This document shows, piece by piece, positions 1 through 64,000 of a stretch of DNA of 64,000 nucleotides. A model generated the notes under the pieces. The model was not told the DNA's origin. It saw only the letters and a list, made by a program, of their open reading frames with translations, and made no database searches. The stretch is taken from the NCBI GenBank assembly GCA_963969595.1, contig OZ018416.1:17810065-17874064 (forward strand), written 5' to 3'. Each line of letters starts with the position of its first letter. Position 1 is the stretch's first letter. This DNA comes from Neckera pumila (taxonomy: Eukaryota > Streptophyta > Bryopsida > Hypnales > Neckeraceae). Made by a program: the position numbers and the translations under genes.

Positions 1-1000
1 GTGCAAAGCCCGGATTTTGCCCCTTAACCCTGGAACGCCGCGGACGCCATTCCATGGCGTTCCGATTACAATACTGTTGAGCAGAGGAGTCCAAAAGCAT
101 TTTTTCATCCTCCTTTTTCGTGTTGACCTTTCACATTGGATTATGAAGAGTATCCAATTGAGTTTGTACTCTTTCCAATTTCTGTCTTCACGGAAATGAG
201 AAGCTATTAAAAAAAACGGATTACAAAATATGCTATTTTAGAGTATTTTGGAAAGTTGTTGCTCCTTGCTTTAAATTTGAAATTTCTCCACAAGATGATA
301 TTTGTTGAGTTTGAGTCAAATTAACAATATGAAGGTCATCTACTCTAGTTTCTATTCCAATTTGAATTTTGAAAAAATTCCTAATATTGCATATTTTATT
401 GCAATTTGAACATTGGGTGTATTTTCAATGTCTATTGTTTTCTAATTATAGAATGACACGGAAATTGAGTTTACACCATGATGTTTGTCATTGTGATATA
501 CACTTACGGTGAAATTTTCAGATTTTTTGAAACATTTTTCTATTTAATATGATTTTTCTTCACTTTTTCTTCAAAAATTCACAAAAAAATTAATTTTCCA
601 CCAAAAAATCTAAATTTTTTCTGAAGTAAAGAAAACATGTACTTTCATCTCTAAAAAATAAATATAAAATTTTTCATACATATCTAGTTGCACAATGGTA
701 GCAAATTGAGTGATGGACAGTGAGGTTTGAAATCAATGGTCGTGGGTCCGTCATTTAGGGGTTAATCTTGCGTTCCACATCGGCAATAAGTTCTCCACGT
801 CCATTTCTCCACTTTCCTATTCTCCAGACAGTAGAAGAGGGATGTCACAAATTCTCATGGTTTCTAGCTCCTAATTGACTCCTCTTTTCTCTCCTACAAT
901 TTCTCATTCTTCATAGAATTTTTGTTTCCGGAGAATGTGTGATTACCCCTACGGCCCTACACTGGTTCCAACATAGCCCTAACGTGCACCCAAAGTGAGA
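1..1000. other. AT-rich flank, no gene seen
   Basis: No credible coding exon is visible. The stretch from about 200 to 700 is very AT-rich. At 752-765 the sequence reads TTTAGGGG followed by TTAA, which looks like the right end of one of the TTAA-flanked elements described further on. A possible left partner is TTAA at 28-31 followed by CCCTGGAACGCC, but the two ends match only weakly. Positions about 780-950 resemble 41990-42150 (shared wording such as TGACTCCTCTTTTC against TGGCTCCTCTTTTC), so this is a dispersed repeat. Confidence 0.5.
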
Positions 1001-2135
1001 ACCCCGAGAAAATTGTTCCAGAAAACGAACCCGAAACCCGAAACCCCCGCCGTGTCAGACACAGTACATCCAACCCACACTAAATACAGGCCTCGAAAGC
1101 CTAAACTGAAGGTGCGAGCCAGGACAGTCGTCCTGTAGCTCCACGAAAGTAAAAATTTTGGGTCCGTTACTCCGTTACCCAAGCATCCCAAAGTCGCCGT
1201 GCCGCCCTCGCCTTTCCGCTCACACTGCGCAGCTGCCGCAACTCTCCGCAACTCCGTCTCCAGCCGTGTGCTTTGCTTTCCACGACACTACACTTAAGTT
1301 ACACCACTCTACAGCTGCTGCTGCTGCTGCTGCGACGAATTTCGTGCATTTTTTCAACATTTCCACACCGACATTCCTCGAGTCTCGCGCGCACAGGTCA
1401 GTACTGTAGTCAGATCCCGCGTCCCACTCACTGCGCTTCGCAGACATTATTCAGACCCGACGGCCGGCCGGACGCTCAGTCGGCCGGGCGATCTAATGTA
1501 CAGTAGATCTGAAACGTAACTGAGGGGAGCCTGTGGTGGAGTTCGAGGACATTGGGACGACCGGCCATTGCCGCGTTTCGTTTCGCAAGGACAGACAGGA
1601 GGATCTGACTGTGGCCGGGATAGTAGTGTGCATGCAGGGGGAGAAGGGATCTGCAAAAGCCCAATGTGGGTGCAAGGGAGGCGGCTAAGAGAAGAGATCA
1701 ACAAGCCAGCAACAATCATGGACGAGTGGGGGTGGAAGCGATTTGGGGTGGCGTGAACGAGGCTCCACGGGGTTTGGGTTCGGCGTTGGGGGCTCTTTAG
1801 GTTCGTATTGGGGCTTGATCTGAGCGAGGTTCTCTGTTTGGGTGTTGTGTTTTGTTCTTCTTGGTAGGTACTTTTTTTTATTGCTTTTTGGCTTTGTGAG
1901 AAATTTGGAAGCTCGCGCGCGCTTGGTGTCTGATGGTTTCTACGTTCTTACTTCTCTCCGTTTTTTTCAATTTTGTTTTTAGAGTTGGGAAGAGATTGAA
2001 GGAGCTGCACGTTGTCAGGGTGCTGCGTAAACTGGGAGAGGCGTTGGAATTGAAGGTAGTTATTGGCTGCTGCTGCTGCTGCTGAGGAGAAGAAGGGAGT
2101 GGTGGAATTGCTTTGGGTCAAAAAAAATTGGAGCT
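1000..2135 (+). promoter_or_regulatory. Promoter and 5' leader region of the DUF810 gene
   Basis: A comparatively GC-rich stretch that precedes the first coding exon at 2136. It holds two short CTG/CTC-type trinucleotide runs (about 1313-1334 and 2068-2084), common in plant leaders. A plausible leader intron runs from a GTAGGT donor near 1863 to an acceptor (TTTTTAG) ending at about 1982. The short open frames here overlap on both strands, resemble no family and probably result from the higher GC content. The transcription start cannot be fixed from sequence alone. Confidence 0.45.
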
Positions 2136-5100
2136 ATGGCGCCGTCAGCTCAGTTGGATGGGTCGAGGCAGAGAGTGACGTCGAGTCCTGAAATCGGAAA
2201 TCCAATACCAAGGGTGAAGGTCGACTTGACGGGTATGGTGTTTTATGCTAATTAGGATAGGATAGAATACAGTGCTTTGTAGGTTAAATGTTGATTTACT
2301 GTAGATTAGTGTATCTCTGGATGGATAAGATTGGAGTCAAAAGCGTTTAGCCTAGAAAAGGGAAAATCCTAAGCTTCCAGAGCACTTATTGATCAACTGA
2401 CTATGCACTCAAAAACACTCAGAAGGTTCTCTTTACTCCCTTTGGTCTCATTGATGGTGGTCCTAGGTTAAACCAAGTTCACTGTTTGATAATGAAGTTC
2501 ATTTACTGTGTTGCGCGCTTTGGGGGTGACATTCAGTTCATCCAGATCATCCAGTTTGCAACCATAGCGTTTACATTTTCATGACCTGTAACAGGTTTTC
2601 TTATGAGCTTTTGATTGATTTCCAAATGTACAGAGGATGACTACCGAGAATCAGCCTACGAGATTCTACTGGCTGCAATTGGGACGACGGCGTTAAGTGC
2701 AAGGAGTGTGGGATCAGCCCGGTCGAAACCTGAAAAATCCTTGACAGCAGTCGCTGCAAGCCGAATGAAGAATGCGCTGGGTCTGAAACCCAAGACAGGC
2801 GCATCTCGCAGGGGCAAAGCACGCACCACGGCTGAGCTCATGCGAGACCAGATGTTGATTCCGGAGCCTGTGGATATGCGGACACGGCGGGCTCTTTCTC
2901 GTGCTGCAGCTGGTCAGGTAGGTCCTCAAATCCTTCACTGCAACCAATTACTTCTTCTTTACCTGACATGATCCCTTCACAGCCCTTGCCAAGATAAGTG
3001 TATGCAAACATGATTAGGAATTATGATCCAACAGATGTGAACGAGACGTCACTGGTAGAAATGGTAGTCTTCGTAATGACAAAACAAGAAAACATCCAAA
3101 AAAACATCCAAAAATAAAGCTGTTAAAGATGTGCAAATAAGAGCTTGTGTATTGATGGATAGGAGCTACCAAACGTGGCACCCAAAGCCCACTTTGCGAC
3201 CAATAACATCTTTACTGGCCATGATTCGTTTATTTTCTTTGAATTGTCATGCCTTCATTTTTCAAGACAAGTAAATGCAAACATCATTAGGAAGGTTAAT
3301 CCAACAGATGTTAACGAGTCCTGTATTGACAACAAAAAAATTTCCCTCAAAAATCTCTTTTTAGTGCCAAGAAGAGCTAATATATTGATGGATTTCCTCA
3401 AGCTACATTGATTTATCCTAGTTGTGAGGGCGCAATGTTAGCATCATGTGCAAAATTAGTGTCACTACACAAAATATCGGTGGTTATTAGTATTATACAG
3501 CAATATTTAGACCTGCACTAAGTTAAAGTAGTATAACTATGTCACGCACGATACTATGTCAAGCGTAACACCCAAACCCACATTGGAACCAGTAACTCGT
3601 GCTTTTATTCGCCAGGATCCCTTTCTGCACAGCCTATACCTGCTCTATGCCAGGACAAGCCTTCAAAAATCGTAGTATTTGTTGGATCTGGACAGAAGCG
3701 GAGGAGCCTTTGCATTGACAGAAGGTACATGGGAGTAGGATCTTAATAAAATAGTGAAGCAGTGCTACCGGGACAGAGCCTCTCAACGGAGTAGCTGCTT
3801 TGTTTACTGGTAGTCTTTGTTATGACAGAACAGAAAATAGGCCTTCTTGAACTTATGCTGATAAGAGCCTATGAACGTCTGTCTTCCCCCCAGGCAACCA
3901 AGCGCACGGAGCTCATGCTAGTCCCCCTGGAGCTTCTCCAAAACATCCCGGCCTCCACCTTCACCGACTCCGCGGAGCACATCCGTTGGTTGAAGCGTCA
4001 GCTTCGCATCTTAGAAGCAGGTCTCCTCGCTCACCCTCTCGTCCGCGGCGACGCCAACGGCGTGGACGCTCTCCGTCTCCGCCAATGCTTAAAGGAGATG
4101 TACAGCCGCTGCTCCGACACAGGCAAAAACACCGAAAGCATCCAAGCGCTACGAAGCGCAGCCATGACTCGGGCCACTCGGCCCTACAACGGAGAAACCG
4201 ATGAGGACATTCTGCACTGGGTGGATGGGTACCCCTTGAATGCCAATCTCTATACAGCTCTGTTGGGAAGCTGTTTCGACATGGTGGAAGAAGGAACCGT
4301 GTTGGAGGAGCTGGATGACTTGATGGAGATGATTAAGAAGACGTGGGGTGTGCTGGGAATTGATCAGCTGACGCATAATATGCTGTTTATGTGGGTGCTG
4401 TTTCGGCAGTACATTTTTACTGGGCAAATTGAAGTGGATCTGCTGGGAGCTGCGGAGACCCAGATGGGGGAAGTTATTAAAGAATACAAGAGCTGCAGGC
4501 CTGAGCAGTGGAATCTGTTGCATGCGATTTTGACGACGATTCAGTCTTGGGCGGAGAAGAGGCTCTTGGCGTATCATGATTCGTTTCCTGAGGGGGCTGG
4601 AGGGCCGGTATGGAAGGTGCTTGCGTTGGCGGTGCAAAGCGCGGAGATTATTGGGGAGGATATCTTTACGGACAAGAGACGCAGGCAAAAGAGCCCGCCC
4701 AATATTGTGATTAATACGGTGGATGTGTATGTTCGGTCTTCCATTCGAACTGCATTTGCCCAGGTATGTATCACAATCAAGCACTCTGAGGCCCGGTTTA
4801 CACCAAATGGAGAGGTCTAGAGGTGAGGGGGCTAAATTTTTGAAGGTTTTGATTGCCTGAAATTGAGAAGTTCTTGGAAAATGGGTTTACACCATGAAAT
4901 GAGAGGTCATGGGTCTTCATGAGAGGTCACGGGTTTCCAAGAAGTCCCAATGACGCGGAGTGCACTTTTTTCCTATGTGGTAGCAAAAGTCCTCAAATTT
5001 TGAGCTCCGGGAATTATAGTTAGACCCACCTCAACGTTGAAAAGCGCTATCTTCTAATATTTTTAATGTTTCTTAAATGATTTAGATAGCATCCCGAGTA

Positions 5101-8100
5101 ATCAATGTTGGTATAAAGGTGGTTACTGTTAACCCCTAGACGATTGAGATTTCATGGTTTCATAATGATCATGCTATTAAAGAATATTTTTCAGACGAGC
5201 GTGAAATTTTATATTACCGGAATCAATTGAGGAGCATTACCTTTGTTTGTCCAAAAATTAACAAGCTTGAACAAAAGAAAGTCCCCATATGACTTACTCT
5301 AAGTCGCCATGGAGCGAAATTCGGGCCTCTTGATCCATAGGGGTTAATCTTGACCTCGTAGTCGTTGTAGTACTCCTGTCAAGACGAACATGGGAATGAT
5401 GTTCTTGCACTGAATGTGCAGATGATGGAGAGCGTGGATGTCAGAAGAAAAGCTGTGGGTGAGCCCGTACCAGCTCTGGCACAGCTTGCAAAAGACACCT
5501 CAGCCCTTGCAAATAAGGAAATAGAGACCTACAGCCCTGTGCTGAAGGACTGGCATCCGTATGCAGGAGGGGTGGCTGCAGCAACGCTCCATGCGTGCTA
5601 CAGTAGGGAAATCAAGCAGTATATGTCAGGAGTGACTGGCTTAACCCCAGATACAATGCAAGTCTTGGAAGCTGCTGATCAATTAGAAAAGACTTTGGTC
5701 CAAATTGCTGTGGAAGAGGGTGTGGATGCAGAGGATGGAGGGAAGGGACTGATCAGGGAAATGCCACCGTTTGAAGCGGACAAAATTGTAGGCGATTTAG
5801 CCAGGAAATGGGTGGGCGGAAGGCTGAAACTTCTGGGGGATATGGTTAACCGCAACGTTGAGCAGGAGGTTTGTTTCTTTTCTTAATGCTCGCCCTTAGC
5901 AATCTATTTGTTTCCTTTCTAAATAACTCTCAAAATTTGAGAGCCTAAATGAAGCGTGAACCACTTTTTTTTTTTTTGAACTTGAACCACATTTTGAGAA
6001 CAGAACTTCTACTCGAATATGATGCCAGTTAACACATTGCAATCAATTTAAAATTTTCTGTATTAAAATTGACCTGTATAAAAAAAGATGTCTTTTCACT
6101 ATGTAAGATATGACGATAATCATATTATCGCCAAGCAAAGTATGATTGTTTTTAGGTGAAAAGTCTGTAAAGTCCATAAATCTTTTTTGTTATTGTACAA
6201 TGGTTTTCTTTTCTTTTCACGTGTGTAAAATGAATATTTATATTCAAGTTATCCAAAGTTATCCAATTTGGAGTTCACCTTGTCATACAAATTTAGAAGA
6301 AACAAAAAACATGGTTAATATACGCAGTTTTCATGACCTAACTTGCACCAATGGCAAACTTCACTAATCTATTTAATTAAGGGGAAGAGTAAATTTTTGC
6401 ATTTGGGGGGTATGCTCTACCATGTCCAGTATTTCCGAAAGAGTTAAAAGTAAAGAGGTGACAACAAACTCACCAAAATAAGAAAAAATAAGAAAAAGTT
6501 TTGAGGGTTAATAGTCAACTAAATTGATTCTTATACCTCATTTTACACTTTTGGCTTGTGTCAGACGTGGGAGCCTGATTCTTTGAAAGAGCGTTACGCT
6601 CCATCAGCGGTGGAGCTTCTTCGTATTGTGGGTGAAACTCTCGACGGATATTTTGCACTTCCCGTTTCTCAGTTCCCGGACTTGCTCCAGGACTTGGTGA
6701 ACGGTGTAGACAGTGCGCTCAAGAGCTATGCCACGCAAGCAATTGGTAATTGTGGTAAGTCCAGTGTGAATGCCTTCCTCGTTCTCACTCCCTGAGGTAT
6801 TCTTAAGAACGTAGCCACTAAACTTTGTCAATTGTAACGTCATTTAACCCCTGAGCGCCCAGCGCGTGTTTTTACGGAAATCCAGACCCTTCTGAACTCA
6901 TTGCAATCAAACTGTCAAAACGAGATGCACAGAAACTGACCGTACCAAGCGGTAGTAGAGACAGGCCTAGAGCTGCGGGGAAATGGACAAATGATTTGAC
7001 CGTACCGTTGAAATCAATATAATAGTCAAACAGGGCAATATTTAAACTTTTGAGAGGCCAGATTTGAGACACTGGGGCGCTCAGGGGTAAAGCCAGTCTC
7101 TAATGTAAATCCTGCTAATTGTAACACGGCTCCTTTTCTAGAGTAATATCTCTGGCGCGGGTTCTCTACTCGTGCCTATTGCTAGGCATGAACACTCTCG
7201 CCCTGCTGCTGAAAATATCCATCTTTTTTGGGTTCTTTCGCTCAATCTTGTGTTGCAGATGAACCTTTGGTATACAGTTACGGTACGGTTCTCTACAATA
7301 TACTTATGTTAGGTAAAAAGCTGGTGTATTTTTGAACTAATTTATTTGGGTTTCCAGGTTCAAAAGATGCGTTGATTCCACCAATTCCTCCTCTAACACG
7401 ATGCAAGACAAGAAAATCTTGGTTTGGTGGGAAGGGGAAAAGTGAGAAGAGTCGCAATAGAGCGAAGGGCAACCAACGGAAGGGACCAACCTCCAACGAA
7501 GTCTACAACTTACCCCACATTTGTGTGCGCATGAACACACTTCACTATCTCAACACAGAGATCGACGGCGTTGAGAAGAAGATTCGGTTTGGGTGGCAAA
7601 AGGATCCTGATCTTTCTAATCACCATCCTTCCATGCATCCCAGTGAAGAACCGGTGGACAGCAATTTATATCAGACCAGGAGTGTATTGAAGGAAGGGAT
7701 TGACAAACTCATGGAGATCGCAGCCTACAGAGTGGTTTTCGTGGATTTGAAACCTGTGCTGTGGGATGGGCTTTACATGGGAGGAGTGGCTAATGCCAGA
7801 ATTAGTGAAGTAATTGACGAGTTGGATGTTCAACTGGGAGTGATTTCCGAGACTTCAGCGGATCGTCTGAGGAACCGAGTGATCTTTGCCCTCATGCGCG
7901 CGTGTTTTGAAGGGCTGATGCTGGTTCTGATGGCAGCTGGTCCCAATCGATCTTTTACTGTTAATGACGGAGCTTTGCTGAAAGGGGATCTCAAGAGGTT
8001 AAAGGATCTGTTCATTGCAGATGGAGATGGACTGCCTGCTGACAAGGTGGACAGAGAAGCAGCTTTGGCAAATGAAATAGTTTCTTTGTTTTCTTGTCCT

Positions 8101-8295
8101 ACCCATGAGCTGATTCAGAGATTTCAATCTGCTAATGGAATGGGGAAAGGTGGAATGAAACCCTCTCTTCCGCCTACGACGGGCAATTGGAGTGCTTCTG
8201 ACGCGGATACGTTGTTGCGAGTTCTCTGTTATCGAGGCGATGACTCTGCTTCGAAGTATTTGAAGCGGACCTTTCGATTACCGAAGAATGAATAG
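2136..8295 (+). CDS. DUF810 / MUN-domain protein (Munc13-like), spliced, 941 aa
   Basis: Six coding exons: 2136-2232, 2634-2917, 3894-4763, 5422-5868, 6565-6754, 7358-8295 (stop TAG). All junctions are GT-AG and the joined length is 942 codons. The protein follows the plant DUF810 family (Arabidopsis At2g25800 type, related to PATROL1) end to end. It shows YRESAYEILLAA near residue 35, the VPLELLQNIPAS block after residue 130, a WHPYAGGVAAATLH block in exon 4, IREMPPFEADKIVGDLA later in exon 4, and the ending DTLLRVLCYRGDD...FRLPKNE. PATROL1 acts in delivering a plasma-membrane proton pump in stomata, and the MUN fold of Munc13 and CAPS works in vesicle priming; a trafficking role here is inferred by family. 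The start is the first ATG of a short basic N-terminus that splices in phase to exon 2. Introns 2, 3 and 5 carry repeats or transposons. Confidence 0.92.
2925..3880 (+). repeat. Three diverged copies of a ~200-300 bp unit within intron 2
   Basis: Intron 2 contains three related blocks, roughly 2925-3160, 3165-3395 and 3550-3885. Shared landmarks are an AACCAAT/GACCAATAA/AACCAGTAA stretch, then CATGATCCCTT or CATGATTCGTT, then ATGCAAACATGATTAGGAA in unit 1 against ATGCAAACATCATTAGGAA in unit 2. GGTAGTCTTCGTAATGACA in unit 1 matches GGTAGTCTTTGTTATGACA in unit 3, followed by AAGAGC near each unit's end. The units are clearly diverged, so the amplification is old. Confidence 0.6.
3421..3560 (+). 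repeat. Dispersed repeat, related copy at about 10037-10165
   Basis: GTGAGGGCGCA followed by AAATTAGTGTCACT, then a T-rich stretch, then a CAATATTTAGACCTGCACTAA-like end, recurs in diverged form near 10037-10165 (GTGAGGGCGCAGTTCGCGCAAA, then AAATTAGTGTCACTCAA). Termini could not be defined, so the repeat class is unknown. Confidence 0.45.
5133..5343. mobile_element. TTAA-flanked small element A in intron 3
   Basis: Flanked by TTAA at 5129-5132 and 5344-5347. The left end reads CCCCTAGACGATTGAG and the right end, reverse-complemented, reads CCCCTATGGATCAAG. Only the first six terminal bases match well, so the assignment rests on the TTAA/CCCCTA signature shared with the other elements. Length 211 bp, no coding capacity. 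It lies in intron 3 of the DUF810 gene. Confidence 0.5.
6848..7087. mobile_element. TTAA-type MITE B in intron 5
   Basis: Terminal inverted repeats are CCCCTGAGCGCCCAGCG on the left and, reverse-complemented, CCCCTGAGCGCCCCAGTG on the right, so about 13 terminal bases are identical. The left flank is TTAA (6844-6847). The right flank reads TAAA (7088-7091), best explained as a decayed TTAA. Length 240 bp, no coding capacity. It sits inside intron 5 (6755-7357) of the DUF810 gene. Confidence 0.72.
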
Positions 8296-8353
8296 GTATG
8301 CAGAATAAACCCGAGATTTCATGGTTCAAACGACCGATTTGATTTAAAATATA

Positions 8354-8450
8354 CCCCCTCCGTCCCAAAATGATTTCACTAAATAATCACTGAAATTGGC
8401 TCAAAAAAATGCCAACGAAATTGTGGATAACCGTTTCGGGACGGAGGGAG
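8354..8450. mobile_element. Stowaway-type MITE (Tc1/mariner), 97 bp
   Basis: Starts CCCCCTCCGTCCCAAAA and ends TTTCGGGACGGAGGGAG, flanked by TA on both sides (8352-8353, 8451-8452). This is the classical plant Stowaway terminal repeat CTCCCTCCGTCCC with its TA target duplication. It lies just 58 bp past the DUF810 stop codon, probably within the 3' UTR or immediately after it. Confidence 0.9.
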
Positions 8451-8452
8451 TA

Positions 8453-10180
8453 ATTCAAACTGGGCCAAGTTTTGTGTCAGCAGAATCAGTGAATAACGTT
8501 GCACGTGTTGGTCGAAGAATAATGAAATTGGCCCATAGAAAGTCTCCATGGGAACTACTCGTAACTGCTAAACCAACATACATCCTCTTAGTTCTTTAGG
8601 GGGGTTAAGATCTCAATTCCGTGATTGATGAGTTTGAACGGTTTAAGGGAGTTTTCCAAGCATGGTTCCAACATCCGGAGGGAGAATCTGAGAGATTCTA
8701 GGAAACACGTTGTTTCCGTAGGTATCATTTGAGCTTTTGGATCTCCTATGATGCCTTACTAATTGTGGTTTGTGTGTCGACGCAGGTTATACTCGTTCAC
8801 CTGGATGATGGTAGTTGATTTTATTTATTTTAATTTTGGTAAGTGTACACTCTATCCTCCTTTATGTGACTGCCTTGGCGACCTTTGTTTTAGAAATCAA
8901 ATACCTCGAATTTGTGAAAAGTGTGCGAAAGTCAATAATATTGCAGGATACTCTAGAATGTCATTTAAGAGAGGGTCAGTTTCCAGAGGTCGGAGTGTAT
9001 AAGGTATGTGCACCCTGCTCGCCTTTTGAAATGAATACTTTCTGTACATTTCAGGTGACGATTGTGGATGCACATACCTTACCGCGTTTTGTTTGAGATC
9101 TAATAGATTATTTAGCCAGATCACATCAGTATATGACAGCATCACACTAACATCAACATTTCACTCTACCCCACATTTTTAGTTTTCTAATCTGCCTCTG
9201 CAAATTTGAGTTTATATTTGCTTGTGGACCCGCTTCCTACTTCTGATTTTTTACTTGTCCTTGTTTAAATGCAGATCTTTTACATTCATTCAAAGGTATC
9301 AGCAAATTTCAGCTGATTAGCTGATTGTACAACTACTTAGAGTCATTGTATTTTTGTGCGAGCGTGGCAGTGGTCCTACGAAGACTCACTCTGGATGATT
9401 TGTTGGAAAAGAGGCTTACCCATAGCCTTTATTCCGGCTGGGTCCGCTCTTTGTAAGTAATTCATTTCTGTCTATATTCATTTAGAAAACACAAGAGCCT
9501 CCCTTTGTGGACTTTCTTTTATTTCATCTATCTTGTTGTAGGTTGTATACAGTTGCCTATTTTGCAAACAACGTGAATACAAAGGCGTAGCTTGGGTTGA
9601 ATGTTTGGTTCAATCCTTATCTTGATCTGTGCAGATCAAGCGCCATTAAGTGCTGTGGGCTCTGCAAACCACTACGAAGGAACTCGTCTTTAATATGCCG
9701 TCCTTGGAATCATGCATATCCCTGAACCCTCGATAATGAAATTTTTTAAATTTCTGATGCAAGTTTCTTCCAAAATGTATGTAGCATAAGGATGCCTACA
9801 ATTATTTCTTCCCATGTAGCTCCAGTTGTAATTCCCATGCGGACTCTAGATCTCTGGTGTACAGTACAAATGCTCCCGTCTCAAACAATTTGTTGATAAT
9901 TTATCATGATTCCAAGAATCTGTGACCCCTGGTTTGCTTGCTATCTTTGACTGCAGTTTCTACATTAGATGCTTGTGAACAGTCTTTTTGTTTATTGTTT
10001 GCTTGCATCTACTCTGCACTGATATATCCTACCAGTGAGGGCGCAGTTCGCGCAAATCAGTGTCACCTGTGAAATTAGTGTCACTCAATTTTACCTTTCT
10101 TAAGTACAATAGAGGAATATTTTAAATTGCACTAATTTGATACGACTTTGGTAAACTACTGTAGGCCTGCAACATGTCCA
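8453..10180. other. Downstream spacer of the DUF810 gene
   Basis: Contains the likely 3' UTR and polyadenylation region and then AT-rich DNA. Short open frames at about 8763-9096 have splice-like signals around them but no recognisable protein similarity. No RNA gene was recognised. The dispersed repeat shared with intron 2 lies at about 10037-10165. Confidence 0.4.
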
Positions 10181-10712
10181 GGTCAGGGCCTTTTTTTTGG
10201 GCTTTCTGGTGCCAGATTGCACCGGAATAAAATAATTTGGCTTAAAAGTGGCAAAAAATTGTAAAGTTTTTTGTCAGAAAATTTTGAATTTAAGAAAAAA
10301 TCTTGGATGAAATCGCTAGATTGTGGATGAAAACAAAATTATGTATATTGGATATGTGCTAATGTGATATTTTCTATCCAATATGTGGATGAATATTGAA
10401 ATTTCGAGCACCACCAATATAACATTTTATATCGCCACTTTGGCACTTTATAAAAAATGAAAAAACAAGCCCTAGTCAAGGTGACTCTTGAGATAGATGA
10501 ATACTCCAGTGAATTTGATTGTTCTCACTGATAACTAGCCCAAATCCAGTACCTGAAGGTTTGATTTGAAGGTCTGATTCGCGTGCCAAAATATTTTTTT
10601 TTTGTGCACAAAGGGATTCAGACAATTGGAACTATTGTTGTTAGTGTTTCAACATTTTGGCGTTCAAATTCTTTTGTGTTGGCAACTTCTAGGTTTTCTT
10701 GTTTGGAAAAAC

Positions 10713-10925
10713 GTATCATGCGGGACCTAAGGTGTGACTTAGGTTTTTAGAAATATTCAAAAATTTCAGCAATATGGATGAAAATTGCGGGGCTTAAGGC
10801 ATGATGTAGATTTTCAAGATTATTCATAAATTTAGGCAATATGAATGAAAAATTGTGGAGCTTAAAGTGTGATGTAGGTTTCAATATTATTCAAAACTTT
10901 AGGCAATATGGATGAAAAATTTCTG
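10713..10925 (+). repeat. Three-unit tandem repeat, unit about 70 bp
   Basis: Three consecutive diverged units share the order GGG(A/G)C(C/T)TAAGG(T/C), then a TGATGTAGG-like block, then ATTATTCA, AATTTAGGCAATATG and GATGAAAA. Units begin near 10716, 10788 and 10858. The repeated GGATGAAA...CAATATGG wording also occurs more loosely at 10310-10400. No gene is associated. Confidence 0.6.
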
Positions 10926-10929
10926 CAAC

Positions 10930-12175
10930 ATTTCAAACATTTCATAGTAATATTCCAATTATTCAGACATTCCAAAAAACACTTAATTTATGTCGAAATC
11001 TAACCTTCACATAGGGTATCACTAGAGTAACCTCATTTTCAGGATGAATAACAACCCGAATAACATCCATTGATGGATGGCTGGGGCGTGGCTATCTTTT
11101 TTATTGCATTGTCCCTCACCTATAGAAAAAGGAGCTTAGGCTCACCAAACTTTGGACTTTGGATGCCAACTTGTCATGGTTGCTCAAGGTTTCAACATGC
11201 CCTTGTTTTGGAGCTATTTTGGTTTGCATCTTTAACTATAGGGTTGGAGAAAAGGAGGATTACAAGAGAAGGAGGGAAAGAACATCTAAAAGTTGTGACC
11301 ATTTAGTTTCATATTTGCAAATATTCAAGGTCACTGTTGCCGATCGGCCAACAACATATGGACATTGGCCAAATGGCAACTTCTTCCTCTATATTTCGCT
11401 TGATAATGCAATTGCTCTTAGTGATTATAGAAGAACCTTTTTTTTTCAAACTTTCTGAAAAAGTGCTAGAATGGCGATCACGTAAAACTTGGCAAAGCAT
11501 TGTATTTCTACATTCATCCATCTTTCAAACCAAAAAACACTTTTCAATCATATTCTTGCACTTCTTCATCCAAAATTTTAACAGAAATAGAAAGATTATG
11601 GCAAGAAAAGCTATTACTTTTATTTGGCTAAAAGTAGACATTTATTTTGAAATGGTGAAATGTAGCCCCCATAATGCCCCTCTCAAAAGGGTTGTTATGG
11701 AGCAGGGCACTTTTGTGGAAGAAGGAAAATTACCGGGGAATTCCAAAAACTCCCATCCAAATCCTACTCCTACTAAAAATGCCCTTAATTCTTAAACCTC
11801 TAAATGTCCTAGGTCTTTTTTGAGCTTCTAGGAGTTTGCTCAAAACTAAACAAAAAGCTAAAGTTTTGATTAGTTTTATTAGTTTAAAAAAATATTTGTA
11901 ATGACTGTATGAATTCAAACTAGATGTGTTTTGGATCATATAGAAAAGAAAACACAACAATTACAGAAGGAGTGAAAGATTCTAATATTTGATCAAGAGG
12001 GTGTTAAACTATGAAAGTAGTTTTAAGTCTTTCAATCCATTGTTTACATGTCAAATCTAAAATTGAGGTGATGAAAAGAAAATAAGGGTCTAAAGAACAT
12101 AAAATACAAAACCACAATCAATGTACAATTTCTCCTAAAGATTTAAAGTATTTGAAGTTCATTCCCATGATCCTC
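10930..12175. other. AT-rich DNA without recognised genes
   Basis: Open frames here (up to 152 codons at 11337-11795) are low-complexity, rich in Phe, Ile and Lys, and look like chance frames in AT-rich DNA. No transposon ends could be assigned. Confidence 0.4.
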
Positions 12176-12179
12176 CATT

Positions 12180-12474
12180 AGGAAAAATTTCAGCCCTCCA
12201 GAAGGCCATTAAGGAATTGATTTTCGGGACCCGTGTGGTGCAATTTCAGAATGAATAATTTATTTTTTCTAATAAATATTGTAGAAAAAAAAATATTAAA
12301 AAAATAAAAAAAATATTAAAAAAATAAAAATTTGATGTGGCACTATTGTGGCCATGTCAGCACCTAGTTTTAAAAATTAAAAAAATAATTTTTGATTTTG
12401 ATTTTTTTCCATAATAGCATCGGATGGGTGCAAAACTCATGGCCTTTTGGAGGGCTGAAATTTTTCTGAATGGT
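12180..12474. mobile_element. Inverted-repeat element (MITE-like), about 295 bp
   Basis: The left end AAAAATTTCAGCCCTCCAG and AAGGCCAT is mirrored at the right by ATGGCCTTTTGGAGGG followed by CTGAAATTTTT, giving arms of about 30 bp with one internal mismatch. The core is A/T-rich with AAAAATAAAAAAATATTAAA stretches. Flanks CCTCCATTAGG and TGGTAATCCT are themselves partly complementary. The target duplication is unclear, so the superfamily is not assigned. Confidence 0.65.
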
Positions 12475-12954
12475 AATCCTAAAAATCAAGATTTGCATTG
12501 CACACCCTTGTACAAAACTTTCAATAGAAAAATCATGATTTTTAAAAATTGATTTTTTTTTATGCTTGAAATAGACATTATAGGATATTCACCAAAAGAA
12601 AACTTCCAAAAATAATATTTTGGTAAGATTTTATTTAAACCCCTAATTGCTCAGAGATCAACCATATATAGTCACTGTAAAAATTTTGGGCCCTCTCTCA
12701 AACTGATTTGGAGACTTTGATTCTTATATGAATTCAAATTCTCCAAATAGTATCATAGGACCCCAATTAGCGAGTATAAACCATAAAAGACAATACTGAA
12801 GGCTCCTAAATAGAGATGAATTTCTTACATTTACCTGTCATGGTGAAAAAACTAGAGGTTTTAGCCTTTCACTTTTAAAATATTTTATTATCCAACCGGA
12901 GTTTTTTGGAGCGAAATTTAGCCCTAAAGCGAAATGATTATTTTAGGAAATAAG

Positions 12955-13440
12955 AAGCAGTGTATTCTCCCATTTTCAGTGGATGAAATTGTTGAATTGC
13001 TACATAATCTTAGGATAATATTGCTCTTTTAGTACATTCTTTTGGATGAATAATTAAGTTTCATCCACATTTTGCACGATTCTTATATAGAGAGAGATGT
13101 AAACAATTGCATCACTGGTTAGTGAAGATCGCTTCTTGTACTATCCAAAATGAATGGAAAAAAAAAGCAAGGTCCAAGGATTTCTTTTGAGCAAATTTTT
13201 ACTAAAAAGCAAATCAAAATTTTTTATAGAGAATATTTGACAAGATATTCTTCTTTTTCAAAAGGATGAAATTGCTAAATTGTACCAAATGTTAAGACAC
13301 TATTGTTCTATTTTGAATGAAATAATTTTCATCTATATATTATAGGTTTCATCCATTTCTATGGATGTAAATAGCTTCATCATTCTACTAATCGTTTTTT
13401 GCATTGTCCAAATAAATGAAAAAAACAATCTCCAACAATT
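12955..13440 (+). repeat. Diverged duplicated repeat, related to 43250-43450
   Basis: Two diverged copies (about 12975-13155 and 13255-13440) share GGATGAAATTG, then a TTTCATCCA block, TATGGATGTAAATAGCTTCAT and TGCATTGTCCAAATAAATGAAAAAA. A third copy is at about 43250-43450 (TTTCTATGGATGTAAAAAG, then CTTCATC). Repeat class unknown. Confidence 0.55.
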
Positions 13441-14190
13441 ATCAAAAATAGAAACTAGCCCAAATATTACTCCACTCACACCATTGTAGTTTTCTTTTTC
13501 TTTTTTCATTTTGGAGAAGGAACCAATTGTTTTTTTAATATTCATGTGATACTTCGGTGATATTTGGTGATATCTATATGAAAAAGTAGGTGATACCTAC
13601 ACTAATAGGTTGCCTGAATAATAGGTTGTCATACTCCAAGAAAGTTACTTCATAAACCATCAAAGTTAACAAATTTTTCTATGTATATTTCCTTTTGTAT
13701 ACTTGGAGGTTCAATATGTTGCAATTACAACAATACCTAATTCAAACGTAGTGCATTCTTATATAGTAATAGTAAGTATTTACAAAGTGTCAAATGTTAA
13801 GAAATTAATGTGGGACAGCCTAATTTCACTATGTAATGTAGATAAAATTTGTCTATAGGTCTTAAAATACAGAAATAATTTAGCTATTTTGACCCCCCAA
13901 AATGAAAAATTTCCTTTACAAAAAAATAGCCAACTTCTTTATACTGTAGCCAATTGGCGAATAATCATGCATAAAAAAAACACTGTCCCACTGACCGTGC
14001 CGTAAAGTGTCAACGAAACTGCCCCGAAATTGCCCGAATTGTCTGCACCAACCAATGACAGTCAAGAGCGACAAGACCACGACCACGTGTCCCAATCTCA
14101 TTTGAGCCAAACTGAACTCCTACACTACAGTACTGTATACCCCCGCCGTAACTTGCCGCCCGCTAACGGCCGCTAACGGTCGCGGCCGCG
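13440..14190. other. Spacer upstream of the ECA promoter
   Basis: AT-rich to about 13970, then rising GC content towards the promoter at 14130-14210. No gene or transposon was recognised in it. Confidence 0.4.
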
Positions 14191-14222
14191 CGGCCCGCAG
14201 GCCCACACTAAACAAACCCTAA
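14190..14222 (+). promoter_or_regulatory. Core promoter motifs of ECA: site II-like GGCCCA and telo-box
   Basis: AGGCCCACAC (the reverse strand carries TGGGCC) is followed within about 15 bp by AAACCCTAA at 14214-14222. In plants the telo-box AAACCCTAA together with TGGGCY (site II) motifs is a known core-promoter pairing of housekeeping genes. The pair sits at the edge of a GC-rich block, just before the proposed leader exon. Confidence 0.5.
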
Positions 14223-14482
14223 TTTCCTTTCTGATCTTTTATAGCTTTCCACTTTGTCGGCCTTGTGCTGGCTGGAATGCTGGGGATCCGGGTACGTTGC
14301 CAAATTGGGTAAGCTTGGCTTACGACAGAAAGGCAGGAATTTCATCGCTGTAGCAAGTGGATCAATGTTCGAAGAATATGCCGTGATTCGCCTTGTCTTC
14401 TCTTTCTTTTTAATTTTTATGGAGTTTGTTGATCCCACGAAGAGGAGGGACAGGAAAACACTGACCTTTTGCCGGCTGCTGC
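14223..14482 (+). other. Probable untranslated first exon of ECA
   Basis: The stretch ends in a strong donor, CTGCTGC followed by GTAAGTTT at 14483. The next convincing acceptor before the ECA start is CATGCAG ending at 16807, which leaves a 122-base second leader exon (16808-16929) ahead of the ATG. The resulting leader intron of about 2.3 kb contains a MITE. Cap site and leader splicing are inferred only from these signals. Confidence 0.45.
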
Positions 14483-16502
14483 GTAAGTTTATATCGATGT
14501 GCGTTCGAAAACAGTGGTGAGTGTTTTTAGCGTCGTGTGGCTACAGTTTTGGGGATATGTATGTATGTATGTATGTTTTTTGTTTTGTTTTGATGAGTCG
14601 TGCTGGACGAGTTTTTCTGGAGTGAAAGAGAAATATATATGCTGCGGTTGGCGAGATGACTGATTTCGTTCTCTAAGGTGATGGTGGTTTGCTTTGGTGA
14701 TTTTGGAGTTGAGAGATGTAATTTGTAGGGGAATTTCTTAGATTAGGGATTCAGGCTTTATTCGATCTGTCAGTTCGCTGGCGGAGCTCTGGCTTGATAG
14801 TAAATCTGCAGTCAGTTTGTCTGTAGTCTGTGCGGTACTTTTTGTGGGGAATTTTCGAGGAAGAGAGCTGGTGGTGGGTTTTTTTACTGATTCGTAGGAG
14901 ATTATTGGCGTGGCGTAGTGGCTAAGACTTGCAATCGCGTTGATACTGATTTGGATGAGGTGCACTGGGAGGGAGAATATAAGGTGGGGGGTTTGGGTTT
15001 GGAGTGTTCCAGATTGCTTTGGTTTTGTTGTGATGATAGCCGATCAACAAGCGGTGTGGCGGGGATTCATGTGAGTGTTAGCTTTGTCGTGCTGATCGGT
15101 GGAGTACCGTATATGTTTATTTGGAGTTTTTCTTAAGGTTATTGATTGCTTATTTGGTTGGAAACTGGATTTTTGTCAGGTTTCATGTGACTGGTAGTCT
15201 TTCGGAGGATTTTTGCGTTCGTTTTTGTGGCAATCTTCTGAAATATTTACTGGAAGAGGAGTGCCTTTGATTGTTGGGTTCGAAATCGGTATTTCGTGGT
15301 GATTGTGTTGATGTCTTAAGCTTCGGTAGAGGCAGTAGACTTGGAGTCAAAGACATAGAAGATTGTATGTGCTTGAAGCTTATAATCTGCTCAGACAGGT
15401 ACGTTACAATCGTGTGTTCTCACGATAGTAGTCGATATCGTAGCAACTAATTTACCAACTTACGGATTTGTCCCTTTGATGATTTGCTAACGTTTAGAAT
15501 GGATTCTAGGGTGTAGGGTATTGATCGGTTGTATCGTGCCGAGGAAGCGACAAAACCTCCTATTAATTGCCGTGTTCAAAGTCCGAGTCTCGCTCTCTTG
15601 GTTGTGTAGTCTCTCTTCGGACCTTGTTTCCCGGTGCCTTATTTACTGCAGACCCTTGTTATTCGTGTGCAAATCTTGGTTATTTTTCTGATTTTATTTG
15701 CTGATACTTTGACAATCATGCGTTTTGATAACAGTAAAGTTGATGGAGTTATCTACCCCTTGAACTATATGACTGAGCTTTGATGGACGAACTAATTCAT
15801 GCTGAAATGTCCACGAGTATGCAAGGATAGATCGCTTGGAGTTCTCCCGATGGTGGGTTTGTGCACTTGTTAGACAGCTCCACTTGGATGCATTGGAGTT
15901 ACACAGCTCTTAGATGAAGACAAGTGTGTTGGAACTTGGAGCTAGACAACTCCAAGTTGAGAATCAAGATTTGAATAAGATATGAACTCATATTTAGAAT
16001 ATTCAAAGTATGACTGGGACTTTTGCTTCAGCTGATGGTTCTAAATGAAACCAAAAGTAGAAAATAAAAGTAGAAAAGAAGTCTTCTATTATATAAGATG
16101 GAGCTTAGGGGTGAGGATATATATTTTCTCTTCCAGGAGGTATCTGTATCTCCATAGGTCAGTAAAAGTTGATGAATTGCTTTACATAATAGATGTGATG
16201 GTAGGCTTGCCAGTACGCTTAATTAGAAATATGATTGGGTAGCCTGCTTATTGGTTGTCGTAACCGTTTTGTCAATATTAAATTCCAGTATGAGCGGGAT
16301 GGTTGGTGTGCTGACTTTGTGGAATTTTGTATGTTGGTGATCTTGGAGTACCTCTTGATTTGGCTTCTTCTTGAAATTACTGCCAGTGGTTTTCAGTTTA
16401 TGAATGTGACTGCAGTCTTCTTTGTTTTGTAATAACATTTGAAGTCTAGCGACTGATAAAGGAAACCTTGGGAACTGCATAATGATGCTGGTGGCTGTTT
16501 TA

Positions 16503-16737
16503 TGCCACATTTAACTACTTCTGGACTATTCAATGAATTCTGGACAATGCACTTTAGATTTCCGGATGATTATCTCTCGATGTTTGTGTATATCTCTTGA
16601 TGTTTGTACAGATCTCTTGATGTTTTGTATAAATTTCCTGATGCATCACGAGATCTCCAGATGATTATTTCTCGGATGATTATCTCTCGATGTTAATTCT
16701 GGACTTTCAAACGTCCATAAGTAGTTAAATGTAGCAT
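16503..16737. mobile_element. MITE copy 1 (TGCCACATTTAACTACTT ends) in the ECA leader intron
   Basis: Left end TGCCACATTTAACTACTT and TGGAC is mirrored by GTCCATAAGTAGTTAAATG and TAGCA at the right. TTTA borders both sides and could be part of a target duplication. The interior is a short minisatellite built on CTCTCGATGTTTGTA-like units. A second, shorter copy lies at 24303-24463, so both are members of one family. Superfamily not assigned. Confidence 0.7.
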
Positions 16738-16929
16738 TTAAATTTATGTTTGATGAAGAGGCATTTAAAAAATGTTCGCATATTGACTGAAGGTCTTGTT
16801 CATGCAGGAGCTTTCTTAACCCGATGCTCTGGACCCTTATCCACTAAATCGAAAATCATACAGTGAACGGTAGCGTTCGAGCAGGCGATTCGGGATCTCG
16901 AGTCACGATTAGGGGTCACTTATTCAATT

Positions 16930-21697
<4,768 letters not shown>

Positions 21698-22780
21698 CTG
21701 ATCGGTGCTCCAAGGGTTTAGGGTTCCAGTTTTGGGGAAATCCTCTTCCTTCTTCTAGGTCGGAAAAGAAAGGATATTTGCTAGGGTTCTCGGATGGTAG
21801 CTCATTGATCGATTCGAAGTGGACATGATGATCGATGTTCCCGGACTTGGTTGGGAGAGGTCAACCTTTTAATTAGATAGAGCCTTGGTGAGAGTTGGAG
21901 TGCTAACTAAGTTGGGTTCTTCGACTTACCACCAGGTTAATTTGGTCCTCGTGCTGTTGCTAATTGTTTCATTCCATTTTTCAAGTAGCAGCAGCAGCAA
22001 ATAGCTGTATAGATGTAGAGAGGACTAGGAGTCTAGTTGCATCGACCGAGGCTTTGTTTTGCTTTTCAGGAGTGCACATTGATGAACATGTCCATTAATT
22101 TACTGACCATTTATTGACCATTTATTCATGGATATTTTCAAGATAGATTAAGCCAGCTTATTTTTTGATTGTAAAGATGGTCCGGTTGCTGCCAAGTTAT
22201 AGCAGCAGAACAGATATATTATGGTGGGGGGATTCATTGATCTCTTCTGGAGTGGACTCGCTCATTGTTTTTTTCTACTCCTGAACATGCAATTTGAGAT
22301 CTCGGCTTTTTTTCCCAAATGCATTGCTCATTGGCCTGAGCAAAACACTGGTAAGTTTTCCCCATCTGGGTTCATCTTTGTAGTGTGCTTCATGTCTGTC
22401 TTTGTCTCCTTTGGCCATGAGTGGCGTAAGACCATGGACTCGGGCTTTAACTAAATAATGATTGTGTACCTGCCTAAATATCAAAATGACTCATTCTGGA
22501 CTCTAATCTCTGTGGCTCATTGTAATGCTTATCATGATCTGAAGCTTCTTTCTTAGGCATTCTTGATTGATTGATTGACCAGGAATGGAAGTTAGCTGCA
22601 CTAAGTTTTGTAAATTGTTCCCTTCATTTGTCTTGCATTTGCTTTTCCTTTGTCTTTTCCATTGTTTTTATTTTCTCTTCACTTTCATTAGTTTATCATG
22701 TGTTTTCCTTTTATTTTTCGTTTTAGTATACTCCGTATTTCATTGTCATTGAACACTCGTTTCAGTTTCATGTGGATTTT
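21698..22780 (+). other. ECA 3' UTR and downstream spacer
   Basis: No coding exon is recognised. The beginning is probably ECA 3' UTR. Short frames near 22221-22484 lack family resemblance. Confidence 0.4.
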
Positions 22781-22785
22781 ATTTC

Positions 22786-23460
22786 AAGTCAAATCGATGG
22801 AAGAAGAAAATGAATCTCATAAAATCGAGCTGAGTCAGTTGAAGTTTCAAGGTATGACTTTGCCGTTGCATTAGCTTAGAGCTATTGGTGTGTGTTATAT
22901 TACCAGTAACTGCTGTACTCATTTATGTTGGGATATGGCTAACGTCATGTATGACTGCATTTCGTTGTTTGCTTGTGTTCTCTTATGTGGTGGTTTCAAA
23001 TGCACACTGGTGCAGAGCAACATTGGCTAGTCCTTACTGAAAAGTTGGAGCAACACGGACCTAAAAAACTGCAGGAGGCCCAAAGACAGCTTAATGAAAC
23101 CAAGGCCAATTGTTACCACTGCTTGCTCAAATAGATGAACGTGGTGCTGCTCTTCTAAAAGCTGAAGAACAGGTATTTTTATATGGATGCATTATTTTGA
23201 ATAGGAAAGCGATTCTTTTTGTTATGGAGTTTGAATTGCGTCTCAGCTTTTTGTTCCTGATTTCAGACCCAGCGTCCACGAGATCTCTCAATCATCAACT
23301 CACCTACTTAACTAAATACATGGGTTTTTTGATCTCCAGTTCTTACAGGAATTTGCAATATTTCTTACTGTTACTTAAGATCTCATTCAACCACTGTGAC
23401 AGATGAAAGCAATAATAAGACTGAAGACGAGGAAAAAGAGAGAACACCATTGCCCGAGGT
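22786..23460 (+). pseudogene. Exon remnants of an unidentified coiled-coil protein, frameshifted
   Basis: Three exon-like blocks with GT-AG borders read as one charged, helical protein. Block 1, about 22787-22850, reads KSMEEENESHKIELSQLK and ends at a GTATGA donor. Block 2, about 23014-23172, begins after TGGTGCAG; it reads EQHWLVLTEKLEQHGPKK, then QEAQRQLNETKA, then in the next frame QLLPLLAQIDERGAALLK and ends AEEQ at a GTATTT donor. Block 3, about 23402-23459, reads DESNNKTEDEEKERTPLPE. The frame jump near 23108 is explained by one missing C in GGCCAATTG. I do not recognise the family. No start exon or stable C-terminus is visible, so this is most likely a gene relic, unless the single-base loss is an assembly error. 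Confidence 0.55.
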
Positions 23461-23946
23461 GAGTTGAGACAGTTGTTCAGAAAAAGCAAGAAAGAGGTCG
23501 ACTATGTCTCTTTCCTTTGCTTCGTTCTTCAAGAAAGTTGAACAGAAAGCTTCTACAAAGTCTACTTTGAGTTCTAGAGTGTGATTTGCCAGCCCTTCAT
23601 TTAGATCGTATATGAGTCACATCTTTTTATAACTCTAATAAGCTAACGTAATTTTCTATCCCTTTGTGGATGAAACCGTACTTCAAAGTTTCAAGTGGAA
23701 ACGTTGTACTAGGTTGAACATTGTCACATTGAGAAAACAAGCTTATTATTTAGTGAACACATGAGGCACATATTAAGCTTATGCCCATATATTATAGGAA
23801 CACCAATGCTGCTGCTTCTCTGCCACATGGTGACTGTCACCTTTTGACTGTTCAAAAGTCAGTCAAAGCTTGAGATGTATTTATCTGGCCTTTCCAACTG
23901 CCATTAATATGCACAGATTGACACACAAAGGCTTCGCAGAAAGCTA

Positions 23947-24222
23947 AAAAAAATTCAGTCTATGTATGCACTCACTCCTACAGTAAGCTTACTCCTCAGA
24001 TGATTGATCATTTCATGTGATCTCCAGCTGATTCACACCTGTGATTACATGATTACATGATTCTGTTCCATATTTAATTTACATGATGGAAAACATTCTT
24101 GAACAAAGGTTTTAATTCATGCATTGCAACGCAGTTTAATTCTCAATTGAGACTTTTGATTTCTACTTTTGCACTTGAATAGTGGGTAAAAGTGCATGCA
24201 TAGACTGAATTTTTACATGTAT
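23947..24222. repeat. Inverted repeat with ~28-bp arms
   Basis: AAAAATTCAGTCTATGTATG and CACTCAC on the left pair with GTGGGTAAAAGTG, CATGCATAGACTGAATTTTT on the right. The spacer is about 215 bp. Just after it, CATATTACATAAAGTGCATA and TATGTAATATG-like wording forms smaller palindromes. It resembles a degraded MITE, but no target duplication was defined. Confidence 0.5.
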
Positions 24223-24302
24223 ACATATTACATAAAGTGCATACATATTAATGTAATATGTATACGTGTAATTTTTCATGTAGTTACATGGAAGTTGGAG
24301 TA

Positions 24303-24463
24303 ATGCCACCTTTAACTACTTCTGGACTATTCAGTGAATTTTGGACAATGCACTTTAGATTTCCGGATGATTATCTCTCGATGTTTGTATATATCTCTTG
24401 ATGTTTGTATAGATCTCTCGGTGTTTTGGACTTTCAAAAGTCCATAAGTAGTTAAATGTAGCA
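24303..24463. mobile_element. MITE copy 2 of the TGCCACATTTAACTACTT family
   Basis: Left end TGCCACCTTTAACTACTT and TGGAC, right end GTCCATAAGTAGTTAAATG and TAGCA, the same termini as 16503-16737. The interior TGCACTTTAGATTTCCGG is the same, but the minisatellite core is shorter (about three CTCTCGATGTTTGTA-like units). Bordering bases TAA and TAG are compatible with a 3-bp target duplication but not decisive. Confidence 0.7.
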
Positions 24464-24469
24464 TAGTAG

Positions 24470-26470
24470 GACCCTCCGGCCAACCTTTCCATTCAAGATG
24501 CGTACTCCAGTATGATCTAAAAGCAAACTATGTGTAAACTTTCTACTCCTAGTTGCTTGGACCACTTCACAATTCATAGCTATGTTTTAGCTGTAGACTG
24601 TAGAAAAAGAGTTGGAAATCTTGAATGGGACATTCAACCATATGAGCACGCCATTCAAATTTCAAAATCCTTCACTCCGTGAATAAAATCCCGTCCCAAC
24701 TCCCATTTTGCGATTATATATCGGTATGAATTTCTTTTTTCAAAGATGAAATCGCACGTCTTCTCTAACTCATGAAATTTTAAGATTCATTTGTGGAAAT
24801 TTGAAATTACCATGAAGTTTTGAAGAATTTTTGAAGAAAATACATATCAAATGTAGATATGCTCAATTTTTTTGAAATTGGAACCATGGATGTATATAAT
24901 AATATGGAACATTGTGGTGCAAACCCATTTTTTGTTTGATTCTATCTTTAAAAAAAATAAGAAAACTTGTAGTTATATACCAAAAGTTCAAATTGTAATA
25001 AAATATTCAATTTTAGAGATTTCTTAGAATGTCAAAATGGAAGAAGAAATTGCAATTGATGAAATTCATTTCATTAGCAAGACTCTCATTCGAAAAGCAT
25101 CATTTTTATGGTTCAAACTTAGAGCATAGAGTTAAAAGTTGCATAATAAAGTGATAATTATGTGGATTAAGCATTTTGTCTATAAAGAAGTCAAAAAATT
25201 ATTAGTGAGGGAATCTCAACACCTTCTATGATCCATTACACATACATTCAAGCAATTCTCCTAAAAATTAATCAAAAAATCTCTTTTTTTGTCTAATAAA
25301 GAGGTTTGTAAAGTCATCCATCAGATACAAAATTGGCAATGACACTCTTTCAACCTATTGTAGTCTAAATCTTGTTAATTGTGAGTTACTTCCTATGTAT
25401 CTAGAATAGGTCTTTTGCCTAACTTGTTACAATTTCATTTACTATATTACAAGGTTTTAAACAATGCTTGCAGAAAAAGTGCTTTATCATTGCTTGTGAA
25501 CTTAAACAATTAATCTTCTACAAGGCCAATTGCAAATGCCATAGTAGATAGGGTTGGTGTTGGAATATACTTCTCCATCTACATTGTTTTCAATTGTCAC
25601 ACCAAATTTGCTTGAAGACATGGATGCAATTGGTGGAGGAGAAACAAAAGATACAACAAAGTCATCTAAACATATATTGGAGACAACAAAGGATGCACTG
25701 ACCCAAGACACTGTCATAATTGAAACGTAGTACATGTTAAGATAGTATAGAGAATGTGGTAGTATAGGCATTATTCATGTGTTTTGAATGTGTTTATAGT
25801 TGTTGGAGTGCATATTCAGAGTTTTGTATGAATCCTAAATTAGAAATAGAAAGCTTATAGAAATACCCTCAGCTTGATTTTAATTTTCTGAATGAATCTC
25901 TACGTCATCAGATATTATGTGAAATTGGCAAGGGAATGATATGATATTAATATAATTGCACTATACAATTGCAAAAGATTAAAACATACGATGAAGAAGA
26001 GTTTTTGAGATAAAAAAGAGTTTGAAACGTATTTGTTCCGCTCAAATAAAGAAGAATGAGAACCTCCATCAATTAAATTGCATGCACAAATGCAATATTA
26101 TATGATACAATAAATGAAATGCATTCTTGAAAATCTTTGGGAATTTATCATAGTTTTGAAACATGTTTTTGAGCAAGCAATTGTGCGTACAATTAACACA
26201 TTTGGCCAAGTGCAAGAATGTCTAATTTGATGTATTATTTTATCAATTTCTTGTGTATTTACCTTCCCAAATATAGAACTTTTCCACCTTTGGAAGAACT
26301 TATCAATCTTTCTTGTGCCTACAATGCCAAACTTCTTATTTATCTTGCACAAGAGAGGTGTTTTATTGAATAGTTATATTTGTTAAAATGGTATAATTTC
26401 TCAAAGAAGCATAATATCAAGCATAATGTTTAATAGGGAACCTAAAATATTTTGAAATTCGAGTCTTCAA
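24470..26470. other. AT-rich intergenic DNA, nothing recognised
   Basis: Long A/T-rich stretch with short chance frames only. No transposon ends, RNA gene or coding similarity could be supported. Confidence 0.4.
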
Positions 26471-26474
26471 TTAA

Positions 26475-27400
26475 CCCCTAAAGTCCCAAGGCCATTTTTT
26501 TGTCAAAAACAACTCAAAATTGCCAGTTCTGTTGTGTTCATCTAATAAAAGAGAGAAAATCATTTTTTTAGAATCTAACCATAGGATCTTGTACTTAATT
26601 TATCTTAGATCATGTGGTAAATATTTCATAAAGTTTGATCGTACAGATTAGAAGATATTAGCATTCAAAGTTGGAAAAAAAATGTTTTTTTGAGCACTGG
26701 CTTGCAATTTCAAATGACTTTGACCACCATTTGTAAAAAACAGTTGCACTAAATAATTTGAATTAAATTTTTTTAATATTATATAATAGAGTTGAGAATC
26801 TATAAAATAAAATCTCAAAAAAATAAACTTGATTTTCATTCTTTAAAAAATTGTTAAGTAGAAGTAGGTCTAAGATTGAAAGAAAAAATAAATTGCCAAT
26901 AGCTCTAAGATGGGATTAAAACACTATAATCCCAATAGTGAGATTGTTTTAGCAAGCAAATTTAGCCTTGTCCAACAATTTTTCTTCAAAAATTCTGAAA
27001 ATTGCATTCCGGAATGAATTCTACAAGTTATTTTTTCAAAAAGATGCTCTAATTGCCCAAAAAATAAGATTGTCCATAACTTTTACATAACAAATCCAAA
27101 TGGAATGAATTTAAGCTCCCCATATAGATAAAGTTACAATGTATGAGAAAAAAAAATTTAATTTAAAAAAAAAAAAAAATTGTGTGAGAAGATTTCTGCC
27201 TGCCATACCAAAAAAAAGGACCTTTTGTGCCATTATTTTTGCTCCCGGGCATCAATTGAAATAAAAAATTACATTCCCATAAAGCTAATGTAATTTCCTA
27301 TCTTCACAAAAAATTTCAAAAAAATAAGATGAATATTGAGGCCGTAGCAGCTTGTCCGAAATTCATTTTGTCCCCCGAGGAGACAATGGGACTTTAGAGG
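26475..27400 (+). mobile_element. TTAA-type element C, 926 bp
   Basis: Flanked by TTAA at 26471-26474 and 27401-27404. The left end is CCCCTAAAGTCCCAAGG and the right end, reverse-complemented, is CCTCTAAAGTCCCATTG, so about 14 terminal bases match with one mismatch. It has no credible open frame and is non-autonomous. The same element occurs in reverse orientation at 38491-40377 (element D), and its right half recurs at about 41487-41910. Position 26916-26919 is a TTAA that corresponds to the exact point where element E entered copy D. Confidence 0.85.
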
Positions 27401-27404
27401 TTAA

Positions 27405-27925
27405 GTTGGAGAATCTAGAAATACCAATGCTATTTAATGATGTTTTATTTTGGTATTAGAGACATTTGTTTAGTGTATTTTGGTATTAGGGACATTTGTT
27501 TAGTGAATTTTGTAGGAAGTTGATTACAAATAGTCATTTTTTGACTTTGAAAGAACACCAAGAAATATACGTCTAAATTTGAATGAAAAGTCATGATTTT
27601 CACTTGTCTATAAGAGAAAAATATTCCTCATTATAATTTTGACTCTAAAAAATATATGTACATAAATCAATATAACCTTAAAAGAAAGCTGACCAAAGTT
27701 GTTACTAAAAAAAGAATCTGATTTTTAGACCAATAGGTGCATTCTTCATTTCTACAGTGATATGAAAAGTCATCCACCACTTTTTGTTTGCACCATTCTT
27801 AAAGGGTAGAATGGATAATTTTAGATTATTTCACCTAAGTACCTACACAAAACCTGACACGTAAATAACTTTCAAATCAAATGAAGTTCATATAAAAGTC
27901 ACATCTAGTGCAACATTGAAGTTGA
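27405..27925. other. AT-rich spacer
   Basis: Contains a short direct duplication, TTTTGGTATTAG(A/G)GACATTTG followed by TTTAGTG, at about 27450-27510. Nothing else is recognised. Confidence 0.4.
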
Positions 27926-27927
27926 TA

Positions 27928-28180
27928 CTACCTCTGTCCCACCGAAAAGCTCTTTATTTTATCTCATGTTTTTCTTATACTAATTTCATTGACCATGTTG
28001 TAAAATGAATAATTTAGAATGGTCTAAATTTTATATCACCACAATCCATGAAGAACATTCAGTATCTATTCAATCCAACCAAAATAAAAATTGGACCCAA
28101 GCAAGCTTCCAATATGCCTACTCAAAACTACTAAAAAAACATGAGGTAAAATCAAGAGCTTTTTACTGGGACAGAGGGAG
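27928..28180. mobile_element. Stowaway-type MITE, 253 bp
   Basis: Left end CTACCTCTGTCCCACCG with AAAAGCTCTT, right end AAGAGCTTTTTACTGGG then ACAGAGGGAG, flanked by TA at 27926-27927 and 28181-28182. The ends match each other over about 30 bp and match the plant Stowaway consensus. Length is typical. Confidence 0.88.
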
Positions 28181-28574
28181 TATACAATAAGGCATACGAC
28201 AATGACAGGGGGTGCTTTTTTGAGATGTGGCAGAGAATGGACAGAGAAATAGAACATCAACAAGCACCCTACCAATCCACGGTAATACCAACTCGGTTCA
28301 GCGCTTCCACGGTTCGAACTCAAGACCGATTACTGCGTCGGACCCTCGAACGTGAGTCAGACCCTCCGACCAACGGTCTTCTTCCCAAAAGACCTCCGTC
28401 CACCGGTCGGCCGGTGGATTGCTATCCAAGCCTCTCATCCCTACAAAGCCTGCGCGGCAGCTGTCTCGCGTATTGCGTTACAAGCGATCGGTCCTACAAG
28501 CGAGGTTGGATGCCCACCGCGAGTTCGCCGCATCCCATTGCAGCAGATTCCTCAATTGGAGCCCTCCCCAGTGG

Positions 28575-30054
28575 CACAGAAATTCGGAGATCGTCTCCAA
28601 TTGTGCCAATTGGGTTGCAGTTGTAGCGAATTCGGAGGTGGCAACGAGGCAGCGCATCGGAAAGGAAGGCCAGATTGGTGCATGCGTTTGAGGAATTTGG
28701 GAATCACCTGAGACTGAAGATTTGTTCTCGTTACGGAACGGAAGGAGGAATTTCAGTTTACTTGTCTGGGGTTTGTGAATGATTGAACGTTAGGGTTCGG
28801 GGTTATGGCGTGGCGAGCTCGGGAGATGCAGGAACAGCTACCTTGGAGCTCGCACCGTTGTGCCCCGTCTTCATTGTCCTCGGTAATACTCTTTTGATTC
28901 TTGGTTTGAAATTGGGTGGTTATTGTTCCTGTAGTTTCATTTGCGGAGTCAGCTGGATTGTGTGGGATTGGATTAGGTTGTTGCGTTTTACTTTTGGGGT
29001 GAATGAGGGCGGGTATGTACTGGAACTTTGATTTAGTGGTGACAGTGTAGAAAGGTTTGGGATGTAGGTAAGCATGGGGTACCAGTGTCAATGGTGGTTT
29101 CATGATTTCTTGAGCATCTAATTATTTGTTTCATAAGGTTGCTGAATGTTTCTGGCGTGTTTCTGGTGGACTTTGATCATGTTTCGGACACAAAGTACTC
29201 TGTGCTTTTGTGATTTGAGTTGGTTTTCTGGACTTTCTGTGTTCTTTCATTTAATTCGGTTCCTTGTTGTGTTTAGGGCTTCATCACGAAAAGGATAAGA
29301 CTGGTAACCTGGCTGTGGTGAAAGGAGGGCGTAGGCATTATTTGGAAGAGCTCATGGATCTTCAGGAGAGCTTACGAGGGTCCAAGGTCTGGGAAACCAA
29401 TTCTTCGTGGAAGCTGCCTTGGATAGTGGTTTGAGAATTTGTGAATCGATTATACAGTATTAGAAACGGGCTTCTCGTCTTTGGAATCGTCGCTTGAGGT
29501 GCACTGTCTTGCTCTAGCTGAACAAGACTTTTGGAAACACAGGGTGGAGGTCGTAGGATTGAGCGGCCTGAATACTTTCCCAATCCAGTGTGTTCTTTTC
29601 ATGGATGTGATGCTATGAGTCACAACCATGTGAACGCAGCTGCAGGCAGTTGGACAATTTTATGTTCTCAGATGTTTGCTGGTGTGCGGATATCAGCAAC
29701 AATTGCACGGTATACGGTGATGATGTGCAGTCTTTGGGAAAGCCTTTCATGTGGATCCTTCTAACTGCCTGCCTGCAACGGAGCAGAAAGTCTCCGTGTC
29801 ATATCCACTTTGTTTAATTGGGAGTGCTATCACGATTTCGGGATGATTTTCCACCATATGCTAGCTGGTGGGTGGAAGGTTAATGCGACTGAATCCATCT
29901 CCTTGATTTTCGGTCATTCTGCACCTTTGACAAGAATCTGAAGGTTTAGGTAAGTCCCGTTGTCGAGGCATCTCGGCAACAATTTGGTAGCTATAGAATT
30001 TGAGCTGAATTAAACAGTGTGTAATCAATAAACTAGCAGCGTTGTTGGAGAAGC
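28575..30054 (+). promoter_or_regulatory. Promoter and spliced 5' leader of the Atos-like gene
   Basis: This 1.5-kb stretch is duplicated almost intact at 54939-56392, upstream of the broken gene copy. Candidate leader splice sites are CCTCG followed by GTAATACT near 28882, an acceptor TTGTGTTTAG ending near 29277, and TTTAG followed by GTAAGTCC near 29950. TTAGGGTT at about 28790 is a reverse-strand telo-box-like motif. The short open frames in it (for example 29531-29764) are preserved in both copies only because the DNA is recently duplicated. Confidence 0.5.
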
Positions 30055-33000
30055 ATGGGTCTGCCTGGGCCATTTAGTGAATCAGCAAACGATATTCGGC
30101 CGGGGGACGCTTTTGCTCGAAGTAGTACTGCTGCTGACCGGGAGATTCCAGGAGCTGTTAGTCATGCTTCACCTGCTCTAGGGGTAGCAGCAGCACACGG
30201 AAAGACATCCAAAAGTGGAGTGTCCACAGATTGCTGGGATCATACTGGCATTCCTGAAGGAGGTTCGAATTCGCACATTGCTGTTGAAGATGGCACTGTC
30301 TGGGAGTATCCTCTTGCAAACTCAAGCAGTAAAGCAGCTGCTCGGTCTGATCTTCTGGAAAGTAATTTGTATCGTCCACAGAGAGGTGCTTCCGTCACCG
30401 GAGTTCCTACTTCAATTATTGTCGGATTTGAATCACAGACGTCCACGTCGTCTCACATCACAGCCTCCAAGCATTCAAATGCAAACGCGGATGCTGTACA
30501 GGTCAGTACGTATATGTGGTGCTTATGCTGATGTTTGTGTACCACCAACGAGAATCCACTTGATTTACTCACAAGATGAATAACATATCTCTTCTTCAGG
30601 TCTTTTAAGAGGCCATGGAGTTGAAGGTTCTGGCAAGCTTCGAGAATTATGACCATTGTTGTTTAAATTATTGATGTCTCGGGGCAGAACGAAAGTGGCA
30701 CGGTCAATGTACTTCCAAATTTCTGCAGTGTAGACCTTTGCTTCTCTCTTGTGATGTTAGCTGGTGGCCAAACTACTCAACGATTGAAAGCTTTTGTTTT
30801 GGCTTCCAATGGATTCTGATTCGACTATTTCTGATACTCCAAGAATGTGTGTTTTCTGCAGTATGATTTTGGTGAATTCTCGCTATCCAGCAGCAGTCGA
30901 GAGGCCGGTGCCAATGACGCTGGCCTTAACACCATTCGCAAGAAGGCTTTCTCTCCTCTCACTAGCATGCTGGCTGCTGGTCAGAGTACTGGTGTGGCAG
31001 ATTATGGCAGCTCAGATGATCAGTGCTCGAAGGATGTGGATAATTATGAACTACCGTCTGATGTGTGCCCTTACAAAGTTGGCAACATCGTTAGTGTCGC
31101 CAGCGAGCCGGTTCCTATACCTCGCTCTCGAGAAAGGGGGCGCCAGCCAGTAGTGCAAACAGACGGGCCTGTCTTATGCAATGAAGGTGCTGACCTAGGG
31201 TTGACACCGAAGCCTGAAGAGCTTGCAGGAAGAACAGCTAATGTGAATGTGGAGAGGGCCCATGGATTGTCTCTTAACCCGGAGTATTTTTCCAAGGGTC
31301 TTCGAACTGTACGTTCAGGTGTCCCTCCTACTCTGTCGTTATCACCCCTTGGACCTCGCTGGGCCTCCTCGGCAATAGCAGCCACCCCGGATTTGGGCTC
31401 TGCAAGAAGTAGTCGGTATTCGGACCACCCTGCTGTTGTCAACGGATTGCACACTTCTACTCAGCGCCATTTGAAATGGGGTGAGCCTGCAAGCGAAGAG
31501 GAAGCTGCTGATGCTCGAATAGACGGCGTATTTGATGATTCCAGGCACGTCAATTTATTTGGTAATCTACAGAAGCACCAAGGTCTATCAAGGTCACCAG
31601 GCAGTTGGGGAGTTGAACCTTTTTCTGCACCTTCTATTGGACCAAAGAGTCCAGTAGGGTCGATTGGTACGCTAAATAGGCGATCCTTGGTTGGTTCCTT
31701 CGAAGAGTCTCTTCTTTCTGGGCGATTCTTGGCTGGTAAAGCCAGCCAGGTAAGTTTTGCCTTGCTCATGTCCTTCTCTTTTTTAAGTGGTTTTCTAGAG
31801 TGATCGGCAGGGAAATTTCAATTGTTTCTATTTAAATCACATTTCGTGGAGTTTGAGATGATGTTTGACTGTCATCTCTGATGAATGCCGTAGAAGCTCG
31901 ATGGATTTTTGGCCCTGCTGAGTGTTACCGGAGGTAGTTGGTCCCCACCAATGAAGAAGCTGCCCTTCTCAGTCTCGTGTGTGAATGGAGATAGTTCACT
32001 TCCTTATTTCGCCTCCATAGATGTGGCCGGGAGTTCTTTTGTTGGTAAATCAAGCAGGAGTCCCAGCAAAGCGCGCTTTAAAGTGCCTGTTAAAGGCCGG
32101 GTTCAATTGGTACAGTAGCACACCTCTCAGGATATTAGGTGCTTGGTCTACGAATGTGATTTACATTCAAATTTTCTGATAAGCTAATTTGATTCTTTCT
32201 TTGCTGTACACACAGCTTTGTAAGTGTTAAACCACTTATAAGTATTTCTGGTAGATTAATTGCATCTAAGTTTGTCTGCGTGTAGGTGTTAAGCAATCCA
32301 GAAAGGACCCCTGTGCATACCTTTATATGTAACTACGACCTGACAGACATGCCCCCTGGTACCAAGGTATGAATTTTTATGATGTTCTGGGTGACTGTGA
32401 TGGTAAGATACTGTATATATGCAAGGTGCAGTGATAAATTCCTGATTGCACATGCTTTCTCTTCGTCATTGATTGTGATAAACCTGTTGTAGGGAGCTGG
32501 CCAGTGACAGTGTTGACAGGATATGCTTTTGATTTGAATTGTTGTTGTTTTTTCATTGTGTAGACATTTCTTCGGCATAAGGTTTCATTAGCATCTGATG
32601 CGCACAACTCAATTCCAGGAAAAGAATTTGGCAGACCGGATCCTCGCTTTAATGGACTTTCTGATTCTTCCTCGCGGGGTGGCCGGTGTAGCTTTTCCAA
32701 TTTTAGTAGTTCAATGAGCTCCTCAGGAGCTTCTGTAGATTTGTACAGGTTCAAAGGTAGAGAAAGTGGCTCGCAAGTTTGTTCTGGAGCTGATGACCTG
32801 GTTATGGCTGAAGCTGAGCCTCCAAAAAACAGGACCAGTTCTGGTGTGGGTGGCAACCGGATGCGATCTGATACAGACACAATTGGAAAGTGTGGACCCG
32901 CTGCAAAAGCTGAATGCCAAGCTCGGGGTGTGCCTCTTGCAAACAGTGGTCTTCTTACGTTCAAAAGTTTAGAAGCCAAAGCCGGTGGTACAGCACTCTC

Positions 33001-33857
33001 GGATCAGAATCCTCCTCAAGATGACTGCAAGCAGGTTGACCAGACAGCAGCTGGGTTGAGAAGCAATATGCAGCCGAATCTTGGTCGGCAGGGTCACTCA
33101 AAGGGAGGCTCTAAAGGTGGTGAAGTCACTCCCGGGGTTTTGAAGTATGCCCTCCATCTGAGGTTCATGTGCCCACCCCTTAGGAACTATGGAAAGGACA
33201 AGATATCCAACATACAATCCAGGTCGGGATCTCCAAAGTGCTTAGGTTCCTCTGCACAGGCTGAAGAAGAGAGGCGATTCTACATATATGGGGATCTACG
33301 AGTGGTCTTCCCGCAGCGGCATGCAGATGCGGATGAGGGTCAGGTAATTTTGTCTTCTCAGTAAGCACAGCTGTGGTCTTGTGCTACGAGTTGAGTGCCT
33401 CTGAACTTTATTTATTGTTTGTTGACCACCGTAAACTCCAGTGTCGTAATTTGTGCTTGTTTTGGTACTAGGTCATGCATGCTTTCATCATGCTCACTTC
33501 GAAGAGAAAAGTAGGTTAATAATGTGATTTGTGATGTTTATTTCAATGTGTGATCTATTTTTTCTGCCAGCTTTGAAACAGGTCTGATGATCTATTTGCT
33601 GCCTTATTCTAGTTGAATCTTCACTAATTGAGAATCTAACCTCGAAGAGGTGTTCTAGAAAATCTAGCCTCTTTACAATTGGCAGGTTTTAATATGGCTA
33701 GGTTTGTTTTCATACTAAAATGTTTCACTTTATTCTTTTGTCATATTGGTGTAATTTGCGACTTGGATGGTTCCTGTACTGATTGAGGGTGTGTTTGCAG
33801 CTACAAGTTGAGTATGATTCACCTGCGAATCCAAAATACTTCGACTACAGCAGCTAG
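30055..33857 (+). CDS. Atos/FAM214-like protein (DUF4210 plus C-terminal chromosome-segregation domain), 822 aa
   Basis: Six coding exons: 30055-30501, 30862-31749, 31894-32109, 32286-32366, 32564-33343, 33801-33857 (stop TAG). All junctions are GT-AG and every intron lies in phase 0. The N-terminal 420 residues are Ser-rich and low-complexity. A DUF4210 block begins at about residue 421: NRRSLVGSFEESLLSGRF, then KLDGFLALLSVTGGSWSPP, then VCPYK-free core SCVNGDSSLPYFASIDVAG, then LSNPERTPVHTFICNYDL and TDMPPGTKTFLR. The C-terminal block, about 736-822, reads LKYALHLRFMCPPLRN, FYIYGDLRVVFPQRHAD and ends YDSPANPKYFDYSS. These are the two conserved domains of animal ATOSA/ATOSB and fungal relatives. 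Drosophila Atossa is a nuclear transcriptional regulator; the plant function is unknown to me. A broken copy lies at 56393-57865. Confidence 0.9.
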
Positions 33858-34190
33858 CTTCTGCAGTCACCTCTTTTACTGTCTAGCTTCGTCCTATCAG
33901 TCGTTATTACTTCAGGTCAGGTTATCTGTGAAGTATCCAGAAATTATCCTCCAGGTGGTTAGTTCATGTGCCTTCCCAATTTAACTTGTAAATAGACTTT
34001 CTATTCAACACTCAATCTAAATGCAATTGTAGGTCTCTTCAGAAGCCGAAATTTAAAATGGTATAAAATGGCCTGTGTTTGATGCTGCAAGCTTGAAATG
34101 AAAGTTTTCAACCTCTCCCGTGGGGTAAAACTTATGGACTCATCCTATCAAGGGTTTGGTCTGTACTCATTCTTTCGCAATGAAATCTCT
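33858..34190 (+). other. 3' UTR of the Atos-like gene
   Basis: Probable 3' untranslated region, T-rich, with no other recognised content. It is absent from the duplicate copy, whose deletion removes everything from inside exon 5 to 34252. Confidence 0.45.
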
Positions 34191-36010
34191 TTTCATTTGC
34201 GCCGATAAGCAGAGAGTCGCTGTGACTTGTTAATTCTCCATGGACACCAAATGTGGTGGCCAATTCTTTTTAGGTGTTTTGTAGAGGTCACCCCAATGGT
34301 GGTCCTTTGAATGTCAAATTCTATTGTTTCATCTGCAAACAATATTTGTTCTTGTAACTTGGCACTTGTGGATGCCTCTATTTCTGTCAGGACCGATATG
34401 AAAATTTCCATTTTCTATTATTTTTCACAGTAAAGGAGTACTTGAAAGCCAATGTACTCCTACGCTACAATTCAAAACCCCAAGAGCGGTACCATTGGTT
34501 TGCTCAAGGTTGTATCTGAAATCGAGGTACCAATTTATAATAGAAATTCTTTTCCAGAATGTGTCGATGGTTTTCAGAAACTTGATTGGAGATCTGAATT
34601 TTCCTTTCTATTCTACATTGCAGTGATCACTAATCAATTTTATGATACATTGTAGTATGCTGGTGGTGTTGCTCAAGAAAATTGGAATTCTTGATACCAA
34701 TATGTTACAAATACGTCTAGACCTTTTCTAAATGACTTGTAAAATGAGGTTTGGAAATATCCTGTGCACCTAAGATTCCTCACTTAAAACAGACTTGTTG
34801 GGTATCCAATATCTGTGGAAATAAATTGGGAAACAATTTCTTCCAGATGTTAGTGAAGGAAAGCAGATTTGGTTTGAGAATTCAGGAAAAAAATCACTTC
34901 CAGATGTTAGTGAAGAAAAGCAGATTTGCTTTGAGAATTCAGGAAAAAAATCACAGCAAGATGAGAGTGGAAGTGAATACAATTGGATTGAGAGTTTTTA
35001 GAGACAATATGACTAAAACTAAAAAATTCAAAGGTGTGGTCATAAGCATATGCTTCAACTTCCATTGATTGCCTCAAATAATTTTTCAAGCTCCCATTGG
35101 TAACTTTTGAAAATTTGATGGTGTTGAGTTTGAGAAACTTAAGCATTTTATCATAATTGGGTCACATATGCAATTTTTAACATCTCTTTGTTTGATGACT
35201 TCTACAAGAGATGTTGCAGTACAGGGGCTTCCTACCTTACTCTATCATTCCTAGTTGACATCCATCAAAAGTGATCTCAATATTTTGGGCTCATTTATTA
35301 ATTTAATGAAGAATGAGGGCATCAAAATTGTTTGTTTTGATCATCTTCTTTTGACACACATTTTTTTAAATTAAATTTATTGTTTATCTAATTGACATTA
35401 TAGATTTTTGTCCTTTCATTCCATGTAGCCAAGCAATAATCTATTGACATAGCATGAGCTTTTATAAACAATCATTTGTTGTGGATCAATGAGGATTGAT
35501 TTTCTAGTTGCGCTTTAGAAATTTGAAATAAGGTGATGTCTTAGAATGACATCTCAACATTATATGCAAAAATCATAAAAGATCAAGGTTCAATCAATAA
35601 ATTTTTCCAATGTGCATTACTTTTTATATCTGCTATAATGGGTGAGTGGATGCAATAATATTAAGAATAAACTCAAAGAGCCACATGCACATGCACGTGG
35701 TCAAGCGAAGAAGTCATGAGGTAATTTTTCTAGTAAGAAGGCAACCTAATTTCACTATTTAGTGTAGAGAGCATTCTCTCTTGAGACCATTATATTTCTC
35801 TCGAGAGCTTCACTTTAGAAATAGCATGACAGAGAGTCTAATAGTTAGTTCACATAATCTCAACATTATTGTTTATTGAAGCAATGATCATACTCATAGA
35901 AACCTGCAAAATTTCTACAGATTGACTTTTTTCCAATTGCTCCTGTAGATCTTCATATCAGTATTGGTCCTACTTTTGCAGCTTTTGTGTACTTGAAAAT
36001 GATCTTATAG
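34190..36010. repeat. Duplicated flank, copy A (copy B at 57866-59455)
   Basis: From ATGTGGTGGCCAATTC at 34251 to about 36010 the sequence is repeated at 57864-59455, with small insertions and deletions. Position 34230-34233 is a single TTAA in the context CTTGTTAATTCTCC. The same local sequence occurs inverted at 43492-44470, interrupted there by element G, so this is the empty site for that insertion. No gene is recognised in the block. Confidence 0.8.
34846..34965 (+). repeat. Tandem repeat, unit about 51-54 bp, two copies plus part
   Basis: TTCCAGATGTTAGTGAAGG is followed by AAAGCAGATTTGGTTTGAG and AATTCAGGAAAAAAATCA, repeated twice before the sequence exits at ATCACAGCAAGATGAGAG. Copy B at about 58436-58505 has only one unit, so the number changed after the duplication. 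Confidence 0.75.
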
Positions 36011-36361
36011 TGTTAGAGGCTCTTCAAGATGAGCCTCAAATACACTAAATCTAGGGAAATAATCACATTAGAAATCGTCTACAGAATTGTAGAATAGATT
36101 TTGTAAAGCCGTAAATTGATTATGGATGTTATGTCCTTTAATTAACCTTATATTTTGTTCATGACCTCAATTTTGGATTTTTGTGAGCCACTACATTGGC
36201 TCATAACTTAGAATTATTCATTTGATTGTGAAGACTACAAGATTATAACATTCAAAGTGAGTCGAAATTTTTTTTCTTCAGCCCTGTCAAATAGAGACAA
36301 GAGACTTCATTACCAAAAAATTCAGCCCATGGGAGGGCTGCCATGCATTTATGACAATGTA

Positions 36362-36362
<1 letters not shown>

Positions 36363-36431
<69 letters not shown>
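36363..36431 (+). repeat. (CA)n microsatellite, about 34 units, followed by a pyrimidine tract
   Basis: An uninterrupted CA run of about 69 bases is followed by a T-rich tract (TTTTTCTTTTTTC-like) to about 36486. The purity and length suggest high mutability. The 76-codon frame running through it is not a gene. Confidence 0.95.
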
Positions 36432-36433
<2 letters not shown>

Positions 36434-36489
36434 TGTTTTTGTTTTTGTTTTTCTTTTTTCTTTTTTTTCTTTTTTTTCTTTTTTTAGAT

Positions 36490-38486
36490 TAAAATTCCAA
36501 GATTTTATCCCATGGAATCTATAAATAATCTACCGCTTTATATATTTTCTTCACTAAGTTGTTTAAAACAAAGCGCAGCAATACTCTTCTTTTCAGGAGG
36601 GATTTGTGTATTAGTTACATACATGTGTTAAAATACTCAGATAAATCATATTTAGATAAATCATACAGATAGACCACCTAGATGGCTGGATACTCGGTAC
36701 CAACAAGATCAAGCAATATTAGATCTACTTTATGTTTGATATCCTGATGCCCCAAAATTGAGGTATTTGGGAATCAGAGTAGCCTCTAACAATTATTTTT
36801 TTAATTGACGTCTGTAAAAGAAGTTCTGACAAATGCTTAGGTGCTTCTACCTTAATGGCAACACCTGGTAAGCTGATTATGAAGGCAAGTAACTTACTGT
36901 ACAAAGTACGCAAGGCTGAGGGAGTTTTTTCTCTCACTTTACTGCTGCCATCGGAAGAAAACTCTGGAGTTTAGTGCCGCACTGAGCCGGGTTTTTTTCT
37001 GAGAATTCAAAACTTAAGCTTGGACTGGCTTCTTCGGTAGATCTAAGCGTATAGCAATTGTTGTCTAGGGAAACTGGTGTTGGGGTCTCAGATTAGCGGC
37101 CAACAGGTGTTATAGTTTTTTATAGCAAAATTACTGCAATGGTTTTTGAAAACTTATGAGTTGTTTCTTGAGCACCTTTTGAGTTGATTCTTTGTTTATG
37201 ATTGAGGTTTTTCTCTGGCAAATATACGATAACAAGTAGTAGTAACTTGCAGACACCTCGTGCACGTCATGCAACATTCTAATTGTTGGCTATGTGGCAT
37301 GGGTACAGGTGAGGGCTACCACCTCCGGAGGATTTTTTCAAAAATTTCCAAACGATTTTATGAACGTGTGAAGAACTTGGCTTATTGCAATGGATTGTGT
37401 CTGCATTTAACACTCAGATGCAATGCAAATTCTTTCTAAGCATGAGTTTCTCGTAGGATCAATCTGGTTTGTTGTTGCATCCTATAGCTCCTACGACAGA
37501 AGGCAGCTAAGTATATGATTTGGTCGAAAATCAAGCCCTGGATGGCTGGTTAACTTGGCCATACGATGCATCAGTGTGATGTTCTAAAAAAGTCAACAGA
37601 AGGAAGCTTTGTTAGCCAGATGGCTTGTTGTTCGTTTATTGCTGGACTTAGCTATTGTTAGATCTAGCTAATGAGCTTGCTTGGAACTAAACTTGATACT
37701 AACCACATACGGATTTTTTTACTGCTGCCTATACGGATTCAATTCCGGTTGTTACTCAACCTTGTTTGGTTGAAACATATTGCAATCCAGTATGGACAAA
37801 CTGACTCATTGTATTGAATCATTGCAAAGAATAATAAGTTAATGGCTTATCTTATCTTCTCTGTGAATAAGAACTTAGACTTGTATGAATTACAAAAATG
37901 ATTCTTATTTCTATTACAAGTATGAGTTTCGATAAGGAAGTAGAATCTACTCTAAATCTAGAGAAGTATCTAAAAAACATTTTTTTGGTTATTTTCCCCC
38001 TGTAATTGCACATCCGCCGAAAGTCAAACAGCCCTTATTAAGGTCCAGATCTCTTGTAGTGCAATCCCTCTTAGAATGAGCTTTTTGACTCTACTCAAAA
38101 TTGAGCATGTACAACATTGAATATACTACTTGTTAGGTACACTCATGAAAATTTCATAAGCAAATGAGAGGTTTACCTTACTCTAAATTGCCTTGGAATA
38201 TTAAGAGCTTAAGTAATCTAGCAATACACTAGCCATTTGGAGATGATTTGTTGTACAATAAGGAGAATTTGGTTTGAAACCCAAATCATAAAAACTTAGC
38301 GATAAACACTTGAAATACTTGGCAAAAATTCCAAGAACTTCGAGAATGCTAATTTCAAGCCATAGTAATGTTTATGCAATGGCTTTCATAAGTTTTTATA
38401 CACTTCAAAAATTGCCATAGCTAATTGAGAAATCATATTATTTCAGCAAATTTTTGGACATGTTGTAGGACACATAACACACTTTT
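36490..38486. other. Intergenic DNA without recognised genes
   Basis: Moderately AT-rich with no similarity to known exons, no convincing open frame and no inverted termini that I could pair. Confidence 0.4.
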
Positions 38487-38490
38487 TTAA

Positions 38491-40377
38491 CCCCTTAAGT
38501 CCCAAAGTCGTTATAGGAGAATCTTGGGATTTTGGGTAGGCTTATATGACTTCAATTTTATCAGAAATTGTTTTTGAAGATAGAAAATACATTGTGAGTC
38601 TTTTAATAGGTGATCAGGACCAAAAACATACCAATCTAAGTCCAAAAAACAGTATAAAGGGCAATACCAAAAAAATCACAAAAAATTGAATTTTTTTAAT
38701 TTTTAATTTTTTCCTAAAATAATATATTTTTGTCTATATATGGAGCTTTGATTCATTTTATTTTGGACTAGCGGTGAGAAAGTTATAGACAATCTTGTTT
38801 TGGGGGCAATCTAAGTATCTTCTTGAAAAATTAACATAGAGAATTCATTTTTGAATGCAATTTTGACAAATTTTCAAAAAAATTGTTAGATATGGTTTAG
38901 CTTGCTTGCTAAAACAATCTCACCACTAAAATTATTGTATTTTAACCCCTCACCGCCCAAGGGGATCAAAAGTGTTCCTCACATAGTATAAGTCCAATTC
39001 AAAGTATTGTAACTCTTGCATCCAATGTTTAAATTTAATAAAACTTGTTGAGCACTTTGCATTCTTTTTTCTAGTTTGTGTGGTAAAATTTTTAGATCAA
39101 TCAAAGATGTACTGGACTTTTGGAAGCCAATCAAAGTTCACAAGTTCAATTTGAGTTCACCAAACTGCATTTGATGGCTGCAACTTTGGAAGCTTATATC
39201 TCTTTTATCTAATGTCTGTTTTTAATAAAATTTATTGGGTTATGTATTCCTTAGAGATGAGTTATTGTGGAAAAATTTACATGTCAATTCAAGTTGTTTT
39301 GATTGCTTGAGAGCAATTCAAAGTTCAAAATCTTGACATTTTTTGTTACAGTGAATTTTGGCAGCTTGTTTCTTCATACAATGTTTCGGTTTCTAATAAT
39401 ATGTTTAGGAAAAGTTGCGCATATTAGTCTACTTTGTGTGGCTAAAACTCATATGTGACTAAGAAGCATTTTAGTAGAAGAAGTTTCAGCTTTAGATGTA
39501 TTTTTTGCAATTTTCTTGCTATATTTTGACATTTGAAAGCCATTTTGTAGACACAATGAACCATTTTAATGATATTCACTTTCACTGATGTGTTTGTATT
39601 TTGGTTTTGAATCACTTTATATTTTAAAGTCTTTCATTTGAGTAGGTTTAGAAATCAAATTCACCTCCAAATGTCTTGGTAGGAAAATTTTAGCATCCTT
39701 TTTCAATACTAAAATATTATAATCTTGCAATCTATATGGCCAAAAGACTCCAACTTTGATTCACGTCATCTACAAAACGTACACTACAAGATTGTATGGT
39801 TGAGATCTCTATAATTTAGTGAAATTTAGATTTATGACACTTCAAAAACATTGATGTTGAAGGGTTAATTCCATCTTAAAGCTATAAATATTTAGTTTTT
39901 CATTCAACTAGCTTTGAACCCACTTTTGTTTAATAATTTTTTAATGAGTGAAAATTAAGTGCATGTTGGGGGAATTTTTTCTTCTAAACTTTCAACTTAA
40001 TTCTTCAATATAAAAAAATAGATATTCAAAATTTACAATACAAAAGTTTTAAGTTCAAAAGATTCAATGGCAAAAAATTTAGTTGAGTAAGGTATTATAA
40101 AAAACATATTATGTGTATTTTTACACATTAAATCAATGTCATTAAAATCTTTATTAAAATTGTACAATTTATGTATTTTAATTTCTTCATTTTAATGCAA
40201 ATATCTTTCAATCTCTATGGTCAAATCTCTTGAAATTTCTTCCACATATTTTTTATAATAGTTTAGTACAAGATCCTATAGTTAGATATGGAAAGGTAAT
40301 TTATTTTTTCTTTTCTTTGCAATAGAAAAAGCAATTCTGAGTGATTTTTGATGAAAAAAGCCTTGGGACTTTAGAGA
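38491..40377 (-). mobile_element. TTAA-type element D, relative of C, interrupted by element E
   Basis: Flanked by TTAA at 38487-38490 and 40378-40381. The left end is CCCCTTAAGTCCCAAAG; the right end, reverse-complemented, is TCTCTAAAGTCCCAAGG. Its reverse complement aligns with element C: GTACAAGATCCTAT near 40265 matches C's ATAGGATCTTGTAC near 26579, and the TTGCTAAAACAATCTCAC stretch near 38906 matches C's GTGAGATTGTTTTAGC near 26938. Removing element E and one TTAA leaves 964 bp, close to C's 926 bp. No coding capacity. Confidence 0.82.
38946..39864. mobile_element. TTAA-type element E, nested inside D, 919 bp
   Basis: Flanked by TTAA at 38942-38945 and 39865-39868. The left end CCCCTCACCGCCCAAGG fits the family consensus; the right end reverse-complemented is CCCTTCAACATC, a weak match. 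Joining the flanks through one TTAA gives TATTTTAATTCCATCTTAAA, which aligns with element C's GTGTTTTAATCCCATCTTAG (reverse complement of 26905-26924). Element C is therefore a related empty site, which proves both the insertion and its TTAA duplication. No coding capacity is seen. Confidence 0.85.
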
Positions 40378-40381
40378 TTAA

Positions 40382-41486
40382 AATAAATAGTCAAAAATTT
40401 ATAATTAATTAATTAATAATTTAATCAAACTTATTAGAGGAAAAAAACTTTTAACGTAAGTACATAATTTTCAAAACTCTTTAGTAAAACAAATGAAAAT
40501 TTATTTTTGAAATTATACAATAAGAATTTTATGAATTTTAGAATTTTATTGAGTGAAATATTTTTAACTAAAATATGACCCTCAACAGATATATTTTTTA
40601 TAATTCCCTCCAAAAAAATTCCAAAAATTCACTATAAATTATAGATAAATATTTTTGACACTTTTCAAAATTTTCCAATATATTTGGAATAATTATAATG
40701 AATGAAATTTTTTTTATTTTTTTCTAATCAATAATTCACTCAATATGATTTAAAATTCATAAAACTACGACAAAATTCGATAAAGACTTTCCATTCCATT
40801 TATAGAAGAATCTTGAAAAAAATTTACTTGCATTTAAAGTTTTTTTCACTAATAAATTTGATATGAAATTCAAATATTGTTTTAAATTTTTTGAAAAATA
40901 GATATATGTAAATGTGTTATTTGTACTTCAACATGTCTAAATATCGTTAAAAATTTCTAACTTCTAATTTAGCTATGACAAATTTCTGAAGTATATGAAA
41001 CATTTTGAGAGCCACTATAGTTAGACAAAAATGTTTTTTTTTCAAACTTATCCAATAGATTAGTACCTAGAGTTTTTGTCTTATCTTGGAATGAGATTGT
41101 TGTAGTGAAAGTATTTTTTTATCAATTGCATATTATATCATATTAGTTTGATACATGCCAAATTTCAAAAGTAAATGAGGAATTTAGCTAAAGATGCCAA
41201 AATTGCCCAAATTGTCCGGATGATATTGGGTAATATGGCTTTGTATTCAAGAATCCAATTGAAATTCTTTTACATTTCTATTGATGGACATTTTCATCAT
41301 GTGTCAAATTTTCAAAAACATTTATTCAAGTTTTTACGTCATCATCACCTACACAAATTCAAATTGTCCCTTCTATGAACATTTATTTGGTTCTTCAAGG
41401 GTTAATTAATTTTTTCCATAAAGGATTGTATGTCGCAATCTCATTTTTAAAATTGTGGTCATAAAACGCCCATTTTGTTAGCGTGA
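40382..41486. other. Very AT-rich DNA between elements D and H
   Basis: TTCAAGGG followed by TTAATTAA at 41394-41408 resembles the right end of element E (TTGAAGGG, TTAATT), so another element of this type may end at 41401. No matching left end was found. Confidence 0.4.
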
Positions 41487-41910
41487 TCTCAATAGTGAGA
41501 TTGTTCTAGCAAGATATCTTAACCTTGTGAATTTTTCTTTATAAAAATTGAGTTCAAAAATAAATTCTACAAGTTATTTTTTCAAGAAGATGCTTTGATT
41601 GATTGAAAAATAAGATTGTCCATAACTTTCACATAATAAATCCAAATGGAATGAATCAAAGCTTTTCATGTGGATAAAATTACACCTATGAGATTCAAAT
41701 TTAAAAAAAATAAAAAAAATTTGTGTGGAGATTTTTGCCTATCGCTTTTGCTTGAGGGTATTGATTAAAATAAAAATATATATTTCTAGAAATCTAATGT
41801 ATTCTTCTATTTTTGTAAAAAAAATTCAAAAAATTATGATGAATATTAAGACCATAAGAACTTGCCTAAAATCCATTTGGTCCCTCGAGGAGACAATGGG
41901 ATTCTTGGGA
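41487..41910 (+). mobile_element. Truncated relative of element C (H)
   Basis: Aligns with the right half of element C (26935-27400). Shared wording includes TCAATAGTGAGATTGTTCTA against CCAATAGTGAGATTGTTTTA, AATTCTACAAGTTATTTTTT in both, AATAAGATTGTCCATAACTT in both, and GAGGAGACAATGGGA near the end. The right end is followed by TTAA (41911-41914). The left half is missing or replaced. Confidence 0.75.
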
Positions 41911-41989
41911 TTAAAAATTGAGAAGTATTTTTTTTTCTCCTCTAGAGACAAAGAATGGGCAGTGTGAAGGTTGAGAAGCCGTGGAAAAG

Positions 41990-42160
41990 ATTATCAAGCT
42001 GTGTCCATTCTCATTCTTTTAGCACACGGTGAAAAGGGGACTCAGTCACATTGCCTTCATAGAGAAGGCCTCCTATTGGCTCCTCTTTTCAAACACTCCA
42101 CACCTCCTCATTCTTCAGAGAAGCCTTAATTTCAGAGAAGGTGTGACAACTCCTAATAAA
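41990..42160. repeat. Dispersed repeat, related copy at about 780-950
   Basis: TTGGCTCCTCTTTTCAAAC, then CTCATTCTTCAGAGAAGCC and GAGAAGGTGTGACAA match the 780-950 stretch with moderate divergence. Boundaries and class unknown. Confidence 0.45.
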
Positions 42161-42702
42161 CATATTTCAATACTATCCAAATTTGACTCCAAAATTGGAT
42201 AATATGCTTCAAAATGACCTACACCTAAGGTAAAAGACCCCATTGAAGTCAAATGGCCCATGATGGACACCTAATGACCCCATTGTGGTTTTTCAAACCA
42301 CAATCAATGCCTTACATGGTAATTATGGAGTAATTAGTGACCTCAATAAGTAATCCCAACTCTTCAGTGTAAAATTCTTTGTAAAAATTGATTTTTTAAG
42401 TCTTCCATGTTTGAAAATGTTGTGACTTCATTGGACAGGAAGATGACCATATTGGATTCAGATTTTGTTGGTCATGAGGTAGCCTACAGACCCCTACGGG
42501 CTGATCACTTCAAAAATTCAAAGCTAATTCATACTTGGTCCAAAAACTATAATTTCAAATGTCCTCACTGTCTCTTACATTTATCTTTGTGTAGGAAAAA
42601 ATTTGAAAAATTTCAGCAATGGCATGAGGGCACACTTCTAATTCTAATCGTAATGGGGTCTTTTACCTTATCCCAAGTGATGGTCAGTTGATAGGACCTC
42701 CG

Positions 42703-42864
42703 ATGGAATCCATGCTCAAGGTTCAAAATTCAACTGCCCATTCTGACATTCCTCGCATGCATAGGGCTCCACGTGCCATGCTAGCTTTGTTTGCATGGGA
42801 ACTAACGGGTTTTGTTCCTCCACTTGTTCCTGATGGGGAAAAGGTCCATTATGATTTGCTATGA
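42703..42864 (+). other. Unrecognised 53-codon open frame of gene-like base composition
   Basis: A short frame reading MESMLKVQNSTAHSDIPR, then MHRAPRAMLALFAWELTG and FVPPLVPDGEKVHYDLL stands out from its AT-rich surroundings by balanced codon use and a Pro/Ala-containing sequence. No family is recognised and no splice partners are evident. It could be a fragment of a retroelement or gene exon. Confidence 0.2.
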
Positions 42865-43491
42865 TTGTATGGGGTCTAACCTAGTTGCAGCCCTTGAAGG
42901 CCATATGTTTAATAAATAAATAAAATTTAAAAGAAGAAGTTGGATAATCCAGGACGTGATATTAACGAGGTCTGCATGTGTGCAATACTTATCCTCGAGA
43001 TTACACTGACTGTAGTTTTGTGTGCATCCAAGTCTATGCCACATAGGCACTCAATCCTTATCACCCCGAACTCAAAAAGTGTTCAAGTTTTCTGACGTGG
43101 CATACCCACCAGACCCCCCACCAATCCTGATAGACTCCAAACTGCCACGTCAAGATTCCGTTTGAATGCGAATGCCACACAGTGGTGTGCCAAAAAGCGG
43201 TTTTTATTTTTCCTATGGAATGTTTGGCGAAACATTCTTGCTTTTCAGTGGAGAAAATCGCTGATTTGCTACCAAGTCTTGGAACTGTATTGCTCAAGTT
43301 TGGATGAATGTACATCATTTTGGATGAATAAATGAAATTTCATCCATAGATTGCAAGTTTCTTCCATTTCTATGGATGTAAAAAGCTTCATCTTTCTAGA
43401 AATTATCATTTTCTGCATTGCCTAAAATAAATGAAAAAAAACAAAAAAACTCCGGGTAGACGTGGCTCAAAACCTCGAGATTTTTATATTA

Positions 43492-44470
43492 GTCTTGATT
43501 GAACATAGGCATCCACAAATGCTAAGTTACAAAAACAAATGTTATTTGCAGACGAAACAATAGAATTTGACATTCAAAGGACCACCATTGTTGTGACCTC
43601 TGAAAAAATATGTAAAAAAGAACTGGCTACCACATTTGGCGTCCATGAAGAATTAACCCCTAAATGCCCAAACCCCCAATTTTTTGGCAACATAGCGATT
43701 TTGGGTAGCTCATTACAAATGGAATTTTTGTTTTTGTTTTCTTTGAAAATTTCATACAACATGTGCCCAAGGAATAGCTTTAAAGTCCAATAATTTTCAT
43801 AACTTTTGACTACATATTTAAAAAAATATTGCATGATATGTAATTTTTTGTGTTTAGCAAGCAACCCGGATTGCTCAGAAAACTTCTTTAAAATTCACTT
43901 TTAAAAAAAATAAGAATTTGAAATTTGTTCTCTAGATTTATATGTACGTAGAAAGCTTTGAATTATTCCATTTTGATTAATGTGATGAAAATTATGAGGA
44001 GTTTTAGTTTGCGGGTAGGTATAGAGTCTTTGAAAAACCATACTAGTATCCGCAAACTAAAACTCCTCATAACTTTCATCTCATTAATCAAAATGGAATG
44101 ATTCAATGCTTCCCACTTATATATATAACTAGATAACCAATTTCAATTTTTTATTTTGCAGATAAATGATTTTTAAAAGATATTTTTTAAATTGCCCAGG
44201 CTGCCCACTGAACAATAAAAATTACATATCATGCAATAACTTTTTAACCATGTAGTCAAAAGTTATAAAAATTGTTGGGCCTTAAAGTGGCACATATTGT
44301 GTGAAATTTTCAAAGAAAAAAATAAAAATTCCATTCATAGTGAGCTACCCCAAATCGTCATGTTGCCAAAATAACAGAGTTTTTACATTTAGGGATTAAC
44401 AAGTCACAACGACTCTCTGTTTATCGGCCCAAATGAAAAAGAGATTTGTTTGAATATATATGTCCTCTTG
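43492..44470 (-). repeat. Partial third copy of the 34.2-kb flank repeat, split by element G
   Basis: GCAGACGAAACAATAGAATT, CATTCAAAGGACCACCATTG and TGACCTCTG are the reverse complement of 34270-34345. After element G, AACAAGTCACAACGACTCTC and TGTTTATCGGC continue the same match (reverse complement of 34199-34233). This copy is more diverged than copies A and B are from each other. Confidence 0.8.
43657..44395. mobile_element. TTAA-type foldback element G, 739 bp
   Basis: Flanked by TTAA at 43653-43656 and 44396-44399. The whole element is an inverted repeat: the left arm to about 44014 pairs with the right arm from about 44048, leaving a loop of about 30 bases. The ends are CCCCTAAATGCCCAAAC on the left and, reverse-complemented, TCCCTAAATGTAAAAAC on the right, then TTTTTTGGCAACATAGCG against TATTTTGGCAACATGACG. 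Copy A of the host repeat has one TTAA (34230-34233) at exactly this point, so the empty site is known. Transcription across it would give a very long hairpin RNA. Confidence 0.9.
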
Positions 44471-45670
44471 AAGTAGTCTGCTCTTAAAGCAACCATTTAA
44501 GAACTAATTGCCTTTTTAGAGAAGCTAAACTCCTTGAAAAAAATTTGATAACTTTTTTGTAGAAGGAAAATGGAATTGGCATTAATCTAACCCAAGTCGT
44601 TTCATATTTTTTGGACCTTTGTAGAATTAGTTACAGAGTTGAAATTTTTGACATTGAAACGCACTGGTCATTGAAAGAGACCTCTTCTTTAAATGTACAC
44701 TGCTAGTACATTGAAGAAAGCACAATTATGCCTCTGTGTCAACGGGTTTTTTAGCGGCAAAAAATCGTCAAATTTTGCCCACCTTCTATGTACTTCAATT
44801 TTACTATGTGAATTAAAGGGGTAGAATTTTTTTGCTTAATTTCACTATTCTAGGAATTGTATTTAGCCATCTGGCCTTGAGCCAAAAGTTCACATCGCCG
44901 TTGAATTGGATAAGCGCTAGGCTGTAATCGCATATACTACTCTCATTAAGGTTATACATTCCAAATAAAATCGCCAAAACTTAGCCTTTAAATTACAACT
45001 TCTTGCATGCCTTAGTCTGGATTTCAACGTCCAATATAATGCGGTTGCCATGTTAGTCTCTTATACAAATAAATTAGGAGCCAAAACTTCTATCAAGGTT
45101 TGGTGCCCATAGCCATGATTTTGAAAGTTTCACTAACATATATCACCTATTTCCAAAAATGTTAACTACTATATTTTTCTTTTCATTATATTACTACTTT
45201 TATTTGTATTATTTATTTCTATTTTTATATACTGTCTTATTTTAGAATTTTCTAAACTAAAAACATTTTTATTATTACTTTATGTATCGGCTAGTATGAA
45301 AAGGAACATGCTTCTAATATATTTTATTTTCATTTGCCAATCATTTCTTTTTCATATTTCTATGAAGATTGTTAAACCGTACGCATAGGTCACTTTTGGC
45401 ACCTTACTGCCGAAATAGTTTAGTTTTTGAAATTTGACAATTTCGCAGTTTTGATTTGGATTTCTTGGCTTTTGGCACTTTGCTTTTTCTAATTTTTTGA
45501 CGCTCCCAATTTTGGATTGATTTTTTCTATTCATGCATGAATGTGATCTTTTTTCTAAATTTTCTCAAGAATAGATTATTTTCTTCTACTTATTTTCAAA
45601 ACTGTCCAATAGACTACCTTACCCGCCCTTACCCGAGCTGATATATTCTAACGGTACTAGACAGTAATTG
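44470..45670. other. AT-rich intergenic DNA
   Basis: No genes, paired termini or RNA genes recognised. Open frames are short and of low complexity. Confidence 0.4.
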
Positions 45671-45680
45671 ACACCCTTTA

Positions 45681-46178
45681 GACCATCTGCAATGCAATCA
45701 TGGTACATGGCCCAATATCGTTATAGCTAACTTTTGAATGCTAAATAATTAGAATTTGAAAATTGTCTTATTAGAAGAGCATCGGAAAGAACTTGGAGAA
45801 GGAACAAAAAAATTTCAAACGAGACATTAGACAAGTACTTCAAAAGCGAGGTACAAATATGAAATTATAGAGGTCTTAGCAAATCACAATTACCAAAGCA
45901 ACATTTGACCATTGACCTTCCACATTTGACGATTTTTAGAGGGTCAATGGTCAAATGTTGCTTTGGTAATTGTGATTTGCTAAGACCTCTATAATTTCAG
46001 ATTTGTACCTTGCTTTTGAAGTACTTGTCCAACGTCTAGTTTGAAATTTTTTTATTCCTTCTCCATGTTCTTTCCGTTGTGCTTCCAATAAGACAATTTT
46101 CAAATTCTAATTGTCTAGCATTCAAAAGTTAGCTATACCGATATTGGGCCATGTACCGTGACAGCATTGCAGATGGTC
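45681..46178. mobile_element. Large hairpin (foldback MITE), 498 bp, TTA-flanked
   Basis: Nearly the whole element is one inverted repeat: the left arm 45681-45917 pairs with 45942-46178 around a loop of about 24 bases. The ends are GACCATCTGCAATGC and GCATTGCAGATGGTC. TTA borders it on both sides (45678-45680, 46179-46181), a target duplication typical of PIF/Harbinger (Tourist-like) elements. Arm identity appears high over the entire length, for example TTAGCAAATCACAATTACCA against TGGTAATTGTGATTTGCTAA. A transcript would form a dsRNA suited to small-RNA production. Confidence 0.88.
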
Positions 46179-46199
46179 TTAGGCTGTCGGTGCCATTAA

Positions 46200-46422
46200 C
46201 CCCTAAATGTCGAGGAGGCCATAGAATGGTTGATGGATGACAAAGAATTAAACTCTACAAGACAGAAGTGCAACTATTCATCTTCAAAGTTTATTGTGAA
46301 AAGGAAAAATCTTCTATAGTAGGTTGACTTCCAATAGATACTTTTGAATATTTTAATGTAGACGATGTCACACGGTAATGAAACAGGATGATTTCCAGGG
46401 TCACCCCTTCGTCCTTTAAGGG
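46200..46422. mobile_element. TTAA-type element I, 223 bp
   Basis: Flanked by TTAA at 46196-46199 and 46423-46426. The left end is CCCCTAAATGTCGAGGAGG and the right end, reverse-complemented, is CCCTTAAAGGACGAAGGGG. It begins only about 15 bp after the 45681-46178 hairpin. No coding capacity. Confidence 0.7.
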
Positions 46423-46479
46423 TTAAGGGATTTAAGGCCATTGTGGATTCCAAAAGCCCCTCTATGCCCAAACCCAAGA

Positions 46480-47180
46480 TCCTCCGGGCAGCCGCGTCTC
46501 AAAACCACGTAAGTGTAGAAGCAATAGGCACGAATCGCCGGGTAGCCGCGGCTCAACTGCGGGTCGAATCGATCCCCGGGGGTATCGGCGGGTGAGCGCG
46601 ACGTCCCCTAGTAGTGGGGTTTAGGAGGCTGGCATTCCCTGGGGTTTTTAGGGACTGTGGCTGCAGTCCGGGATGCCATTTGGGTTCTTCCACTTGGAAA
46701 TTTGCGTCGCTTGTGGAAATCTCGTGTCTTCTTCGGCGAAGAGGATCGCCTGTACTGTCTATTTTGATTTGCCTTGCGCTGCGCTCCTGTTCGGCCTTGC
46801 TCTCCCGCCCGTCGTCCGTCGTCGTTGCTGCTCGCGATTGCGACTGCTGCCCCGCATGGGATTGTTCGATCGCCGACCCCCGCAATCGCTCTGCTCGCCC
46901 GCCTGCAGGTCAGTACGCTTCTCCTTCTTCTGCACCCTCGCATCCTTTTTTTTTTACCCTCTTGCAAATGTTTTCCCATTCTCTCGCAGCTTCTCAGTTC
47001 GTCTCGCGGGTCCGGGGTTTGGGCGGGCTGCTGTAGCGCGTGTGAATGGCGATGGAGGCCGTGTGGGCTACGGAGCCATGTTCGCGGTTCTCGTTGTGGT
47101 TTTAGACGTTGTAGTATTTGTTGTTTGGTGGTGGGCTTTCAGTGGCAGAACCTGTAACTGTTGTGTAAATCATTAACTAG
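46480..47180 (+). promoter_or_regulatory. GC-rich segment, probable promoter and leader exon
   Basis: A sharp rise in GC and CpG content (TCGTCCGTCGTCGTTGC, then CTCGCGATTGCG) with overlapping open frames on both strands, none resembling a protein. A donor-like GCCTGCAG followed by GTCAGTACG near 46908 resembles CACAGGTCAGTAC of the DUF810 leader. It may be the first leader exon of CARB, 2 kb further on, or belong to the DnaJ/RPL12 remnant at 47560; the sequence does not settle this. Confidence 0.4.
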
Positions 47181-47560
47181 ATTGTTTGGATTATTGCAAC
47201 GACTGCTATGCACCCGCTTCTTTAAAATGTTGGCGATCCTCATTTTGTATTAGACTGTTGGTTTGCAGTCATCTATCTTTTTTTCTTTCAAACTGTTGTA
47301 AATTTTTTTGGTTTTGGTATGTTTTGGAAGGGAAGAGTTTTGCTATTGGAATTGCGACGTTGTTTAGATTGGTGGCGAGAATTTTGGGAAGTTTTTTGGT
47401 TTCTAGGGCTTTGAAGTTGCGAAGGCAGAGGGAGAGGGAGAGTTGAGATTTAGGTCACCGTGCGGATATTCTTGTTTAGGATATTGTGGAGTTTTGGTGT
47501 ATTGCTGGTTCCTAGTTTTGGTGTAGCAGCTTTGGGGTTTAGCGATAGTTTTTTTCCAAC

Positions 47561-47680
47561 GTGGTGAAGGATACGGAGTATTATGAGGTTCTGGGAGTGC
47601 AACCTCCATTCCTTCGTCAGCCACCATGCCTCCCAAATTGGACCCGTCGCACATTGTCGAGGTCTATGTGCGCGTCACAG
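47561..47680 (+). pseudogene. Chimeric remnant: DnaJ N-terminal exon joined to RPL12 (uL11) first exon
   Basis: 47561-47605 reads VVKDTEYYEVLGVQP, the start of a J-domain (plant DnaJ proteins typically begin MVK(E/D)TEYY(E/D)VLGV), with GTG where ATG is expected. Directly downstream, in another frame, CCACC-ATG at 47626 opens MPPKLDPSHIVEVYVRVTG, the start of cytosolic ribosomal protein L12 (uL11), which ends at a GTACCT donor at 47681. The rest of either protein (the HPD-containing J domain; GEVGAASSLAPK and onward for L12) is not found downstream. Two unrelated first exons in 120 bp suggest captured or copied gene fragments. Confidence 0.6.
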
Positions 47681-47689
47681 GTACCTCTG

Positions 47690-48945
47690 CGTCTCTCAAC
47701 CGCTTCGGCAGTTCTCGTCTTTCTTCTGTTTTCTGGGACGAATCCTGGAGATGCCAAAATAGGGCTAGGTGGTCATGACCTCCAAAGTCTCCCAAATTGC
47801 GTTGGCTAGTAGTACACTGATCACGAGAGGCTTTGTACCCAAGTCTAATTATTTCCAAAAAACAAAATAATGTTTGTACCCATAAACTTGACTTAATTTT
47901 TTTTATAAACTTGGCATAGAATTGGTAACCTTACCTTGTTTTCCCGGAGAATTTGATACTTCGTGTTTTTGATGTTTCGGGACCTTCTGTTGTACGTCCT
48001 TTCCTCTCTAGCTGTGGTTTTGGCTGCAATCGCCAGTTTTCCGTTTTGATATGTGAATGTGATGGCCGAGTGTCCATAAAGCGACAGTTTAGAATATTGG
48101 CTTTTTTGTGTAGAAGAAGGTGCGGGAGCTTGAATGAATCAGTGCAGGTGATGTGAAACCTAGATCCAACGCCTACTGTCCGTGAGGATTTTCTAAAAGA
48201 GCTTTTTAAATCTGATGCACTGATTCCGGTTTTTCAAGTTCCTGGAGGGAGGTCTGAGGGAGGTCTGACGAAGGTCTTGTTGTCGACCTAAAGTGATGTG
48301 CTAGGTCTAGCACTGGGATGTGTGACTGCATTGGTCTATGCTCCATCGCGTTTGAGGCGAAAATGCGTCAAGTTCTTGAATAGGGTTGAGTGCTTGTACT
48401 CTTAGTAGGGATGCTACTGCTGCCGCTATCAAGAAGGCCAATTGTACTAGGGTCAGTCGTGAATCTCTTTCCATTTTTTCATATGTTGCCACAATCTTGC
48501 TACTCTGCGTTTTGGGGAACACCCGGTGCTGGTTGCCTACATGGACGCGATTTTATCCTTCTAAGTACACCATGCATTGCAATTACCTCCGTATCAGAAG
48601 GAATTTGAATAAGCATGAAAAAGAAATCGCTGTGTTGAGGATTTGCAACCCAGAGCATATTTGCAGCACAATCACCTCTTTCATCCTTGTTTTTTAGACG
48701 TAGTTCTTTTTTGTAGCAATTTCCGTTTAAGATATGATATTTGGTGCACACAAGAGGGGTTAGGGTTTCTTAATTTGCCGATTCTATGCCCTTGCCAACT
48801 GAAATTGTTGCTCATCGTTCTGTGAAATCAAAGTCAAAGTGTCATGTAGTCCTTGAGATCATCCGATGATGTGCAGATGAGTCTTAACTCCTCAAAAGAG
48901 GCAGTAACTGTCTGTAAACTCATTTGAAGTTTTTTTTCGTTGCAG
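47690..48945 (+). other. Spacer or leader intron before CARB
   Basis: No recognised coding sequence. It ends in a good acceptor, TTCGTTGCAG at 48945, so part or all of it may be a 5' leader intron of CARB. Confidence 0.4.
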
Positions 48946-49036
48946 GAGAGATTTTGTGAAGGCTTAGACCTCGGGAGTGATTTTTCAGGGCTGAGCGGAG
49001 GTTCTGAGGTTTAGGAGATCAACAGGAAGAAGCAAG

Positions 49037-52000
49037 ATGGTAGGGATTTGCAGCCACGGTGTTGTTACAGCTCAAATGCCGGCGCTGGAAGTCGCATCGA
49101 AGTCAGCGGTAGCAGCGAAAGGTGCCTCGCGCCATGCGAGCGTGGCGTCGCCCTTGCAGTCAGCATTCTTGGGAAACTCTGTGCCGGTATGCCATTCTGT
49201 GAGCTCCGCCTTTTCAAGGTGTGCAGTTTCTGTATCTGCTTCAGCAGCAGCGGGTGACAGTGGCTTCATTTCACGGAGAACGCCGGAGCCGGAGGTTTAC
49301 TTCTACAGCAGCAGCGCTCTAGGGCAGAGTGCGGCGGGCGGGAAACGTGTGAAGTGGGAGATTGGGAGTGTGGTGGGAGCCGAGAAGGAAGCAGCCGTCT
49401 CTGTGGATGCGCCATTTGCGTCGTGGAGCCATTTAGGGTTCGATGGCGGCAAGCGCAAAGACCTCAAGAAAATCCTCGTTCTAGGAGCAGGTGCTTTTGC
49501 TGACCTTTTATTGATTGAACTTCTTTCTTTTTTTCTGCGTTACGATGCATTACAATTTCGAATGCGACTTTTTCCAGCACTTCAAAATTTGCTTGTCCGT
49601 CGTCAAATTGAAAGTGGAACCCGATTAGGTGAAATGAAATTATAGTTTTCAAGAAAAGAGAATCAAGATTCCTCGTCCAATTGAATCTTTGATTGAATTT
49701 GTGTTAAACTATCAATAATTGAACATGGTGCACTGTATGATCTAATGCTGTTACTTTAACATTAATAACTTCAGCAATTTAGTTCGGGGTCTATATTGAT
49801 TTACAGCGATTGTCAATTTTCTGAGCTTTTGTTTATGTGATTTCGGTTAGTTTCCAAGGCTTTGGGATATTCAAAATAAATTTTCTGAAGTTCCTTTCCG
49901 TTTTTCAACTTTCTCATCCTGTGTTTTTTGCTGTTTTATTCCACAGGCCCTATTGTTATCGGCCAAGCATGTGAATTCGATTACTCAGGAACACAAGCGT
50001 GCAAGGCATTGAAGGAGGAAGGCTACGAAGTGATCCTTATTAACTCGAACCCGGCAACGATCATGACCGATCCCGAGACCGCTGATCGCACTTACATCAC
50101 CCCCATGACGCCAGAGCTTGTGGAAAAGGTGTTGGAAAAGGAGAGACCGGATGCAATTTTGCCCACTATGGGAGGACAAACTGCTCTTAATCTAGCTTGT
50201 GCTTTGGCCGAAAGTGGAGTACTGGAGAAGTACAACGTCGAATTGATAGGTGCTAAGTTAGATGCTATTCAGAAAGCGGAGGACAGAGACCTCTTCAAGC
50301 AAGCCATGGCTAAGATTGGAGTGAGGACTCCACCCTCAGGAATTGCACACACATTGGACCAATGCTTTGAAATTGCTGAAAAGATTGGTGAGTTTCCGCT
50401 AATTATTCGGCCCGCTTTCACCCTCGGTGGCACTGGAGGTGGCATTGCCTACAACAAAGAAGAGTTTGAGACCATCTGCAAAGCTGGATTGAGCGCAAGT
50501 GTAACCTCACAGGTGATTTCATGCAGCTAGTCGTATGCTTTGGTTGGATGAAAATATCATAGTGAATCAGTTTTCTGCGTGTATCTCACTTCCAACCCTG
50601 TGTATTTCAGTTAATTTCTTCAAAGCATGATGAGATTTTTAATTCAATGCATTTGCATGATTATGTATACACCTTGATATTTTCCCCGTGATTGGTAGCA
50701 CCTTTCAGATGCTTGTGGGGACGTGGACATATTGAATTTACACCGTCTTGAAATATTTAATCACTATCGATTTCCTTTTTCTTCACACCCGGCGGATACT
50801 GTGAACGACGAGTCCCTACCAATTAAAATACTGAAATGATTTTATGTACAGGTATTGGTAGAGAAGTCTCTCCTTGGCTGGAAAGAATACGAGCTGGAAG
50901 TGATGCGAGATTTGGCCGACAATGTGGTGATCATCTGTTCAATTGAAAATATTGATGCCATGGGTGTTCACACTGGAGATTCCATAACCGTGGCTCCTGC
51001 GCAAACGTTGACCGACAAAGAGTACCAACGCTTGCGGGTATGAATTTCTGACATGAAAGATATTTTTCGTGATGATGCCGTTAGTCCTTTGCCTTCTGTA
51101 GCTCTTCTTTATTATGGAGACGTATCTGATTTGGAAGTTGAAGATGCTTGTGAACTCTAACAATATTCAGTGTGCCTTCGAATGCAGGATCAATCGGTGG
51201 CAATCATTCGGGAGATTGGTGTAGAATGTGGAGGTTCCAATGTGCAATTTGCTGTAAACCCAAAGGATGGAGAGGTTATGATCATTGAGATGAATCCTCG
51301 AGTGTCTCGTTCTTCAGCGCTTGCGTCCAAAGCTACTGGTTTCCCAATTGCTAAAATGGCAGCCAAGCTTTCAGTGGGATACACACTCGATCAAATTCCA
51401 AATGATATCACCAGGAAGACCCCGGCCAGTTTTGAGCCTTCCATCGACTACGTTGTTACCAAGGTGCAGTTGTTACCCTTCTGAATTTGTTCTGTGACCT
51501 GTTTGAATTTTTAAATTTGAATGAAAGCCTGAAGTCGCGTTCAGATCTCTAATCATGATTTCGTGTTGAGATTGACAGATCAACTTACCTAGTGGTGTCT
51601 TTGTTTGGAATGGTGCAGATTCCACGATTTGCATTCGAGAAGTTTCCTGGTTCACAGCCCATTTTGACAACTCAAATGAAATCCGTGGGTGAAGCCATGG
51701 CTATGGGACGGACGTTTCAGGAATCCTTCCAGAAAGCGATGAGGTCTTTAGAGACGGGACACAATGGGTGGGGCTGTGAGAAGATAAAAGAGCTGGAATG
51801 GGACTGGGATAAAATTAAGTACAACCTGCGTGTACCTAACCCTGAGCGCATGTATTCTCTGTATGCGGCTATGAAGCGTGGGATGACGCAGGCTGAGATT
51901 CACGACTTGACATTTATCGATCCATGGTTCCTCTCGCAGCTGGGCGAACTGTTGGAAACCGAGAACTTTTTGGAAAGCGTTAAGTTGGGTGATCTCGGTA

Positions 52001-54116
52001 AAGAGGATCTGTACGAAGTGAAGAGGCGAGGCTTTAGTGACAAGCAGATTGCACATGCAACAAAGACGACCGAACTAGAAGTTCGTGCACACCGGCTTGC
52101 ACAAGGTGTGAAACCTGCTTATAAGCGTGTGGACACCTGTGCTGCGGAGTTTGAGGCTAATACCCCCTACTTGTATTCTTCCTATGATGCCGAGTGCGAG
52201 TCGGCCCCTACAAATCGGAAGAAGGTGTTAATTCTCGGAGGTGGACCCAACAGGATCGGGCAGGGAATCGAGTTTGACTACTGTTGCTGCCATGCAGCGT
52301 TCTCCCTTGCGGTATGTGTCTGAATCCCTACTTTCTCTATAGTAGCAAATAGGAAGCTCACTGAATAACCAGAATCTTTGTAGAGGTATGGAGGACAGAT
52401 TGAGCACATCAAGATAAGACTTCTTTGCCGTGATGGAGGAATTCTCATCCCGACTCCCAAAATGGAACTGTCTCTCAGTAAAAGAGCTAATTGGGCATTT
52501 GTCACATCGCTGATACGATCGACAGCTTTGGTTGCGAGTCTGCACAAAGCTATAACGTGCAATTCCTAATGGGAACCTTGGACTTTGTGCAGGCGGCTGG
52601 ATTTGAGACAATTATGATGAACTCCAACCCAGAGACCGTCTCTACTGACTACGACACCAGTGACCGACTTTACTTTGAGCCTTTGACAGCGGAAGATGTG
52701 TGCAATGTGATTGACCTGGAAAGGCCTGATGGCATCATCATTCAGTTTGGTGGTCAGACCCCACTGAAACTGGCTGTTCCCATTCAAACATACCTGGAGA
52801 AGTTCCAGCCTGATGCTGCGAGTGGAGAGGGCAAGGTGAAGATTTGGGGGACGACACCCGACTCCATAGATGCTGCTGAAGATAGGAAGAGGTTTGATGC
52901 TATTCTCAACGAGCTCGGGATTAAGTCACCGTTAGGTGGCATTGCGAAGAGCGAGGATGACGCTCTTGCAATTGCAGAGCGAGTGGGGTACCCTGTTGTG
53001 GTCAGGCCTTCGTACGTCCTTGGAGGAAGGGCGATGGAGATTGTCTACAACGATGAGAAATTGAAGACGTATTTAGAAACAGCTGTGGAGGTCGACCCCG
53101 AGCGACCTGTTCTGGTCGACAAGTATCTTATAAATGCTACCGAGATTGACGTAGACTCATTGACAGATGCCGAAGGAAGTGTGGTAATTGGAGGCATTAT
53201 GGAGCACATTGAACAGGCTGGTGTGCATTCTGGTGACTCGGCATGTGCCCTACCTTCTCAAAACGTTGGCTCAGAGGCATTGAATACCATTCGCGATTAC
53301 ACAAGCAAGCTTGCCCGCCGACTTGGAGTTGTTGGCTTGATGAACTGTCAGTATGCAATCATGTCCGATGGTGGGGTTTACATCATCGAGGCGAACCCCC
53401 GGGCTTCTCGAACTGTCCCATTTGTTTCCAAGGCCATCGGTCATCCTTTGGCCAAGTATGCTGCTCTGGTGATGTCCGGGATGACATTAGCCGATTTACA
53501 TTTTACGGAGGAAGTCATTCCTCGTCATGTTTCCGTGAAGGAAGCTGTTTTGCCCTTCGATAAGTTTCAAGGATGCGATGTGCTGTTGGGTCCTGAAATG
53601 CGAAGCACTGGAGAAGTGATGGGCATCGACTTCCACTTCGACAAGGCTTTCGCGAAGGCTCAAATTGCTGCCAACCAGAGACTGCCACTCACGGGGACCG
53701 TTTTCATTAGCATGAATGATTTGACGAAGGACAAGGTGATCCCAATTGCCAAGGGTTTCGAAGACCTTGGTTTCAAGATTTTGTGCACAGAAGGCACTGC
53801 GAATCGTCTAGAGGAAGCTGGTGTGGAGGTGGAGAAGGTGTTGAAGCTTCACGAGGGACGTCCACATGCAGCTGACTCGATCACAAACGGAGATGTTCAA
53901 CTGATGATCATCACCAGCTCAGGAGATGCTCTCGATCAGATCGACGGCAGACAATTGCGGCGACTGGCCTTGGCCTACAAGGTACCCATTATCACTACCA
54001 TTGCGGGAGCTGTTGCTACTCTCCTGGCCGTGAAGGGTTTGAAAGAGAGCCCTGTAGAGATGACGGCTCTGCAGGATTTCTTTGTCAAAGATGTCGTCTC
54101 AGCCCGAGCCAATTAA
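49037..54116 (+). CDS. CARB: Carbamoyl-phosphate synthase large subunit, plastid, 1232 aa
   Basis: Six coding exons: 49037-49490, 49947-50512, 50852-51037, 51188-51463, 51619-52311, 52593-54116 (stop TAA). The enzyme makes carbamoyl phosphate from bicarbonate, ammonia from the glutaminase small subunit (CARA) and two ATP, for arginine and pyrimidine synthesis. Residues 1 to about 145 are Ser/Ala-rich and poor in acidic residues at first, as expected of a chloroplast transit peptide. The first synthetase half begins [21 protein letters not shown]-grasp motifs include [10 protein letters not shown] in half one and [14 protein letters not shown] in half two, with [18 protein letters not shown] and [18 protein letters not shown] as paired metal/ATP sites. 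The second half begins [22 protein letters not shown]-terminal MGS-like regulatory domain follows, from about [15 protein letters not shown] leader exon probably lies at 48946-49036. Confidence 0.97.
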
Positions 54117-54934
54117 GTAGTGTCCGTACCATAATCCGGTTTTTTATTTAGAGATGAAAATATATTACGATAATCTGCTGAGTCCAATTCCTTTTGGAAG
54201 AGGAATGAAGTTTTGGAGTAGAGCTCGTTTTCTGTAGAAGCTCATGTAGAATAAGCCAACCCTAGTGCTGCTAGTTATGCGAGAGCTAATTAGGGTTATG
54301 CGGATGGATCCATATACCTGTTACTACTGTGCACCGTCTCGTTGATGGCTGAAGGATGTGAAATTACAGTCTCAGATATCAATGGAAGTGTTTTTGCATG
54401 ATTTAAACGTGTACGAAGAGTTAATTTTTATTTATGTTAAGCTATGAAGAGTTTTTGCGTGTCCTCGGCCAGCTTTTTCCAAGTCGGTAACTTATCTCCA
54501 CTTGGTTCTGTAAGTTACATGGAGACAAGCGATTGCAGCTTTCGTTCTCTTTTTTATTTTGTGCAACTGGTACCGTTGAAATTGGAGAACGACATCAAAA
54601 CTGTTTGGTGACAAAGAGGAGAGGAGCGTACTCAGCGTTTGCAGTGAAGAAATATCAGCCACCTCAATAGAAAATGACGTCAAATTCTTAAACACTTCCT
54701 GTAGCCTTGCAATCTACTCCGTATGTGTAATAATGTCCTTGTCACCACAGTTTCATCCAAGTTCGCCCATTTCACAGACGTGATAAAACTCACTGCTGAT
54801 GGTTTTTGTAAAGCTCATTCCGGGCGACTCGTTCTCGTCAAAAGAGGCTGCAAAGGTTTGACGAACCAGATCCATTAATTGCCTAAGTAAGCTCGAGCAT
54901 GAAACTTTGCCAAGTATATTCAACAGCAGGTTAC
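54117..54934 (+). other. CARB 3' UTR and spacer
   Basis: Likely 3' UTR, then DNA without recognised genes up to the start of the duplicated Atos-locus copy at about 54939. Confidence 0.45.
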
Positions 54935-54938
54935 TACA

Positions 54939-57865
54939 GAATTTCGGAGACCGTCTCCAACTGTGCCAATTGGGTTGCAGTTGTAGCGAATTCGGAGGTG
55001 GCATCAAGGCAGCGCATCGGAAAGGCCAGATTGGTGCATGCGTTTGAGGAATTTGGGAATCACCCGACTCTGAAAATTTGTTCTCGTTACGGAACGCGAG
55101 GAATTTCAGTTTACTTGCGTGGGGTTTGTGAATGATTGAACGTTAGGGTTTGGGTTTATGGCGTGGCGAGCTCGGGAGATGCAGGAACACCTTGGAGCTC
55201 GCACCGTTGTGCCCCGTCTTCATTGTCCTCGGTAATACTCTTTTGATTCTTGGTTTGAAATTGGGTGGTTATTGTTCCTGTAGTTTCATTTGCGGAGTCA
55301 GCTGGATTGGATTAGGTTGTTGCGTTTTACTTTTGGGGTGAATGAGGGCGGGTATGTACTGGAATTCTGATTTAGTGGTGACAGTGTAGAAAGGTTTGGG
55401 ATGTAGGTAAGCATGGGGTACCAGTGTCAATGGTGGTTTCATGGTTTCTTGAGCATCTAATTATTTGTTTCATAAGGTTGCTGAATGTTTCTGGCGTGTT
55501 TCTGGTGGACTTTGATCATGTTTCGGACACAAAGTACTCTGTACTTTTATGATTTGTGTTGGTTTTCTGGACTTTCTGTGTTCTTTCGTTTAATTCGGTT
55601 CCTTGTTGTGTTTAGGGCTTCATCACGGAAAGGAAAAGACTGGTAACATTGCTGTGGTGAAATGGGGGCGTAGGCATTATCTGAAGAGCTCATGGATCTT
55701 CAGGAGAGCTTACGAGGGTCCAAGGTCTGGGAAACCAATTCTTCGTGGAAGCTGCCTTGGATAGTGGTTTGAGAATTAGTGAATCGATTATACAGTATTA
55801 GAAACGGGGTTCTCGTCCTTGGAATCGTCGCTCGAGGTGCACTGTCTTGCTCTAGCTGAACAAGACTTTTGGAAACACAGGGTGGAGGTCGTAGGATTGA
55901 GCGGCCTGAATACTTTCCCAATCCAGTGTGTTCTTCTCAAGGATGTGATGCTATGAGTCACAACCATGTGAACGCAGCTGCAGGCAGTTGGACAATTTTA
56001 TGTTCTCAGATGTTTGCTGGTGTGCGGATATCAGCAACAATTGCACGGTATACGGTGATGATGTGCAGTCTTTGGGAAAGCCTTTCATGTGGATCCTTCT
56101 AACTGCCTGCCTGCAACGGAGCAGAAAGTCTCCGTGTCATATCCACTTTGTTTAATTGGGAGTGCTATCACGATTTCGGGATGATTTTCCACCATATGCT
56201 AGCTGGTGGGTGGAAGGTTAATGCGACTGAATCCATCTCCTTGATTTTCGGTCATTCTGCACCTTTGACAAGAATCTGAAGGTTTAGGTAAGTCCCGTTG
56301 TCGAGGCATCTCGGCAACAATTTGGTAGCTATAGAATTTGAGCTGAATTAAACAGTGTGTAATCAATAAACTAGCAGCGTTGTTGGAGAAGCATGGGCCT
56401 GCCTGGGCCATTTAGTGAATCAGCAACCGATATTCGGCCGGGGGGCGCTTTTGCTCGAAGTAGTACTGCTACTGACCGGGAGATTGCAGGAGCTGTTAGT
56501 CATGCTTCACCTGCTCAGAGTACTGTGACCAGAAGCCAGCATGCTAGTGAGAGGAGAGAAAGCCTTCTTGCGAATGGTGTTAAGGCCAGCGTCATTGGCA
56601 CCGGCCTCTCGACTGCTGCTGGATTGCGAGAATTCACCAAAATCATACTGCAGGAAACACACATTCTTGGAGTATCAGAATTACTTGAATCAGAGTTCAT
56701 TGGAAGTCAAGACAAAATGTTACAGTCGTTGAGTAGTTTGGCCACAAGCTAAAATCACAAGAGAGAAGCAAAGGTTTACACTGCAGAAATTTGGAAGTAA
56801 CCGGCACTTTCTATTGGACCAAAGAGTCCATTAGGGTCGATTGGTGCGCTAAATAGGCGATCCTTGGTTGGTTCCTTCGAAGAGTCTCTTCTTTCTGGGC
56901 GATTCTTGGCTGGTAAAGCCAGCCAGGTAAGTTTTACCTTGCTCATGTCCTTCTCTTTTTTAAGTGGTTTTCTAGAGTGATCGGCAGGGAAATTTCAATT
57001 TTTTTTATTTAAATCACATTTCGTGGGAGTTTGAGATCATGTTTGACCCCACTGTCATCTCTGATGAATGCTGCAGAAGCTCGATGGATTTTTGGCCCTG
57101 CTGAGTGTTACTGGAGGTAGTTGGTCCCCACCAATGAAGAAGCTGCCCTTCTCAGTCTCGTGTGTGAATGGAGATAGTTCACTTCCTTATTTCGCTTCCA
57201 TAGATGTGGCCGGGAGTTCTTTTGTTGGTAAATCAAACAGGAGTCCCAGCAAAGCGCGCTTTATAGTGCCTGTTAAAGGCGGGGTTCAATTGGTACAGTA
57301 GCACACCTCTTAGGATATTAGGTGCTTGGTCTAGGAATGTGATTTGCGTTCAAATTTTCTGATAACTAATTTACTTTTTCTTTGCTGTACACACAGCATT
57401 GCAAATGTTAAACCACTTATAAGTACTTGTGGTAGATTAATTGCATCTAAGTTTGTCTGCGTGTAGGTGTTAAGCAATCCAGAAAGGACCCCTGTGCATA
57501 CCTTTATATGTAACTACGACCTGACAGACATGCCCCCTGGTACCAAGGTATGAATTTTTATGATGTTCTGGGTGATTGCCAAAGAGGTGTTATGTAGTAC
57601 AAGGTGATAGCCTATAATTTTGAATTGGGTACTGTGTTGGTAAGATACTGTATATTTGCAAGGTGCAATGATAAATTCCTGATTGCCATGCTTTCTCTTT
57701 GTCACTGATGGTGATAAGGTTGTTGTAGGGAGGTGGCCAGTGACAATGTTGACAAGATATGCTTTTAAGATGGGGTTTCCGAGTTGGTGGGGTTTTTGAG
57801 CTCGTATTATTTTTTTATTGTGTATACATTTCTTCGGCATAAGGTCCCATTGGCATCTGATGTGG
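54939..57865 (+). pseudogene. Broken second copy of the Atos-like gene and its leader
   Basis: From 54939 to about 56513 it matches 28575-30178 (leader and start of exon 1, with ATG at 56393). Next comes an inverted block, 56519-56799, equal to the reverse complement of 30712-30990. Then it resumes at 31636 (end of exon 2), keeps exon 3 (57080-57295) and exon 4 (57468-57548), and stops inside exon 5 near 57864. Missing are 30181-30711, about 645 bp of exon 2, and 32602-34252. The exon-5 acceptor has changed from TGTAG to TGTAT. The first ORF now runs through the inverted block to a stop at 56750-56752. It cannot encode the full protein. Confidence 0.92.
56519..56799 (-). repeat. Inverted segment inside the Atos pseudogene
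   Basis: TGTGACCAGAAGCCAGCATG and AGAAAGCCTTCTTGCGAATG are the reverse complement of copy 1 at 30930-30990. The left junction lies on AGTACT, itself a palindrome present in copy 1 at 30985-30990. Opposite-strand reading of this block gives the same protein frame as copy 1's forward strand. Confidence 0.92.
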
Positions 57866-59455
57866 TGGCCAATTCTTTATAGGTATTTTTTTAGAGGTCA
57901 CCCCAATGGTGGTCCTTTGAATGTCAAATTCTATTGTTTCATCTGCAAACAATATTTGCTCTTGTAACTTGGCACTTGTGGATGCCTCTATTCTGTCGGG
58001 ACCGATATGAAAATCTCCATTCTCTATTACTTTTCACAGTACAGGAGTACTTGAAAGCCCAAGAGCGTTGCCATTGGTGTGCTGAAGGTTGTATCTGAAA
58101 TCGAGGTGCCAGTTAATAATAAAAATCTTTTCCAGACTTTTATCCAGATTCTGTTATAGAATGTTGTCGTTAGTTTTCAGAAACTTGATTGGAGATCTGA
58201 ATTTTCCTTTCTATTCTACATTGCAGTGATCACTAATCAATTTTATGATACATTGTAGTATGCTGGTGGTGTTGCTCAAGAAAATTGGAATTCTTGATAC
58301 CAATATGTTACAAATACGTAAAGACCTTTTCTAAATGACTTGTAAAATGAGGTTTGGAAATATCCTGTGCACCTAAGATTCCTCACTTAAAACAGACTTG
58401 TTGGGTATCCAATATCTGTGGAAATAAATTGGGAAAAAAATCACTTCCAGATGTTAGTGAAGGAAAGCAGATTTGGTTTGAGAGATTGGGAAAAAAATCA
58501 CAGCGAGATGAAAGTGGAAGTGAATACAATTGGATTGAGAGTTCTAAGAGATAGTATGACTACAACTGAAAGATTCAAAGGTGAGGTTGTAAGCATATGC
58601 TTCAACTTCCATTGATTGCCTCCAAGAACTTTTCAAGCTCCCATTGGTAACTTTTGAAAATTTGATGGTGTTGAGTTTGAGAAGCACTTTATTATAATTG
58701 GGTCACATGGGCAATATTTAACACCTCTTTGTTTGATGACTTCTACAAGAAATGATACTCCAGGGGTTTCCTACCTTACTCTACCATTGCTTGTTGACAT
58801 TCATCAAAAGTGATTTCAATACTTTGGTTTCATTTGTTAATTTAGTGAAGCATTAAAATTATTTGATTTCATCATCTTCTTTTGACACACATTTTTTTAA
58901 ATTAAATTTATTGTATATTTGATTGATATTATAGATTTTTGTCCTTTCATTTCATGTAGCCAAGCAATAATTTGTTGACATAGCATGAGCTTTTATAAGC
59001 AATCATTTGTTGTAGATCAATGAGGATTGAGTTTTTAGTTGAACTTTGGAATTTTGAAAGTAGCTGATGTCTTAGAATGACACCTCAGCATCATATGCAA
59101 AAATCTTAAAAGATCAAGGTTCAATCAATAAATTTTTCCAATGTGCCTTACTCTCTATATCTACTATAATGGGTGACTGGATGCAATCATATCAAGAATA
59201 AATTCAAAGTGTCACATGCACATGCACGTGGTCAAGCAATGAGTCATGAGATAAGTTTTCTAATAATAAGGCAACCTAATTTCACTATTTAGTGTAGTCT
59301 CTTGCAATTGAGATTATAGCTTCACTTTAGAAATAGGGTGACAGAGAGTCTAAGAGTGAGTTCACATAATCTCAACATCATTGTTTATTGAAGGAATGGT
59401 CATACTCATAGAAACGGCAAAATTTTGCAGCTTTTGTGTACTTGAACATGACCTT
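57866..59455. repeat. Duplicated flank, copy B
   Basis: Continues the duplication, matching 34253-36010 with small indels, and ends after a GCAGCTTTTGTGTACTTGAA stretch near 59450 (copy A about 35975-36000). It lacks one 51-bp tandem unit present in copy A, and lacks the 35905-35970 stretch of copy A. Confidence 0.85.
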
Positions 59456-59557
59456 GTTGTCTGTGTTGTGATGAATGATTTTCTAACGCCTCGAGTGCTT
59501 TCTTCCTGGGACTTTTCAGCCACCAACCTTTTAACATTCTATATGCTGGGAATTTCT

Positions 59558-59753
59558 AATATTGATGGAACGGATATTTCATTAAAATGGCGATATTCTT
59601 CCACCATTTTTCCATCTATTTTCTAGGATTAGTATAGATTTCAAACCACATGGTCTAAAGTGTAGAACTCGTTTACATTTCAGACCACTTGGTCTAAACT
59701 AACAAGATTCCAAATTTGTGGAATATTGCCATTCCAACAAAATATCCGTTATG
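59558..59753. mobile_element. Inverted-repeat element, about 195 bp
   Basis: The left arm GATGGAACGGATATTTCATT, then AAAATGGCGATATTC, pairs with the right arm GAATATTGCCATTCCAACA, then AAATATCCGTTATGG. A second, inner pair of AACCACATGGTCTAAA and GACCACTTGGTCTAAA is a direct repeat. No clear target duplication was found. Confidence 0.6.
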
Positions 59754-59759
59754 GCAGCT

Positions 59760-60520
59760 CGGCAGGTGTAGGGGAAGTTGGAATGATTTCATAATCAAAA
59801 TGTCACCCAAAGGTTTGCGATGTAAGCCATCTCTTCACTAAAGTTTCCTCATTTCCCACAAGTCTTATGCTAACGCACGTAGTTTTTGCAACGAAGAGAC
59901 CCACCTCCTTCATTTTGACGCTTACGGTAGCAAGGACCGACGCCAAAGCGTCTCTGAAAGTTCCAAGGGAGTATAGCTGCCTAGCTATTCAGGACTTTAA
60001 ATGCAATTAGTTTCTGCCTGGCTTATGAGGATACGTTTCAACACTATCAATATGCTGTAAATCTAATGAAAAATTAGCACGTCCTTTTCAATTCAGTGCA
60101 AATATAAGCTTACATATTGTTTAAAAGACCTGATGTCAAAGTTTAAAATCAGAGTTTTGTTTAGTGATAACCTAAACTCTATATAAATGAGAAAATACAG
60201 AGAATTCTCTCGACAGTGCGTACTGAAACAGAATAATCCAATTGTCGGGGTCATTTCCGATGCTTGTGGAGGACCTGCGTGTTGATCCATAAACTCTCTT
60301 AGCTTAATATTGCAAGTGTTATAATTACAATTGCAAAGACTTCTCTGCAGATGTGAAGAAAATATAAGATGACTCCATTCAAGTAGGTATCTTGGCGAGG
60401 CCAAATATTGACCAATGACTACAATTCAAAGTTTTCCTAAGCTAGTGCAAATTACTATCAAACCTGTACATGCCTGGCTCTATTTCTAAGTTACTAAGCC
60501 GGCAACAAACTATATTCTAT
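59760..60520. other. Spacer and 3' UTR of the left ASR copy
   Basis: 60100-60500 resembles, in inverted orientation, the 3' side of the right ASR gene (63240-63480). For example AAGATGACTCCATTCAAGTA followed by GGTATCTTGGC mirrors 63371-63405. No further gene was seen. Confidence 0.6.
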
Positions 60521-61456
60521 CTAGTGACGATGATGGCCATGATGGCGTCCATGATGGCGTCCACGATGGTGGCCACCACCCAAATGAGATTCTTGCTTCC
60601 GAATGTTGTTTGCTTCATGATGCTCATATAAAGCATACCCTCCCAGTTCCAAAGCTGCAGCCTCTGCAACTTGAGCTTCAACATGGTGTCGATGTGCATG
60701 AGCAGGATCCACTTTCTCTTCATGCTTCTCATACTGCATTACAAAGAACATATTTGGACGTCAAAATTACGGTCAGTCAGATGCTTCTAATCAAACATCA
60801 TACCAAGACAGAAACAGCTTGCATTGGCAACTTTCTCCAAAACTTGCAACAACACATAATCACATGAATTTTGTTTGCATTTCCTAATCTTTTACAACCA
60901 CATCAGGATGTACTTCAATGGAACTTACAGCAGCAAAAGCTACAGCCCCAAGAGCGCCCAACTCTGCACGATGCTCGTTCTGCCGATGCCGGTGCTCCTT
61001 TGTTTGCAGATACTGCAACTCTTGACCAGGATAAGCTCCATAGCCGCTGGGCTGCAGATACGGCATCACTTGTTGTCCGTACCCTTGAGCACTATAGTAG
61101 GGACCTTGCTGTCCATACACAGGGAACCTGGACCGATTCACTGGGCAGTGAGTGGTACAAAAAGAGGGGTGAATGTGGAGTGAATTTTTTCTTAATAAGG
61201 AAAGTCAAGGTCAACACTTGCCACTTGCCTTATTTGGACAAAATTCACTCCACATTCACCCCTCTTTTTGTACCACTCTGCCCAGTGAATTGGTCCAGGT
61301 TCCCTGTGTATATGGAGCCTGCTGGCCATATGCAGGAACTATCTGTTGTCCATACGGAGATTGCTGTAACGGATCATAGTTATATGAAGGAGCTCCATAA
61401 CCGTAGGACGATGACTGGTGACCATGGTGCTCGTGATGGTGGTGATGGTGCGACAT
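60521..61456 (-). pseudogene. ASR: ASR (ABA/WDS-domain) gene copy 1, coding exon interrupted by an inverted-repeat insertion
   Basis: On the minus strand the ATG at 61456 opens MSHHHHHHEHHGHQSSSYGY. Exon 1 runs to 60929 with a GTAAGT donor, and exon 2 is 60733-60521 (213 nt, the same length as in copy 2). Exon 2 carries the ABA/WDS core YEKHEEKVDPAHAHRHHVEA, then AALELGGYALYEHHEANNIR. Exon 1 is interrupted at 61118-61308 by a hairpin element, and reading through it meets a stop soon after the insertion point. Relative to the uninterrupted order, about 195 bp (a multiple of three) has been added, so the frame beyond it is kept (VYGQQGPYYSAQGYGQQ). Unless the insert is spliced out the product would be truncated before the ABA/WDS domain. 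Confidence 0.82.
61118..61308. mobile_element. Inverted-repeat MITE within the ASR copy 1 coding exon
   Basis: The ends are CACAGGGAACCTGGACC and GGTCCAGGTTCCCTGTG. The arms are about 75 bp and nearly identical (GTACAAAAAGAGGGGTGAAT and ATTCACCCCTCTTTTTGTAC), with a spacer of about 45 bp. TA lies on each side (61116-61117, 61309-61310), compatible with a Tc1/mariner-type TA target, though the left context on the coding strand carries an extra TA. Confidence 0.8.
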
Positions 61457-62480
61457 AATCACTTCTGCCAAATCCTTCAAATCCTCAAGATACTTCAAAT
61501 CTGTTTCCCAAACCCAAACTCACTCTCGCAATTCAAGACTTCTCACGCCAGAAACGAGTGTATTCAATTCAAGATTACGGTAGTCTCACAACAATTCAGT
61601 TCAAGACGTACTACTCTCGCAACTCAGTGCACTCTGTTTGCCTAATATTCTGAATCCCGTAAGTACGTTGATCCAAACGCTAGCTGGTGTAGTGAGCACG
61701 ATACATGAACTCGGCTGCAGGCACAACTATATATGAAACTATCTGTGTGCACGAGCACCGACCTCGTGTGGCGTGAAGCAGCGTTACCTGGGAGATTAAA
61801 GTGGCTTGTGAGTGAGCGAAGGTTTGCGAAGTTAAAATGTTTGGGAAGTCAACACGGCAAGCAATTGTACCGAAGATGGAGCTGTGAGACTTCGGGACAC
61901 TGGAGGCTCTTCGAAGAAAGCTTACCGGACTCTTGATTTGGACTTGGTGGAGTCCGCTTCTTTATAAGAAAACTTCTGTTCATTTGTGACCCAGTATAAA
62001 AAAAGCCAAGAAAATCTTACCGGCCGGCGAAATGTTGATGGCGGAACGCTGCCGGGCTCCTGCGACGCCAAACCTTCCTTTCCCCTGGACGTGCAGCCGC
62101 GGTCGGTTGACGCGGGGTGACGCGGCTGTCCGTCAAACTTCGGTAACTTAACCGAAGCTTTCCTCTAGTGCACTCACAAGCCGCTTCAATTCACATCCAA
62201 CGCTGCTTCTAAGGTGCCTGAGGTGCTCGGTATGGGCTCACATTGTTGATATAAATCAATAGTCACATCCACTGGGGTAACTCATGTACTGACACCAGGG
62301 TTGTCGATTGCATGTTTGGGGTCCGTTTCAGTGTTTCCAGGTTTGGGGATTCAAGCTAGTCTGTTTGTGAATTGTGGGCAATTTAGGAGAGGATTTTGTG
62401 TTTTGAGTGAATAGTTTTCAAGTGTGCAAGTGTTTCAAGGTTTGGGTCTTGAGAATTTGAAGACCCTAGCAACAGTGATT
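61457..62480. promoter_or_regulatory. Shared intergenic region between two divergent ASR genes
   Basis: About 1.0 kb separates the two start codons, with the genes facing away from each other. A GC-rich part around 62020-62150 (GGACGTGCAGCCGCGG, then GACGCGGGGTGACGCGG) includes ACGTG, the core of ABA-responsive elements; a single short core is weak evidence. TATATATG at 61729 is TATA-like for the leftward gene. Family knowledge says ASR genes respond to ABA and drought. Confidence 0.4.
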
Positions 62481-63237
62481 ATGTCGCATCATCACCATCA
62501 CGGGCACAATGGTAGCAACCAATCATCGTCGTATGGTTACGGCGCTCCAACATATAACTATGATCCATTACAGCAAGCCCCGGCTGCTCCATACGGGCAA
62601 CAGATGGATCCTGTGTATGGCCAGCCGCCTTCATATGGTGGGTATGGACAGCCAGGGCCCTACTATGGCACCCAAGGGTATGGACAACAAGTGATGCCGC
62701 ACCAGCAACCGAGCAGCTACAGTGTCTATCCTGGTCAAGATTTGCAGTATCTGCAAGCAGAGGAGCACCGGCATCGGCAGAACGAGCATCGCGTGGAGAT
62801 GGGTGCTCTTGGGGCTGTTGCTTTTGCTGCAGTAAGTTCCTGCAAACTACATCTCGATCTTGTTGTAATCTTTTTGGAGATGCAAACAAATTTCATGTGA
62901 TTATGTGTTATTGCAAGTTTTGGTGAAGGTTGCCAATGCAAGGTGTTTCTGTCTTGGTATGATATTCGATGAGAAGCATCTGACTGACCGCGATTTTGAT
63001 GTCCAAATGTTTTTTGTATTCCAGTATGAGAAGCATGAAGAGAAAGTGGATCCTGCTCATGCACATCGACACCATGTTGAAGCTCAAGTCGCGGAGGCTG
63101 CAACTCTAGGGCAGGGAGGATATGCTTTATATGAGCATCATGAAGCAAACAACATTCGGAAGCAAGAATCTCACTTGGGTGGTGGCCACCATCATGGCCA
63201 TCATCATGAACGCCATCATGGCCATCATTCTCATTAG
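62481..63237 (+). CDS. ASR: ASR protein (ABA/WDS domain) with a Gln/Tyr/Pro-rich N-terminal half, 187 aa
   Basis: Two exons, 62481-62831 (ends GCTGCA before GTAAGT) and 63025-63237 (after TTTTGTATTCCAG; stop TAG). The protein opens MSHHHHHGHNGSNQSSS, followed by a low-complexity Tyr/Gly/Gln/Pro segment to about residue 80 (YGQPPSYGGYGQPGPYYG). The ABA/WDS domain comes next: EEHRHRQNEHRVEMGALG, AVAFAAYEKHEEKVDPAH, AHRHHVEAQVAEAATLG and GGYALYEHHEANNIRKQE. A His/Gly-rich tail ends the protein (GHHHGHHHERHHGHHSH). ASR proteins are small hydrophilic stress proteins that bind Zn2+ and act as chaperones and DNA-binding factors. The single intron inside the domain is at the same place in the neighbouring copy. 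Confidence 0.93.
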
Positions 63238-64000
63238 ATAGAATATATTTTATTGCAGGCATAGTAACTTAGAACTTGAAATAGAGCCAGGCATGTATAG
63301 GTTTCATAGTATTTTGCACTAGCTTAGGAAAAATTTGAATTGTAGTCATTAGTCAATATTTGGCCTCGCCAAGATACCTACTTGAATGGAGTCATCTTAT
63401 ATTTTCTTGACATTTGCAGAGCAGTCTTTGCAATTGTATATGTTACACTTGAAACATCAATCTAAGAGAGTTTATGGACGAGATGCTGGTGGTGTTCCTT
63501 CACTGATGGAGCTATGATACGTCACCAAAGATTCAAGGATTCATGTACGAAATCCATTCAATTTGCATAGCTCTTGTTCCCGAGCATATGGAATGAAAAT
63601 TGAGTATGATCAGTGTGACCAGAGAAAAAGATGTCAACTCCAAATGTAGTTGGCTTAATATGAAGTGTATAACATTTGTCACTTTAATGTCAATGCCCAG
63701 TCCTTCAAATTGTATTGACATGAAAAAATTCCAGTTCACTCGTGCTCAACAAAACTACTATAGCAGCTTAGGCCGAAGACAATCATTGTTTACCTCTGCA
63801 TATTCAATAACCCTCAAAATATTTGCACACATAGACGAACTCTAGTAATTCCTCCAAAGTCTAATCAACAATATCAAAATGCATCTTCATATCATCAAAT
63901 ATTCGAAGTGTGAGTTACTTGAACTATACAACATCAAGATTATTGAGACATTGCACACATTGTCAGAGCAATAATCTTTGAATATGTCAAAAGATTTCAA
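63238..64000. other. 3' UTR of ASR and right-hand flank
   Basis: 63240-63480 is homologous, inverted, to the 3' side of the left ASR copy. Beyond 63500 no gene or element was recognised. Confidence 0.5.

What the first reader, a model, noticed from the sequence alone, without database searches (positions are those of the whole stretch)
26471..46426. A family of TTAA-targeted elements with CCCCTnAnnGCCCAA ends: piggyBac-like transposons in a land plant
Seven elements (A 5133, B 6848, C 26475, D 38491, E 38946, G 43657, I 46200) start CCCC(T) next to TTAA, most with an inverted end against a second TTAA. The left ends align: CCCCTAAATGCCCAA (G), CCCCTAAAGTCCCAA (C), CCCCTTAAGTCCCAA (D), CCCCTCACCGCCCAA (E), CCCCTGAGCGCCCAG (B). 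A TTAA target duplication plus CCC-type termini is the defining signature of the piggyBac superfamily, which is classically considered absent or very rare in land plants. Internal sequences differ, so several subfamilies seem to have been moved by one machinery. No transposase lies in this window.
Basis: partly seen in the sequence, partly recalled or inferred. Interest (0 to 1): 0.85.

Follow-up and report, generated by a model that had tools for sequence, protein, structure and literature searches.

The report
piggyBac jumping genes in a moss-like plant
The repeated DNA pieces in this plant sequence are short, gene-less passengers of piggyBac 'jumping genes', and the same genome carries many full-length piggyBac elements with matching ends, several of them nearly identical copies, so a transposon group best known from animals has spread widely in a land plant.

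Summary
All seven listed left ends follow TTAA; six of seven have a second intact TTAA (B has TAAA). Empty sites inside the window show one TTAA for G and E. The plant's own assembly (339.5 Mb) holds at least 116 piggyBac (DDE_Tnp_1_7) transposase matches. Of 20 of these loci examined, 14 have TTAA plus CCC-type ends on both sides. Three 5.63-kb elements (98.8-99.2% identical) have the ends of window element C; three full-length elements have unoccupied relatives with one TTAA. The transposase matches solved piggyBac (6x67) by sequence (E 2.7e-35) and fold. Genome-wide, 1,145 of 1,318 exact copies of one 17-bp end follow TTAA. Corrections: several piggyBac lineages exist, not one machinery; D ends at 40381 with E nested in it; 'absent in land plants' is overstated, since two papers list piggyBac there. 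A, B, E and I have no autonomous partner identified yet. The host is a non-seed land plant, probably a moss (inferred). New member of a known kind, abundant and apparently recently mobile; current activity is not shown.

The parts
26471..27404 (.). Element C: 934-bp non-autonomous piggyBac element (MITE), TTAA both sides, ends CCCCTAAAGTCCCAAGG / CCTCTAAAGTCCCATTG
   Evidence: 72-76% identical to both termini of transposase-bearing L009-L011; six full-length relatives elsewhere 75-85% identical, TTAA to TTAA
26916..26919 (.). Single TTAA in C, the empty site for element E
   Evidence: alignment of E's joined flanks with C
38487..40381 (-). Element D: a C-like element in opposite orientation (about 970 bp without E), ends CCCCTTAAGTCCCAA / TCTCTAAAGTCCCAA, split by E
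38942..39868 (.). Element E: 927-bp element nested in D, TTAA both sides, CCCCTCACCGCCCAAGG / CCCTTCAACATC
   Evidence: empty site in C; second copy L025:6829-7799, 76% identical over 950 columns, TTAA both sides
41486..41914 (+). Right half of a third C-like element, ending TCCCAAGAATCCCATTG next to TTAA; left end not found
43653..44399 (.). Element G: 747-bp fold-back MITE, TTAA both sides, 77% identical to its own reverse complement over the whole length
   Evidence: 8,464 first-look candidates in the genome, 40 scored; 20 copies read
34230..34233 (-). Single TTAA in a related repeat, the empty site for G
46196..46426 (.). Element I: 231-bp MITE, TTAA both sides, CCCCTAAATGTCGAGG / CCCTTAAAGGACGAAGG
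   Evidence: related copies in L013, L029 and L017
6844..7091 (.). Element B: about 248 bp, upstream of a PATROL1-like exon at 7336; CCCCTGAGCGCCCAG / CCCCTGAGCGCCCCAG; right flank TAAA
5129..5347 (.). Element A: 219 bp, TTAA both sides, short inverted end CCCCTA
24..765 (.). Repeat ending TTAACCCCTAAATG (minus strand, 765); whether TTAACCCTGG at 24 is its other end is uncertain. Its part 170-468 is an unoccupied relative of the DNA into which the 7.2-kb element L017 is inserted

Best explanation
The window elements are non-autonomous piggyBac elements (MITEs). They keep the ends that a piggyBac transposase recognises and have no transposase gene. Autonomous-type piggyBac elements of 5.0-7.3 kb with matching ends and DDE_Tnp_1_7 transposase genes lie elsewhere in the same plant genome. 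The transposase is inferred to bind the CCC-type ends, cut the element out and insert it at a TTAA, which ends up on both sides. Shown here: TTAA on both sides, unoccupied relatives with one TTAA for MITEs and for full-length elements, matching ends on transposase-bearing elements, a transposase that matches piggyBac by sequence and predicted fold with its three Asp, and near-identical copies at different loci. Inferred: which transposase moved which MITE family (best supported for C and D; for A, B, E and I only end type and TTAA fit), and that some are still active. Several transposase lineages coexist with different variants of the ends.
For:: 116 scored DDE_Tnp_1_7 matches, 116 of 116 over Pfam's cut-off, 35 of 116 without a stop inside the match (my count of the table); 0 of 14 control genomes. 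L009, L010, L011 (5.63 kb, 98.8-99.2% identical) and L015, L016, L019, L025 (5.37 kb, 98.7-98.9%) are bounded by TTAA and CCC/TCC ends with different flanks. L018 and L026, 6.8-6.9 kb, 95% identical end to end. In all, 14 of 20 loci have both ends; joined flanks of L009, L010 and L025 align through the junction with unoccupied relatives; in 7 of the 9 pairs printed both have a single TTAA at the same place (the other two relatives have changed bases there). Of 10 full-length elements tested, 4 (these and L017) had such a relative on hand; of 20 copies with the C-type end, 20 have TTAA at the near end and 15 a far end with TTAA within about 1.2 kb; in the rows shown, five 585-bp copies match the L010 or L011 terminus at 94-98% over 53 bp; 1,145 of 1,318; reversed-pattern control 0; 36-37 of 40 ends match at each TTAA position; at the eight positions outside the commonest base reaches at most 18 of 40. 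E 2.7e-35 to T. ni piggyBac 6x67; D211 and D302 invariant, D420 at least 90% conserved in 36 sequences (35 of the 49 homologues plus L009); pLDDT 87.8; best PDB folds 6x67 and 9c0f. L009 and L010 share a 638-aa ATG-started frame without stops, 9 differences.
Against: The window copies are old: G is 17.6% from the majority consensus. A, B, E and I have no partner pinned down. For 6 of 20 transposase loci both ends were not found, and L013's ends are complicated by flanking I-type copies. L017's unoccupied relative in the window has CAAA, not TTAA, at the junction. Pfam's piggyBac zinc-ribbon model (PF13842) was not reported for the L009 protein at E<=0.1, although 16 of 20 frames have a Cys/His-rich C terminus by eye. 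The fold match has a large overall rmsd (11.7 over 532 columns; TM 0.64/0.74). Many transposase matches carry stops. The empty sites are diverged relatives, not alleles. Movement was not observed.
Confidence: 0.96

Rival explanations
1. The elements belong to another TTAA-targeting superfamily, such as Kolobok or Sola3 (their TTAA targeting is recalled, not from a call).
For: TTAA duplication alone does not name the superfamily. No search for Kolobok or Sola transposases was run.
Against: Transposase-bearing elements with such ends code for DDE_Tnp_1_7; sequence and fold match piggyBac.
Confidence: 0.02
2. One transposase moved all subfamilies.
For: Most ends share CCCCTAAA followed by a CC-rich step.
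Against: The 20 transposases fall into about five groups interleaved with environmental proteins (FastTree, no support values printed), with different ends: CCCCTAAAGTCCCA, CCCCTAAAGGACCA, CCCCTTGGGGACT, CCCCAAAACGTCC, CCCTGTATCGCCGG, CCCCTAAGCGCTCAAG.
Confidence: 0.08
3. The plant genome is contaminated by sequence of an insect or other organism.
For: Most homologues found come from unnamed sequence sources.
Against: Transposase matches lie on contigs C1 to C11, ten of which are 23.5-52.8 Mb; elements are nested in one another and in this window stand beside plant genes. The two named animal homologues are 26-27% identical.
Confidence: 0.01
4. The motif matches are chance or composition effects in AT-rich DNA.
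For: A generic search for TTAA-flanked inverted 14-mers gives no excess (8 vs 7).
Against: Motif excess, TTAA in front of unconditioned motif hits, empty sites and genome-wide counts.
Confidence: 0.01

Closest known systems
piggyBac superfamily (Trichoplusia ni piggyBac; PDB 6x67)
   Same: TTAA target, CCC-type ends, DDE_Tnp_1_7 transposase with the three catalytic Asp, same predicted fold, Cys/His-rich C terminus
   Different: Host is a land plant; 23% identity in the structural alignment; elements with both ends found are 5.0-7.3 kb, against 2,472 bp given for a typical element in PMC10813416 (passage); MITEs appear to outnumber transposase copies
piggyBat (PDB 9c0f)
   Same: Second-best sequence and fold match
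   Different: Bat element (recalled); more distant by sequence
piggyBac MITEs of animals (recalled, not from a call)
   Same: Short TTAA-flanked elements keeping only the ends
   Different: Here G is a nearly perfect fold-back of about 748 bp; the hosts differ
PiggyBac entries in land-plant repeat surveys (PMC4438587 Table 2; Ceratopteris table in PMC6890710)
   Same: Record the superfamily in land plants
   Different: The passages seen give survey classifications (1,230 copies, 122 kb in the fern); those passages show no transposase, ends or empty sites

Membership tests
piggyBac superfamily | TTAA target site duplicated on insertion | tested here: met
   Empty sites for G and E and for L009, L010, L025; 1,145 of 1,318 ends; 20 of 20 near ends
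piggyBac superfamily | Terminal inverted repeats beginning CCC | tested here: met
   14 of 20 transposase loci with both ends, each CCC or TCC after TTAA; PMC10813416 passages list 5' motifs CACTA, CCCTC, CCCTT and CCCAT
piggyBac superfamily | DDE_Tnp_1_7 transposase inside elements that bear those ends | tested here: met
piggyBac superfamily | Catalytic Asp triad and piggyBac fold | tested here: met
   (large overall rmsd; identity of the catalytic residues recalled)
piggyBac superfamily | C-terminal cysteine-rich zinc domain | tested here: inconclusive
   Cys/His pattern in 16 of 20 frames by eye, but PF13842 not reported for L009
piggyBac superfamily | Seamless excision | not testable with these tools
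   Needs an excision assay or allele comparison
MITE (non-autonomous derivative) | Short, no transposase, shares both termini with an autonomous-type element | tested here: met
   C and C-type copies vs L009-L011 and L017; not shown for A, B, E, I; for G only the terminal bases
Kolobok / Sola3 | Their own transposases in elements with these ends | not tested
   No search for their transposases was run

The most novel reading that the evidence does not exclude
This plant carries a living piggyBac system: several diverged endogenous transposases, at least one still able to cut and paste, driving thousands of MITE copies. It would be a natural, active piggyBac in a land plant and a source of plant-adapted TTAA transposases.
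Probability: 0.45. Interest if true: 0.75.

Novelty: new member of a known kind. Interest (0 to 1): 0.62.

Why it matters
piggyBac is known mainly from animals and is widely used for seamless gene delivery; in plants the moth element has been used as an imported tool (PMC10905368; abstract in a listing and passages). A land plant with many intact, nearly identical native copies lets one ask how the superfamily entered and persisted in plants, whether it still moves, and whether plant-adapted transposases could serve as tools. It also gives an identity to repeats that occur many times in this genome.

Tried and rejected
A generic TTAA inverted-repeat scan gave no excess over its control and was dropped as evidence. 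Pairing D with 41914 was rejected: the D copy ends at 40381, and 41914 belongs to a third C-like relic. The TTAA-looking pair at 16511/24312 was rejected as piggyBac because its repeat extends about nine bases beyond TTAA. A different target reading (TA, TAA or TTA) is disfavoured because all four TTAA positions are conserved at both ends and the next base outside is not. Those G copies were found with a query that includes TTAA, so alone is biased; searches do not have that bias. Genome counts for E and for CCCCTNANNGCCCAAGG did not complete. The paper on Niphotrichum japonicum uses the word only as 'piggybacking' of expression (passages).
Full report
What was claimed and whether it is there. 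TTAACCCC is found 11 times in the window against 1.96 expected. Six of seven elements have an intact second TTAA; B ends in a 13-base inverted match followed by TAAA. The window's self-comparison clarifies the anatomy: C is 26471-27404; D is a C-like copy in the opposite orientation, 38487-40381, with E (38942-39868) inserted into it; 41486-41914 is the right half of a third C-like copy; G is a 747-bp fold-back element; I is 231 bp.

Empty sites. Two insertions can be read against unoccupied relatives inside the window. G's joined flanks align without a gap at the junction to 34180-34330 (minus strand), which has one TTAA at 34230-34233; E's joined flanks align to C, which has one TTAA at 26916-26919. 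The same test was run for ten full-length transposase-bearing elements against sequence on hand (L017 against the window alone). Four had a relative running through the junction: L009, L010, L025 and L017. The junction alignments printed for the first three cover nine pairs: seven have one TTAA at the same place, two relatives have changed bases there. For L017 the relative is window 170-468 (83% over 301 columns), with CAAA at the junction. The other six had none. L025 sits inside a G-type MITE. These are diverged relatives rather than alleles, but they show that TTAA is the duplicated target.

Genome-wide test. The window is C9:17810065-17874064 of an assembly of 339,505,838 bases in 18 contigs. 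The 17-base end CCCCTAAAGTCCCAAGG occurs 1,318 times (655 + 663) and the reversed control never; with exact TTAA in front it occurs 1,145 times (568 + 577). The other 173 were not examined. The first 20 of the 100 listed places, chosen without regard to TTAA, all have TTAA at the near end; 15 of 20 have a far end with a matching inverted repeat and TTAA, nine at 584-587 bp and six at 917-938 bp. In 5 of 20 no far end was found within the stretch. In sequence on hand, CCCCTNANNNCCCA is preceded by TTAA in 5 of 5 window cases and 13 of 13 cases in 23 other stretches. The G family has 8,464 first-look candidates, of which 40 were scored. In 20 fetched copies conservation begins abruptly at TTAA, with the bias noted under Tried and rejected. 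Divergence from the majority consensus averages 7.2% over 21 copies; nine are within 4%, while the window copy is 17.6% away.

The transposase. The own genome gave 116 scored matches to DDE_Tnp_1_7 out of 872 first-look candidates, all 116 over the Pfam cut-off, best E 4.6e-80. I took 8-kb stretches around 20 of the 116, the best-scoring ones, and further upstream stretches for three. Both ends were found for 14 of 20: L009, L010, L011, L013, L015, L016, L017, L019, L021, L022 and L025, and L014, L018 and L026. For L012, L020, L023, L024, L027 and L028 they were not. Near-identical full-length copies lie at different loci: L009-L011 at 98.8-99.2%, L015/L016/L019/L025 at 98.7-98.9% and L017/L021 at 95.9%, and L018/L026 at 95%.

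The ends match. L009-L011 begin CCCCTAAAGTCCCATTG and end, read inward, CCCCTAAAGTCCCAAGG; window element C has the same pair with one change, and is 72-76% identical to both termini over 304 and 96 bp. In the rows shown (first 60 only), L057, L059, L063, L065 and L066 match the L010 or L011 terminus at 94-98% over 53 bp; L058 and L061 appear there with longer alignments at 69-72%. The consensus ends of the G family, CCCCTAAAGGACCAA, resemble those of L017 and L021, CCCCTAAAGGACCA, but only over the terminal bases.

It is piggyBac. The L009 protein aligns with T. ni piggyBac (6x67, E 2.7e-35) and piggyBat (9c0f, E 1.6e-23). In an alignment of L009 with 35 of the 49 homologues, D211 and D302 are invariant and D420 is at least 90% conserved; that these are the catalytic residues is recalled knowledge of piggyBac. 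The predicted structure (pLDDT 87.8) has 6x67 and 9c0f as the best PDB folds, then Tn5; overall rmsd is large (11.7) with TM 0.64/0.74 to 6x67. L009 and L010 share an intact 638-aa frame from ATG; the first ATG in the L011 frame gives 567 aa.

Host. Window exons match PATROL1-like, cation-transporting ATPase and carbamoyl-phosphate synthase families, and the assembly has 49 chlorophyll a/b-binding matches: a green plant. The PATROL1 exon is at most 42% identical to named seed-plant proteins, while the three nearest unnamed proteins reach 73-90%. An Lhcb exon scores best, among ordinary single-domain chains, with 7xqp and 8htu, 358 bits against 346 for the next; I recall these two as the moss Physcomitrium patens, but the listing gives no organism, and one 620-aa chain (9vfj, LHCI-2) scores higher. 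A moss is therefore likely but inferred; the species is not known.

How it most likely works. The mechanism follows published piggyBac work (hairpin intermediates, footprint-free excision, TTAA integration; PMC7351741, abstract in the listing). Elements with a transposase gene supply the enzyme; MITEs that keep the ends are moved in trans and appear to outnumber them (1,318 exact ends of one type and 8,464 first-look G candidates against 872 first-look transposase candidates; first-look numbers are not confirmed copies). The tree of 20 own and 49 other proteins puts own transposases in about five groups, some closer to environmental proteins than to each other, and groups carry different end variants. 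So the picture is several piggyBac systems side by side rather than one machinery. Current activity is not shown.

What is known. In ten literature searches (capped listings seen, not whole papers) I saw no study of native piggyBac in a moss listed. Only open-licence papers are held and long lists were cut, so this is weak evidence of absence. PMC4438587 Table 2 lists PiggyBac among superfamilies found in all groups studied, land plants being one (passage), and PMC6890710 tabulates 1,230 PiggyBac copies in a fern (passage). The finding is therefore a new member of a known kind. Its interest lies in abundance, diversity, intact genes and near-identical copies.

Noticed in passing
window 28576-36006 and 54936-59455: A large duplicated block (84-96% identical, with an inverted piece 30710-30990/56519-56799) around a gene with a Chromosome_seg domain; it holds the empty site for G.
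   Followed up: partly
window 60286-61490 and 62447-63478: Inverted duplication, 76-88% identical, with a palindrome at 61115-61311.
   Followed up: no
window 45670-46188: 519-bp hairpin (90% identical to its own reverse complement) ending just before element I.
   Followed up: no
window 16502-16737 and 24303-24464: Two copies (94-97%) of a short inverted-repeat element with ends around TTTAACTACTT; not piggyBac-like.
   Followed up: partly
window 27925-28183: Stowaway-like element with ends CTACCTCTGTCCCA/CTCCCTCTGTCCCA next to TA (family name recalled).
   Followed up: no
window 48142-48221: SNORD36 snoRNA match, 34.4 bits against a cut-off of 30, E 0.1.
   Followed up: no
L013:1795-2018 and 7038-7267: The 5-kb transposase element (2015-7041) is flanked on both sides by inverted copies of the I-type MITE, each sharing its TTAA; either nested insertions or one element with long inverted ends.
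   Followed up: partly
L012:6397-8001, L023:6594-6943, L028:6453-7500: The right end of three related transposase elements shares its TTAA with the start of a repeat that recurs about every 349 bp; repeated insertion into a satellite, or a satellite carried with the element.
   Followed up: no
L025:6829-6832 and L015:1390-1393: Different TTAA elements stand back to back sharing a single TTAA, suggesting that existing TTAA junctions are reused as targets.
   Followed up: no
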